Part shown: in pieces, positions 1 through 48,653 of the stretch | Position numbering within the stretch: the first letter of the stretch is position 1 | Layout: every line of letters starts with the position of its first letter | Origin: an uncultured Bacteroidales bacterium | Lineage (GTDB): Bacteria; Bacteroidota; Bacteroidia; Bacteroidales; UBA932 | NCBI GenBank assembly: GCA_905235445.1 | Contig: CAJOLJ010000012.1 | Location: 1 to 48,653, forward strand | Reading direction: 5' to 3' | DNA length: 48,653 bases | Position numbers and translations under genes: made by a program | Notes under the pieces: generated by a model | Seen by the model: the letters and a program-made list of their open reading frames with translations, nothing else | Database searches by the model: none | What the model was told of the DNA's origin: nothing

Positions 1-1
1 G

Positions 2-199
2 GAACTCGGCTATACCTTCGACAAGAAAGCCACCGGCAAGATTGGCATATCCTCCCTGAGGCTATACCTCCAGGCCACGAATCCCATCACCATCTCGGGC
101 CTCAAGAACTACGACCCGGAAAAGTCCTCTTCGGATTCCAGGGGTGACTTTTATCCCAACGTCAAGTCCTACTCCCTCGGGGTAAGCGTCAACTTTTAA
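2..199 (+). CDS. SusC-family TonB-dependent outer-membrane receptor, C-terminal fragment
   Basis: Only the last 65 codons lie in the window, in a frame that ends in TAA just before the SusD gene. The fragment contains LYLQATNP, then a segment reading GLKNYDPE, and ends YSLGVSVNF. This is the typical last beta-strands of Bacteroidetes SusC/RagA outer-membrane barrels, including the terminal aromatic residue used for barrel insertion. Its position directly upstream of a SusD gene fits the invariable SusC-SusD pairing. It would import oligosaccharides across the outer membrane using TonB energy. The substrate cannot be read from this piece, although the GH16 enzyme downstream points to a beta-glucan or beta-galactan. 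The 5' part is outside the window. Confidence 0.9.
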   Translation, partial: ELGYTFDKKATGKIGISSLRLYLQATNPITISGLKNYDPEKSSSDSRGDFYPNVKSYSLGVSVNF

Positions 200-204
200 T
201 CATT

Positions 205-1803
205 ATGGCCATGAAAGCACTGAAAATATACACTAACGTCCTCACAGTCTTCGCCATCATCACACTGTGCGCAGCTTGTTCCGATGACTTCCTCCAGAAG
301 GATTCATTGGACTCCGTATCCACCGGGACATACTGGCAGACTCCTTCCGATGCCTTCAACGGGCTGGCAGCCTGCTATGACGGGCTTCAGAGCCCCTACC
401 TGTACAACGGCGGTCCTTGGGAGTGCGGCCCGCTTAACATGGACTGCATGACTGACAACGGCGGTCACTTCAACTGGAGCGGTTGGATGTGCGGTTATGA
501 CGTCGCCAACGGAATCCACAATGCCACTTCGTGGATGATCGAGTCCTACTGGTCGGCCAACTATGAGGTGATAAAGCGCTGCAACTCGCTTATCGACAAC
601 ATCGAGAGAGTCGATATGGACCCCGCCACCATAGCCCAGTACAAGGCCGAGGCAATCGTGCTGCGTTCCCTGATGTACACGAACCTCACCATGACCTTCA
701 ACGATGTCCCTTACCTCACTCACGTTGTGGGCATGACGGAAGCCAACACCCCCAAGACTTCCAGGGAGGAAATCGTGGACGGAGTCATCACAGACCTCAA
801 GAACGTCATCAATGACCTTCCCACCACGGCTCCCGCCCTCGGCAGGATCACCCGGGGAGCAGGTCTGTCCGTCCTTGGAAGGATCGCCCTGTACAACAAG
901 AAATGGGATGAGGCCATCTCCGCCTATGAGCAGGTCCTTGGTCTCGGTTACTCCCTGCACGGGGACTACAAGGAACTCTTCACCCCTGCGGGACAGACCA
1001 GCCCCGAAATCATTCTCACCGTTCGCTTCGAAGGTCCCGGCCTGGGTGAAGGCAGCGCCTTTGCCGCACACTGGTGGACACCTCTTGAGGCCCTGAACGG
1101 AACCGTGGACCTTGCCGATGAGTTCTACACACTGGACGGAAAGAAGTACACGGCAAAAGATGCCTGCCCGGTCGTAGGCGGAGCCCCCGACCTGTGGGGT
1201 GCCACCCCTGACAGGTACAAGAACAGGGATCCCCGTCTTTTCACGACCCTCTTCGTCCCTGGAATGACCTGGGGATGGACGGATGTCCTGTACGGAGGAG
1301 CCTCTGCATCACTTTCCACCGTATACGTATTCAAGTACTTCTGCGGAGTGGACCAGGACGGCACAAACTGCTGGGACTGGGGACAGGATTTCTATGTGAT
1401 ACGCTACCCCGAAGTTCTCCTCTCCCTTGCCGAGGCATACGTGGAGAAAGGGACCGACCTGGACAAGGCCACCAGCCTGGTTGACCAGGTGAGGGGCCGC
1501 GTCGGAATGCCTTCCGTCGGAAATAGCGAGGGAAGCGTAACCCGTGACCAGCTCAGGGAAATCGTCCGCCATGAGCGCCGCGTCGAGACTGCTTTCGAAG
1601 GCCTGAGGCTCTTCGACCTGTACCGCTGGGGAATTCTGGAGGATGCAGTAAGCAGGATCAACAAAGAAGCCTCCGACTACGGATTCGCCTATGAGACGCG
1701 CAACTTCCGTGGCCAGCTGGAATATGAGTGGCCCCTGCCCCAGAGCGAAATCGACTCCAACTTGGAACTTGTCCAGAATCCGCTATGGGCATCAGTAGAA
1801 TAA
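205..1803 (+). CDS. SusD/RagB-family glycan-binding surface lipoprotein
   Basis: This 532-residue protein has a lipoprotein signal with a lipobox ending at Cys25 (LCAAC), followed by SDD, an acidic stretch resembling the Bacteroidetes surface-export signal. The TPR-like body and the C-terminal segment are typical of SusD: a VRGRVG-type motif, an RHERRVE stretch, LFDLYRWG, and an end reading WPLPQSEIDSN. SusD proteins cap the SusC barrel and bind the incoming glycan at the cell surface. The gene starts 5 bp after susC and its last 19 bp overlap the next start, so the three genes are probably co-transcribed and translationally coupled. A second ATG two codons in (position 211) is an equally possible start. 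Confidence 0.95.
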   Translation: MAMKALKIYTNVLTVFAIITLCAACSDDFLQKDSLDSVSTGTYWQTPSDAFNGLAACYDGLQSPYLYNGGPWECGPLNMDCMTDNGGHFNWSGWMCGYDVANGIHNATSWMIESYWSANYEVIKRCNSLIDNIERVDMDPATIAQYKAEAIVLRSLMYTNLTMTFNDVPYLTHVVGMTEANTPKTSREEIVDGVITDLKNVINDLPTTAPALGRITRGAGLSVLGRIALYNKKWDEAISAYEQVLGLGYSLHGDYKELFTPAGQTSPEIILTVRFEGPGLGEGSAFAAHWWTPLEALNGTVDLADEFYTLDGKKYTAKDACPVVGGAPDLWGATPDRYKNRDPRLFTTLFVPGMTWGWTDVLYGGASASLSTVYVFKYFCGVDQDGTNCWDWGQDFYVIRYPEVLLSLAEAYVEKGTDLDKATSLVDQVRGRVGMPSVGNSEGSVTRDQLREIVRHERRVETAFEGLRLFDLYRWGILEDAVSRINKEASDYGFAYETRNFRGQLEYEWPLPQSEIDSNLELVQNPLWASVE

Positions 1804-2750
1804 CACTCCTCCTTCCCGTCCTCTTTCTCGCAGTGTGCTGCGGGAGAGGGGAAGGAAAGGCTTGGGGGAAAGAAGTGAACAAGGACTCCGCCGAGGCGGG
1901 GAAGACGGAACTGACCGCAGAAATGCTCCCCACGCCGAAAGGTGCTGCCGTAACCCAGTATGAAGGGATGACTCTCGTCTGGCATGACGAGTTCGACACC
2001 GACGGACCCCTCTCGGACGAATGGTCCTACGAGGAAGGCTTCCAAAGGAACGAGGAACTGCAGTGGTACCGCAAGGAAAACGCTTCGGTATCGGGAGGCA
2101 CCCTTGTCATTGAAGGCCGGCAGGAAACCGTTCCCAACCCCAACTTCATATCGGGGAGCCAGGATTGGAGAACCAACCGCCCAAGTGCCCAGTACACCTC
2201 CTCCTGTGTCACCACGAGGGAGAGTTTCTCCTTCCGTTACGGAAGACTTGAAGTGAGGGCGAAGATCCCCGTGGACCAAGGGGCATGGCCTGCCATCTGG
2301 ACCCTCGGCAACACGTGGAACTGGCCCTTCAACGGAGAAATCGACGTTATGGAATTCTACATCCGTTCCTATCCGGGGATCCTTGCCAATGCCTGCTGGG
2401 GTGGACGTTCCACCTTCGATGCCGTATGGGACGACAGCATAACCCCTTTCACCCATTTCACCGACAAGGACCCGCAGTGGGCGAGCAAATACCACATCTG
2501 GAGACTTGACTGGGACAAGGACTGGCTGAAGTTCTACCTTGACGGGGAACTGTTGAACGACGTGGAACTTTCCAAGACCGTCAACGGTGAGGGCGGCCCG
2601 GGGAAAGGCCAGAGTCCTTTCTCGAACGATGTCGAAGGGTTCGGGCACTACATCCTGCTGAACCTGGCCATAGGTTCAAACGGCGGGGACCCGTCAATGA
2701 CGAAGTTCCCCCTGCAGTACTTCGTCGACTACGTAAGAGTGTACCAGTAA
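1785..2750 (+). CDS. GH16 family endo-glycanase lipoprotein (laminarinase-like)
   Basis: This 321-residue protein starts at an ATG inside the 3' end of the SusD gene. That start is preferred over an ATG at 1728 because it directly begins a lipoprotein signal with Cys18/Cys19. The GH16 catalytic motif EIDVME lies at about residues 185-190, giving Glu185 as nucleophile, Asp187 as helper and Glu190 as acid/base. The upstream strands RLEVRAKIP and AWPAIWTLG and the C-terminal YFVDYVRVYQ are also typical of the family. The beta-bulge form of the motif suits laminarinases, agarases and porphyranases, so cleavage of beta-1,3-glucan is likely but not proven. It probably makes the first surface cut for the adjacent SusC/SusD pair. 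Confidence 0.9.
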   Translation: MGISRITLLLPVLFLAVCCGRGEGKAWGKEVNKDSAEAGKTELTAEMLPTPKGAAVTQYEGMTLVWHDEFDTDGPLSDEWSYEEGFQRNEELQWYRKENASVSGGTLVIEGRQETVPNPNFISGSQDWRTNRPSAQYTSSCVTTRESFSFRYGRLEVRAKIPVDQGAWPAIWTLGNTWNWPFNGEIDVMEFYIRSYPGILANACWGGRSTFDAVWDDSITPFTHFTDKDPQWASKYHIWRLDWDKDWLKFYLDGELLNDVELSKTVNGEGGPGKGQSPFSNDVEGFGHYILLNLAIGSNGGDPSMTKFPLQYFVDYVRVYQ

Positions 2751-2808
2751 TGGAAAGCCACCGAGGGCACACACCTCAGTGCCGGAGGGTTTCAATTAAA
2801 AGGTAACG

Positions 2809-2856
2809 ACCGTCCCTTTCCCCCATCACGGGAGAGAGGGGCGGTTTCCCTTTTCC
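2809..2856 (+). terminator. Rho-independent terminator after the GH16 gene
   Basis: An imperfect 16-bp stem (2809-2824 with 2830-2845) around a 5-nt loop is followed by a short pyrimidine-rich tail (ttcccttttcc). It lies 58 bp after the GH16 stop and plausibly ends the polysaccharide-utilisation transcript. The tail is not a pure T-run, so efficiency is uncertain. Confidence 0.5.
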
Positions 2857-2922
2857 AGGAACCCGGGAACGGGCAACACTTCCTCATAATTTGGAACTTC
2901 CGGCGCTAACAGTGGCCGGTTT

Positions 2923-2953
2923 TTTGCTGAAAGGGAGTATTTGAGTATTTTTG
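2923..2953 (+). promoter_or_regulatory. Bacteroidetes-type promoter of the TPR/M23 pair
   Basis: TTTG at 2923-2926 is separated by 19 bp from TATTTTTG at 2946-2953, an exact match to the TTTG-N19-TAnnTTTG sigma-ABfr pattern. Transcription would begin near 2960, giving a leader of about 13 nt before the ATG at 2973. Confidence 0.7.
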
Positions 2954-2972
2954 CAAATCACACGATAAAGAC

Positions 2973-4661
2973 ATGACAAGACAACACTTCAATATACTTC
3001 CCCGGAACATCTGTGCAGTCCTCCTTTCAGTCGTCCTCCTTCTTGGCGGAGTAGGCGGCAGGCTCTGTGCACAGGTCCTTCCCCGCATCTCCGGCCCCAC
3101 AATAATAGATGCAGTACAGCTGTACTCCGAGGGCAATTTTACCGAGGCCCTCTCCGCTCTGACGAAACTCATCGCGGCCAACCCCTCCGACGATGCAGCC
3201 TGGTACTACAAAGGGCTTTGCGAAGCCGTTTTGAACCGAAACGAGGATGCCAAGAAGTCATTCTCCAAGGCCGTGGAACTTGACGGGTCCAACTACTGGT
3301 ACAGGGACCGCCTGGCCACCATCTATGCCATGGACGGGGAGGAAGACCTTACGATTGCACAGTACGAGGCCCTTCTTGAGGAGTTCCCGAAGAAAAGGGA
3401 CATCCACTACAGCCTCATCCAGCTCTACGCCCAGACGAACCAGCTGGACAAGGCCCTGAGGTCCATTGACGAGGTCGAGGCCATCCAAGGCAAGTCCGAC
3501 CCCACCGTCCTCACCAAGTACCGCATCCTGCTGACCCAGAAAAAGAACGAGGAAGCCCTGGAGTGCCTGAAGTCCTACGTGGCGGAGTACTCCTCCCCGC
3601 AGGTTCTCTCCATCCTTGGGGACTATGAGATGGGCATGTACAATGACACAACCGCCGTCAAGTACTACCGCGAGGCCCTGTCCCTTGACAGCGGATACTC
3701 CCCCGCCCGCCTGGGCATCGCCGAAGCCTACCGCATGACCCGCCGATATCCCGAGTACTTTGCCTCGCTTGACAGCCTTGTTGAAGACAGCTCGATACCT
3801 GCCGAGGCAAAGAAGAACTACCTCAGCGCAATCCTTCAGAATACCGATCCCAGGTTCCTCCAGAGCCAGAGGCAGAACCTCGATTCCACCTTCGTCCTTG
3901 CAGCCAGGACGCATCCCCAGGACACTTCCATACTGCAGACCGCAGGGTTGTATTTCTACCAGACAGGGAACCAGGACATGGCCAAGGAGTATTTCAGGAA
4001 AGGGATGGAGGCGAACCCGCAGAGCGCCTACGCAGCCGGGACCTACGCCCAGTTCCTGGGAATGTGCGAGGACTGGGACGGGATGAGGGAGGTCGCCTAC
4101 GAGAGCGCAAAGAAGTTCCCCGAGCAGACGTACTTCCTGGAAATGGCATCTTCCGCAGAGTTTTCCCTGAAGAACTACGACAAGGTCATAGAGAACTCGG
4201 AAATCCTGCTCTCCAAGGCCCAGGGCGACAGTGCAAGGACACTCTCCGCCCTCTCCACCCTCGGAGACATGTACCACATGAAGGGTGACAAAAAGAAGTC
4301 CTACAATTACTACAAGAAGGCCCTGAAGATAAACCCCGACTATGCTCCCGTGCTCAACAACTACGCCTACTACCTCTCCGTCGAGGGGAAGGACCTGAAG
4401 AAGGCCTACAAGATGAGCAAGAAGACAATCGAGAAGGAGCCTGACAACGCAACCTACCTGGACACCTTCGGCTGGATCCTCCATCTGATGGGAAAGGACA
4501 TCGAGGCCAAGCCCATTTTCAAGCATGCCATGCTCTATGGCGGGAAGAACTCAAGGACCATCCTCCTGCATTACGCCAGGGTCCTTGAGAAACTGGGAGA
4601 GAAAGACCTTGCCGAAGTCTACCGCGGCCAGGCCGACAAACTTCCCAAGGAGGAAGATTAA
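2973..4661 (+). CDS. Periplasmic tetratricopeptide-repeat protein
   Basis: This 562-residue protein has an N-terminal signal peptide (hydrophobic core around residues 13-28, then LCAQ) followed by tandem TPR units over almost the whole length. Clear copies include EALSALTKLIAANPSDDAAW, AKEYFRKGMEANPQSAYAA and SYNYYKKALKINPDYAPVLN. TPR arrays are protein-protein scaffolds, and no catalytic domain is visible. It is followed after 14 bp by the EnvC-like gene, a TPR-M23 pairing common in Bacteroidetes, which suggests a role in envelope assembly or cell-wall splitting. The exact function is unknown. Confidence 0.8.
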   Translation: MTRQHFNILPRNICAVLLSVVLLLGGVGGRLCAQVLPRISGPTIIDAVQLYSEGNFTEALSALTKLIAANPSDDAAWYYKGLCEAVLNRNEDAKKSFSKAVELDGSNYWYRDRLATIYAMDGEEDLTIAQYEALLEEFPKKRDIHYSLIQLYAQTNQLDKALRSIDEVEAIQGKSDPTVLTKYRILLTQKKNEEALECLKSYVAEYSSPQVLSILGDYEMGMYNDTTAVKYYREALSLDSGYSPARLGIAEAYRMTRRYPEYFASLDSLVEDSSIPAEAKKNYLSAILQNTDPRFLQSQRQNLDSTFVLAARTHPQDTSILQTAGLYFYQTGNQDMAKEYFRKGMEANPQSAYAAGTYAQFLGMCEDWDGMREVAYESAKKFPEQTYFLEMASSAEFSLKNYDKVIENSEILLSKAQGDSARTLSALSTLGDMYHMKGDKKKSYNYYKKALKINPDYAPVLNNYAYYLSVEGKDLKKAYKMSKKTIEKEPDNATYLDTFGWILHLMGKDIEAKPIFKHAMLYGGKNSRTILLHYARVLEKLGEKDLAEVYRGQADKLPKEED

Positions 4662-4675
4662 TCCCTCGGTTCGTC

Positions 4676-5902
4676 ATGGCTACTTTCCGGCATTCTCACA
4701 TTCTGCTGCCACTTCTTCTGGCGGTGCTGTCTCTTCTTCTGTGCATCGCCCCCGCCGAAGCGCAGAACACCCGCTCCCAACGGGAGAAGAGACAGAAGCT
4801 CGAGAAGGAAATAGCCATACTGGATTCCCAGATAAAGGAGAACAGGAAACAGAGCGCCAACGCCCTTTCCACCCTCAACCTCGTAAGGGAGCGGATGGAC
4901 ACCAGAAGGACCCTTCTTCAGGAAAGCGAGAAAGAGGTGTCCGCACTGCAGGAGGAGATCGATGAGTGCCAAAGCAAGATTGACACCATCCAGGGACGTC
5001 TCGACACCCTCACCTTGTACTATTCACGTCTCGTAAGGTCAGCCTACAAGAACCGCGATTCCAGGATCTGGTACATGTACATCCTCTCAAGCGACAACCT
5101 CGGACAGGCCATCCGGAGAGCTTCGTACCTGAGAGGCCTCTCCCAGAGGATGAATGTACAGGCCACCAAGATCAAGCAGACCAACGACCTCCTCCAGACC
5201 CAGCTGGTACACCTGGGGTCCCTCAAGGACTCCGCCGAGGCCCTTCGAAATCTGAACCTCCGAGAGTTCCAGGCTGTCCGTAAAGAGGAGGCTGAAGCCA
5301 ATTCCATTGTAAAGCAGCTTGACAGGGACAAGAAAAAGTACCAGCGTCAGCTTTCCGACAAGAAAAAGCAGGTCGATGCCCTCAACCGTGAAATCGAGAG
5401 ACTGGTACGGGCTGCATCGAAACCTTCCACGGCAACCTCCTCCAATAAATCTTCATCGTCATCCTCCTCCACTTCCAAACTTGTCATAGACGAAGCCCTG
5501 GACAAGGAGTTCGCCTCCAACAAGGGCAAACTACCCTGGCCTGTCGACGGCCCCATTGTGGAGCGCTACGGCAAGAGGTCCAACCTCCAGAATTATTCCC
5601 TCCCTTCGAGCAACGGCATCAGCATAGCCGTCACCCCCGGTTCCCGCGCCCATGCCATATTCGACGGGGAAGTGAAGAACATAATCGTGGTGGGTGGTTA
5701 CAACCAGTGCGTCCTGATTCAGCACGGACGCTACTTCTCCTTCTACTGTAAACTGAGGAATGTCACCGTCAAAGCCGGTGACAAGGTGAAAACGGGACAG
5801 GCCATAGGCACAGTCGACACCATCGACTCCGAGACCCAGATCCACTTCCAGATATGGAACGGAACCACGCCCCAGAATCCTGAGACGTGGCTGAAGAAGT
5901 AA
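4676..5902 (+). CDS. EnvC-like murein hydrolase activator (degenerate LytM/M23)
   Basis: This 408-residue protein has a signal peptide (ending near AEAQ, residue 30), long charged coiled coils over about residues 35-120 and 150-250, a Ser/Thr-rich linker near 255-270, and a C-terminal LytM/M23 domain over about 285-405. The fold is recognisable (KLPWPVDGPIVERYG, GQAIGTVDT, IHFQIW), but zinc ligands of active M23 peptidases are missing. The first His-containing motif reads NGISIAV, and the HxH motif reads QIHFQI. This matches E. coli EnvC, which activates amidases at division instead of cutting peptidoglycan. It is probably co-transcribed with the TPR gene upstream. Confidence 0.85.
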   Translation: MATFRHSHILLPLLLAVLSLLLCIAPAEAQNTRSQREKRQKLEKEIAILDSQIKENRKQSANALSTLNLVRERMDTRRTLLQESEKEVSALQEEIDECQSKIDTIQGRLDTLTLYYSRLVRSAYKNRDSRIWYMYILSSDNLGQAIRRASYLRGLSQRMNVQATKIKQTNDLLQTQLVHLGSLKDSAEALRNLNLREFQAVRKEEAEANSIVKQLDRDKKKYQRQLSDKKKQVDALNREIERLVRAASKPSTATSSNKSSSSSSSTSKLVIDEALDKEFASNKGKLPWPVDGPIVERYGKRSNLQNYSLPSSNGISIAVTPGSRAHAIFDGEVKNIIVVGGYNQCVLIQHGRYFSFYCKLRNVTVKAGDKVKTGQAIGTVDTIDSETQIHFQIWNGTTPQNPETWLKK

Positions 5903-5931
5903 CATTCACTATCCTTTATCTTTCGGTTTTC

Positions 5932-6471
5932 CTACCTGAATTTGACAAGCGGCACCGTTCCGGGGATGTCATCCTCCACAGGTTTCCCTTTCAGATAGAT
6001 TATCCTCTGGTTCGGGCTTCCCCGAAACAGGAGGTTGGTGTCCCTCTCTTCCAGCACGAAGGGACCGTCGACAAGGACGTCGATGTAGGGCAGAAGCTTG
6101 CTTAGCCTCTCATCCGCATCTATCTCCTCTTTCGTGAATCCCGTCCAGCACCAGATTGTCTTGTCCGTCTCCTCCTTGATGCGTCTGGCCAGGTTGGTGA
6201 ATGCGTCCACCTGGAAGAAGGGGTCGCCGCCGGAGAAGGAGACGTTGCTCATGTCATCCGCTTTTATGATATCGAGAAGCTCCCCTACCGAATACTCTTT
6301 CCCTCCCTTGAAATCCCATGACTGGGGATTGTGGCAGCCTTTGCAATGGTGGAGGCAGCCGGCACAGTATATGGAGGTGCGGAACCCTGGTCCGTCAGCC
6401 ATCGTCTGTTCCAGGATATCGAGGACCCTGATGTGGTCCGGGTCCTGGGGAGGAAGTTGCCTTGTTGACAT
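5932..6471 (-). CDS. nrdG: Anaerobic ribonucleoside-triphosphate reductase activating protein
   Basis: This 179-residue radical-SAM activase carries a Cx3Cx2C cluster motif (CLHHCKGC, near residues 39-46) that binds the 4Fe-4S cluster. The FSGGDPF segment is the family's SAM-binding Gly-rich motif. It generates the glycyl radical on NrdD under anoxia. It lies directly downstream of nrdD on the same strand, but a good intrinsic terminator sits in the 100-bp gap, so its expression may be lower than that of nrdD or rely on read-through. Its 3' end converges on the EnvC-like gene with only a 29-bp gap. Confidence 0.95.
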   Translation of the reverse strand: MSTRQLPPQDPDHIRVLDILEQTMADGPGFRTSIYCAGCLHHCKGCHNPQSWDFKGGKEYSVGELLDIIKADDMSNVSFSGGDPFFQVDAFTNLARRIKEETDKTIWCWTGFTKEEIDADERLSKLLPYIDVLVDGPFVLEERDTNLLFRGSPNQRIIYLKGKPVEDDIPGTVPLVKFR

Positions 6472-6514
6472 ATGTGATGACGATTATCTGGAGGAACTGC
6501 TTCTGTGTCTATGA

Positions 6515-6542
6515 AAAAGAGGGAAGGCAAGTGGCCTTCCCT
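6515..6542 (-). terminator. Intrinsic terminator between nrdD and nrdG
   Basis: GGGAAGGC (6521-6528) pairs perfectly with GCCTTCCC (6534-6541) around a 5-nt loop. Read on the minus strand the stem is followed by TCTTTTTC. It lies 33 nt past the nrdD stop and 44 nt before the nrdG start, so it should limit transcription into nrdG. Confidence 0.8.
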
Positions 6543-6574
6543 ACTTGATTTTCCCGGAATGCAGGCAAGGAACC

Positions 6575-8782
6575 CTACTTGTGGACAATGCGGTCCTTGA
6601 GCTCGGCGAGCTTGCCGCTATTCCACCTGCTTGTCGTACCGACCAGGTAACCGGTGATTCTCTGGAGGGTGTCGATATTGTGGCTGTGGCAGTGAGGGCA
6701 CTCAGTGAGTCCGTCCGTGGCATCCTCGTAACCGCAGTCCATGCAACGGTTGCGGTTGTGGTTCACTGAACAATAGCCGATATTGTACTTGTCCATCAGG
6801 TCCACGATGTTCATTATGGCCTCGGGGTTGTGAGTGGCATCTCCGTCAATCTCCACGTAGAAGATGTGTCCGCCGCCCTCCAGTGCATGGTAAGGTCCCT
6901 CGACCTCGGCCTTGTGCTGGGGTGTGCAGTGATAGTAGACGGGGACGTGGCTGGAGTTGGTGTAGTAGTCTTTGTCGGTAATGCCGGGTATTACGCCGAA
7001 CTTTTTCTTGTCCATCTTGGTGAACCTGCCGGAAAGACCTTCGGCGGGAGTTGCAAGGACTGAGAAGTTGTGATGATAGGTCTCGCAGTAGCCGTTTATC
7101 TTGTTCTTCATGAACCCGACTATCCTCAGACCCAGCTTCTGGGCCTCGGGGTCCTCGCCGTGGTGGTGTCCGACCAGGGCGATTAGACACTCGGCCAGTC
7201 CGATGAACCCTATTCCAAGGGTTCCCTGGTTGATGACGGACTCAACGGTGTCTTCCGGTTTGAGATTCTCGCTTCCCTGCCACAGTCCGCTCATAAGCAG
7301 GGGGAACTGCTTGGCGAGAGCGGTCTTCTGGAATTCGAACCTGTCATTCAGCTGCCTTGCGGCAATGTCGAGTATCTCCCCTAACTTCTCGAAGAACTTG
7401 TCGATCCTCTTGTCCTGGTCGCTTTCACCCATGCACTCGATGGCGATGCGCACTATGTTCACGGTAGTGAAAGAGAGGTTGCCCCTGCCGATGGAGGTCT
7501 TGGGTCCGAAACGGTTCTCGAACACCCTCGTGCGGCAACCCATGGTGGCTACCTCGTGGACATACCTCCTGGGATCGTCGGCCTTCCACTCGGGAGAGTA
7601 GTTGTAGGTGGCATCCAGGTTCACGAAGTTGGGGAAGAAACGTCTTGCGCTCACTTTGCAGGCGAAGCGGTAGAGGTCATAGTTGCGATCCTCCGGCAGA
7701 TAGCTCACGCCCCTCTTCTTCTTCCAGATCTGGATGGGGAAGATGGCGGTGGAGCCGTTGCCCACGCCCTCATATGTGGTGTTGAGGATCTCCCTGATGA
7801 TGCAACGTCCCTCTGCCGAGGTGTCGGTACCGTAGTTGATGGAGGAGAACACCACCTGGTTCCCGCCACGGGAATGGATCGTATTCATGTTGTGCACAAA
7901 CGCCTCCATTGCCTGGTGCACCCTGCTCACGGTCATATTGATGGCATGCTGCTTCAACCTTTCATCGCCCTGGATGCCCACGAGGTCGCGCTTGATGTAG
8001 TCATCGATCTGGGCATCTTTCAGATGGTCCAGGTTCTGGCCCGTATAGAGGGCGAGTTTCTCGACCTCCTCTTTATAGGAAGCCCTGACGAAGGGAGCGA
8101 GATAGAAGTCGAAGGCAGGGATGGCCTGGCCACCGTGCATCTCATTCTGGACAGTCTCCATGGAGATGCAGGCAAGGACCGATGCAGTCTCGATCCTCTT
8201 TGCGGGACGGGACTCCCCGTGACCTGCCTGGAGGCCGTGGGAGAGAATCTGGTCCAGGGGATGCTGGATGCAGGTGAAGCTCTTGGTGGGATAGTAGTCC
8301 TTGTCGTGGATATGGATATAGCCGTTATACACGGCGGAACGGGCCTCTTCCGAGAGCAGGCACTCGTCCACATAGGTCTTGGTAGCCTCGGAAGCGAACT
8401 TCATCATCATGCCGGCGGGAGTGTCGGCATTCATGTTCGCATTCTCACGGGTAATGTCGTTGGCCTGGGCGTCGATGATTTCCTCGAAAATCTCGTTCGT
8501 CTTGGCACGGCGGGCGATGTTGCGCTGGTTCCTGTATGCGATGTACTTCTTGGCGACCTCCTTGCGGGTGCTGTTCATGAGTTCATTCTCCACACAGTCC
8601 TGAATCTCCTCGACGCTCATCTTCTCCGCATCGCGGCGAGAGATGACATCCGCTATCTGGGCTGCAAGGACGATGTCCTCGCCTCCCTCGGTGACATTCA
8701 TTGCCTTGAGGATTGCAGCTACAATCTTCTGGTTGTTGAAGTCAACCAACCGACCGTCTCGCTTTACGACATATTTTACCAT
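6575..8782 (-). CDS. nrdD: Anaerobic (class III) ribonucleoside-triphosphate reductase
   Basis: This 735-residue enzyme reduces ribonucleoside triphosphates to dNTPs anaerobically with a glycyl radical. An ATP-cone starts at the N-terminus (KRDGRLVDFNNQKIVAAILK, residues 8-27). The C-terminal zinc site has Cys680, 683, 695 and 698 (CMDC...CPHC). The glycyl radical loop RITGYLVG places the radical at Gly711. Length and features match full-length NrdD. The transcript has a long leader with a TATCTTTG promoter element and a strongly folded RNA segment. The activase nrdG follows. The pair indicates growth without oxygen. Confidence 0.97.
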   Translation of the reverse strand: MVKYVVKRDGRLVDFNNQKIVAAILKAMNVTEGGEDIVLAAQIADVISRRDAEKMSVEEIQDCVENELMNSTRKEVAKKYIAYRNQRNIARRAKTNEIFEEIIDAQANDITRENANMNADTPAGMMMKFASEATKTYVDECLLSEEARSAVYNGYIHIHDKDYYPTKSFTCIQHPLDQILSHGLQAGHGESRPAKRIETASVLACISMETVQNEMHGGQAIPAFDFYLAPFVRASYKEEVEKLALYTGQNLDHLKDAQIDDYIKRDLVGIQGDERLKQHAINMTVSRVHQAMEAFVHNMNTIHSRGGNQVVFSSINYGTDTSAEGRCIIREILNTTYEGVGNGSTAIFPIQIWKKKRGVSYLPEDRNYDLYRFACKVSARRFFPNFVNLDATYNYSPEWKADDPRRYVHEVATMGCRTRVFENRFGPKTSIGRGNLSFTTVNIVRIAIECMGESDQDKRIDKFFEKLGEILDIAARQLNDRFEFQKTALAKQFPLLMSGLWQGSENLKPEDTVESVINQGTLGIGFIGLAECLIALVGHHHGEDPEAQKLGLRIVGFMKNKINGYCETYHHNFSVLATPAEGLSGRFTKMDKKKFGVIPGITDKDYYTNSSHVPVYYHCTPQHKAEVEGPYHALEGGGHIFYVEIDGDATHNPEAIMNIVDLMDKYNIGYCSVNHNRNRCMDCGYEDATDGLTECPHCHSHNIDTLQRITGYLVGTTSRWNSGKLAELKDRIVHK

Positions 8783-8817
8783 TGTGTGCTGTATATTAAT
8801 TAAGTGTATTTTAAGCT

Positions 8818-8917
8818 TGACTCCTGAAACAATGGGAGGGAAATTATCCCTATACCGGAAACCTCGCGGATTCCGGGCCAGCCTTTTCTCATATTTGGAA
8901 ATGCGTAGCCGGAGTCA
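8818..8917 (-). ncRNA. Candidate structured leader RNA of nrdD
   Basis: Read on the minus strand, TGACTCC (8917-8911) pairs perfectly with GGAGTCA (8824-8818), enclosing about 86 nt. Inside are two further hairpins. One pairs CCGGAA with TTCCGG (8876-8871 / 8860-8855), continues after a U-U mismatch with CC/GG, and is capped by a GCGA (GNRA-type) tetraloop. The other pairs AGGGA with TCCCT (8851-8847 / 8841-8837). A closing helix around a multibranched interior between promoter and start codon is how many riboswitches look. I do not recognise the class: no B12 box, TPP or FMN signature is visible. Could also be a protein-binding leader. Confidence 0.45.
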
Positions 8918-8935
8918 GTATTGCTATTGCGGAAA

Positions 8936-8943
8936 CAAAGATA
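8936..8943 (-). promoter_or_regulatory. -7 element of the nrdD promoter
   Basis: On the minus strand the sequence is TATCTTTG, an exact TAnnTTTG match. The expected start is near 8929, giving a leader of about 146 nt ahead of nrdD. The TTTG box upstream is not well spaced (27 bp), so only the -7 half is convincing. Confidence 0.5.
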
Positions 8944-9001
8944 GATAGTTTCTTCGTTAGATTGACATCTCAAAGCAACAAAAGTTATCAACAATATACA
9001 C

Positions 9002-9035
9002 AAAACCCCGTCAAGTGCTTACCTGACAGGGTTTT
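9002..9035 (-). terminator. Intrinsic terminator, probably bidirectional, after the phosphopantetheinyl transferase gene
   Basis: AAAACCC(C/T)GTCA arms at 9002-9013 and 9024-9035 pair with one G-T, and the stem continues inward (GT/AC) around a GCTT loop. T-rich sequence flanks the stem on both strands. It lies 65 nt past the stop at 9100 and also insulates the nrdD promoter region. Confidence 0.75.
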
Positions 9036-9099
9036 ATAAAATTTCTAATTTAGAATTCTTAAAAAATAGTAACTTTTTTGTTACAAAAATCCAAAGTTT

Positions 9100-9735
9100 T
9101 TAACCAACCAGCCAAACCAGTACATGGCGGTCAAAAGTCATGTATTCCAAATCGAATTCCTCCTCGTAACCACCTTTGCGAATGAAGGTTGCCTCGAGCT
9201 CTCCCTCGCCCCTGGGGCGGAAGCGCTCCACCTCGATCTGGGAGGCGAAGTCGACCTTATAGGTGGACACCCTCTTGAAGACCGCCTCCTTGGCGCACCA
9301 GTAGATGGCGAGCTGCTCGTTCTTGCGCTCTTCGTCCAAGTCATCGATCTCCTCCTCCGAGAGGGCCTTCTTCTCGACCGCGGAGAAGTCCCGGTCCAGG
9401 CACTCGATGTCTATGCCCACGTCCTCCTCGTCATGGAGGATGACCGCGACATATTTCTGGGTATGGGTTATGCTAATGTTCGTCACCGTGTTCTCCAGAT
9501 AGGGTTTCCCGTTGTCATGATGGGAAAGGTATACCTTCTCGTCGAAAATCTGGTTGAGCAGTGCCCTCACCGCGAGCCTCTGGCGACGGAGCGACTCGCT
9601 GCGGATGAAGGATATCTCCTCCATCTCGTCCGTGGGGGTGGATGAGAGCTGTTTGAGCTCCTCCTCGGTCTCCGTGACCTGCCACACCGCAAGGGTGGCC
9701 CCATTATCCAACTGCTTCTTGAAGTAAAGTGCCAT
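9100..9735 (-). CDS. 4'-phosphopantetheinyl transferase superfamily protein
   Basis: This 211-residue protein carries the Sfp/AcpS-type magnesium motif GIDIE (in EEDVGIDIECLDRD) and the downstream motif WCAKEAVFK, the two signatures of the family. It transfers phosphopantetheine from CoA to a carrier-protein serine, activating acyl carrier protein. The length fits the Sfp/EntD-like group. The acpP gene at 40.2 kb encodes a possible substrate. Its transcript seems to begin far upstream and to pass an intrinsic terminator in the leader, suggesting attenuation or a separate small RNA. Confidence 0.85.
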   Translation of the reverse strand: MALYFKKQLDNGATLAVWQVTETEEELKQLSSTPTDEMEEISFIRSESLRRQRLAVRALLNQIFDEKVYLSHHDNGKPYLENTVTNISITHTQKYVAVILHDEEDVGIDIECLDRDFSAVEKKALSEEEIDDLDEERKNEQLAIYWCAKEAVFKRVSTYKVDFASQIEVERFRPRGEGELEATFIRKGGYEEEFDLEYMTFDRHVLVWLVG

Positions 9736-9787
9736 TATGCTGAGATTAGGTTATTCCATAATAAAAGACTGTCCGGTCAGGGCACAC

Positions 9788-9817
9788 CAAAAAACCCAAA
9801 GGGAAAGGTCCTTTGAG
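9788..9817 (-). terminator. Intrinsic terminator in the leader of the phosphopantetheinyl transferase gene
   Basis: On the minus strand CTCAAAGG (9817-9810) pairs with CCTTTGGG (9802-9795), eight pairs with one T-G, around a 7-nt loop, and is followed directly by six Ts. It sits about 53 nt upstream of the start codon at 9735, so it would end transcripts from the promoter near 9970 before the gene. Confidence 0.75.
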
Positions 9818-9962
9818 GGAAGAGTCATTGCCGACCTGCACGTGAAAGGTTGCAACGGATCGTCCGAAGGGACGTCCGAAGGGTTTTCTATTATTTGAAT
9901 AGAACTGGGAGGCTCCATATAAGGGTAAACTGTCAAGCGGGGGTTCTGGTATCGCCCCAAGT
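9788..9962 (-). ncRNA. Candidate attenuator leader or small RNA
   Basis: A -7 element TATATTTG (9969-9976) and an intrinsic terminator (9788-9817) bound a segment of about 175 nt on the minus strand. It folds locally: TTCTATT pairs with AATAGAA around a 5-nt loop (near 9890-9908), CGTCC pairs with GGACG around CTTC, and TTGC..ACC pairs with GGT..GCAA just before the terminator. No convincing reading frame is present. It could be a free small RNA or an attenuator controlling the downstream gene. It does not fold like 6S RNA, and it lacks the SRP RNA core. Confidence 0.4.
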
Positions 9963-9968
9963 GACATG

Positions 9969-9976
9969 CAAATATA
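9969..9976 (-). promoter_or_regulatory. -7 promoter element upstream of the candidate small RNA
   Basis: The minus strand reads TATATTTG, an exact TAnnTTTG match. No good TTTG box is seen 17-21 bp further upstream, so this is a half-site call. Confidence 0.4.
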
Positions 9977-10371
9977 ACACTTTTTTGGCTTACCTTGTAT
10001 AAAGACCTGTTTTTATGTATTTTTTGAAATACACGGCGGGTTTTCCCAGCTTGACAAAGGGCAAAAGGGCGCATTTGCACACATCGTTCCCTCTTCCCGT
10101 CGGGGGACATTGCAGTGGAGCTTACCCGTCACATATACTCGGAGCTGCAACCTGTGCGCCGAAAACCATTTCAATACAACTCGTAACCATTGTAAAAAAC
10201 AAGTTTCGATACATTTTATTGCAAGCAACATATTAAAATCCCGACAGTTATGGAAATCATCAAGTGGATAACCCCTGCGGCCTTCCTACAGGAAATGGGG
10301 AAAAAGACAAGGGCGTGGAGGAGAGCTTTAAAAAGGGCACTTCGGTGGGCAAATAATAGACAAAGATTTGC
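9977..10371. other. Intergenic stretch without a recognised gene
   Basis: About 400 bp between the divergent leaders of the phosphopantetheinyl transferase gene and mdh. Short reading frames exist on both strands, but none has a recognisable product or promoter. The only structure noted is a perfect 7-bp AT-rich hairpin at 10016-10033 (TGTATTT / AAATACA) without a T-run in either useful direction. Confidence 0.5.
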
Positions 10372-10379
10372 TAACTTTG
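10372..10379 (+). promoter_or_regulatory. -7 element of the mdh promoter
   Basis: TAACTTTG is an exact TAnnTTTG match. Transcription would begin near 10386, leaving a leader of about 75 nt that contains a small perfect hairpin (TTATGA / TCATAA, 10425-10441) just before the mdh start. The -33 box is weak. Confidence 0.55.
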
Positions 10380-10459
10380 CGACTTGCAATGAAGAGAACG
10401 GACCATCCCTTCCCACATTGCCACTTATGAATAAATCATAAATTAACTATATCTATCAC

Positions 10460-11446
10460 ATGGGATTCAAGACAAATGACAAACTCGTCATCGTCGGCGC
10501 TGCCGGAATGATCGGGTCCAACATGGCCCAGACGGCCATGATGCTCAAACTCACCCCCAACATCTGCCTCTATGATGTGTACGAGCCCGGCCTTAAGGGC
10601 GTCGTCGCAGAACTCAACCACTGCGCTTTCGAGGACGTGAACATCACCTGGACAACTGACCCCGCCGAGGCCTACAAGGATGCCAAGTACATCATCTCCT
10701 CCGGTGGAGCGCCCCGCAAGGCTGGCATGACCCGTGAGGATCTGCTCAAAGGCAACTGCGAGATCGCAGAGGAGTTCGGAAAGAACGTCAAGGAGTACTG
10801 CCCCGAAGTCAAGCACATTGTCGTAATATTCAACCCTGCCGACCTTACCGGTTTGGTGGTCCTTCTCCACTCCGGCCTGAAGCCCGAGCAGGTGACGACC
10901 CTCGCCGCTCTCGACTCCACCCGTCTGCAGACCGAACTTGCCGCTGCTTTCGGCGTACAGCAGTGCAAAGTCACCGGTGCCTACACCTACGGTGGACATG
11001 GTGAGGCCATGGCAGTATTCGCCTCCAAGGTGAAGATAGACGGCAAGCCCCTTTCCGAGATGGGCCTTTCCGAGGAAGCCTTCGACGAGATCAAGCAGAA
11101 GACCATCCAGGGCGGTGCCAACATCATCAACCTCCGTGGCCGCTCCTCTTTCCAGAGCCCTGCATACAATGCAGTGAAAATGATCGAGGCCGCAATGGGC
11201 GGTGAACCCTTCACATGGCCTGCAGGCACCTACGTGAACAACGGAAAATACCAGAATGTCATGATGGCCATGCCTACGGTCATCGACAAGAGTGGTGTCC
11301 ACTACGGCGAGCCCGAGGGAACTCCCGAGGAAATCGCAGCTCTCGATGCTTCCTATGCACACCTGTGCGAGATGAGGGATGAGATCATCACCCTCGGCAT
11401 CATCCCCGCAACAAAGGATTGGAAGAAGGTCAACCCCTATCTGTAG
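10460..11446 (+). CDS. mdh: NAD-dependent malate dehydrogenase
   Basis: This 328-residue enzyme interconverts malate and oxaloacetate. The N-terminal Rossmann motif is VGAAGMIGSN (residues 12-21). The Asp of LYDVYE (near residue 39) is the usual NAD-specificity acid. SSGGAPRKAGMTREDLLKGN is the mobile-loop region with substrate arginines, and GGHGEAM holds the catalytic His. In anaerobic Bacteroidetes this enzyme runs in the reductive direction towards fumarate and succinate. It has its own promoter and a strong terminator, so it appears monocistronic. Confidence 0.95.
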   Translation: MGFKTNDKLVIVGAAGMIGSNMAQTAMMLKLTPNICLYDVYEPGLKGVVAELNHCAFEDVNITWTTDPAEAYKDAKYIISSGGAPRKAGMTREDLLKGNCEIAEEFGKNVKEYCPEVKHIVVIFNPADLTGLVVLLHSGLKPEQVTTLAALDSTRLQTELAAAFGVQQCKVTGAYTYGGHGEAMAVFASKVKIDGKPLSEMGLSEEAFDEIKQKTIQGGANIINLRGRSSFQSPAYNAVKMIEAAMGGEPFTWPAGTYVNNGKYQNVMMAMPTVIDKSGVHYGEPEGTPEEIAALDASYAHLCEMRDEIITLGIIPATKDWKKVNPYL

Positions 11447-11468
11447 AGCGCGGAAACAGAATTCTTGT

Positions 11469-11510
11469 CCGGTTCTTCACCCGAGGGAGGGTGGGGAACC
11501 GGTTTTTTTT
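11469..11510 (+). terminator. Intrinsic terminator of mdh
   Basis: CCGGTTCTTCACCC pairs with GGGTGGGGAACCGG (11469-11482 / 11489-11502, two G-T pairs) and is followed by eight Ts. It begins 22 bp after the mdh stop. Confidence 0.9.
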
Positions 11511-11554
11511 GACTTATCCGGCAGCAATCCAAAGTGAAGAGAGTGTGAACGGGA

Positions 11555-11598
11555 CAAAAAGAAAAAGAGTCCACGCCCCACTTTGTGCGTAAACTCTT
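11555..11598 (-). terminator. Intrinsic terminator of the tRNA-Pro gene
   Basis: A 12-bp stem including two T-G pairs (11565-11576 with 11587-11598) around a 10-nt loop is followed on the minus strand by TTTTCTTTTT. It lies just past the tRNA 3' end, so the tRNA is a single-gene transcript. Confidence 0.85.
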
Positions 11599-11608
11599 CC
11601 TTTTTCTG

Positions 11609-11681
11609 TCGGGGTACCGTGACTCGAACACGGGACCCTCTGGTCCCAAACCAGATACGCTACCAACTGCGCTACACCCCG
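11609..11681 (-). tRNA. tRNA-Pro (anticodon TGG)
   Basis: The 73-nt minus-strand sequence folds into a full cloverleaf. The acceptor stem pairs CGGGGTG with TACCCCG (one G-T), with discriminator A. The D arm has GCGC/GCGT around AGTTGGTA. The anticodon stem pairs TCTGG with CCAGA around the loop TTTGGGA (anticodon TGG). The variable loop has 5 nt, and the T arm pairs CCGTG with CACGG around TTCGAGT. CCA is not encoded (the next bases are CAG), as is usual in this phylum. Confidence 0.97.
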
Positions 11682-11754
11682 ATTGCCATCCCGAGGGGAT
11701 TGACGGTGCAAAGTTCGCTCTTTTTGTCGGATTTGCCAAATTGGGCGGGAACAA

Positions 11755-11787
11755 TTGCTTCCTTGAAGGTGTCTTTTATTAAATTTG
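11755..11787 (+). promoter_or_regulatory. Promoter of the lolD-trmN6 operon
   Basis: TTG at 11755-11757 is followed after 22 bp by TAAATTTG at 11780-11787, a TAnnTTTG match. Transcription from about 11793 excludes an ATG at 11785 as a start and supports translation from 11815. Confidence 0.55.
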
Positions 11788-11814
11788 CGAAACTATGAGC
11801 AAAAGCGACAATCC

Positions 11815-12480
11815 ATGATCATACAGGCAACAGGAATACAGAAAAGTTTCGGGACACTGAAGGTGCTGAGGGGTATTGACTTCAGTGCCGAGAAGGGGGA
11901 GGTGGTTTCCATAATGGGAGCCTCCGGTGCTGGCAAATCCACCCTCCTTCAGATTCTTGGGACCCTTTCCACCCCGGACAGCGGAACACTGAACATTGAC
12001 GGACAGGATGTCCTGGCCCTGCGAAGCGATGCCCTATCCAGTTTTCGCAACCTGAAAATCGGGTTCGTATTCCAGTTCCACCACCTCCTGCCCGAGTTCA
12101 CGGCCCTGGAGAACGTGATGATTCCCGCTTTCATAGCCGGGGACAGCAATGCCCTGGCCAAGGAGAAGGCACTTAGGCTCCTTACAACCGTGGGCCTTGG
12201 GGAAAGACTCTCTCACAAGCCTTCCGAACTCTCCGGCGGGGAACAGCAGAGAGTGGCCATTGCAAGGGCCCTTGTGAACTCCCCTGCCGTGGTCTTTGCA
12301 GACGAACCCTCCGGCAACCTTGACTCAGCCACCAAAGCCGAGATCCATTCCCTGTTCTTCCGTCTTCGGGATGAACTCTCCCAGACCATCATCATTGTGA
12401 CCCACGACCCTGAACTTGCACGGATGTGCGACCGCTCTCTTTTCATGAAAGACGGCCAGTTCGTGACACCAACTCAGTAG
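11815..12480 (+). CDS. lolD: LolD-like ABC transporter ATP-binding protein
   Basis: This 221-residue ATPase has all ABC motifs: Walker [11 protein letters not shown]-loop [16 protein letters not shown], signature [15 protein letters not shown], Walker [14 protein letters not shown] and the switch His in THD. The length and the QFHHLLPEF stretch place it in the LolD/MacB-FtsE group. LolD drives release of lipoproteins from the inner membrane towards LolA. No permease gene is adjacent, so the partner is unproven. The start at 11815 is chosen because the upstream promoter would begin transcription after an alternative ATG at 11785. Confidence 0.85.
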
Positions 12481-12490
12481 ATGCCTTCCG

Positions 12491-13264
12491 ATGGGGGAAT
12501 TCCGCTTCAAGAAGTTTTCCGTGGCAAATGAGAAAGGGGCCCTGAAGGTGAACACCGACGGGGTCCTGCTCGGGGTGTGCTGCTCTGTCGCTGGAACATC
12601 CGACGGCGAAGTGAGTGTCCTTGACATCGGGACCGGGACCGGGGTTGTGGCGCTTCTTATGTGCCAGAGACTGGAGGGGAAGGGAGTGAAGAACTTTGAT
12701 GTCACCGGGGTCGAAATCGACCCGCTTTCATATGAAGAAGCCTCGGGGAACTTCCTCTCCAGTCCCTGGAAAGGGCACCTACGTGCCCTGAACTGTTCTT
12801 TCGAGAGGGTGGATGGGCTTTTCACCCACATCCTCTGCAATCCTCCCTATTTTCTCTCAGCCCTGCCAAACCCGGACTCCAGGAAGGCCACGGCGAGGCA
12901 CAGTGTGCTTCCCGAGGTCGACGGGAAAGGGACACAGGCAAGTACTCTCAACTGGAAAAGCGCCCTGTACTATTCCCGCTCCCACCTTGTGGAAGGGGGA
13001 ATATTCTCCGTTATCCTGCCCTATGGGGAGGTCGAGTCACTTGAGAGGGAAGCCAGGATGGCGGGACTTCCACCCTTCAGGAAAGTCCTGGTAAGGACTG
13101 TCGTGAGAAAGCCCTGGTCCAGGGCCATCGTGGAAATGACCCTCTCCCCTCTCCCGATCCCGGAAAAAGACATCGAAGTGTCGGAACTGACAATCCAGGG
13201 CGGGGGTGCCTACACCCAGGAGTACAACGACCTCATGAGGGACTTCTACCTCTGGGCGAAATGA
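12491..13264 (+). CDS. trmN6: TrmN6-like tRNA1(Val) (adenine37-N6)-methyltransferase
   Basis: This 257-residue class I SAM methyltransferase has the SAM-binding motif VLDIGTGTGVVALL (near residues 42-55), the acidic VTGVEID strand, and the N6-adenine motif NPPYF (near residue 118). The opening FRFKKFSVANEKGALKVNTD, with its VNTDGVLLG stretch, matches the YfiC/TrmN6 family, which methylates A37 of tRNA-Val. It starts 10 bp after the lolD stop and is probably co-transcribed with it. Confidence 0.85.
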   Translation: MGEFRFKKFSVANEKGALKVNTDGVLLGVCCSVAGTSDGEVSVLDIGTGTGVVALLMCQRLEGKGVKNFDVTGVEIDPLSYEEASGNFLSSPWKGHLRALNCSFERVDGLFTHILCNPPYFLSALPNPDSRKATARHSVLPEVDGKGTQASTLNWKSALYYSRSHLVEGGIFSVILPYGEVESLEREARMAGLPPFRKVLVRTVVRKPWSRAIVEMTLSPLPIPEKDIEVSELTIQGGGAYTQEYNDLMRDFYLWAK

Positions 13265-13626
13265 GGGCCGTAGATTGGTCCAGCGTGAAAAGAATTTATT
13301 CTTGGAGTATTTGGGTATAAATAATTCGGCAGGGCTGTGGATTTTCTGGAAGGCCGCTGAGGTGACGGAAGAGATCGGGTATAGAAGAGACGCAGTCGAT
13401 AAAGGATTGTGCCTTGGGAATAATATCTCAAAAATAAGCAAAATTTCCCAATAGAACATCAAATCCCCTTCAAAAAAAAGGCCCGGAAATCACTTCCAAG
13501 CCTTTCCTCCTTCCTATTTCTAGGAAGTCCCAATAACCAATCTTTAAATAGAGTACCGGTAAAGAATTATTCCGGCATCTAAGTGTCTGTTTTTCAATCT
13601 ATCTGTTTTCGGTTCTTTATCAAGTG
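13265..13626. other. Convergent intergenic region
   Basis: This stretch lies between the 3' ends of trmN6 (plus) and the Spy-like gene (minus). It holds a clear minus-strand terminator at 13472-13505. A reading frame without ATG runs on the plus strand to about 13452, but its product is not recognised. Nothing else is supported. Confidence 0.5.
13472..13505 (-). terminator. Intrinsic terminator of the sigma-factor operon
   Basis: AAAGGC and GGAA pair with TTCC and GCCTTT across a 2x2 internal loop, with a 5-nt loop. Read on the minus strand the stem is followed by a T-rich run of eight. It is about 120 nt past the last gene of the operon. Confidence 0.75.
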
Positions 13627-14118
13627 TCACTTCCCTTCGGATGAGGACCTCTGCGGGGAGTTCCTGCGAAGGCGATGTATCTGATCTCGCCTGAACTTCT
13701 CCTCCGCCACATACAGCTTCACCACCTTCTCAGCCGGGAGGATCTTGCGGAACCTTTCCACGTACTCCTTCTCGTGAGTATGGGTCTCCGCCTCCGCCTT
13801 CAGGTAAGCCTGCAACAGTGCATCGTATTCACTTTCGCTCTTGTTGCTCTTTAAGGAACCGACCAAGGCCCTGTAGTTCTTGAAGAGTTCCTCCATCTTG
13901 GCATTGCGGTCCTTCTGCACCTCATTGTATTCGGGCCAGAACTTCTCAGCCTCCGCAGGGGTGAGATCCATTTCGGAGGTCAGGAAAGCAATCTTCTCAC
14001 TGCGGATCTTTTCCTGCCAGTCCTGTCCTCCTTTATGGTTGTTCTGGGCGAAGGATCCCACTGTGCAAAGGATCATGGACAGGACAGTCGCCACGGTCAA
14101 CCTTAAATTACTGCTCAT
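13627..14118 (-). CDS. Spy/CpxP-like periplasmic protein
   Basis: This 163-residue protein has a signal peptide (cleavage after SFAQ, residue 25) and a charged all-helical body. The motifs MDLTPAEAEKFWPEYNEV and RKILPAEKVVKLY resemble the LTxxQ/LTPxEA segments of Spy and CpxP chaperones. Such proteins bind unfolded envelope proteins and often modulate stress sensors. The first 11 bp overlap the end of the membrane protein gene upstream, so the two are translationally coupled. The context suggests it is an output or brake of the adjacent ECF sigma system. Confidence 0.65.
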   Translation of the reverse strand: MSSNLRLTVATVLSMILCTVGSFAQNNHKGGQDWQEKIRSEKIAFLTSEMDLTPAEAEKFWPEYNEVQKDRNAKMEELFKNYRALVGSLKSNKSESEYDALLQAYLKAEAETHTHEKEYVERFRKILPAEKVVKLYVAEEKFRRDQIHRLRRNSPQRSSSEGK

Positions 14119-14530
14119 AATTCTGTGCTGTATATGTCAAATGTTCCGAGGATATCCCGCTGGAGACGAGGTACTCCTCTATGTCCTCAAAGGACAGGTC
14201 CTCTGCCTCCTCCTCCATGAAAAGGATGTTTGCCCTCTCGATGTAGGCGAACTCCATAATCTCATCCTGCGACGGGGTGCTCACGGCAGTTTTGCGCAGT
14301 ATTGTCCCGCCGACAGTGACCATGACGAGGAAGGCGGCAGCGACGGAGACATAGGGAAGGATGCGCTCCCAGATGGAGAACCTCCGGGGAGCGGGCACGC
14401 TCTGCGGAATGCTCTCGAGTCTCCGGCTGAGGGAGGACATATAATCCGAGGGAACCCCATAAGGTCTCTTGTGCGGTCCATCACGGAGGATATCCTCCAC
14501 CGTCCTTTGTATGTCGTTATGCTCTTTCAT
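14108..14530 (-). CDS. Putative membrane anti-sigma factor
   Basis: This protein of about 140 residues has a charged N-terminal cytoplasmic part, a single transmembrane helix (ILPYVSVAAAFLVMVTVGGT, near residues 57-76) and an acidic C-terminal part outside the membrane. That layout and its place directly after an ECF sigma gene suggest an anti-sigma factor, though no zinc-binding HxxxCxxC motif is present. The ATG at 14530 is chosen. A TTG at 14545 would add five residues but lies at the expected transcription start of the TAACTTTG promoter at 14549-14556. Confidence 0.6.
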   Translation of the reverse strand: MKEHNDIQRTVEDILRDGPHKRPYGVPSDYMSSLSRRLESIPQSVPAPRRFSIWERILPYVSVAAAFLVMVTVGGTILRKTAVSTPSQDEIMEFAYIERANILFMEEEAEDLSFEDIEEYLVSSGISSEHLTYTAQNYEQ

Positions 14531-14548
14531 CTGTTCTTTTGACAACTA

Positions 14549-14556
14549 CAAAGTTA
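14549..14556 (-). promoter_or_regulatory. Internal promoter -7 element before the anti-sigma gene
   Basis: The minus strand reads TAACTTTG, an exact TAnnTTTG match, between the sigma gene and the membrane protein gene. Transcription near 14542 would give a short leader before the ATG at 14530. The -33 box is poor. Confidence 0.45.
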
Positions 14557-14623
14557 AAAGGTTTAATGCTAATAACTAATTTTTCTTTTTTATTCGTCTG
14601 TGGCTTTCACCCCGGCGTGGAAC

Positions 14624-15166
14624 CTAGAGATTCTCCTCCAGATACCTTTTCACTTTCTCGTAGGCGATGTGATACGATGCCTTGAGACTTCCTACCGACA
14701 CGTCCAGTATCTGTGCCATGTCTTCGTACTTCATGTCATCATAGTAGCGCATCGTGAAAACAGCCCTTTGACGATCGGGAAGGGTTTCTATAGCCCGAAG
14801 CAGGACCCGTTGCACCTCGTCCCCGTCAAAATAGGGATCCTCATCCGCACGGCTATTGGCCTCCTCCCCGATGGAGGTGGCGCTGCTGATGGATGAACGG
14901 ACGGTGTTGTACCTGCGGAAATTGAGCATCTCGTTCGTAGCTATCCTGTACAGCCAGGTGAAGAGCTTGGACTCCCCCCTGAACGAAGGAAGTGAATTCC
15001 ATACTTTCACGAATATCTCCTGCAGAAGGTCGTCTGTATCCTCGTGACCGAGCCCCATACCCCTGAGGTACCAGTACAGTTTTTCGCTATACTGGCCCAC
15101 AATCAGGGAGAATGCCCCCTGGGGGTCACCCTCGCGGTAGAGGGCAAGTATTTCCTGGTCGGTCAC
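14624..15166 (-). CDS. ECF-type RNA polymerase sigma factor
   Basis: This 180-residue sigma-70 family protein contains region 2 (HEDTDDLLQEIFVKVWNSL and LFTWLYRIATNEMLNFRR, roughly residues 42-90) and region 4 (LPDRQRAVFTMRYYDDMKYEDMAQILD, near 120-150, then SVGSLKASYHIAYEKVKR). It lacks regions 1 and 3, as expected for ECF factors. The start codon is GTG, since no in-frame ATG lies close upstream. The next genes encode a membrane anti-sigma candidate and a Spy-like protein, suggesting an envelope-stress regulon. Confidence 0.9.
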   Translation of the reverse strand: MTDQEILALYREGDPQGAFSLIVGQYSEKLYWYLRGMGLGHEDTDDLLQEIFVKVWNSLPSFRGESKLFTWLYRIATNEMLNFRRYNTVRSSISSATSIGEEANSRADEDPYFDGDEVQRVLLRAIETLPDRQRAVFTMRYYDDMKYEDMAQILDVSVGSLKASYHIAYEKVKRYLEENL

Positions 15167-15204
15167 GGAATATGCGGGAGGAGAGTGTCGGTAAAATCAT
15201 TCAA

Positions 15205-15238
15205 AGAGCCGGCGGGAGGAGACCCTCCTGTCGGCTCT
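15205..15238 (-). terminator. Strong hairpin after nagB
   Basis: AGAGCCG and GGAGG pair with CCTCC and CGGCTCT across a 3x3 internal loop, with a 4-nt loop. The tail on the minus strand is TTTGAATGATTTT, which is weak, so termination may be partial. It separates nagB from the sigma-factor gene. Confidence 0.6.
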
Positions 15239-15257
15239 CGCTCTGTCAAAAGGGAGT

Positions 15258-16052
15258 CTAGCAGCCCTCGGCCTCCTCCACCGCCTTGAAATAGCGGTAG
15301 GAGTTCACCTTCAGTTCACCCACGGAAAGCTCGTCGCAGACGATGGTCCCGGCGGGATGGTTCTGAAGTCCCGAGAGGGTGCAGTAGTGGGACATCGGTC
15401 CCTCGATGGCATCCTTGAGGGCACGTGCCTTCTTGCTGCCGAATGCGAGGATGACGACTTCCTTGCTGCTCAGTACCGTGGCCACGCCCACGGTGAGGGC
15501 CTGGCGGGGAACCTGGTTGATGTCGTTGTCGAAGAAACGGGAGTTGACTTCCCTGGTGTCCTGGGTGAGGGTAACGACCCTGGTGCGGGACTGCAGTGAG
15601 GAGAAGGGCTCATTGAAAGCGATGTGACCATCCTCGCCCACTCCGCCCAGGAACAGGTCGAAGCCACCGGCCTTCACGATTGCCTCCTCGTAAGCCTTGC
15701 ACTCCGCCACGGGGTCGGGAGCGTTGCCATTGAGGATGTGGATATTCTCGGCAGGTTCGTCGATATGGTCGAAAAGGTATCTGTGCATGAATGAATGATA
15801 GCTCTCGGGATGGGACTCGGGAAGCCCTACGTACTCGTCCATGTTGAAGGAGATCACGTTCTTGAAGGAGACCTCACCGTCACGTACCATGCGGATAAGT
15901 TCAGCGTAAGTCTCGATGGGGGTGGAACCGGTGCACAGGCCCAGGACGAAAGGCTTGTCGGTAATGGCAGCCTTCTCGTTAATGCGTCTGGCAATGTAGT
16001 GGGCGGCCCAGAGGGAGCCCTTAGCGCTGTTGTCTCTGATGACGACTTTCAT
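15258..16052 (-). CDS. nagB: Glucosamine-6-phosphate deaminase
   Basis: This 264-residue enzyme converts glucosamine 6-phosphate to fructose 6-phosphate and ammonia. It matches the E. coli NagB length and motifs: LGLCTGSTP (phosphate loop), FNMDEYVGLP with the catalytic Asp, and GGVGEDGHIAFNEP with the Asp-His-Glu catalytic set. All key residues are present. It lies 37 bp downstream of the NagB-like/PIG-L gene on the same strand, so both are probably made from the TATTTTTG promoter upstream of that gene. Confidence 0.95.
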   Translation of the reverse strand: MKVVIRDNSAKGSLWAAHYIARRINEKAAITDKPFVLGLCTGSTPIETYAELIRMVRDGEVSFKNVISFNMDEYVGLPESHPESYHSFMHRYLFDHIDEPAENIHILNGNAPDPVAECKAYEEAIVKAGGFDLFLGGVGEDGHIAFNEPFSSLQSRTRVVTLTQDTREVNSRFFDNDINQVPRQALTVGVATVLSSKEVVILAFGSKKARALKDAIEGPMSHYCTLSGLQNHPAGTIVCDELSVGELKVNSYRYFKAVEEAEGC

Positions 16053-16089
16053 GATTCTGAAGATTAATTTGTTAAGTAAGAATTGTTCG

Positions 16090-18021
16090 TTAGCACAGCC
16101 TCAGGAACACTTCCATCGCCTGGTACTCGGCCATTCCGAGTTCATCGTACAGGCGTGCGGTGTTCTGGGTCCTTTCCTCGGCCCTCTGCCAGAACTCCCT
16201 GGGGTCATCTCCCGGGAACGGGACGATATCTTTCTGGCTTAGGTGACGGAAGATGGCGTGACGCTTCTTGATGAGCTCGTCCGGGGACAGCGGGACAGCC
16301 ATGTCCACCCTGCCGAGTTCCCACTCCATCCATGCTCCCCTGTAGAGCCAGATGTTCGTTTTCTCGAGCCACATCTCGCCTTCCTCTTTCAGCTGCTCTA
16401 TGCTCTCGAGGGCGGCCTCGGTACAGACACGGTGGGTTCCGTGAGGGTCGGCAAGGTCTCCTGCCATGTAGATCTGATCGGGTTTCAGCTGCCTGAGGAG
16501 AGCCTTGATGATATCCAGGTCAGCCTGGGTCCTGGGGAGTTTGGCAACACCGCCGGACTCATAGAAAGGAAGGTTCAGGAAGTGGACATTCCTCTTGTCG
16601 TCCAGTCCGAATGAACGGTCGGCGGACTTGGCCTCGGAACGTCGGATGGCTCCCTTGAGTTTGAGCAGTTCCTTAGGTTCGGGCATACCGGGCCTCTTGC
16701 TCTCGATGAGGGCCTTCACCTCGTCGAAACGGTCCCCGAATCCAAGTTCCATGGCAGCATCCATGTGCTGGAGCACTACGTCGTCATGGACAGCCAGATC
16801 ACCGGAAGTCTGGTAGGCCACATGGACATTGTGTCCCTGCTCCACCAGCCGGATGAACGTTCCGCCCATCGATATCACATCGTCATCGGGGTGAGGCGAG
16901 AAAATGAGAACCGTCTTGGGATAGGGGCTGGCCTTGACGGGACGGTACTCCTCCCTTGAACCGGGTTTTCCTCCGGGCCAGCCGGTGATGGTGTGCTGGA
17001 GGTCGTTGAATACGTCAATGTTGATCTTGTCGAAAGTCCGGGTCTCGAGCAGTTCTCCGAGCGAGTTCTCGAGATAATCCTTCTGGGTGAGCTTCAGGAT
17101 GGGCTTGTGGACGGTCTGGCAGAGCCAGATGACGGCCTTCCTGACAAACTTGGGAGTCCAGATGCAGGGTCCCACGAGCCAGGGGGATACGATGCGGGTG
17201 AGAAGCGAGGATGCAGTCTCATCGGCGAAGAGGGTGATATTGTCATGCTTCTGGAGGAAGGAAGCGGGGTAGGCGGGAGTGATACCATCCTCCACTATTG
17301 CCTTCACGGCCTCGGCTTTCTCCTCGCCCCATGCCATGAGGATGATGCGCTTGGCGCTCATCATGGTGTCGACACCGATTGTGATGGCGGTCTCGGGGGT
17401 GTGCTTAATGTTGCCGTTGAAATTGTTGTTGGCTTGACGCTTGCGGCTCTGGTATGAGAAGCGAACGGTGCGGGTGCGGCTCTTTTCGGAGGCTCCCGCC
17501 TCATTGAAACCTATCTCCCCGTGCTCTCCGACTCCGATTACAAGAAGGTCCAGTCCCCTGGATATCTTCTCGAAGTCTGAACAGAACTGCGTGACCTTAT
17601 CCTCCTTATCGGTGGAGAGGGGGATGTGGATGTTCTCCTTCGGGATGTCCACCAGGTCCAGGAGTTCCTGGAAGAGACGACGGTTGCGGCCCTCGGAGAG
17701 GTTCACGATGGGATAGAACTCGTCGATGGAGAAAACCTCGATGTTCTTGAAGGAGATTTTTCCCTCGTTGTAGCGGCGCGTCAGCCACTTGTACAGGGAT
17801 ACGGGAGAGGCGCCGGTCGTCAGGCCGAGCTTGAACTTGCGACCGGGATTGGTCGCGGTAAAATCGTTGACGGACTTGATGATTATGTCCGCAATCTTGT
17901 CGGAAGCATCGGTGGAGTCAGGATAGATCTCCGTCACGATGTTCTCGTACGAATGGAGAATGTTCCCGGGGAGGTTGGTTTCCAGCAGACCTCCGTCTTT
18001 GGGCAGTGTAAAATGCTTCAT
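16090..18021 (-). CDS. NagB-like and PIG-L (LmbE) deacetylase two-domain protein
   Basis: This 643-residue protein joins a NagB-type sugar-phosphate isomerase/deaminase domain (residues about 20-290) to a PIG-L/LmbE zinc deacetylase domain (about 370-640). NagB signatures are LGLTTGASP and FSIDEFYP. However, the catalytic loop reads GVGEHGEIGFNEAG, where active NagB has EDGHIAFNE, so the Asp and His are replaced by His and Glu. The PIG-L part keeps the zinc motif SPHPDDD and DPHGTH. The architecture is common in Bacteroidetes and is usually annotated as a deaminase. Deacetylation of an N-acetylglucosamine derivative is likely. Deaminase activity is doubtful from the residues. Confidence 0.85.
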   Translation of the reverse strand: MKHFTLPKDGGLLETNLPGNILHSYENIVTEIYPDSTDASDKIADIIIKSVNDFTATNPGRKFKLGLTTGASPVSLYKWLTRRYNEGKISFKNIEVFSIDEFYPIVNLSEGRNRRLFQELLDLVDIPKENIHIPLSTDKEDKVTQFCSDFEKISRGLDLLVIGVGEHGEIGFNEAGASEKSRTRTVRFSYQSRKRQANNNFNGNIKHTPETAITIGVDTMMSAKRIILMAWGEEKAEAVKAIVEDGITPAYPASFLQKHDNITLFADETASSLLTRIVSPWLVGPCIWTPKFVRKAVIWLCQTVHKPILKLTQKDYLENSLGELLETRTFDKINIDVFNDLQHTITGWPGGKPGSREEYRPVKASPYPKTVLIFSPHPDDDVISMGGTFIRLVEQGHNVHVAYQTSGDLAVHDDVVLQHMDAAMELGFGDRFDEVKALIESKRPGMPEPKELLKLKGAIRRSEAKSADRSFGLDDKRNVHFLNLPFYESGGVAKLPRTQADLDIIKALLRQLKPDQIYMAGDLADPHGTHRVCTEAALESIEQLKEEGEMWLEKTNIWLYRGAWMEWELGRVDMAVPLSPDELIKKRHAIFRHLSQKDIVPFPGDDPREFWQRAEERTQNTARLYDELGMAEYQAMEVFLRLC

Positions 18022-18302
18022 GGCTTTTCGTGAATCCGTAAAGATTATATGATTTCGTTAAGTGTTTGCCACTGTGTTCCAGCTTCTGCAAGAACACGAA
18101 CAAAAATAATGCACAGCGGGTTTATGTTCAAAATATTTTTTTAAATAAATCGTTTTCACTCACATAAGTACCCCGATAAAGCACCGGGCCCGCCTTCCGG
18201 ATGTCACCCTGCCGCTGTGCGGGAGGACACTTAAGAAAACGGGTCTGAATTCATTGTTCCCCAGACGGGGAGAGGGTATCTATGGATGAAAGGACTGCCA
18301 TC
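18022..18302. other. Intergenic region with promoter and inverted repeats
   Basis: This 281-bp region between the metalloprotease 3' end and the amino-sugar operon head contains the TTTG-N20-TATTTTTG promoter (18101-18132). It also has two hairpins without T-runs: TGTC..CCC / GGG..GACA at 18202-18229 and TCCCC/GGGGA at 18258-18271. No gene is seen. Confidence 0.5.
18101..18132 (-). promoter_or_regulatory. Promoter of the amino-sugar operon
   Basis: On the minus strand TTTG (18132-18129) is followed after 20 bp by TATTTTTG (18108-18101), a full consensus. Transcription from about 18094 leaves a leader of roughly 70 nt before the start at 18021. Confidence 0.7.
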
Positions 18303-19166
18303 CTAGAGCTTGCTGTACTGCCTCTGGAAAATATCCGGATAAGCTGACTCTATCTTGCCTGTTTTGAGTCCGAGGTTGAGCCAGTTCATCCTCTGCTTGG
18401 CCGTACCGTGGGTGAAGGACTCCTCGACTGCATAGCCCTGGGCCTTCTTCTGGAGGTAGTCATCCCCTATCACTGATGCGCAGCGTATTGCCTCCTCCAC
18501 ATCTCCGGGCTCCAGGGAGCCGAACATGGCGTTGTCATGGTTGGCCCATACACCGGCGAGGAAGTCGGCGAACAGCTCGATTCTCACCGAAGTCTGGTTG
18601 GCCTTCTCCTTGGACTGCTGGGACATCTGCTTGTGGGCCTGGCCTAGGATGCCGAGGAGGTTCTCCACGTGGTGTCCCACCTCGTGGGCTATGACATAGG
18701 CGTAAGCGAAGTCACCGTCTGCACCGAGCTGCGATTTCATGGAAGTGAAGAACGAGAGGTCTATGTACAGGCACTGGTCAGCGGAGCAGTAGAAAGGTCC
18801 CATCGAGGCGCTTCCCGTCCCGCAGCCGGAAGATGTGGTCCCGGTGTACAGGACCATCGTAGGGCTCTGGTACTGTCCGTAGCCATTCTTGGAGAAGTAG
18901 GCGGTCCACACGTCCTCGGTGCCGGCAAGGATCTTCTTTGCGAAGGATGCCAGTTCCTGTTCCTCCTGTGTGAACTGCACTTCGGTAGTCGTAGCGGTGC
19001 CGTCGTCAATCATAAGCGAACCGGGGTCCACCACCTGACCGGTCAGAAGATAAATGAGTCCGGCTATGAGAAGGGCACCTATGCCACCGACTCCTACTGC
19101 AGCTCCGCCACGGCCGCCCCTGCGGTCATCTACATTGGAGCTTTCCCTTCTATCGTCTAGTTTCAT
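18303..19166 (-). CDS. YpfJ-family neutral zinc metallopeptidase
   Basis: This 287-residue protein has an N-terminal basic, Gly-rich stretch, one transmembrane segment (about residues 27-42, IGALLIAGLIYLLTG), and a C-terminal zinc metallopeptidase domain with the HExxH motif HEVGHHVEN. The segments TGTTSSGCGTGSASMGPFYC and ADQCLYIDLSF also fit the YpfJ family. The start ATG at 19166 is chosen because the product then begins MKLDDRRESSNVDDRRG, as in relatives. It is a predicted membrane-anchored protease of unknown substrate and stands alone after the LacI terminator. Confidence 0.85.
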   Translation of the reverse strand: MKLDDRRESSNVDDRRGGRGGAAVGVGGIGALLIAGLIYLLTGQVVDPGSLMIDDGTATTTEVQFTQEEQELASFAKKILAGTEDVWTAYFSKNGYGQYQSPTMVLYTGTTSSGCGTGSASMGPFYCSADQCLYIDLSFFTSMKSQLGADGDFAYAYVIAHEVGHHVENLLGILGQAHKQMSQQSKEKANQTSVRIELFADFLAGVWANHDNAMFGSLEPGDVEEAIRCASVIGDDYLQKKAQGYAVEESFTHGTAKQRMNWLNLGLKTGKIESAYPDIFQRQYSKL

Positions 19167-19208
19167 TGTGTGTGTTGGTTTATGATAGGATTGTATTGGA
19201 TTCCTATG

Positions 19209-19240
19209 GAAAAATGGCAGTGGGGTGTTCCGCACTGCCA
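19209..19240 (-). terminator. Intrinsic terminator of the LacI-type gene
   Basis: TGGCAGTG (19215-19222) pairs perfectly with CACTGCCA (19233-19240), with two more inner pairs, and is followed on the minus strand by five Ts. It begins 10 nt after the stop at 19251. Confidence 0.85.
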
Positions 19241-19250
19241 GATTCATATA

Positions 19251-20285
19251 CTATAGGGATTTCTTGTTCCTCTCCGTGCTTCCGCCCAGACAGAGGGTGG
19301 GCTTGAGGATGATGACCTCCGAGGGATTGCCCGCTATCATGGACGTGAGCAGTTCGACGCTCTTCTCACCGAGTTCCTTAAGAGGCTGCACAATGTGGGT
19401 GACGGTGGTCTCGTACAGGGAGTAGATGTCGCTCTCATCGAATCCCACTATTGCCAGGTCGTCAGGGGTCTTCAGACCCAGTTTCTTCATGGCGGACAGG
19501 GCCAGGGCTGAAAGGGAGTACGTCGGGAGGAAGAAGGCATCCACGCCACGGTCAATGGAGTTCTTTATGAACTTCTCCACGTCGGAGGCTGCATCGCCGT
19601 AGGTCGTGTAATGGATTCTTATGTTGTCGACGAGGCCGTGCTTTGTCATGGCGTTCCTGTACCCGCTTTCCCTCTCGGACAGGGAGGAGATTCCAAGGGT
19701 GTAGGATATCATCTCGATGTTGGTGTAGCCCTTGTTTACCAGAAGCTCGGTCGCCATGCAACCGGCCTCCACGTCATCCAGGAGGACCTTGCCCACATTC
19801 TGTATCTGGTCGGAGTCCCTGTCGAGGAGGACGATGGGAACCTTGGCATCGACAAGCTTGTTTATCGCGGCATCACCACCTGCACAGGGTGCGACGATGA
19901 GCCCGTCCACATTGTGGGCCATCACCGCCCCGAGGACGTCCTCGAGTTTCTGCGCATTCTCGTCGGAGCTTGCGAAGAAGACAGTATAGCCCAGCTGGTG
20001 AGCCTTGTCCTCTATGCAACGGGAGATTCCTGCGAAAAACTTGTTTGAGATGTCATTGGGTATGACCGCAATTGTATTGGAACGGCCACTGCGCAGTGAG
20101 GCTGCGGCAAAATTCCTCCGGTAACCAAGTCTCTGGGCGACCTGAAGGACCCTCTTGGCGGTCTCAGGATTGACAGGGCAGTCAAGGTTGCCGTCGGGGT
20201 CACGCTTAGCGTTCATGACGAAAGAGACAAGAGTAACTGATACACCTGCCTCTTTGGCAACATCCCGGATAGTGACTCTCTTCAT
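19251..20285 (-). CDS. LacI/GalR-family transcriptional regulator
   Basis: This 344-residue protein starts MKRVTIRDVAKEAGVSVTLV, the classic LacI helix-turn-helix, which fixes the start at the ATG 20285. The hinge region (RLGYRRNFAAASLRSGRS) and a periplasmic-binding-protein-like domain (NTIAVIPNDISNKFFAGISR, later DDLAIVGFDESDIYSLYETT) follow. It would bind a sugar or related effector and regulate by operator binding. No obvious target is adjacent, because the pyrophosphatase upstream has its own terminator. A dyad GCAGCC-cat-GGCTGC at 20317-20331, 32 bp before the start, could be an autoregulatory operator, though this is speculative. Confidence 0.92.
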   Translation of the reverse strand: MKRVTIRDVAKEAGVSVTLVSFVMNAKRDPDGNLDCPVNPETAKRVLQVAQRLGYRRNFAAASLRSGRSNTIAVIPNDISNKFFAGISRCIEDKAHQLGYTVFFASSDENAQKLEDVLGAVMAHNVDGLIVAPCAGGDAAINKLVDAKVPIVLLDRDSDQIQNVGKVLLDDVEAGCMATELLVNKGYTNIEMISYTLGISSLSERESGYRNAMTKHGLVDNIRIHYTTYGDAASDVEKFIKNSIDRGVDAFFLPTYSLSALALSAMKKLGLKTPDDLAIVGFDESDIYSLYETTVTHIVQPLKELGEKSVELLTSMIAGNPSEVIILKPTLCLGGSTERNKKSL

Positions 20286-20316
20286 ACTCGTACGTTCTAT
20301 AGTTAAAGTGTCTTTT

Positions 20317-20331
20317 GCAGCCCATGGCTGC
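20317..20331. promoter_or_regulatory. Dyad upstream of the LacI-type gene, possible operator
   Basis: GCAGCC and GGCTGC flank a 3-bp centre, forming a perfect 15-bp dyad 32 bp before the regulator start. LacI-family operators are palindromic, but they usually have an even centre with CG, so this is a weak call. Confidence 0.25.
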
Positions 20332-20373
20332 GTATTTTGCAAATTAACTAATTTTTTCGGCCATATCAAAGAA

Positions 20374-20431
20374 CAAAAAAGAAGGCGGAGTGCTTTTCTG
20401 ACCTTTCAGCTGTCATTTTTTGCACTTCGCC
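20374..20431 (-). terminator. Intrinsic terminator of the pyrophosphatase gene
   Basis: GGCGAAGTGC (20431-20422) pairs with GCACTCCGCC (20393-20384) with one mismatch. The 28-nt interior has its own small hairpin (TGAC/GTCA), and the stem is followed by TTCTTTTTTG. It begins 9 nt past the stop. Confidence 0.85.
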
Positions 20432-20439
20432 CTGTTATT

Positions 20440-22626
20440 TTAAGGATGAATCATCACCGTGAGCCCCGCCATCACTATGGACACCATGCTCATCAGTTTG
20501 ATCAGGATATTGAGCGATGGTCCGCTCGTATCCTTGAAGGGGTCGCCCACCGTGTCACCGACGATGGTGGCCTTGTGGGAAGCGGAACCCTTTCCGCCGA
20601 GATTGCCTTCCTCAACATACTTCTTCGCATTGTCCCAGGCACCGCCCGAGTTGGCCAGGAAGATTGCCAGGACGAACCCCGCTCCGAGGCCTCCGGCGAG
20701 AAGACCGAGGACTCCTGCAGGACCGAGGATGAGAGCTGTAGCCACGGGGATGACAATTGCCAGGCAAGCGGGCAGTATCATCTCATGCTGGGCGGCCCTC
20801 GTGGATATCCTTACGCAGGAAGTGTAGTCGGGCCTCTGCTTTCCTTCCAGGATACCGGATATCTCCCTGAACTGACGCCTCACTTCGATAACCATCTTCT
20901 CGGCTGCCCTTCCCACAGCATTCATGGTAAGTCCGCAGAAGAGGAATGCCATCATTGCCCCGATGAAAACACCGGTGAGGACCACGGGGTTCATCAGCGT
21001 GATATTGTAGTGCTCCACTATCTTGGGGATGCTTGCTGTTGCAAGGTCCGAGTATGTGGCTGCGAGTTCACCGCCCTTCTGGGCAAGCTGGCTGAAGCCG
21101 ATCTTGATTTCCTCGATGTAGGATGCGAGCAGCGCCAGTGCGGTAAGGGCTGCCGAACCTATTGCGAAGCCCTTTCCGGTAGCCGCAGTGGTGTTTCCCA
21201 GGGCATCCAGCACATCGGTCCTCTCCCTCACCAGGGGATCGAGCTCACTCATCTGGGCATTGCCTCCGGCATTGTCCGCGATGGGACCGTAGGCATCGGT
21301 TGCCAGGGTGATCCCGAGGGTTGAGAGCATTCCGACTGCCGCTATGGATATTCCGTAGAGTCCTTGGCTCAGAAGAGAAGGAGAGAAGGAGAACCCTGTA
21401 GCGAAACTGTATGAAAGGATGATTGCTATGGCTATTGTGAGAACAGGTATCGCAGTGGAAACCATTCCCAGACCGACACCCTCGATGATGACGGTAGCGG
21501 GTCCTGTCTTGGAACTCTCCGCGAGGTGACGGGTGGGTTTGTATGAGTGGGAAGTGTAATACTCCGTGGCCTTGCCTATGACAACACCCGCGAGAAGTCC
21601 GCTGAGAACGGACAGCGAGAGCATCCACCAGTTGGGGAAGCCCATGAGGTAGAATACACCGAAGGTGAGCAGGCCTATGAGGGCGGCGCTGAGGTTGGTT
21701 CCGACGCTCAGCGAAGAGAGCAGCTGCTTGAGGCCGGCTCCGTCCTTGGTCTTCACAGCGAAGATACCGATGATGGAAAGGAGCACTCCCATCGCCGCAA
21801 TCATCATGGGGGCGAATATGGCCTTCACCTGCATGTCGGTGTCCCCGAAGAATGCGGAGGCCCCGATTGCCATCGTAGCCAGGATGGATCCGCAGTATGA
21901 CTCATACAGGTCTGCACCCATTCCGGCCACATCCCCCACGTTATCACCCACATTGTCCGCTATGGTGGCAGGATTCCTGGGGTCATCCTCGGGGATGTCC
22001 TGCTCCACCTTTCCGACTATGTCGGCACCTACGTCGGCGGCCTTGGTATATATGCCTCCACCGACCCTGGCGAACAGCGCCTGGGTGGAAGCGCCCATTC
22101 CGAAAGTGAGCATCGTGGTGGTGATGACAACGAGGTTCTGCGAAGAGGAAGGGTCGTACACGGACTGGAGGATCCAGTACCACAGGGATATGTCCAGAAG
22201 GCCAAGTCCCACTACGGTAAGGCCCATGACCGCACCGCTGCGGAATGCGACCTTCAGTCCCGAATTCAGGGAGCGGCTCACCGCACTGGCTGTCCTGGCG
22301 GAAGCATAGGTGGCTGTCCTCATGCCGATATAGCCTGCCAGACCCGAGAAGAAACCTCCGGTGAGGAATGCGAACGGAACCCACTTGTTCTGGATCCCGA
22401 ACCCGTAGGCCAGCACGGCGAAAAATGCCGCCAGTACGATGAATACGATAATCACGACCTTGTACTGCTGCTTGAGGTAAGCCATCGCTCCCTCCCGCAC
22501 ATACTGTGCAATCTCGCGCATGGTCGGTGTTCCCTCGTCCTCCTTTTTCATCTGCCTGTAGAAAATGAAAGAAAACGTCAGGGCGAGCAGAGCTGCGACC
22601 GGAACGAATACGAATAATAGATTCAT
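20440..22626 (-). CDS. hppA: Membrane-bound ion-translocating pyrophosphatase, K+-dependent type
   Basis: This 728-residue polytopic protein couples pyrophosphate hydrolysis to H+ or Na+ export. The family signature GGGIYTKAADVGADIVGKVE and the acidic DDPRNPATIADNVGDNVGD site are present, as is the distal DNAKKYVEEG...GDTVGDPFKDTSGP site. The segment GNTTAATGKGFAIGSAAL has Ala where K+-independent enzymes have Lys, which places it in the K+-dependent class. Whether Na+ or H+ is pumped cannot be read safely. The gene has a TATATTTG promoter element and its own terminator. Confidence 0.95.
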   Translation of the reverse strand: MNLLFVFVPVAALLALTFSFIFYRQMKKEDEGTPTMREIAQYVREGAMAYLKQQYKVVIIVFIVLAAFFAVLAYGFGIQNKWVPFAFLTGGFFSGLAGYIGMRTATYASARTASAVSRSLNSGLKVAFRSGAVMGLTVVGLGLLDISLWYWILQSVYDPSSSQNLVVITTTMLTFGMGASTQALFARVGGGIYTKAADVGADIVGKVEQDIPEDDPRNPATIADNVGDNVGDVAGMGADLYESYCGSILATMAIGASAFFGDTDMQVKAIFAPMMIAAMGVLLSIIGIFAVKTKDGAGLKQLLSSLSVGTNLSAALIGLLTFGVFYLMGFPNWWMLSLSVLSGLLAGVVIGKATEYYTSHSYKPTRHLAESSKTGPATVIIEGVGLGMVSTAIPVLTIAIAIILSYSFATGFSFSPSLLSQGLYGISIAAVGMLSTLGITLATDAYGPIADNAGGNAQMSELDPLVRERTDVLDALGNTTAATGKGFAIGSAALTALALLASYIEEIKIGFSQLAQKGGELAATYSDLATASIPKIVEHYNITLMNPVVLTGVFIGAMMAFLFCGLTMNAVGRAAEKMVIEVRRQFREISGILEGKQRPDYTSCVRISTRAAQHEMILPACLAIVIPVATALILGPAGVLGLLAGGLGAGFVLAIFLANSGGAWDNAKKYVEEGNLGGKGSASHKATIVGDTVGDPFKDTSGPSLNILIKLMSMVSIVMAGLTVMIHP

Positions 22627-22674
22627 ACTGCTGATTTATAGAGTTTTAGAATAATTGGCATTGATTCGGGTAAA

Positions 22675-22682
22675 CAAATATA
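22675..22682 (-). promoter_or_regulatory. -7 element of the hppA promoter
   Basis: The minus strand reads TATATTTG, an exact TAnnTTTG match, about 50 nt before the hppA start. No convincing TTTG box is seen upstream. Confidence 0.5.
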
Positions 22683-22715
22683 GAAAAACTTTTTTTAAAC
22701 GTTTTATAAAATGAG

Positions 22716-22760
22716 AGAAAAAGAAAAACCATCTCCCTCCAGCCTCGTGAAGGAAGATGG
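22716..22760 (-). terminator. Terminator at the end of the ribosomal/rpoA operon
   Basis: CCATCTTCCTTC pairs with the opposite arm of the same stem (22729-22760, one mismatch and a 9-nt loop) and is followed on the minus strand by TTTTTCTTTTTC. It lies 30 nt after the rplQ stop. Confidence 0.85.
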
Positions 22761-22790
22761 CTTGAACCCTTTCGGGATAAGTTCTGAAAG

Positions 22791-23240
22791 CTACTCTGCA
22801 GCTGCTTCCTGGCGTCTTGCCCTGGAACGGCGGGTAGCACGCCTGGTCTCTGTCTTCTTGGGAGCTGCCTCCTGAGTGTCGACTCCGAAGTCAACGAACT
22901 CTACGAGAGCTGTCTCGGCTGCGTCACCGATACGGAAACCGGTGTGGAGGATCCTGAGGTATCCGCCCGGACGGTCTGCGACCTTGGGAGCAATTACTGC
23001 GAACAGCTCCTTGGTTGCCTCCTTGTCCTTGAGGTAGCTGAACACTACACGACGGGAATGGGTGGAGTCATCCTTTGACTTTGTCACGAGAGGCTCAACG
23101 TAAACCTTGAGTGCCTTTGCCTTGGCGACAGTGGTGGTGATCCTCTTGTGCATGATCAGAGAGGATGCCATGTTGGCGAGCATAGCCTTGCGGTGTCCGC
23201 TCTTGCGACCAAGATGGTTTACTGCTTTATTGTGTCTCAT
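22791..23240 (-). CDS. rplQ: Ribosomal protein L17
   Basis: This 149-residue large-subunit protein begins [20 protein letters not shown], the L17 signature. The conserved core ends near residue 120 (VEFVDFG), followed by an Ala/Lys/Arg-rich tail ([17 protein letters not shown]) that is longer than in E. coli, as is usual in Bacteroidetes. It is the last gene of the alpha operon, 2 bp after rpoA, with the operon terminator behind it. Confidence 0.97.
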
Positions 23241-23242
23241 TG

Positions 23243-24259
23243 CTAAATATTCGTCTTTTTCTTTGGTTCTATATTATACTGTCTTACATCCATCCCGAAT
23301 GTGAGATTCATCTTCTCGACAAGCAGGTCTATCTCATTGAGGGACTTCCTTCCGAAGTTGCGGAACTTCATCAGCTCCTGCCTTGAATAGGACACCAGGT
23401 CTGCGAAGGTGTCGATGTCGGCGGCCTTGAGGCAGTTGTATGCCCTCACCGACAGGCCCATCTCCGAAAGCTTGGTAAGGAGAAGGTGACGGATCTTGAG
23501 GCTGTCCTCATCGAGAACCTTGGACTCTTCCTCAACGCTCTCCTCCCTGACCATCTTGTCATCCTCGGTGAAGAGGCGAAGGTGGTACAGAAGGATGTTG
23601 GCAGCTTCCTGGAGGGCGGCGCTCGGGGTTATGGACCCGTCGGTCTCGACCTCTATGATAAGCTGCTCATAGTCGGTCCTCTGCTCTACGCGGAAAGGCT
23701 CAACACTCCAGTTGACCTTGCGTATAGGAGTATAGATGGCGTCAATGGGAATTGTGTCGATGGTCATATCCTCGCTGTCCCTGGTTTCCTCAGCGGGCAC
23801 GAAACCGCGTCCGTGAGTGATTGTCAGCTGCATCTCCAGCCTAACGGAGGGGTCGAGGGAACAGATGTGCAGTTCTTTATTCAACACCATGAAAGAAGAC
23901 AATCCCTTATTAATATCATCGGCGGTGAACTCTCCCTTGCCCTCGATGACGATGTCGGCGGTCTCGGTGTCAACGCCTTCGACCATCCTCTTTAAGCGTA
24001 CCTGCTTGAGGTTCAGAATGATGTCTTGCATACCCTCGATAACTCCGGTTATCGTCTGGAACTCCTGCTGGACCCCGGCGACACGGATAGCGCTGATAGC
24101 AAAACCTTCCAGTGAGGACAATAGGGTGCGCCTGAGGGCATTGCCGATAGTCGTTCCGTATCCGGGCTCGAGGGGCTCGAGGCTGAAACGGGCGAAGGTA
24201 TCGGAGCTGCCTTCCTGCATTTTCACCTTATCCGGTTTCTGAAAAGATAAGATTGCCAT
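23243..24259 (-). CDS. rpoA: RNA polymerase alpha subunit
   Basis: This 338-residue protein has the N-terminal assembly domain ([31 protein letters not shown]) and the C-terminal DNA- and activator-binding domain ([20 protein letters not shown] segment, then [12 protein letters not shown]). An acidic linker ([16 protein letters not shown]) joins them. It forms the dimer on which beta and beta-prime assemble. It sits between rpsD and rplQ, the standard alpha-operon order. Confidence 0.98.
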
Positions 24260-24286
24260 AAACTTCTTTGTTAAGGTGTTGATTTA

Positions 24287-24892
24287 TTACTTGGAGTAGA
24301 GGTCGACGATCAGCTGCTCGTTGATGGTCTCGGGGATTTCCTCCCTGGTAGGTACGTTCAGGTACTTGCCCGTGAGGTTCTTGGCATCGAACTCGAGCCA
24401 TGCGTAACGCTTGGCGGAGGCTACGGAAGCCTGGATGACCTCGAGGCTCTTGGATCTCTCCCTGACTGCGATGACATCACCGGGCTTTACATTGGCGGAG
24501 GGGATGTTGCAGACAGAGCCGTTGAGGGTAATGTGCTTGTGGAGGACGAGCTGACGGGCGGCTGCCCTGGTGGGGGCGATGCCGAGGCGGTAAACCAGGT
24601 TGTCGAGGCGGCTCTCGAGCAGGAAGATGAGGTTCTCACCCTTCTGTCCGGCCATGCGGGAAGCCTTCTCGTAGGTGTTGCGGAACTGACGCTCGAGCAC
24701 ACCGTACATGTATTTCACCTTCTGCTTCTCCTTGAGCTGAGCACCGTACTCAGTGGACTTCTTGCCCCTCTTGTGGGCGGGTCCGTGCTGTCCGGGTGCA
24801 TAGTCACGCTTCTCGAAGTACTTGTCCGGTCCATAGATAGCCTCACCGAACTTGCGGGCGATCTTGGTGGTAGGTCCTGTATATCTTGCCAT
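24287..24892 (-). CDS. rpsD: Ribosomal protein S4
   Basis: This 201-residue primary binder of 16S rRNA contains the S4 RNA-binding domain ([33 protein letters not shown], residues about 92-130). The N-terminal region lacks the Cys cluster of zinc-type S4 proteins. In other bacteria S4 represses its own operon by binding the leader before rpsM. A GC-rich hairpin occupies that position here. Confidence 0.97.
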
Positions 24893-24911
24893 AACTGTAC
24901 TACATTAAAAA

Positions 24912-25301
24912 TTAGACTTTACGACGGCCCTTGGGACGGCAGCCGTTGTGGGGCATGGGGGTGACGTCGATAATCTCGGTAACCTCGATGCCTGCATTGT
25001 TGATGGTCCTGATAGCGGACTCACGTCCTGAACCGGGGCCCTTCACATAGACCTTCACCTTGCGCAGACCAGCGTCGAATGCGGTCTTTGAGGCGTCCTC
25101 GGCAGCCATCTGGGCAGCATACGGAGTGTTCTTCTTGGAACCCCTGAAGCCGCACTTTCCAGCTGAAGACCAGCTGATGACCTGGCCAAGATTGTTGGTA
25201 AGAGAAACGATGACGTTGTTGAAGGTGGACGAGACATGAGCCTGACCGACCGCCTCAACCTTGACGACTCTCTTCTTGGTTGTAGTTGTCTTCTTTGCCA
25301 T
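24912..25301 (-). CDS. rpsK: Ribosomal protein S11
   Basis: This 129-residue small-subunit platform protein has the conserved segments [43 protein letters not shown] and the C-terminal [16 protein letters not shown]. The ATG at 25301 is chosen over a TTG two codons upstream. It lies 9 bp after rpsM in the alpha operon. Confidence 0.97.
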
Positions 25302-25310
25302 AATCAATTA

Positions 25311-25688
25311 TTATTTGGTTGCCTTCTTCTTGTTGGCGACAGTCTTCTTCTTGCCCTTGCGTGTACGGGCATTGTTCTTGGTGCTCTGTCCTCTGACGGG
25401 AAGACCGATACGATGACGGATTCCCCTGTAGCAACCGATATCCATCAGTCGCTTGATGTTCATCTGGACAGATGAGCGGAGCTCGCCCTCGATCTTGTAC
25501 TCCTCATTGATCTCGGAGCGGATCTTGGCGATCTCGGTATCGTCCCACTCATTTACCTTCTTGTCATAGTCGATACCGCACTTGTCAAGTATCCTACGGG
25601 CAGATGAGCGGCCGATTCCGTAGATGTAGGTGAGGCCTATCTCTCCCCTTTTGTTGTTGGGTAAATCAACACCGGCTATTCTTGCCAT
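25311..25688 (-). CDS. rpsM: Ribosomal protein S13
   Basis: This 125-residue head protein begins [20 protein letters not shown] and contains the helix-two-turn-helix segment [14 protein letters not shown] and the C-terminal [23 protein letters not shown] tail that contacts tRNA. It is the first gene of the alpha set. A 72-bp gap with a strong hairpin separates it from rpmJ, the largest gap in this part of the cluster. Confidence 0.97.
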
Positions 25689-25731
25689 ATTCTATAATCG
25701 TGATTTTTTGTTGTTACGTGTTTGACGGTCC

Positions 25732-25750
25732 GGACCCGGGGGCCGGGCCC
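25732..25750 (-). promoter_or_regulatory. GC-rich hairpin between rpmJ and rpsM
   Basis: On the minus strand GGGCCCGG pairs with CCGGGTCC (one G-T) around a 3-nt loop. No T-run follows. Its position just ahead of rpsM is where S4 represses the alpha operon in other bacteria, so it may be a translational control element or a processing site. Confidence 0.4.
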
Positions 25751-25760
25751 AACTTAGCCA

Positions 25761-25877
25761 CTATCCCTGGCGCATTTTGAACTTGGGGTTCTTCTTGCAG
25801 ATCACATACAGATGTCCCTTGCGGCGGACAATCTTGCAATCCTCGCTGCGCTTCTTGATGGATGCCTTTACTTTCAT
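25761..25877 (-). CDS. rpmJ: Ribosomal protein L36
   Basis: This 38-residue protein begins [20 protein letters not shown] and ends [10 protein letters not shown]. It is the smallest large-subunit protein. Two of the four zinc ligands of the classical form are replaced (the first Cys position is not Cys, and the His position is Phe), while two Cys remain. This zinc-independent variant is typical of the phylum. It lies between infA and rpsM. Confidence 0.95.
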
Positions 25878-25892
25878 GGTGAAAAAGTGTTT

Positions 25893-26111
25893 TTATTTGT
25901 ATCTGAAGGAAATCCTACCTTTAGTTAAATCATACGGTGACATCTCTACCTTTACCCTGTCACCGAGCAGTATGTGGATGAAGTTCTGCCTCATCTTGCC
26001 GGATATGTGGGCAAGGATGACGTGGCCGTTCTGCAACTCCACCTTGAACATTGCGTTAGGCAGAGTCTCTACGATGACCCCGTCCTGTTCAATTGCCATT
26101 TGTTTAGACAT
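25893..26111 (-). CDS. infA: Translation initiation factor IF-1
   Basis: This 72-residue OB-fold protein contains the IF-1 segments [30 protein letters not shown] and [24 protein letters not shown]. It occupies the ribosomal A site during initiation. It lies between map and rpmJ, the usual order. Confidence 0.97.
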
Positions 26112-26130
26112 GAATCGTCACTGTTTGGTT

Positions 26131-26910
26131 TTACTTGTTAATACTATTGTCCTTCTCGATATAATCAAAGGTTGAAAGCTGTTCGGCTTTACCTTGGCGC
26201 ACTACAACAGTCAGCTCGTAATGTGCAGCTTTCCTGTGATCCGACGTGTGGACAGCCCAACCATTTCGTGCCACATATACGCCACGGCTACCTGCCGTTA
26301 TCATAGGTTCGATGCATATGCAAAGCCCGGCCTTGAGTTTGAGTCCATGTCCGGCCTTCCCGTAGTTGGGAACCCCGGGGTCCTCGTGCATGTCCCTTCC
26401 GATACCGTGACCTTCCAGTTCACGCACCACTCCGAAACCATTGGCTTCAGCCAACTCCTGTACGGCGTGTCCGATATCCCCGACCCTGTTTCCCACGACA
26501 GCCATGCTGATGCCTCGGTACAGGCATTCCTTGGTGACATCAAGGAGTCTGCGGGTCTCGGAGTCCACCTCCCCGACAGGGAAGGTGTACGCCGAATCAC
26601 CGTTGTATCCTTTCAGCAGCGTCCCAAGGTCTACGGAGACAATGTCCCCTTCCTTGAGTGCGTAGTCCGAGGGAAAACCATGGACCACGACATCGTTTAC
26701 CGAAGTACAGATGGAGTGCGGGTAACCATCATAACCCAAGAAGTTAGGCACTGCTCCGTTTGCCCTTATGTAGTCGGCTGCCACCCTGTCCAATTCCTTG
26801 GTCGTCACACCGGGGGCGACATGCCTGCCGACTTCGGCGAGCGTTCTCGAAACGAGGTCGCCGTTGAGCCGCAGCAGCTCTATTTCTTCTTCGGTCCTGG
26901 TTCTTACCAT
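26131..26910 (-). CDS. map: Methionine aminopeptidase, type I
   Basis: This 259-residue metalloprotease removes the initiator Met. The metal ligands are in place: Asp pairs in VSVDLGTLLKG and NGDSAYTF, His in GHGIGRDMHEDP, Glu in CICIEPMIT and Glu in HYELTVVV. The ATG at 26910 is chosen over a GTG one codon upstream. It follows secY by 26 bp in the spc operon. Confidence 0.96.
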   Translation of the reverse strand: MVRTRTEEEIELLRLNGDLVSRTLAEVGRHVAPGVTTKELDRVAADYIRANGAVPNFLGYDGYPHSICTSVNDVVVHGFPSDYALKEGDIVSVDLGTLLKGYNGDSAYTFPVGEVDSETRRLLDVTKECLYRGISMAVVGNRVGDIGHAVQELAEANGFGVVRELEGHGIGRDMHEDPGVPNYGKAGHGLKLKAGLCICIEPMITAGSRGVYVARNGWAVHTSDHRKAAHYELTVVVRQGKAEQLSTFDYIEKDNSINK

Positions 26911-26936
26911 CACGCCTTGAATTATCAGAAAAAATC

Positions 26937-28274
26937 TTACATGCCGCTTCTTCCCGTCAGCCTTCCGGTCTTCATCAGACCGTCATAGTGACGCATGAGC
27001 AGGTAGCTCTCAATCTGCTGGAGTGTATCTAGGATAACACCCACAAGAATCAGGAGGGAGGTACCTCCATAGAAGCTTGCGAACTGGTTGTTGACACCCA
27101 GAATGATCGCGATAGCGGGCAGAATAGCTATGATAGCCAGGAATATGGAACCGGGGAGGGTGACCCTGGACATGATGTTGTCAAGGAACTCGACGGTCTT
27201 CTTTCCGGGCTTCACACCGGGGATGAAACCTCCATTCTTCTTCATGTCCTCCGCCATCATGGTCGGGTTGACCGTAACGGCTGTATAGAAGTAAGTGAAG
27301 ATAATGACGAGGACACCGAAAATGAAGTTGTACCAGAATCCAGTGTAGTTGCCGAGGGTGGCAGCGAGACCACGGGTGGCATCCCAGCGACCGAAGAGCA
27401 GCGGGAGCATCATCAGGGCCTGGGCGAAGATGATAGGCATAACGCCTGCCGCATTGATCTTCAAGGGGATGTACTGGCGGACTCCGCCGTACTGCTTGTT
27501 TCCGACGACCCTGCGGGCGTACTGGACGGGAACTCTCCTCACGGCCTGGACGAGGGCGATGGCTGCCACGAACACAAAGAACAGGGCAACGAGCTCGACA
27601 ATCAGGAGAAGGGGTCCGCCGTTGGTGGTGGTGAACTTCTCACCGATCTCGGCTGCAAGGGCATAAGGAAGCCTTGCCACGATACCGATCATGATGATCA
27701 GGGAAACACCGTTGCCGATACCACGGTCGGTAATCCTTTCACCGAGCCACATCACGAACATGGATCCTCCCATGAGGATGAGGGTACAGACTATATTGAA
27801 CATGAAGTTGCTCCAGCCAAGCTGATTGACGGCGACGAAAGCGGCGCCGGGAATCTGGTTGTGGACCTGTGCCATGTAAGCGGGTCCCTGGATGGCGAGG
27901 ATTGCCACGGTGAGGTAGCGGGTGATCTGGTTGATCTTCTTCCTTCCGTGCTCACCCTCCATCTGGAGTTTCCTGAAATACGGAACAAACATTCCGAGGA
28001 GCTGAACGACGATGGATGCGGAAATGTAAGGCATCACACCGAGGGCGAAAATAGAAGCGTTACCGAAAGCTCCGCCGGAGAACATGTTCAGCAGGCCGAC
28101 GAGGCCTTCTGACGTGCTGCTCTGGAGAGAGGCCAGGAGAGTCGCATCGATGCCCGGGAGCACGATGAAACATCCCACACGGTAGACAAGGACCAGAAGA
28201 AGGGTGTAGACGATCCTCTTCCTGAGTTCCTCAATCTTCCAGATGTTCTGAATTGTCTCGATAAACTTCTTCAT
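26937..28274 (-). CDS. secY: Protein translocase subunit SecY
   Basis: This 445-residue protein is the channel of the Sec translocon, with ten predicted transmembrane helices. Conserved parts include the plug region (FSGGAFGNASIFALGVMPYI), the cytoplasmic loop with ALVQAVRRVPVQYARRV, and the C-terminal LRHYDGLMKTGR-like tail. The start at 28274 (MKKFIETIQNIWKI) is preferred over an in-frame start five codons upstream. Its start overlaps the rplO end slightly, suggesting coupling. Confidence 0.97.
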   Translation of the reverse strand: MKKFIETIQNIWKIEELRKRIVYTLLLVLVYRVGCFIVLPGIDATLLASLQSSTSEGLVGLLNMFSGGAFGNASIFALGVMPYISASIVVQLLGMFVPYFRKLQMEGEHGRKKINQITRYLTVAILAIQGPAYMAQVHNQIPGAAFVAVNQLGWSNFMFNIVCTLILMGGSMFVMWLGERITDRGIGNGVSLIIMIGIVARLPYALAAEIGEKFTTTNGGPLLLIVELVALFFVFVAAIALVQAVRRVPVQYARRVVGNKQYGGVRQYIPLKINAAGVMPIIFAQALMMLPLLFGRWDATRGLAATLGNYTGFWYNFIFGVLVIIFTYFYTAVTVNPTMMAEDMKKNGGFIPGVKPGKKTVEFLDNIMSRVTLPGSIFLAIIAILPAIAIILGVNNQFASFYGGTSLLILVGVILDTLQQIESYLLMRHYDGLMKTGRLTGRSGM

Positions 28275-28278
28275 AGAA

Positions 28279-28731
28279 CTACTCCTCAACTATTGTTGCA
28301 GTGCCACCGGCGGCCTCTATTTTCTGGATGGCCGTCTTGGAGAAAGCATCAGCGGATATTTCGAGCTTAGCGGTGAGTTCACCGTTGCCCAGGACTTTGA
28401 CGAGTTCGTTTACTGAAGCGAGACCGGCGTCAACCATTGTATCAAGGGTGATGACACTGGTGCCGAGCTTCTCGGAGAGAGCCTGGAGCTGGGAAAGGTT
28501 CACGGGACGGAACTCGACCCTGGTGGGGTTCTTGAAACCGAACTTGGGGACCCTTCTCTGGATAGGCATCTGGCCACCCTCGAAGCCGATCTTGTGCTCG
28601 TAACCGGAACGCTGCTTGGCGCCGTTCATACCGCGTGTGGATGTACCGCCACGTCCGGATCCTTCACCACGACCGATCCTCTTGGATTTCTTGGTCGAAC
28701 CTTTGGCAGGTTTGAGATTATTTAGATTCAT
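28279..28731 (-). CDS. rplO: Ribosomal protein L15
   Basis: This 150-residue large-subunit protein begins MNLNNLKPAKGSTKKSKRIG. The Gly-rich extension GRGEGSGRGGTSTRGMNGAK threads into 23S rRNA, and a globular C-terminus (ADAFSKTAIQKIEAAGGTA) follows. It sits between rpmD and secY as in most bacteria. Confidence 0.97.
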   Translation of the reverse strand: MNLNNLKPAKGSTKKSKRIGRGEGSGRGGTSTRGMNGAKQRSGYEHKIGFEGGQMPIQRRVPKFGFKNPTRVEFRPVNLSQLQALSEKLGTSVITLDTMVDAGLASVNELVKVLGNGELTAKLEISADAFSKTAIQKIEAAGGTATIVEE

Positions 28732-28749
28732 CTTGATTCCTCCTTCTTT

Positions 28750-28929
28750 TTAGATTTCTTCAAAAACAACGAGGTGACGGACCTTCTCGAGCATACCTGT
28801 GGAAACAGGGGTCTTCTCAACCTCAACTGTCTGATGCAGCCTGTGGATTCCGAGGGACTTCAGATTTGCGATCTGACGCTTCGAAGCACCATTCTTGCTG
28901 ATCACCTGGGTTATTCTGTATTTTGCCAT
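28750..28929 (-). CDS. rpmD: Ribosomal protein L30
   Basis: This 59-residue protein begins MAKYRITQVISKNGASKRQI and contains the L30 core LKSLGIHRLHQTVEV and the end VRHLVVFEEI. It is encoded between rpsE and rplO. The length and fold pattern match the bacterial family. Confidence 0.95.
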   Translation of the reverse strand: MAKYRITQVISKNGASKRQIANLKSLGIHRLHQTVEVEKTPVSTGMLEKVRHLVVFEEI

Positions 28930-28941
28930 AATAGTTTCCTC

Positions 28942-29460
28942 CTATCCTTTAAAGACCTTGCCCATGGGAACGCCACGGAGTCCGGCCACTGTGTAGGCAT
29001 CCCTCATTTCGGTGAGGGCGGCCACTGTTGCCTTAACGAGGTTGTGAGGGTTGGAAGAGCCCTTGCTCTTTGCGAGCACGTTCTGGATACCTACGCTCTC
29101 GAAGACGGCACGCATAGCGCCACCAGCCTTCACACCGGTACCGGGAGCAGCGGGCTTCATGAACACCTCAGCTCCACCGAAGCGGGCGGTCTGCTCGTGA
29201 GGGATGGTCTTGTTGATGACGGGAACCTTCACAAGATTCTTCTTGGCATCCTCGATACCCTTCTGTATGGCGACGGTGACCTCATTGGCCTTGCCCAGTC
29301 CGTATCCTACGATACCGTTCTCGTCACCGACGACTACGATAGCTGCGAAACGGAAGTGGCGACCTCCCTTGGTAACCTTGGTAACCCTGTTGATGGCTAC
29401 CAGCCTGTCCTTGAGTTCAAGATCAGATGTCTTGATTCTGTTTACATTTGCGTTTGCCAT
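28942..29460 (-). CDS. rpsE: Ribosomal protein S5
   Basis: This 172-residue small-subunit protein carries the double-stranded RNA-binding-like N-domain ([19 protein letters not shown]) and the C-domain ([38 protein letters not shown]). It contributes to decoding accuracy. It lies between rplR and rpmD. Confidence 0.97.
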
Positions 29461-29466
29461 ACCGAA

Positions 29467-29829
29467 TTAGAATTTAAGGCCGCCTTCACGGGCAGCGTCT
29501 GCCAAACTTTTAACTCTGCCATGGTAGAGATAGCCTCCACGGTCGAAGGACACCTCGCTGATTCCGGCCGCGATGGCCCTTTCGGCCATTGCCTTTCCGA
29601 CAACAGCTGCTGCATCCTTGCCACTGAGTCCCTTGCACTGTGCTGCGAGGACCTTATCGTTGGAAGCTGCTGCCGCGAGGGTGCAGCCCTTCTCGTCATC
29701 TATGACCTGTGCGTAGATCTGCTTGTTTGAACGGAAGACTACAAGACGGGGTCTCTGGGCTGTTCCGTTGACATGCTTGCGGATACGGTAGTGTATCCTC
29801 TTTCTTCTTTCAATTTTTGTCAATGCCAT
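29467..29829 (-). CDS. rplR: Ribosomal protein L18
   Basis: This 120-residue protein binds 5S rRNA. The N-terminal basic segment ([20 protein letters not shown]), [20 protein letters not shown], and the C-terminal [20 protein letters not shown] are diagnostic. It lies between rplF and rpsE. Confidence 0.97.
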
Positions 29830-29846
29830 AACTTAGTCCTCCTATT

Positions 29847-30407
29847 TTACTTTGCAGATGCACTCTTGCCGGCCTTGCGACGCAGGGTCTCGCCGACGAA
29901 CTTGATACCCTTGCCCTTGTAAGGTTCAGGCTTGCGCAGTGAACGGATCTTGGCTGCTACCTGACCGAGGAGCTGCTTGTCGTGGCTGCGCAGGATGAGA
30001 ACAGGGTTCTCACCTTTCTTGACCTGGGCGGCCTCGGCCTTGACCTCATCGGGAAGGAGAAGCTGGATGTCATGGGAGTAACCGAGGGCGAGGGTGATGA
30101 GCTGACCTTTGACGTCAACCCTGTAACCTACACCTACGAGCTCCTGCCTCTTCTCGAAACCCTGGGAGACACCGACGACCATATTGTGTATCAACGCGCG
30201 GTAAAGTCCATGCATGGAACGATGACGCGGCTGGTCAGTGGGGCGGGCAAATTTAACTTCATTTCCCTCAACGGTGACCTCGATATCGGGGTCCACTTTC
30301 TGGGACAGCTCACCAAGAGGGCCTTTAACCTTAACGACGTTGCCGTCTTCAACCTTGATGCTGACTCCGGACGGAAGGCTTACAGGCAATTTACCGATTC
30401 TTGACAT
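29847..30407 (-). CDS. rplF: Ribosomal protein L6
   Basis: This 186-residue large-subunit protein begins MSRIGKLPVSLPSGVSIKVE, which fixes the start at 30407. The duplicated fold and the C-terminal segment KPEPYKGKGIKFVGE with GETLRRKAGKSA are diagnostic. It lies 19 bp after rpsH. Confidence 0.97.
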   Translation of the reverse strand: MSRIGKLPVSLPSGVSIKVEDGNVVKVKGPLGELSQKVDPDIEVTVEGNEVKFARPTDQPRHRSMHGLYRALIHNMVVGVSQGFEKRQELVGVGYRVDVKGQLITLALGYSHDIQLLLPDEVKAEAAQVKKGENPVLILRSHDKQLLGQVAAKIRSLRKPEPYKGKGIKFVGETLRRKAGKSASAK

Positions 30408-30426
30408 TGGTGTGTACTTTAAATAA

Positions 30427-30822
30427 TTAATAAACGTAACAAATAACCTCACCTCCGACGTTGAGTTCCTTTGCCTCCTTGTCAGTGATGACGCCCTTGG
30501 ATGTGGTGAGGATTGCCACGCCGAGTCCATTGAGGACGCGGGGCATGCTCGCTACGTCAGTGTACTTCCTCAGACCGGGCTTGGAGACCCTGTCGATTCC
30601 CTTGATGGCGGGAGCCTTGGTCACGGGATGGTACTTGAGGGCGATTTTGATTGTTCCTGCGGGAGTACCCTCGACAAACTTGTAGCTGAGGATGTATCCC
30701 TTCTCGAAGAGGATCTTGGTGAGGGCCACTTTCATCTTTGAAGTGGGGACCTCAACGACCTTCTTCCCTGCACGGTAACCGTTGCGGATCCTGGTGAGAT
30801 AATCTGCAATTGGATCAGTCAT
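30427..30822 (-). CDS. rpsH: Ribosomal protein S8
   Basis: This 131-residue 16S rRNA-binding protein begins MTDPIADYLTRIRNGYRAGK and ends with the conserved LNGLGVAILTTSKGVITDKE and GGEVICYVY segments. In E. coli S8 represses the spc operon. Here the gene is preceded by an unusual 139-bp gap containing hairpins. Confidence 0.97.
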   Translation of the reverse strand: MTDPIADYLTRIRNGYRAGKKVVEVPTSKMKVALTKILFEKGYILSYKFVEGTPAGTIKIALKYHPVTKAPAIKGIDRVSKPGLRKYTDVASMPRVLNGLGVAILTTSKGVITDKEAKELNVGGEVICYVY

Positions 30823-30961
30823 TTTTTTTGTCTTTTTAAGGACCGGCGTCCGGGTGTGTCGGTATCCGGATGCCCGATATCCGATTGTTTATAAAATTGT
30901 TACTATATGAAGTATCCTTCGACCCCCTTCACAGAGGGCTGAAGGATTAACTTGGGTCAGA
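30823..30961 (-). promoter_or_regulatory. Unusually long spacer between rpsN and rpsH with hairpin and repeats
   Basis: Neighbouring genes here are spaced by 2-40 bp, but this gap is 139 bp. It contains a hairpin at 30914-30947 (ATCCTTC/GAAGGAT outside, CCCT/AGGG inside) and an imperfect 14-bp direct repeat (30859-30872 and 30874-30887, 10 of 14 identical). No TAnnTTTG promoter or T-tailed terminator is present. A control site for S8 or an RNA processing site is possible. Confidence 0.35.
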
Positions 30962-31231
30962 CTACCAGCTAGCTTTCTTAACACCGGGGATGAGACCGTT
31001 GGAAGCCATCTCGCGGAACTGGATACGGCTGAGCCCGAAGGCACGCATATATCCCTTGGGACGTCCGGTGAGGGAGCAGCGGTTGTGAAGGCGTACCCTT
31101 GAAGAGTTCTTGGGGAGCTTGTCGAGAGCGGCCCAGTCGCCGGCCTCTTTCAGAGCCTTTCTCTTCTCGGCATACTTTGCAACCATCTTTGCCCTCTTAA
31201 CTTCACGGGCTTTCATTGATTCCTTTGCCAT
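30962..31231 (-). CDS. rpsN: Ribosomal protein S14, zinc-independent long form
   Basis: This 89-residue small-subunit protein begins [20 protein letters not shown]. The C-terminus reads [20 protein letters not shown] and ends [11 protein letters not shown]. The length and the lack of paired CxxC motifs mark the zinc-independent form. It lies between rplE and rpsH. Confidence 0.97.
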
Positions 31232-31269
31232 TCTACTGTCTTTTAGGTTATTATAAAGCTTGCTAAGTA

Positions 31270-31869
31270 TTACTTGTTCTGCTTCTTGAAAGGAAGACCG
31301 AACTCCTTGAGAAGGGCGTGAGCCTCTTCGTCGGTCTTGGCGGTGGTCACGAAGGTGATCTCCATTCCGTGGATCTTGGGGTTCTTGTCCATGTCGATCT
31401 CAGGGAAGATGATCTGCTCCTTGAGTCCGAGGGTGTAGTTGCCCTGGCCGTCCATCTTCTCGGAAATACCGTTGAAGTCGCGGATACGGGGCAGGGAAAC
31501 CCTGATGAGCCTCTCGAGGAACTCGTACATCTTTACGTCACGAAGTGTAACCTTGGTCCCGATGGGCATCTTCTTACGGAGCTTGAAGTTGGAGACGTCC
31601 TTCTTGGAAGCTGTGATGACAGCCTTCTGTCCCACGATGAGGGAGAGTTCCTCAGCGGCCTCCTCGACGAGCTTCTTGTCCTGGGTGGCGTCACCGACAC
31701 CTTCGTTGATGGTGATCTTCACAAGCTTCGGGGCCTGCATCACGGTCGTATAGGAGAACTGCTTTACGAGGGCGGGAACTATCCTCTCGCGATACTCCTT
31801 CTTGAGGGTAGGTACATATCCCTTGGGCAGGGCCTGAACCTCTGCGGGTGCATTTTTCTTCTTTGCCAT
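31270..31869 (-). CDS. rplE: Ribosomal protein L5
   Basis: This 199-residue protein binds 5S rRNA in the central protuberance. Conserved parts are [40 protein letters not shown] and [20 protein letters not shown]. The N-terminus is about 15 residues longer than in E. coli ([20 protein letters not shown]), a common phylum variant. It lies between rplX and rpsN. Confidence 0.97.
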
Positions 31870-31871
31870 AA

Positions 31872-32186
31872 TTAGATCTCCTGTCCTGATTGTTTAGAGT
31901 AACGAACCTTCTTGTCTCCGTCCATCTTGTATCCTACGCGGGTAGCTTTCCCAGTCTTGGGGTCCACGAGCTGGACATTGGAGATGTGGATGGGGGCCTC
32001 CTGCTTCAGGATTCCGCCCTGAGGGTTCTTGGCCGTGGGTTTTGAATGCTTGGTGACGACGTTGACACCTTCTACGACGACGCGGTCTTCATCCCTGAGG
32101 ACCTGGAGGACCTTACCGACGGTACCCTTGTCATTGCCGGCGTTGACAATCACTGTGTCGCCTTTCTTAATATGAAACTTCTTCAT
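31872..32186 (-). CDS. rplX: Ribosomal protein L24
   Basis: This 104-residue assembly-initiator protein has the KOW motif ([20 protein letters not shown], residues about 7-26) and the segment [20 protein letters not shown]. It starts 14 bp after the rplN stop and ends 2 bp before rplE. Confidence 0.97.
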
Positions 32187-32200
32187 GATCTTTTCTGGTT

Positions 32201-32566
32201 TTAGAGGACCTCGGGTGCGAGGGAAACTATTTTCATGTAATTCTCCCTGAGCTCCCTGGCGACGGGACCGAAGATACGGGTTCCACGGAGTTCACCGTCA
32301 TTCTTTAGAAGGACGCATGCATTGTCGTCGAAACGGATGTAAGAACCGTCGGCCCTGCGGACCTCCTTCTTGGTGCGAACTACGACTGCCTTGGTTACGG
32401 AGCCCTTCTTGGCGTCACCGCCGGGCATTGCGCTCTTCACCGCCACGACAATCTTGTCTCCTACGGATGCATAACGACGGTTGGTACCGCCGAGGACACG
32501 GATGCAGAGGACTTCCTTTGCACCAGAGTTGTCAGCAACCTGTAAACGTGTTTCCTGCTGTATCAT
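32201..32566 (-). CDS. rplN: Ribosomal protein L14
   Basis: This 121-residue protein begins [20 protein letters not shown] and contains the conserved [40 protein letters not shown] and [10 protein letters not shown] segments. It is a rigid beta-barrel at the subunit interface. It lies between rpsQ and rplX. Confidence 0.98.
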
Positions 32567-32568
32567 CG

Positions 32569-32823
32569 CTATTTAACTTTTTCTACAATTTCTACTAATC
32601 TCCACCTCTTGGTCTTGCTGAGGGGGCGGGTCTCCATGATGCGGACTGTATCGCCCTCATCGCACTCGTTCTTTTCGTCCTGGGCGACGAACTTGGTCGT
32701 CTTGTTGACGAACTTGCCGTAGATGGGGTGTTTCTCCTTGGTCTTCACTGCCACGACGATGGTCTTGTCCATCTTGTTGCTGACGACGACACCGACTCTT
32801 TCTTTACGAAGATTTCTTTCCAT
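32569..32823 (-). CDS. rpsQ: Ribosomal protein S17
   Basis: This 84-residue 16S rRNA-binding OB-fold protein begins [20 protein letters not shown] and has [19 protein letters not shown] and [19 protein letters not shown]. It lies between rpmC and rplN. Confidence 0.97.
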
Positions 32824-32835
32824 AAGGCTTGAATG

Positions 32836-33033
32836 TTAGTCCTGATTTTTTTCTTTTTCGGCGAGGACGGTCATCAGGCGGGCGATGTCCTTGCGGGTCT
32901 TCTTGAACTTGGAGGTATCCTCCACGGGAGAGACTGCGTGATTGAGCCTGTCAGTGTCGAGCTGGGCCTGAAGGACTGCTATTTTGTCCTTGAGGTCGGC
33001 AATGTTCATCTCGCGAACTTCTGCTATTTTCAT
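32836..33033 (-). CDS. rpmC: Ribosomal protein L29
   Basis: This 65-residue helical hairpin protein begins MKIAEVREMNIADLKDKIAV and ends with the conserved KKTRKDIARLMTVLAEKE. It lies at the peptide exit site. The gene is between rplP and rpsQ. Confidence 0.95.
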   Translation of the reverse strand: MKIAEVREMNIADLKDKIAVLQAQLDTDRLNHAVSPVEDTSKFKKTRKDIARLMTVLAEKEKNQD

Positions 33034-33052
33034 GATATCTCTATTCCTTATA

Positions 33053-33472
33053 TTATTCTACATAATCCCTGCGGACGACGAACTTGGTCGCAATGGGAAG
33101 CTTGGATGCTGCAAGGCGCATGGACTCCTTTGCGATCTGCAGGGAGACGCCTTCGGCCTCGAAGAGAATGCGGCCCGGGGTGATGGGGCAGACAAATCCC
33201 TGGGGATCTCCCTTACCCTTACCCATACGGGTTGAAAGTGGCTTCTTTGTTATGGGCTTGGAAGGGAATACGCGGATCCACACCTGGCCTTCACGGTTCA
33301 TGTGACGGGAAATGGCCTGACGGGCTGCCTCGATCTGCTGTGCGGTAAGCCAGCAGTTCTCGAGGGTCTTGAGACCGAACGATCCGAAGGCGAGCTGGTT
33401 GCCTCTCTGGGCGTTGCCCTTCATGACACCTTTCTGTTCCCTTCTGTGTTTTGTTTTCTTAGGCTGTAACAT
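33053..33472 (-). CDS. rplP: Ribosomal protein L16
   Basis: This 139-residue large-subunit protein begins [20 protein letters not shown] and contains [40 protein letters not shown] and the [10 protein letters not shown] strand. In other bacteria it directly follows rpsC. Here it heads a new transcription unit, with its own consensus promoter and an 85-nt leader, because about 10 kb of other genes separate it from rpsC. Confidence 0.98.
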
Positions 33473-33494
33473 CGCTGTATTACTTTATAATATT

Positions 33495-33523
33495 ATTCTC
33501 AAAATCCATAAACCATTGAGAAT
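33495..33523 (-). promoter_or_regulatory. Hairpin in the rplP leader
   Basis: ATTCTCAA (33495-33502) and TTGAGAAT (33516-33523) form a perfect 8-bp stem with a 13-nt loop inside the predicted rplP leader, 23 nt before the start. No T-run follows, so a translational control or stability role is more likely than termination. Confidence 0.45.
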
Positions 33524-33561
33524 CAGCTGGTTGGGCGAACTTCTCCTCGATTTTTGGATTG

Positions 33562-33590
33562 CAAAGATAGTGATTTTTTTTGAATTCAAA
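33562..33590 (-). promoter_or_regulatory. Promoter of the rplP-led ribosomal operon
   Basis: On the minus strand TTTG (33590-33587) is followed after 17 bp by TATCTTTG (33569-33562), in a strongly AT-rich setting. Transcription near 33555 gives an 85-nt leader before rplP. Confidence 0.75.
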
Positions 33591-33825
33591 ACCATAGCAC
33601 GAAATTTTTTTAACTTTTTCGACACAAAAAATTCATAGTCATCTAACGAATTTTCAGTAACTTACACACACTGGCCCCATTTCCAAGAATGACATTTTCG
33701 ACATGGGAAAACAGGCCCTAAATGACATTAATCGTTTTAGGGGAACAAAGCCAGAAAAAGATGGCGGGAAAAGAGGCCTGAACAGTGTCAAGTATGACAG
33801 TCGAGAGGGGTTGGAACGGAAATTG

Positions 33826-34575
33826 ATGGGAATGGTGGCGATGATTATTTTTCATTCACATACCGGGTACCCTGCGAAAAGCCCCACGCAGGGAATAGGC
33901 TCTCTGCTGGCGGCAGCGTGCCTTGTTTCCCTGTGCACCATTTTCACCCTTCCCGCCCGCTGCCAGAACCTCAATGACCGGAACTTCATGGAAATGCGGG
34001 TCGAGAACGGGGACACGGTCTTCGTGGACGTTCTCCCTCCCGCCAGGGTATGGGAGAGGCTTCCCCGCCAGAAAGGCAGGGACTGGAGGAAGTACTACAG
34101 GATGGTGTACAATTTCAGCAAAGTGTATCCTTTCGCCCTCGAGGCCAGGGATATCCTACGGGAAACCGACAGCACCTTCTCTACAGGCAAGCTGTCCAGG
34201 GCCAAGAAGGACCGCTACATCAACGCCATCCAGAACGACCTCGCCAAGAGGTATGAGCCGGTCCTGCGCAAAATGACGATTTCACAGGGGAAGGTCCTGA
34301 TAAAGATGATCGCCCGGGAGACCGGGCTCTCGCCATACGAGATCATCCACGACTACAAGAACAGTGTGGCCGCAGGGTTCTGGCAAGGGGTAGCGAAGCT
34401 TTTCGACGGGGACCTCCGCGCCCATTACGATCCCCTGTACAATGACGAGGACGCACAGATGGAAGACCTTGTCATGAAATGGGAAAGCGGGGATTTCCCC
34501 GCTTTCTACTGGTCGCTATTCGGCAAGGACCCCGATATCCCCAAGTTGCCTGAGCGCAAATCGAAGAAAAAATAG
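33826..34575 (+). CDS. DUF4294-family secreted protein
   Basis: This protein of about 249 residues has an N-terminal signal peptide (hydrophobic core near residues 22-40, ending ARCQ) and a DUF4294 domain, shown by YYRMVYNFSKVYPFALEARD, the KVLIKMIARETG segment and AAGFWQGVAKLFDGDLRAHY. The family is Bacteroidetes-specific and its function unknown. The start is uncertain: ATG codons at 33826, 33832 and 33841 are all possible, and one at 33703 would add a non-hydrophobic leader. Its last 70 bp overlap the convergent lpxH gene. Confidence 0.75.
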   Translation: MGMVAMIIFHSHTGYPAKSPTQGIGSLLAAACLVSLCTIFTLPARCQNLNDRNFMEMRVENGDTVFVDVLPPARVWERLPRQKGRDWRKYYRMVYNFSKVYPFALEARDILRETDSTFSTGKLSRAKKDRYINAIQNDLAKRYEPVLRKMTISQGKVLIKMIARETGLSPYEIIHDYKNSVAAGFWQGVAKLFDGDLRAHYDPLYNDEDAQMEDLVMKWESGDFPAFYWSLFGKDPDIPKLPERKSKKK

Positions 34576-35303
34576 CTCTCCCCCTTCATCCAGTCCTTCA
34601 GCACAAGGAGCCTCTCCCCCGTGGGGAGGGTCTCGTCGACGAAGGTATGGTAGTGCCCGAAGATGAAATAATCGACCTTGTGGCTACGGGCATACTCAAG
34701 AGCGAAATTCCACAGGGGGACCTTTCCCTTCTCGAACTTGTATTCCCCGTGATGGTCGTGGGAGAGGCGGTTGGAATGGGACCAGCCGTAGCCCAGGGCG
34801 AAGGCAAGGCGGGGATGGAGGGTGGAAAAGAGCGCCTGAAGCACCTTGCTATGGAACATCCAATGCAGGAAACGGTCCTTGAGGCTCGCGCTTCCCAGCG
34901 AATCCCCGTGTCCCAGACAGAAGACTTTCCCTCCGAGTGTCACCGTGAAAGGCTGCTGCATCTTTATCATCCCCAGCTCCTCGAAATACGAGTACGCCCA
35001 CACGTCATGATTCCCGGGGCAGAAGTACACTTTCACCCCGTTGTCGATAAGGTCCAGGATCTGCGCAAACACCCTTACGTAGCCCTTCGGGACCACGTAC
35101 TTGTATTCGTACCAGAAATCCCATATGTCCCCGAGAAGGAAAAGGGAATGGGTCCTGCTGCGGGAAAGGGAGGCAAGAAAAGAAACGAACCTCCTCTCCC
35201 GCCCCTCCGGGTCCTGGTGTTCAAGTCCCAGATGTACGTCCGAGGCGAAGAAGCAAAGCGTCCTCCCCTCCTCAACTGCCGACACTGGGGTTTCTTCTGC
35301 CAT
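34506..35303 (-). CDS. lpxH: UDP-2,3-diacylglucosamine diphosphatase (LpxH-like)
   Basis: This 265-residue calcineurin-like phosphoesterase has the full metal-motif set: SDVHLG, GDIWDFW, GNHD, GHGDSLG and GHYH. It would hydrolyse UDP-2,3-diacylglucosamine to lipid X in lipid A synthesis. The length fits the LpxH group of Bacteroidetes. The C-terminal 23 codons overlap the DUF4294 gene on the other strand. The gene follows uppP by 12 bp and is probably co-transcribed with it, a pairing of two envelope-lipid enzymes. Confidence 0.85.
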   Translation of the reverse strand: MAEETPVSAVEEGRTLCFFASDVHLGLEHQDPEGRERRFVSFLASLSRSRTHSLFLLGDIWDFWYEYKYVVPKGYVRVFAQILDLIDNGVKVYFCPGNHDVWAYSYFEELGMIKMQQPFTVTLGGKVFCLGHGDSLGSASLKDRFLHWMFHSKVLQALFSTLHPRLAFALGYGWSHSNRLSHDHHGEYKFEKGKVPLWNFALEYARSHKVDYFIFGHYHTFVDETLPTGERLLVLKDWMKGESYFFFDLRSGNLGISGSLPNSDQ

Positions 35304-35315
35304 GGGATGAGCTGC

Positions 35316-36167
35316 TTAGCCGAGGATGAGAATGAGGACTGCGACTATGACGCAGTACAGGGCGAACCAGGAGAGCTTTGACTTGCGGACCAGCGCAACC
35401 ATCGCCTTGCAGGCAAAGAGTCCCGAAAGGAATGCCGAGACAAATCCCAGTATGAGGGCCCCGACACCGACTCCGCCACCGAGAACTTCGCTACCCGAGG
35501 CGACCTTCAGGATGTCAAGGAGCTGTTCCCCCAAAATGGGGACGAGCACCATGAGGAAGGAGAACTGCGCCATGACGGAGCGCTTGACTCCGCTCACCAG
35601 ACCCGTTGCAATCGTGGTCCCCGAGCGGGAAAGTCCGGGAGCCACGGCCAGGGACTGGCCAATACCGACGATAAATGCCTGCAGGTATGATATTCCGTTT
35701 CTGGGTCCCTTCTCCTCGGCGAGGGGTGTCCCCTTGGCATCATCCTGCTTTTTCTCCTTCCCGCCTATGCGGACATGGTCGGAGAGGAAAAGAAGCACTG
35801 CGGTTATGATGAGGCATATTCCCACCACCGTAAGGGAGTCCCCGAAGAGGGCCTCCACTTTATCCTTGAACAGGAATCCCACTACCGCTACCGGTATCAT
35901 GGACACTATGAGCTTGCAGATGTAGTCGGTCTCGTCGTTGTATTTGAACTTGAAAAGGCCCTTCAGAAGAGCCCAGATCGCACTCCAGAATACTATTATG
36001 GTGCTGAGCACGGTCGCCATGTGGACGGTGACGGTGAAATCGAGGAAACCTTCCCCGTCGACACCCAGCAGTTCCTTGAATATCATAAGATGCCCGCTGC
36101 TGCTCACAGGCAGGAATTCAGTAAGCCCCTGGACCAGCCCAAGGAGAATGGCTTGCCACCAATTCAT
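35316..36167 (-). CDS. uppP: Undecaprenyl-diphosphatase
   Basis: This 283-residue polytopic membrane enzyme recycles the cell-wall lipid carrier by removing a phosphate from undecaprenyl diphosphate. The diagnostic motifs are LTEFLPVSSSGHL near the N-terminus and PGLSRSGTTIATGL near residue 185. It follows the DUF3098 gene by 46 bp, the common ftsX-DUF3098-uppP order of the phylum. The truB gene usually next in that order is not present; lpxH follows. Confidence 0.95.
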   Translation of the reverse strand: MNWWQAILLGLVQGLTEFLPVSSSGHLMIFKELLGVDGEGFLDFTVTVHMATVLSTIIVFWSAIWALLKGLFKFKYNDETDYICKLIVSMIPVAVVGFLFKDKVEALFGDSLTVVGICLIITAVLLFLSDHVRIGGKEKKQDDAKGTPLAEEKGPRNGISYLQAFIVGIGQSLAVAPGLSRSGTTIATGLVSGVKRSVMAQFSFLMVLVPILGEQLLDILKVASGSEVLGGGVGVGALILGFVSAFLSGLFACKAMVALVRKSKLSWFALYCVIVAVLILILG

Positions 36168-36213
36168 TGTAGATAGAATTAAATATGTAGTTGTCTTAAG
36201 TTATCGGGAGGGT

Positions 36214-36531
36214 CTATTTGCGGCCACCCTTTGCGCTTCTGGCGGGTGCACTTTTCTGCGGGGCCTGGCCTTTCGTGGAAGTTGTCTTCCCCTTCTGGGG
36301 GGTCTCCTTGTCCTTGAAATAGCCCATTATGGCCACGACCTCGATTACCACGCCGCACAGAATGACGATGGGTGCGGCCACAAGCCTCCTGAAGTCGAAC
36401 ATCGCAGGGTTGAAGACGGAGCTGTCCTTCATTCCTCCCCCGGCCATGAGGAAGTATCCGGCTACCATCAGGAGAAGTCCCACCAGCAACATCTTTATCC
36501 CCTTGCGGGTCATTGCAAATCCTTTATCCAT
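36214..36531 (-). CDS. DUF3098-family membrane protein
   Basis: This 105-residue protein has two predicted transmembrane helices (about residues 13-31 and 50-70) and a basic, Lys/Ser/Pro-rich tail (KGKTTSTKGQAPQKSAPARS). DUF3098 proteins are encoded between ftsX and uppP in many Bacteroidetes. The function is unknown. A link to divisome or envelope work is inferred only from that conserved context. Confidence 0.75.
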   Translation of the reverse strand: MDKGFAMTRKGIKMLLVGLLLMVAGYFLMAGGGMKDSSVFNPAMFDFRRLVAAPIVILCGVVIEVVAIMGYFKDKETPQKGKTTSTKGQAPQKSAPARSAKGGRK

Positions 36532-36564
36532 ACTCTTGGCGTAAATAATTCTTTGTAAACAATC

Positions 36565-37440
36565 CTAATAATAAAGTTCGTCCCGGGTCATCGCCACCAT
36601 CTTATTCGCCACCGACCGTGTGCTCAGGAGGCAGATCAGAAGCCCGAACAGCACTATTATCACTATGGACACCATTATGGCCACGGGACTGAAGACCTCG
36701 AACATCTGCAGGAACTCTGTCCTCAGCCAGAAGAGGATCCCGAGCAGGAGGAGGGTCGCTATCACGGAGGCGAAAAGCCCCATGAGAGCCGCCTTCTCCA
36801 TGAATGGCCTGCGGATGAAGGACGGGGTGGCGCCGACAAGTTTCATGGTGTACACGGTCTGCCTCTTGTCCAGGAATGACAGGCGCATCATGTTCGATAT
36901 GAGGACGAACGATATGAACAGCAGCACCCCTATCATGACAGCCAGTATACCGGAAATCTTCCCCAGGTTCTCGCTGAGGTCCTCCACCAGGTCCTGCTGG
37001 TAAACCACCTCATCCACCGGTTCGAACGCCTCGACCACCTTCCTTACTTCCATAAGCCCCTCCGGGGTCACCTGGGAAGGCAGGAGGTTCATGTTGAACG
37101 AAACCGGGATCGGGCTGGTCTCGAACACCGACATGAAATCCTCCCCGAGGAGTTCCTTCATCTCGCTCTCCCCCTGGTCCCTCGTGACCAGGGTCACCGC
37201 CGATACGAACGGCAGGGAGTCCAGCTTCTCCTTGAACACATAGGCATCGTCCTCCTGCACCTCGGGATTGAGAAGGACCGATACCTGCATATTGCTTTTA
37301 ATATGGTCCATCACCTGGGAGGAATTCACCATCAGGAGGCTTGCGACACCCACCAGCAAAAGCACCAGACTGATACTGATAACAGAGGAAAGGTAGGCAC
37401 TCCGAAGGCGGCGCTTGATTATTTTATTTGCCTGTGACAT
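36565..37440 (-). CDS. ftsX: Cell-division protein FtsX
   Basis: This 291-residue permease has an N-terminal cytoplasmic basic segment, a first transmembrane helix (SVISISLVLLLVGVASLLMV), a large extracytoplasmic loop and three C-terminal helices, the FtsX topology. It partners FtsE ATPase and activates peptidoglycan hydrolases through EnvC-like proteins. The EnvC-like gene at 4.7 kb is a possible partner. The start ATG at 37440 (MSQANKIIKRRLRSAYLSSV) is preferred over one 30 codons upstream. No ftsE gene is adjacent. Confidence 0.9.
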   Translation of the reverse strand: MSQANKIIKRRLRSAYLSSVISISLVLLLVGVASLLMVNSSQVMDHIKSNMQVSVLLNPEVQEDDAYVFKEKLDSLPFVSAVTLVTRDQGESEMKELLGEDFMSVFETSPIPVSFNMNLLPSQVTPEGLMEVRKVVEAFEPVDEVVYQQDLVEDLSENLGKISGILAVMIGVLLFISFVLISNMMRLSFLDKRQTVYTMKLVGATPSFIRRPFMEKAALMGLFASVIATLLLLGILFWLRTEFLQMFEVFSPVAIMVSIVIIVLFGLLICLLSTRSVANKMVAMTRDELYY

Positions 37441-37509
37441 ATAGGAAAGAGGAACTCGGTAGGGATGGGACAGCCTTTGGGGGCAGGCCACATGCGCCCA
37501 AGTTGGCCT

Positions 37510-37517
37510 CAAATATA
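37510..37517 (-). promoter_or_regulatory. -7 element of the ftsX promoter
   Basis: The minus strand reads TATATTTG, an exact TAnnTTTG match, giving a leader of about 65 nt before ftsX at 37440. The upstream TTTG box is not clear. It is divergent to the promoter at 37549. Confidence 0.45.
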
Positions 37518-37548
37518 GTGAAAAGTTCAATTATGGGAAAAATTTTGT

Positions 37549-37556
37549 TAACTTTG
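37549..37556 (+). promoter_or_regulatory. -7 element of the GT5/DUF4270 promoter
   Basis: TAACTTTG is an exact TAnnTTTG match 60 bp before the GT5 start at 37616. Transcription near 37563 leaves a leader of about 53 nt that contains an 18-codon reading frame. Confidence 0.55.
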
Positions 37557-37572
37557 CAGGAATTAATCTGAT

Positions 37573-37629
37573 ATGGCAACACCTCATTATCAGGTTTGGC
37601 TTAAACTGTCAGAAAATGGGAGAGTCTAA
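37573..37629 (+). CDS. Short upstream reading frame overlapping the GT5 start
   Basis: An ATG ten nt after the predicted transcription start opens an 18-codon frame (MATPHYQVWLKLSENGRV) that ends 14 nt inside the GT5 gene, in another frame. It could couple translation to the next start, but it may equally be chance. No family is recognised. Confidence 0.25.
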   Translation: MATPHYQVWLKLSENGRV

Positions 37630-38428
37630 AAAAATACTGTTCGTAAATTCGGAGATATACCCCTATCTCCCCGAGAATACCATATCCGCCATAGGACGCT
37701 ACCTGCCCCAGGGAATCCAGGAGCGCCGCAACGAAATCCGTTCCTTCATGCCCCGCTACGGGTGCATCAACGAGAGGAAGAACCAGCTCCATGAAGTGAT
37801 AAGGCTTTCGGGTATGAACATCATCATCAACGATGTGGACAGGCCCCTTGTCATCAAGGTCGCGAGCATATCGGCAGCCAGGATGCAGGTCTACTTCATC
37901 GACAACGACGACTACTTCCGCCGGAAGAGGACTTTCACCGACGAGAGCGGAAAGTTCTATGACGACAACGGGGAAAGGGCCATTTTCTTCGCCCGTGGAG
38001 TCCTGGAGACCGTGAAGAAACTTCGCTGGGCTCCCGACATCATCCACTGCCAGGGGTGGATCTCCCACTTCATCCCCCTGTACCTTAAGAAAGCCTACAG
38101 AGACGATCCCATATTCTCCCACTGCAAGATTGTCCTCTCCCTCTATGACGACACCCCCGAGACGTTCCGAAGCGACCTCGCGCGCCTTGCCCGCTTCTCA
38201 TCCATAGGCCCCGAGGAACTGTCTCTCATCGACAATCCCACTGGCATAAATCTTGCAAAATTAGCCATCAAGTATTCGGACGGCATAATTGTCGGCTCCT
38301 CCGAAATTGAGAAAGAGGAACTTGAGTACTGCGACGAACTCTCCCTGCCTGTCCTTCCATTCGACATGGAAAGTCTTGCGGACGACTCCTACATCGACCA
38401 GTACAACAGTTTCTACAGCAAAATTTAG
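37616..38428 (+). CDS. One-domain glycogen/starch synthase-like GT5 protein
   Basis: This 270-residue protein matches only the N-terminal catalytic domain of GT5 glycogen synthases: KKILFVNSEIYPYLPEN, GRYLPQGIQERRNEIRSFMP, and APDIIHCQGWISHFIPLY. The nucleotide-sugar-binding C-terminal half is missing, and the stop is clean, so this is not a frameshift. Such half proteins are common in Bacteroidetes and lie next to DUF4270 genes, as here (22 bp downstream). Without the second domain it is unlikely to be a standard synthase; a binding or regulatory role is possible. Confidence 0.75.
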   Translation: MGESKKILFVNSEIYPYLPENTISAIGRYLPQGIQERRNEIRSFMPRYGCINERKNQLHEVIRLSGMNIIINDVDRPLVIKVASISAARMQVYFIDNDDYFRRKRTFTDESGKFYDDNGERAIFFARGVLETVKKLRWAPDIIHCQGWISHFIPLYLKKAYRDDPIFSHCKIVLSLYDDTPETFRSDLARLARFSSIGPEELSLIDNPTGINLAKLAIKYSDGIIVGSSEIEKEELEYCDELSLPVLPFDMESLADDSYIDQYNSFYSKI

Positions 38429-38450
38429 AACCACCGCATCACAGACAGAT

Positions 38451-40103
38451 ATGGGAATGCATATCCTTGGGCAGGCGGCAAAGGTCGTGGCGGGCGTAGC
38501 CGCTGCGCTGATTTGCTTCTCCTGCGTGGAAAAGAATCATGAAATAGGCGATTCTTATCTCGCCATCAACCAGCAATACGACCTGTACACCGCAGAAATC
38601 CCCATTACCGACATGAGGATGGACTTTGCGGACAGCCTGTCGGGATTCTCGATGTACCGCTTCACTTTCGGAAGCGTCAGGGACAAGGACTACGGGCTCA
38701 CAACCAGGAGCACGGCCTTCACGCTGGTCCCCATCAGCGACACACTCGATTTCGGCACGAACCCGGTATTCCGCCAGTTCCATTTCGCGGCACCGTCCGA
38801 CTCCATATCCTGCAATGACCCCGCCCAGGCCTCCATCCTGCAGAACGTGAATGTGTACGCCCTTAAAAGGACGCTGAACCTCAGCAGTTCCGAACCCAAG
38901 ATTGAGTATGACCCTGTCAGGGTAACCGACGGAATTCCCATCTATAACGGTTCCGACTCCCTGTCGTTCAACTTCACCAAGGAGTTCGGTGAACAGTACA
39001 TGAAGATAAACTACAAGACGGACCTTGACACCATAACCTCTTACACCAAGAAGTTCCCCGGCATCTACATCACGACCGAGACACCCATCGGGAACGGGGG
39101 CAGGATCAACATGTTCAAGCTCCCCATGAACGTCAGCGGCTCCACCATCTACGGAAGTTTCGCGGAGCTGAAGTTCACCGCCACCTATACCCGCACGAGC
39201 GGGACGCAGGAGAGGGTCGATACCTCATTCCTGTTCTGCCTTGGCCCGATGGACATCTACGACTTCGGCGGAGTGTCCTCCACCACCGTGAGCGAATACC
39301 CCCAGATAGCCTACGACCTCACCACCCATGAGACCGAGGCGATGGTAGGCGTCGCGACCGATAAGGTTTATTTCGAGGGAGGAAGGGGGCTCAAGCCCAT
39401 CATCAAGGCCGAGGCCCTTCGTAGCGGCCTCATCGAGGAAGTGTCCAAGCACGGGGATCCCGCCAAGACCGTGGTCACGAGAGCCACTCTGTGCCTGCCT
39501 TTCGAGTTCCCCGAAGACTACGCTGACCTTGAATACTTCCCCACCATCATGAGCCCCACCAGCCGCATTGTCTATGACAACGGGCGCATTTCATTTGCGG
39601 GACTTACAGATGCGAGCGTATCCTCCGAGAACCAGGGCGACATCAACCGCTCCCTTGGCCGTTATGCCCCGGACATCTCCCACCATGCACAGCAGCTGAT
39701 GCACCTGGGGAACCTCGACAAGATAGAGAACTACGATATCTGGATGCTACCCCTCAGAAACGAGGTCATCACCGAGAGTACCGCATCCTCGGAGACTTCG
39801 GATCTCGCGTCCCTGTACCAGCAACTGGCTTACCAGAGCTACTACAACAATATGTACGGCGGGGGGTATGGATACGGCGGTTATGGCGGATATGGCGGAT
39901 ACGGCTACAACTCATACACCAATTACTACAATTACATGATGATGGCCCAGTACTACGCCAGCGCAAGCTCCGGCTCCTCGGCCACCACCCAGACAATGGT
40001 CGACTTCCACCGCTTCTACAAAGGCTATCTGAACGGTCCTGGCGCTACGACCGGAAAGAAGCCATACATCAAGATTGTCTACGCCATTCCCAAGGAAGAC
40101 TGA
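38451..40103 (+). CDS. DUF4270-family lipoprotein
   Basis: This 550-residue protein has a lipoprotein signal with lipobox Cys25 (ICFSC) and the DUF4270 opening HEIGDSYLAINQQYDLYTAE. The family is restricted to Bacteroidetes and of unknown function. Near residues 466-500 it carries a Tyr/Gly/Asn-rich tract (GGGYGYGGYGGYGGYGY and following), which is low complexity. The ATG at 38451 is chosen because it begins the signal peptide; a longer frame from 38289 only reads across the GT5 gene. It is probably co-transcribed with the GT5 gene and ends at a bidirectional terminator. Confidence 0.8.
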   Translation: MGMHILGQAAKVVAGVAAALICFSCVEKNHEIGDSYLAINQQYDLYTAEIPITDMRMDFADSLSGFSMYRFTFGSVRDKDYGLTTRSTAFTLVPISDTLDFGTNPVFRQFHFAAPSDSISCNDPAQASILQNVNVYALKRTLNLSSSEPKIEYDPVRVTDGIPIYNGSDSLSFNFTKEFGEQYMKINYKTDLDTITSYTKKFPGIYITTETPIGNGGRINMFKLPMNVSGSTIYGSFAELKFTATYTRTSGTQERVDTSFLFCLGPMDIYDFGGVSSTTVSEYPQIAYDLTTHETEAMVGVATDKVYFEGGRGLKPIIKAEALRSGLIEEVSKHGDPAKTVVTRATLCLPFEFPEDYADLEYFPTIMSPTSRIVYDNGRISFAGLTDASVSSENQGDINRSLGRYAPDISHHAQQLMHLGNLDKIENYDIWMLPLRNEVITESTASSETSDLASLYQQLAYQSYYNNMYGGGYGYGGYGGYGGYGYNSYTNYYNYMMMAQYYASASSGSSATTQTMVDFHRFYKGYLNGPGATTGKKPYIKIVYAIPKED

Positions 40104-40130
40104 TTCCGGGGAATGACACTGCACCAAAAG

Positions 40131-40163
40131 AAAAAAGCCGGGGGATGACCCTGGCTTCTTTCG
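40131..40163. terminator. Bidirectional terminator between DUF4270 gene and acpP
   Basis: GCC-GGG pairs with CCC-GGC (40137-40155, one mismatch, 5-nt loop). The flanks are A-rich on the left and T-rich on the right, so both strands gain T-runs. It ends the convergent DUF4270 (plus) and acpP (minus) transcripts. Confidence 0.8.
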
Positions 40164-40208
40164 TTTGCACACTTGAAAATGTGTAACGATTAGTGATGAG
40201 GTAAATTT

Positions 40209-40454
40209 TTACTCTCCTACGTACTCTTCAACGTACTTGATGGCATCTCCAACTGTCTGGATGTTCTGTGCCTCGTCCTCGGAAATGCTGATTCCGAAAA
40301 CCTGCTCAAACTCCATGAGAAGCTCCACTGTGTCGAGTGAGTCTGCACCAAGGTCGTTGTTGAAGCTTGCGGTCTCGGTTACTTCTGCTGGATCGGCGCT
40401 GAGCTTGTCAACGATGATCTCCTGGACCTTGCTAACGATTTCTTCGTGTGTCAT
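40209..40454 (-). CDS. acpP: Acyl carrier protein
   Basis: This 81-residue acidic protein contains the phosphopantetheine attachment motif [18 protein letters not shown], with the modified Ser near residue 40. It carries acyl chains in fatty acid synthesis and needs activation by a phosphopantetheinyl transferase, such as that at 9.1 kb. It has its own promoter and a terminator, and no fabF follows, unlike the common acpP-fabF order. Confidence 0.96.
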
Positions 40455-40508
40455 GATTGAAATTGAGTTTATGTTTATTTTAATACACTTTTATTTCATG
40501 TCCCGAGG

Positions 40509-40527
40509 TACCCCATGTTTTGGGGTA
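40509..40527 (-). promoter_or_regulatory. Hairpin in the acpP leader
   Basis: TACCCCA (40509-40515) and TGGGGTA (40521-40527) form a perfect 7-bp stem with a 5-nt loop, close to the predicted 5' end of the acpP transcript. This may protect the abundant mRNA. No T-run follows. Confidence 0.4.
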
Positions 40528-40545
40528 TAATACCACAATGGCTTG

Positions 40546-40553
40546 CAAAGTTA
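40546..40553 (-). promoter_or_regulatory. -7 element of the acpP promoter
   Basis: The minus strand reads TAACTTTG, an exact TAnnTTTG match. Transcription near 40539 gives a leader of about 85 nt. The -33 box is weak. Confidence 0.55.
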
Positions 40554-40685
40554 GCATTTTTTTCAATATAATGAACTATTGTCCCCAAAATCGGCATCCG
40601 CCCACTCATTATCCCTGAACACTATAGCCACTATACCAACTCTTTGCCAATGAGATTTACCCGCAGGTGCGAAGCGCCACCTCTC

Positions 40686-41504
40686 TCAGCAGCAAGACTT
40701 GTGCTGCTCAGGTGCGAGTGCATCCTCCTTGCTCAGAGCCAGCCATATCCTGAGGCCGTTTATGGAGTTCAGCAAGTAGAAGGAATACTTGATTACCATG
40801 ACGACCGTATACGTTGAGGCTGAGGGACTCATCAAGCGGTTAACCCAGAGCATGATCGAGAAGATGTTCACCAGGTTCCACAGGTACCACTGGTCAGCGT
40901 AGGCGAAGGACATCAGAACCTGGCCTGCGATATTGAGGACCACGACAAATGCATCCAGGAAAATCTTTCCCCTGTCAATGACCTCGATCCTTCCGGCATT
41001 GAATTGGGTGAGGTCTATCCAGTAAAGGATGCCGTACGCCGCTGCGGTACCTGCCACCACGGATGCCGCCGCAATGGCCCACTGCTTGGCGGTAAGGCGT
41101 CTTGCCTTCACCCTCCTGGTCTTCCCCCCTTCGTCCTTCCTGGTGTCGGCACCTCTTTTTCTCCACTGCCAGAACCCCACGAACTGCATGGGCAGGAAGT
41201 ACAGCAGATGCTGCAGGAACTGGCCCATGTTGCCGCTGTCCGCATTGGCATAGGCACAGATGCCGACGTCAATCACTCCGAACAGGAATGTCCAGATGTT
41301 CCCGTTTGCGCTCAGGACCGTATTCACGACCCCCATGAGGGCCCCAAGGGCTATGACTATCTGTTTCACGACCTGGACCTCGGGGTCCTGGAGCTTGAAG
41401 ATATTCACTACCGCTACGGCCGTAGCCATCCCCACGAGAATGAAGATATTGAAAAACTTGTTGAACTTGGTGTCCGTGATGGACGAAGTCTTTGTCGAGG
41501 ACAT
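40686..41504 (-). CDS. pnuC: PnuC-like nicotinamide riboside/mononucleotide transporter
   Basis: This 272-residue membrane protein shows the PnuC pattern: LSANGNIWTFLFGVIDVGIC, PMQFVGFWQWRKRG, and a C-terminal WYLWNLVNIFSIMLW followed by a last helix. PnuC proteins import NAD precursors down a gradient. A basic loop (residues about 120-145) separates helices. The gene follows uvrC by 30 bp and may share its transcript. No thiamine or other vitamin riboswitch is seen, so the thiamine-specific PnuT relative is less likely. Confidence 0.8.
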   Translation of the reverse strand: MSSTKTSSITDTKFNKFFNIFILVGMATAVAVVNIFKLQDPEVQVVKQIVIALGALMGVVNTVLSANGNIWTFLFGVIDVGICAYANADSGNMGQFLQHLLYFLPMQFVGFWQWRKRGADTRKDEGGKTRRVKARRLTAKQWAIAAASVVAGTAAAYGILYWIDLTQFNAGRIEVIDRGKIFLDAFVVVLNIAGQVLMSFAYADQWYLWNLVNIFSIMLWVNRLMSPSASTYTVVMVIKYSFYLLNSINGLRIWLALSKEDALAPEQHKSCC

Positions 41505-41534
41505 TTGAGTGGGTTTCGTTAAATTGATATTTCT

Positions 41535-43400
41535 CTATTCCTGCGCCCCCTGTTCCCCGCCTGTGTCACCTGTTCCCTCCACCTCATCATCTCCCGGTAT
41601 CGTTGAAATGTTGTTCAGGTGGGAAAGGATCCTCTCGCAAAGGGCCCTGTTGCCCAGGAAGGCCGCCAGGTCCTCCAGCTTTGCTGCCGCAATCCTTGAG
41701 ACACTGCCATAGTGCAGAAGGAGCCTCTGCTCGGTTTTTTCGCCCACACCCGGTATCTCCCTTAGCGCAGAGTCAAGCTGACCCTTGCTTCGGAGGTTCC
41801 GGTGGAATGTGATGCCGAAACGGTGGGCTTCGTCACGGATCTGCTGCAGGAGCTTGAGCGACTGGGAGTTCCGGTCAAGGAAAAGCGGATAAGGGTCGCC
41901 TATGCGTATTACCTCCTCCATCCTCTTGGCAAGTCCCACCACCATGAGCTTGTCGGTAAGTCCGAGTTCGGAAAGAGCCTGCCATGCGAAATCCAGCTGG
42001 CCTTTCCCGCCGTCAATGACGATGAGCTGAGGCAGGTCCTCCGGGTTCTCACAGAGCATCCTCGAATACCTCCTGTTCACCACCTCCTTCATGCTCGCGA
42101 AATCGTTCGCCCCGACGACGGTCTTTATCTTGAAGTGACGGTAGTCCTTCTTCGACGGGACTCCGTCCCTGAAGACGACGCAGGAAGCCACGGGGTTCGT
42201 GCCCTGGATATTGGAGTTGTCGAAGCACTCCATGTGGGTGGGAAGGGTGTCCATGCCGAGGGCCGAGGCCAGCTCCTCAAGGACTTTGCGGTGGAACTCC
42301 TCCGGGTCGGAGTGCTCCCTTTGGCGAAGGGCATTGGCCCTCATCTCGGAAGCATTGCGGGTACTGAGGTCCAGAAGGGAGAGTTTGTCTCCCTTGACCG
42401 GTATCCTCCACTGCACACCTTCTATCTCCACATCGGGCAGGAAGGGGACAATGACAAGAGAGGAAAGCTGCCCGAACTTGCTCTCGACCTCAGCTATGAA
42501 TGTCGAAAGCACGCTCTCCCTCTCCTCCTCTATCCCCAACTTGAAACCGAGGTTCAGGGACTGGACCACGCTTCCTCCCCTTATTCTCATGAAGTTGCCC
42601 CAGCCCTCGCCTTGGTCCAGGACAAGGGAGAACACGTCACAGTCCGAGTCCACTGCCGAAGTGATGATCGATTTTGAATAGTGCTTCTCGATGCAGGACA
42701 TCTTATCCTTGTATAGGGCAGCCTGCTCGAAATCCAGACGCTGCGCCGCTTCCATCATGAGGGAACGGTACTTCTCTATCATCTGGCGTCCCCCGCTGCG
42801 GAGCATGGAGGTTATCTCCTGGATGTAGGTGGAATACTCATCCTTGGATATCCCTCCCACACAGCATCCCTTGCACCTGCCAAGATGCATTTCCAGGCAG
42901 GGGCGGAACTTGTGATGGAGGATGGCGGCAGAGTCTATCTTATTGTTGCAGGTACGCAGCGGATAGAGTTCCGAGAAGAGGTCCAGCATGCTCCTGGCAT
43001 GCATGACCGAGGAATAGGGCCCGAAGTACTTGGACCCGTTATGGACGACCCTGCGGGTGAGGAAAACCTTGGGGAAGTCATCCGCGGTAATGCATATCCA
43101 GGGGTAGGTCTTGGAGTCCTTCAGGAGGATGTTGTACTTTGGCTTGTACTGCTTGATCAGGTTGTTCTCAAGGAGCAGGGCATCCGCCTCGCTGTCAACC
43201 ACGGAGTACTGCGCATCCGCAATCCTGGACACGAGGACCCGGGTCTTGCCGTTCAGACGGTCCGGGGAGACAAAGTACTGCGCGACCCTCTTGTGCAGGT
43301 CCTTGGCCTTGCCGATATAGATGATGTTCCCCTCGGAGTCATAATAACGGTAGACTCCGGGGGAATGGGGGAAAAAGGATATTTTCTCTTTGACGTCCAT
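41535..43400 (-). CDS. uvrC: Excinuclease ABC subunit C
   Basis: This 621-residue nuclease makes both cuts in nucleotide excision repair. Domains in order: GIY-YIG (SPGVYRYYDSEGNIIYIGKA, residues about 10-90), a UVR helical hairpin (LDFEQAALYKDKM), an RNase H-like domain (MECFDNSNIQGTNPVAS), and a C-terminal HhH motif (REIPGVGEKTEQRLLLHYGS). The start at 43400 is preferred because an alternative ATG at 43424 lies only 4 nt from an 11-bp hairpin. It lies 55-79 bp after rpsC, an unusual neighbour. Confidence 0.95.
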   Translation of the reverse strand: MDVKEKISFFPHSPGVYRYYDSEGNIIYIGKAKDLHKRVAQYFVSPDRLNGKTRVLVSRIADAQYSVVDSEADALLLENNLIKQYKPKYNILLKDSKTYPWICITADDFPKVFLTRRVVHNGSKYFGPYSSVMHARSMLDLFSELYPLRTCNNKIDSAAILHHKFRPCLEMHLGRCKGCCVGGISKDEYSTYIQEITSMLRSGGRQMIEKYRSLMMEAAQRLDFEQAALYKDKMSCIEKHYSKSIITSAVDSDCDVFSLVLDQGEGWGNFMRIRGGSVVQSLNLGFKLGIEEERESVLSTFIAEVESKFGQLSSLVIVPFLPDVEIEGVQWRIPVKGDKLSLLDLSTRNASEMRANALRQREHSDPEEFHRKVLEELASALGMDTLPTHMECFDNSNIQGTNPVASCVVFRDGVPSKKDYRHFKIKTVVGANDFASMKEVVNRRYSRMLCENPEDLPQLIVIDGGKGQLDFAWQALSELGLTDKLMVVGLAKRMEEVIRIGDPYPLFLDRNSQSLKLLQQIRDEAHRFGITFHRNLRSKGQLDSALREIPGVGEKTEQRLLLHYGSVSRIAAAKLEDLAAFLGNRALCERILSHLNNISTIPGDDEVEGTGDTGGEQGAQE

Positions 43401-43428
43401 ATCGTCACCGGCCCGAAAATACATTTAA

Positions 43429-43456
43429 GGCCCATCCCGGGTAAACGGGACAGGCC
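43429..43456 (-). terminator. Hairpin after rpsC, possible attenuator
   Basis: On the minus strand GGCCTGTCCCG pairs with CGGGATGGGCC over 11 positions (two G-T) with a 6-nt loop. The tail (TTAAATGTATTTT) is T-poor at first, so termination is uncertain. It sits between rpsC and uvrC and may lower read-through from the ribosomal operon. Confidence 0.5.
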
Positions 43457-43479
43457 ATAGTTCAATCCTTAGGTACTGA

Positions 43480-44259
43480 TTACTCAGCCCTGTCGGAATC
43501 CCGACGTGACCTTCCACCGCGACGTGACCCACGGTCACCGTCACGACGGTTGCCACCCCTGGATCCGCCCCTGCTCTGTCCGCCCTGTCCCTGTGCGGGA
43601 GCGGCGTTCAGACCGGCGTTGGGGGAGAGATCCCTCTTGCCGTAGACCTCGCCGTTGCAGATCCAAACCTTGATACCGAGGCAACCTACCTTGGTGTTTG
43701 CGATTGCAAGAGCGTAATCAATGTCAGCACGGAAGGTGTGAAGAGGGGTACGTCCCTCTTTGTACATCTCGCTGCGAGCCATTTCGGCACCGCCGACACG
43801 GCCGCTGATCTGGACCTTGATTCCCTCTGCGCCAACCCTCATTGCGGAAGCGATGGCGAGTTTGATGGCCCTGCGGTAGGACACGCGGCTCTCGATCTGA
43901 CGGGCGATGGTGTCAGCCACGATACGGGCGTCGACCTCGGGACGGCGAACCTCGAAGATGTTGATCTGGACATCCTTCTTGGTGACCTTCTTGAGCTCTT
44001 CCTTCAGATGCTCGACCTCTGCGCCTCCACGACCGATGATCATGCCGGGCCTTGCGGCCTGGATGGTGACGGTTATGAGCTTGAGAGTCCTCTCGATGAC
44101 AATCTTGGAGATGCTTGCCTTGGAAAGGCGATTCTCGAGATACTGGCGGATCTTGTAGTCCTCAGCTATCTTCTCTGCGTAGTTTCCACCGCACCAGTTG
44201 GAGTCCCAACCACGGGTGATACCGATTCTATTGCTTATAGGATTTGTTTTCTGTCCCAT
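43480..44259 (-). CDS. rpsC: Ribosomal protein S3
   Basis: This 259-residue protein begins [20 protein letters not shown]. It has the KH domain ([20 protein letters not shown]) and the C-domain ([20 protein letters not shown]). The last 40 residues form an Arg/Gly-rich tail ([20 protein letters not shown]) that is longer than in E. coli S3. It is the last ribosomal gene of the first half; rplP, which normally follows, lies about 10 kb away. Confidence 0.97.
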
Positions 44260-44271
44260 GTTCTGTTGTTT

Positions 44272-44709
44272 TTAAGCCTCCTCGGGGGTTGTTGTTGCTG
44301 CTGCGGGTTGCGGCTTGACATCGAGAATGACGGTGACATGGTTGCTGCGCTTGCGGATACGTCCGGCTCTTCCCTGAGGGCAGGGACGGATTCTCTTGAG
44401 GGTGCGGCCTTCACCGACCATGATGGTCTTGACAATGACGTTGCCGTTGTCAAGTTCTGCTTTCTTATCCGGGTTCTTGGACTCCCAGTTTGCGATAGCA
44501 CTGCGAAGAAGTTTCTCAAGACGCACTGAGGGTGCCTTCTTTGAGTACCTGAGAAGGTCGAGGGCCTGGTTGACCTCTTTTCCACGTATGGTGTCCACCA
44601 CCAGACGCATCTTGCGAGGGGATGTGGGCACTTCATTGAGCTTGGCAACGGCTACCTGCTTTTTCTCTTCCTTGAGCCTCTCGGCCATTTCGCGTTTACG
44701 TTTTCCCAT
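44272..44709 (-). CDS. rplV: Ribosomal protein L22
   Basis: This 145-residue protein has the L22 core [30 protein letters not shown] and [20 protein letters not shown], whose loop lines the exit tunnel. The N-terminus carries an extra charged stretch of about 20 residues, and the C-terminus ends [13 protein letters not shown]. It lies between rpsS and rpsC. Confidence 0.97.
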
Positions 44710-44732
44710 AATCTTGTGCTAAATTTTATGGA

Positions 44733-45005
44733 TTACTTCTTATTGTTGCCGGAGTGGCCCCTGAATGTCCTTGTGGGGGCGAACTCACCAAGCTTGTGAC
44801 CGACCATGTTCTCTGTGACATAAACGGGGATAAACTTGTTTCCGTTATGGACAGCGATAGTGTGGCCAACGAAATCAGGGGAGATCATGCTGGCGCGTGA
44901 CCAAGTCTTCACGACCTCCTTCTTCTTGCTACCATCATTCATAGCAAGAATTCTCTTCTCCAGGGCTTCCTGGATATAGGGACCTTTTCTTAAAGAACGA
45001 CTCAT
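44733..45005 (-). CDS. rpsS: Ribosomal protein S19
   Basis: This 90-residue head protein begins [20 protein letters not shown] and contains [20 protein letters not shown] and [15 protein letters not shown]. It lies between rplB and rplV. Confidence 0.97.
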
Positions 45006-45027
45006 AATCTCTAAAGTTTAATTCCGT

Positions 45028-45843
45028 TTACTTCTTTCTTCTTTCGATGATGAACTTGTTGGAGGTAGCCTTAGGATTACGTGTCTTGTATCCCTTTGCA
45101 GGCAGACCCTTGCGGGAACGGGGGTGACCGCCGGAGGCCCTACCTTCACCACCACCCATAGGGTGATCATGAGGGTTCATGACGACACCACGGTTGTGGG
45201 GACGACGACCGAGCCACCTGGAACGTCCAGCCTTACCGTAGGACTCCAGATTGTGTTCAGGGTTGGAAACCGTACCGACGGTAGCGCGGCAGGTAACGAG
45301 GACCATCCTGGTCTCGCCGGAAGGGAGGCGGAGGATAGCGTGGTTGCCTTCACGGGCTGCGAGCTGTGCGAATGTTCCGGCGGAACGTGCCATTGCGGCA
45401 CCCTGGCCGGGACGCAGTTCGATGTTGTGTACGAGTGTTCCGACAGGAATATCACTCAGAGGGAGAGCATTGCCGACCTCGGGAGCAATCCCGGAGCCGG
45501 AGCAGATCTCCTGACCGACTTTAAGTCCGTTGGGAGCGATGATGTATCTCTTCTCACCGTCAGCATACTCCACGAGGGCGATGCGTGCGGAACGGTTGGG
45601 ATCGTATTCAATGGTGAGGACCTTTGCAGGGCAGTTGTCCTTGTAGTCGATGACACGGTACATCCTCTTGTGGCCGCCGCCTCTGTAGCGTACGGTCAGC
45701 TGACCTGTGTTGTTGCGTCCGCCCTTTGACTTTAGGGGCTCAAGGAGTGCCTTGTGGGGAGTTGTGCAGGTAATCTCGTCGAAAGAGCTGATCACCTTAT
45801 TCCTTTGACCGGGAGTTGTCGGTTTGAATTTTCTCATTGCCAT
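45028..45843 (-). CDS. rplB: Ribosomal protein L2
   Basis: This 271-residue peptidyl-transferase-centre protein begins [20 protein letters not shown] and carries the conserved [40 protein letters not shown] and the C-terminal [14 protein letters not shown], whose His is important for activity. It lies between rplW and rpsS. Confidence 0.98.
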
Positions 45844-45856
45844 AGCCTAATCCTCC

Positions 45857-46147
45857 TTAAACGCTTGCATAGAAATCAATCTGGCTTCCGTCAGCGAGAG
45901 TGACGTAAGCTTTCTTGAAGTGGTTTGACCTACCGCGGACGAGTCCCTTCTTAGTGAAGCGGGACTTCCTCTTACCATTATAATTGAGAGTGTTGACGTC
46001 AACCACGGTCACACCGTAAGTCTCCTCAACAGCCTTCTTTATCTGTATCTTGTTTGCAGAACGGTCCACTACGAAACCGTAACGGTTCAACTTTTCGCCC
46101 TGAGCCGTCATCTTTTCTGAAACGATTGGCTTAATAATAATACCCAT
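45857..46147 (-). CDS. rplW: Ribosomal protein L23
   Basis: This 96-residue exit-site protein, the docking point for trigger factor and SRP, begins MGIIIKPIVSEKMTAQGEKL. It has NRYGFVVDRSANKIQIKKAV and VNTLNYNGKRKSRFTKKG. It lies between rplD and rplB. Confidence 0.97.
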   Translation of the reverse strand: MGIIIKPIVSEKMTAQGEKLNRYGFVVDRSANKIQIKKAVEETYGVTVVDVNTLNYNGKRKSRFTKKGLVRGRSNHFKKAYVTLADGSQIDFYASV

Positions 46148-46161
46148 CTCTTGTCTACTTT

Positions 46162-46791
46162 TTAGCGGTTGACCCTGGAGGCGAGTATATCCTGGACGCC
46201 GTCAACAAGAACGAGTGAATATGCGTTCATGATGTTGTAGGTGTTGATTTCGTCCACGGTGATGACACTGACCTCAGGAAGGTTGCGTGATGAAAGGTAA
46301 ATGTTCTGGGAGATCTCGGGAAGGATGAACAGGACCTTGCGGTCTCCTGCCTTGAGGGCGGAGATGATGCCGAGGAATTCCTTGGTCTTGGGAGCGTCCA
46401 TCGTGAAGGGCTCCACTACGGTGATGGCGTTTGCCTGGGCCTTGTAGGAGAGTGCGGAGACCCTTGCGAGCTGCTTTACCTTCTTGTTGAGCTTGAATTC
46501 ATAAGTGCGGGGACGAGGACCGTGTGCGCGACCGCCACCTACGAAGATGTTGGCCTTGATGCTGCCGTGACGTGCACCGCCGCCGCCTTTCTGGCGACCG
46601 AGCTTCTTTGTGCTGTAAGCCACTTCGCTTCTGTCCTTGGTCTTTGCCGTTCCCTGACGCTGGTTGGCGAGATACTGGGTGACATCGAGCCAGATTGCAT
46701 GGTCGTTGGGAGTCACACCGAAGACCTTTTCATCGAGAACCACAGTCTTACCGGACTGGGTACCGTCTATTTTCAATACTTGCAGTTCCAT
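46162..46791 (-). CDS. rplD: Ribosomal protein L4
   Basis: This 209-residue protein has the exit-tunnel loop segment AKTKDRSEVAYSTKKLGRQK with GGGGARHGSIKANIFVGGG. The C-terminal domain reads YNIMNAYSLVLVDGVQDILA. In E. coli L4 represses the S10 operon at an rpsJ leader, but no rpsJ or equivalent leader is next to this copy. Confidence 0.97.
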   Translation of the reverse strand: MELQVLKIDGTQSGKTVVLDEKVFGVTPNDHAIWLDVTQYLANQRQGTAKTKDRSEVAYSTKKLGRQKGGGGARHGSIKANIFVGGGRAHGPRPRTYEFKLNKKVKQLARVSALSYKAQANAITVVEPFTMDAPKTKEFLGIISALKAGDRKVLFILPEISQNIYLSSRNLPEVSVITVDEINTYNIMNAYSLVLVDGVQDILASRVNR

Positions 46792-46794
46792 AGT

Positions 46795-47418
46795 CTATGC
46801 CTCCAGAATGAGATAAGAACCCTTTGCTCCGGGAACGGAGCCCTTTACTACTACGAGATTGTTCTCGGGAATGAGCTTTACGATGGTAAGGTTCTGAACC
46901 TTTACCCTCTCATTTCCCATGTGACCGGCCATACGCATTCCGGGAAGGACGCGTGAAGGCCATGAGGATGCACCCATGGAACCGGGGTGACGAAGGCGGT
47001 TGTGCTGGCCGTGGGTCTGACCGCCTACACCTGCGAAGCCGTGACGTTTGACGACGCCCTGGAAACCCTTACCCTTGGAAGTGCCGATGACGTCGATGAA
47101 TTCCACGCCTTCGAACACGTCGGTAACGGTGATGGTGTCACCCAGCTTCAGCTCTCCCTTGAAGTCCGTCGGGAATTCGACGAGCTTGCGCTTGGGAGTT
47201 GTTCCTGCCTTCTCAAAATGCCCTTTCATAGGGGCGCTGGTATGCTTTTCGCTTTTTTCGTCATAGGCAAGCTGCACGGCCTCGTAACCATCTTTCTCGA
47301 CAGTGCGAACTTGTGTAACAACGCATGGACCAGCTTCAATGACGGTGCATGGGATGTTTTTCCCATCAGCACCGAAAACGGAAGTCATTCCGATTTTCTT
47401 TCCAATTAATCCTGGCAT
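46795..47418 (-). CDS. rplC: Ribosomal protein L3
   Basis: This 207-residue large-subunit protein begins [20 protein letters not shown]. The conserved [40 protein letters not shown] and [20 protein letters not shown] segments reach the peptidyl-transferase centre. It heads the first half of the cluster behind a consensus promoter. The usual first gene, rpsJ, is absent. Confidence 0.98.
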
Positions 47419-47480
47419 TGAACGCTAAAATTACTGTAAATTAATGAGTTAAATGTGTTTCGCAAAAATTTGCGGGACCA

Positions 47481-47510
47481 CAAAGGTACAACTATTTCTC
47501 CAATTTTCAA
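47481..47510 (-). promoter_or_regulatory. Promoter of the rplC-led ribosomal operon
   Basis: On the minus strand TTG (47510-47508) is followed after 19 bp by TACCTTTG (47488-47481), a TAnnTTTG match. Transcription near 47474 gives a leader of about 56 nt. A near-palindrome CGCAAA/TTTGCG at 47461-47474 lies at the predicted start. Confidence 0.7.
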
Positions 47511-47532
47511 GTCCTCCTGCGAATATTTTTTT

Positions 47533-47864
47533 AAAAAAGTGTTAAAAAAGAAGCAGTAAAACATTTTAGTTAGATGGTTTGTGCGTTGGGAAGCCTTTCA
47601 CTTTTTCAGAAATGCCTCTCCGCTGTCCCGGTTTAGTTTCCATGATACCCGGCTTTTCCGTTCACGGGAGGGGGAGGCGCCCCCAGTACGTCCGCATCCC
47701 AAGACCCTAATTATCAGTGGCTCAAAGGTGCGTTGTCCCGTGCACGCCTTCGGAATGTTCAATTCCGTCATCAAACGTTTGCTGTACGGGTTCACGGAAG
47801 AGGTGAAGGAACAGATGCGGGAATTGGAGAACGACGGGAAGGCTTGATTTTTGCTGCGTTAATC
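47533..47864. other. Region of uncertain coding capacity
   Basis: This stretch lies between the rplC promoter and the orphan secreted-protein gene. A GTG-started plus-strand frame of 88 codons spans 47581-47847. Only its last 30 codons, from an ATG at 47755 (MFNSVIKRLLYGFTEEVKEQ, then MRELENDGKA), look protein-like. No promoter or family is recognised. It may be a small gene or a remnant at a rearrangement junction. Confidence 0.3.
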
Positions 47865-47885
47865 ATGACCGAAACAAGTTTTGTC

Positions 47886-48485
47886 ATGAAACGTCTCTTC
47901 CTACTCATAAGCTTTATACTCTGGTTCCCGCTTGCATGGAGCCAGCCGCATATTCCGTTCAAGATGATTGATGCGTTGGAAACGCAAGAGGATATTGATA
48001 ATACCTTCTTTACAGAGGAGGTGTATGTAGGAGACAGTGTTGGCGATTTTTGGAAAAAACTGGATACTTGGGTATTAAGATATCACTTAGACAATCAAGA
48101 TGTATATGATGATATTGTCTCACCAAGTGCAATAGTAAGAGGAGGCAGATGGCTTAAATATAAAAGTGCGACAGCTTTTATGCAGCCACTGTCCTGTGTC
48201 GTAGGTGATACGTATTATCACGGCATAGATATCAAGTTCGATATTTCCTTTAGCAATATAGATGGACTCGCTTCTATTAGTTTAGGGAATCTCCATTATA
48301 TGGCATTCACACGAGAAGGTAGCAATCTGTATCCTCAGCTCCTCAATACGGAGGAGTGCTACAGTCATCTCCATAAGAAGAATAAAGCCATGTTAGCTTG
48401 GGTTCTCGAGGTGCTCTCGGAGCAATTCGATCTTCTTGTGGATTCTTTCAAGAAGGAATTCTGCCAGGGTAAAAATCTTCTTTAA
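47886..48485 (+). CDS. Unrecognised secreted protein
   Basis: This 199-residue product opens with a clear signal peptide (MKRLFLLISFILWFPLAWSQ), supporting the start at 47886; an ATG at 47865 would add seven residues. The mature part is acidic and aromatic (DSVGDFWKKLDTWVLRYH, YSHLHKKNKAMLAWVLEVLS) with no recognised domain. Codon use is visibly more AT-rich than in neighbouring genes, which suggests acquisition or low expression. It ends 42 bp before a strong terminator. Confidence 0.6.
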   Translation: MKRLFLLISFILWFPLAWSQPHIPFKMIDALETQEDIDNTFFTEEVYVGDSVGDFWKKLDTWVLRYHLDNQDVYDDIVSPSAIVRGGRWLKYKSATAFMQPLSCVVGDTYYHGIDIKFDISFSNIDGLASISLGNLHYMAFTREGSNLYPQLLNTEECYSHLHKKNKAMLAWVLEVLSEQFDLLVDSFKKEFCQGKNLL

Positions 48486-48527
48486 CCAGGGCTTGTCACC
48501 CTCTAACTCGGTTTCCTGTCCTTTATG

Positions 48528-48550
48528 GCCGCCTTCGGGCGGCTATTTTT
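48528..48550 (+). terminator. Intrinsic terminator after the unrecognised secreted-protein gene
   Basis: GCCGCC (48528-48533) pairs with GGCGGC (48538-48543) around a TTCG tetraloop and is followed by TATTTTT. This is a textbook stable terminator hairpin. Confidence 0.85.
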
Positions 48551-48570
48551 GTGTCTGTAAAGACAGAACA

Positions 48571-48653
48571 ATGGCAAAGAAAATCACAGAAGAAGATATC
48601 CGTCTGAACCTCATCGTCAACGGGGATGACGGACGTGCTGCAATAATCAAGCA
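48571..48653 (+). CDS. 5' fragment of a gene, possibly phage tape-measure-like
   Basis: An ATG 20 bp after the terminator opens a frame running off the window. The first residues are MAKKITEEDIRLNLIVNGDD then GRAAIIK. The EDIRLNLIVNG stretch loosely recalls N-termini of Bacteroidetes phage or prophage tape-measure proteins. With only 27 codons this is a weak resemblance, and another function is possible. Confidence 0.35.
   Translation, partial: MAKKITEEDIRLNLIVNGDDGRAAIIK

Follow-up and report, generated by a model that had tools for sequence, protein, structure and literature searches.

The window analysed here is a stretch of 48,653 nucleotides from GCA_905235445.1, a MAG draft of 190 contigs. 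It carries two runs of ribosomal protein genes, both on the minus strand and in the customary order, from rplC (46795-47418) to rpsC (43480-44259) and from rplP (33053-33472) to infA (25893-26111), and a preliminary description of this DNA had stated that the order within each is intact. That description had also placed rpsC and rplP about 10 kb apart, and this is borne out on the contig, where 10,007 bp (33473-43479) holding ten ordinary genes lie between them. The single L16 match and the single S3 match in the assembly are the rplP and rpsC of this locus. The two runs are made up as follows, with rpmD being smaller than the ORF size limit.

46795..47418, minus strand: rplC (L3), from the ORF list and tblastn matches in relatives
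46162..46791, minus strand: rplD (L4), from the ORF list, seen in relatives
45857..46147, minus strand: rplW (L23), from the ORF list, seen in relatives
45028..45843, minus strand: rplB (L2), from the ORF list, seen in relatives
44733..45005, minus strand: rpsS (S19), from the ORF list, seen in relatives
44272..44709, minus strand: rplV (L22), from the ORF list, seen in relatives
43480..44259, minus strand: rpsC (S3), the 3'-most gene of the detached unit
33053..33472, minus strand: rplP (L16), head gene of the spc run
25893..33033, minus strand: spc remainder, rpmC-rpsQ-rplN-rplX-rplE-rpsN-rpsH-rplF-rplR-rpsE-(rpmD)-rplO-secY-map-infA, names partly from sequence reading

The genes of the interval lie on both strands.

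41535..43424, minus strand: uvrC, the first interposed gene, 55 bp past rpsC and on the same strand as rpsC (PF08459 and others)
40686..41504, minus strand: pnuC-like NMN transporter (PF04973)
40209..40454, minus strand: acpP, acyl carrier protein (PF00550)
38457..40103, plus strand: gene labelled DUF4270 in the preliminary description, present at the same place in many relatives
37616..38428, plus strand: starch-synthase-type glycosyltransferase, GT5 (PF08323)
36565..37440, minus strand: ftsX (PF02687, PF18075)
36214..36531, minus strand: DUF3098 protein (PF11297)
35316..36167, minus strand: uppP (BacA) (PF02673)
34506..35303, minus strand: calcineurin-type phosphoesterase, LpxH-like (PF00149, Metallophos), presumably lpxH
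33703..34575, plus strand: DUF4294 protein, adjoining rplP upstream

Nine of the ten identities proposed earlier are supported by Pfam, that of lpxH at the level of Metallophos, while the putative DUF4270 protein had no Pfam match at E<=1e-3. The marks of a mobile-element insertion are absent from the places searched: there is no transposase, integrase or other mobile gene among the ten proteins (Pfam), no repeat of 18 nt or longer, terminal repeats included, in the three junction stretches, and no tRNA at the junctions, the one tRNA found being 22 kb off. The earlier view that these are chromosomal genes, and that a rearrangement fits better than an insertion, agrees with these results.

The preliminary description did not mention that rpsJ is detached as well, and its picture of a single cut is therefore incomplete. 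In this assembly rpsJ lies on a different contig (C64) and not beside rplC, so that the run has been cut twice. In a comparison where each genus was represented by a single genome, except g1 with three, rpsJ adjoined rplC in all five intact genera of the family UBA932 and in none of the 14 split genera (21 genomes); it remains behind fusA in the 16 split genomes tested. Since rpsJ|rplC and rpsC|rplP are broken in the same genera, the detached unit is rplC-D-W-B-rpsS-rplV-rpsC, seven genes. With the S10 operon taken in its usual definition, the two cuts are internal to it and not at operon ends.

The separation had been described for one genome; it is instead shared by 14 genera that make up one clade of uncultured gut bacteria. 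Among the 142 UBA932 genomes in which both genes were placed, rpsC and rplP are split in 118 (14 genera), adjacent in 8 (5 genera: g6, g7, g16, g17 and g19) and at contig ends in 16. No rpsC was found within 2 kb in any of the 77 split loci fetched on the rplP side. Gene calling in the relatives relied on a codon-scored caller, which misses some genes (rpsJ in L096; rplP in L143, L145 and L149). Outside the family the adjacency is near-universal, as had been supposed, with rpsC adjoining rplP in 135 of 136 other Bacteroidales genomes and in all 72 genomes with a match elsewhere in the phylum (two of the 74 had no match). The exception, G237, is an assembly of 700 contigs in which a foreign reading frame, and not rpsC, occupies the 190 bp before rplP; it may represent a second, independent separation.

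In a tree of 41 genomes the split genera are monophyletic with an ultrafast bootstrap of 100, and in a tree of 122 tips all 101 split tips fall in one clade with a support of 0.992; both trees were built on the same ribosomal proteins. In the 41-genome tree, support is weak (53 and 49) at the nodes where this clade joins the intact genera closest to it. The earliest branch of the split clade is g11, and Candidatus Cryptobacteroides is nested deep within the clade in the 41-genome tree.

Each half of the run has a motif of the Bacteroidetes promoter type, TAnnTTTG, for which the full consensus is TTG...TAnnTTTG, before its first gene.

47481..47488, minus strand: predicted promoter of the seven-gene S10 unit, TACCTTTG, -7 type, 70 nt upstream of rplC
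33562..33569, minus strand: predicted promoter of the rplP run, TATCTTTG, 97 nt upstream of rplP
33473..33561, minus strand: predicted leader of the rplP transcript, in which a short motif is conserved between genera

TACCTTTG is preceded by a TTG box whose end lies 19 nt away. The earlier suggestion that each half has its own promoter holds at both positions as regards the motif, and the same is seen in the split relatives. In windows from -180 to -40, TAnnTTTG occurs upstream of rplC in 98 of 98 distinct split sequences and upstream of rplP in 79 of 79, compared with none of the 8 intact family members and none of the 14 or 15 outgroups; base shuffles would lead one to expect 6 and 9%. Relative to rplC the motif lies at -68 to -71 in 75 of 104 cases, and across genera the rplC leaders resemble one another, in contrast to the DNA beyond the promoter (identity 0.61 and 0.52 versus 0.26). 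In intact loci the motif was seen farther out: G119 has it, together with a TTTG box, at -251 relative to rplP, and five loci have it at -198 to -283 relative to rplC with no TTTG box. Judging from these sequence patterns, we infer that the motifs would be working promoters at both heads.

The surroundings of the seven-gene unit have changed repeatedly. By parsimony, its downstream context has undergone at least 13 changes over the tree, the split itself being one and at least 12 coming after it; the count pools all other contexts into a single state, and small insertions beside rpsC may be among the changes. The flanks of rpsC differ by genus, and in early split branches rpsC often stands before serine-hydrolase-like and shikimate-type genes. 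In 9 of the 14 split genera a DUF4294 gene stands upstream of rplP, either immediately next to it or no more than about 4 kb away; the DUF4294 block is present there without rpsC in g3, g4, g8, g9, g13, g14 and g18, DUF4294 alone is within reach in g15, and in g11, where 6 kb of sequence upstream of rplP could be read, no such block occurs. lpxH and uppP do not share a contig in any of the 8 intact family members, and uvrC is on another contig or at least 79 kb from the block in all seven other split genomes tested (g2, g3, g5, g9 and g12). The ten interposed genes gathered stepwise near rplP; the 10-kb form arose secondarily in Candidatus Cryptobacteroides and does not stem from an insertion into an unbroken run.

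The double break in the same genera, the single clade in two trees, the promoter motifs confined to split genomes, the changing flanks and the scattered origin of the ten genes together make one explanation the best. The 10-kb gap is very probably the present form of an old double cut, in which rplC to rpsC, a unit that now has its own predicted promoter, was excised once and relocated repeatedly. The seven genes were most likely excised from the str-S10-spc run in the ancestor of the 14 genera, by one event that would have made both cuts, and the new promoters would free the halves from co-transcription. The unit then likely relocated many times as a unit, possibly through inversions, which form the weakest step of this account. 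It would have come to rest, in the ancestor of Candidatus Cryptobacteroides, upstream of uvrC-pnuC-acpP, which belong to a stretch that leads to rplP, and the halves would thus be near each other again without having rejoined. Inversions symmetric about the origin are a weak candidate for the mover; G102 alone suggests them, its halves lying at mirror positions about the GC-skew origin, and the position of dnaA, which lies elsewhere (0.08 Mb), does not support them. The GC skew of G108 and G152 is unclear.

An assembly artefact, the alternative named in the preliminary description, or a binning error in this MAG can be dismissed. The 190-contig draft and the loss of ribosomal protein genes from MAGs reported in the part of PMC9723686 consulted would both be in its favour, but the same junctions recur across numerous independently assembled genomes from different species, and the three single-contig genomes (G102, G108 and G152) are split, with rpsC and rplP 155 to 442 kb apart. 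It is also very improbable that the ten genes were inserted into an intact run and that the distant arrangements arose later. The halves do lie on the same strand, 9.4-18 kb apart, in 26 of 62 genomes of the Cryptobacteroides group; however, that group sits deep inside the split clade, earlier branches have DUF4294 before rplP with rpsC elsewhere, uvrC is remote in the other split genomes, and rpsJ is cut off too. A ten-gene cassette that moved in as one piece is rejected on the same evidence from earlier-branching genera.

Several independent breaks within UBA932 would accord with the modest support at some inner nodes, with flanks that vary by genus and with G237, which belongs to another family and may be a separate break. 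Against this, the 14 genera all have their two cuts at identical gene boundaries, the promoter position is shared, the rplC leader is similar where the DNA beyond the promoter is not, and the split tips form one clade, and we consider such a history highly unlikely. A less remote alternative, though still rather unlikely, is that internal promoters ahead of rplC and rplP predated the break: they would have been present in an ancestor whose run was still whole, and would have allowed the later cuts to be tolerated. Promoter gain and break fall on the same tree branch, where their order is not visible, but none of the 8 intact family members has the motif at these places. This alternative concerns the order of events only and can be reconciled with the double cut.

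The leader before rplP may have taken on a role of its own. Its fold energies are low (mean z -1.69, n=79) and mutual information gave a weak covariation signal; RNAalifold returned no consensus pairs on either alignment, and Rfam had no match in the window from 25000 to 48653 at E<=1. We do not claim the leader as a mimic of the S8 site of 16S rRNA: in a comparison by eye, a few letters fit in one Cryptobacteroides subtype (AAGT...GATACT), the inner stem is missing, and no such likeness was seen in the other genera. The table passage of PMC7247131 gives L13 and S4 leaders for Bacteroidia and none before rplC or rplP. Those are structured 5' leaders of ribosomal protein operons; the leader predicted here, which may be structured, precedes rplP and has no Rfam match. 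As a tentative suggestion, the gain of a promoter-leader of about 70 nt could have made seven essential genes into a self-contained, portable operon that permanently left one of the best-conserved gene rows in bacteria and then travelled around the chromosome; the spc half, for its part, could have evolved a structured leader at rplP, a new regulatory switch.

The break-up of S10-spc is known elsewhere. According to the sections available of a survey of 115 rearrangements of the same gene cluster, which likewise breaks there by chromosomal rearrangement, 75 leave operons whole; rearranged orders frequently fail to persist and operon pairs end up wholly separated, a pattern ascribed to relaxed synteny selection. 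The present case differs in that both cuts lie inside S10 and a promoter motif stands at each new head; neither "Bacteroid" nor "promoter" occurs in the text of that survey. The S10-spc-alpha locus of Vibrio cholerae has also been placed at other chromosomal sites (PMC5347342, PMC10127744, in the portions consulted), although as a laboratory relocation in one species, whereas here the relocation is natural, involves seven genes only and extends across a clade. Our literature search found no report on this clade, on a double cut inside S10 or on promoter gain at both heads.

Why the S10-spc row is kept almost everywhere is a long-standing question. In this clade both states occur close together, the break can be placed on a branch with a matching promoter gain, and many later moves followed; with both states in one clade, it can be tested whether co-transcription or position holds the row. 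Where a method expects the main ribosomal protein genes to lie together on one stretch of contig, it will miss some of them in these bacteria.

In the window, contig C12 of a 3.82-Mb draft genome in 190 contigs, the two halves of the ribosomal protein cluster are placed as follows:

47418 to 43480, minus strand: rplC-rplD-rplW-rplB-rpsS-rplV-rpsC (the seven-gene unit)
start 33472, minus strand: rplP-...-infA (the spc run)

The preliminary description put rpsC and rplP about 10 kb apart with genes of chromosomal type between them, and both statements stand: the gap is 10,007 bp and contains ten ordinary chromosomal genes, nine of which Pfam assigns to their families. The tenth, named DUF4270 (38457-40103), had no Pfam match at E<=1e-3; many clade members have this gene at the corresponding position. 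The first of the ten, uvrC, follows rpsC on the same strand by 55 bp (43425-43479), a spacer in which a GC-rich hairpin lacking a T run was read by eye, and no TAnnTTTG is found within 200 nt of it. Because uvrC lies so close behind rpsC and lacks a TAnnTTTG of its own, it, along with pnuC, may be transcribed from the ribosomal promoter. No rpsJ is present 5' of rplC in the window; the single rpsJ match of this genome is on contig C64, behind fusA (identified from its sequence).

A comparison of gene order with relatives found the rpsC/rplP break in 14 genera of the family, UBA932, which we take to be its GTDB name, as we do the phylum name. That the break might be an assembly artefact is contradicted by three single-contig genomes that are also split, by 442 kb (G102), 274 kb (G108) and 155 kb (G152). 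Among 101 genomes of the window's genus (g1), L16 was present in 87 and S3 in 83, and no same-contig pair was adjacent when read by eye. Of the 149 family genomes drawn at a completeness of at least 90%, 142 allowed both genes to be located. In eight of these they are adjacent (one each in genera g6, g7 and g19, two in g16, three in g17). Another 42 carry them on a single contig, separated by 9.4 to 506 kb, and in 76 they lie on different contigs, where position or a fetched flank shows the split; 16 were unresolved. Each of the 14 split genera has at least one shown case, and rpsC was within 2 kb of rplP in none of the 77 fetched rplP-side split loci. The one genome of genus g20 gave no match. 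Within the order but outside the family, 135 of 136 genomes have the genes adjacent (domain gap 114-335 bp), as do all 72 of the 74 other genomes of the phylum that gave matches. For 27 of the 80 named loci, the contig starts less than 1 kb 5' of rpsC, and assembly breaks inside the seven-gene unit are therefore frequent.

The sole exception among these 136 is G237 (700 contigs, family f10; contigs C565 and C667, loci L160 and L161). Its rpsC is at the extreme end of one contig (5.0 kb) and its rplP close to the end of another (4.6 kb), and the 190 bp 5' of rplP read as a different protein and not as the end of rpsC. This may reflect insertion of a small gene, an error or a second break, and is possibly a second, independent separation; in G343, the other f10 genome, the genes are adjacent. 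A further genome, G333 (1,050 contigs), has two additional, divergent copies of L16 and S3 on contigs C523 and C540, perhaps through contamination.

The 80 best named RpsC relatives all belong to uncultured Bacteroidales or Bacteroidia; Candidatus Cryptobacteroides is one of the closest (L005, L015, L016), and Candidatus Coprenecus is more distant (L078, L079). Locus L078 is identical over 9,101 bp to a stretch of G151, a genome of genus g5. On the strength of these sequence matches we call g1 Cryptobacteroides.

The cluster has been cut twice. Across 21 genomes from 19 genera in which rpsJ was located, it is next to rplC in every intact genus (five) and in no split genus (14), and thus the detached unit is seven genes. 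Its inner order is constant among fetched loci with a complete unit, and fusA-rpsJ is kept together in 16 of 16 split genomes. A phylogeny built on 15 ribosomal proteins of 41 genomes (IQ-TREE, LG+F+R4) unites the split genera with a bootstrap of 100 and nests g1 deep among them as sister of g14; the nodes joining the split clade to intact genera are weak (49, 53). In a tree of the proteins of the seven-gene unit (FastTree, 122 tips, duplicates removed), all 101 split tips form one clade (support 0.992), no tip of which has the intact order.

The surroundings of the unit have changed repeatedly: conservative parsimony requires no fewer than 13 changes of context over the tree, the split being one (open contexts scored unknown, 24 tips at the strictest setting). 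In g1 the usual context is the unit, the lipoprotein-like gene c14 (missing from the window), uvrC-pnuC-acpP-...-DUF4294 and the rplP run. The smallest clade with every uvrC context has 63 tips, 45 of them with uvrC, and at least eight departures (support 0.844). Many members of g3, g9, g13, g15 and g18 carry serine-hydrolase-like and/or shikimate-type genes 3' of rpsC (clusters named by eye from the sequences, without a family search), and g2, g5, g8, g10, g12 and g14 quite different ones. Of the 62 g1 genomes, 26 have both halves on the same strand at a distance of 9.4-18 kb, and 31 have them on two contigs. In the other five the halves share a contig but are separated by 64-506 kb, three times on opposite strands, once in reverse order and once in line. 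In different species, segments of one to five genes beside or within the interval are inverted in place (L032, L038, L047, L050, L051, L061, L062, L067, L068); these include genes before rplC, uvrC-pnuC and DUF4294.

The relatives also show where the ten interposed genes lie elsewhere: they are scattered both in outgroups and in intact members of the family. Outgroup G346, a single-contig genome, has uvrC at 1.67 Mb, ftsX-uppP at 2.21, lpxH at 3.98 and DUF4294 at 0.27, and lpxH and uppP are on separate contigs in all eight intact family members. The block ftsX-DUF3098-uppP-lpxH-DUF4294 lies just 5' of rplP, with no rpsC near, in g3, g4, g8, g9, g13, g14 and g18, with one or two genes intervening in g3, g9, g13 and g18; in g15 DUF4294 alone of the block falls within the fetched stretch. 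It was not seen there in g2, g5, g10, g11 and g12 (g10 and g11 being limited by contig ends), and uvrC is on another contig or at least 79 kb off in all seven split genomes of g2, g3, g5, g9 and g12. Together these placements argue for a stepwise gathering. Most likely rplP would have gained the DUF4294 neighbourhood first, and uvrC with the seven-gene unit would have settled 5' of it later, in g1 only.

As to mechanism, str and spc lie on one strand in four of 16 split genomes, separated by 39 kb (G102), 58 kb (G103), 47 kb (G107) and 92 kb (G112), a layout that excision of the seven genes and entry of other DNA would produce; the remaining 12 have them at a greater distance, in opposite orientation or on separate contigs. 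In G102 the unit (0.42 Mb, minus) and spc (0.865 Mb, plus) are roughly mirror-placed about an origin near 0.62-0.74 Mb by sampled GC skew, both co-directional with replication, as would follow from a pair of overlapping inversions around the origin. Origin-centred inversions are a weak proposal, because dnaA of G102 is at 0.08 Mb and GC skew gave no clear signal in G108 and G152.

For Gammaproteobacteria and Bacilli, Brandis 2021 (PMC8046335) reports 115 rearrangements of the S10-spc cluster; the operons stayed whole in 75 of them, and new gene orders were often not retained. In the literature searched, which did not extend to subscription titles (Coenye and Vandamme 2005, for one), no report of the split in this clade was found; within those sources, the variant is therefore new and its kind already known.

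The most informative part of the finding is the gain of predicted promoters. The proposal that each half has its own is borne out as a prediction: between -180 and -40 relative to the start codon, TAnnTTTG occurs 5' of rplC in 104/104 and of rplP in 80/80 split loci (98/98 and 79/79 distinct sequences), with a TTG box 16-23 nt 5' of it in 96/98 and 73/79. Over the same range it was found in none of the eight intact family members and in no outgroup (0/14 for rplC, 0/15 for rplP), and in 6 and 9% of base shuffles. Beyond that range, intact genomes have it 5' of rplP at -251 with a TTTG box (G119) and at -212 without one (G105), and some have it at -198 to -283 of rplC without the box. The rplC motif is nearly constant in position, at -68 to -71 in 75/104 loci. 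When leaders of the 14 genera (91 pairs) were compared, anchored at the promoter or start codon, identity between genera in the rplC leader was 0.61 over the first 16 nt and 0.52 over the last 28 nt, and the 70 nt 5' of the promoter were at chance level (0.26), so that promoter and leader appear to move together with the seven-gene unit.

The rplP leaders (33473-33561 in the window, and alignments A1 and A2) keep AA-(5 nt)-YTGAnA..CA..TTA across genera with varying stems. This might be a new ribosomal-protein leader, but the alignments yielded no consensus structure. The first 40 nt of the rplC leader have a mean fold z of -2.26 (n=97), and its 5' hairpin, perhaps a stabilising one, varies in its letters among loci L002-L081 (CCCGC...GCGGG, CCCAC...GTGGG, CCCC...GGGG).
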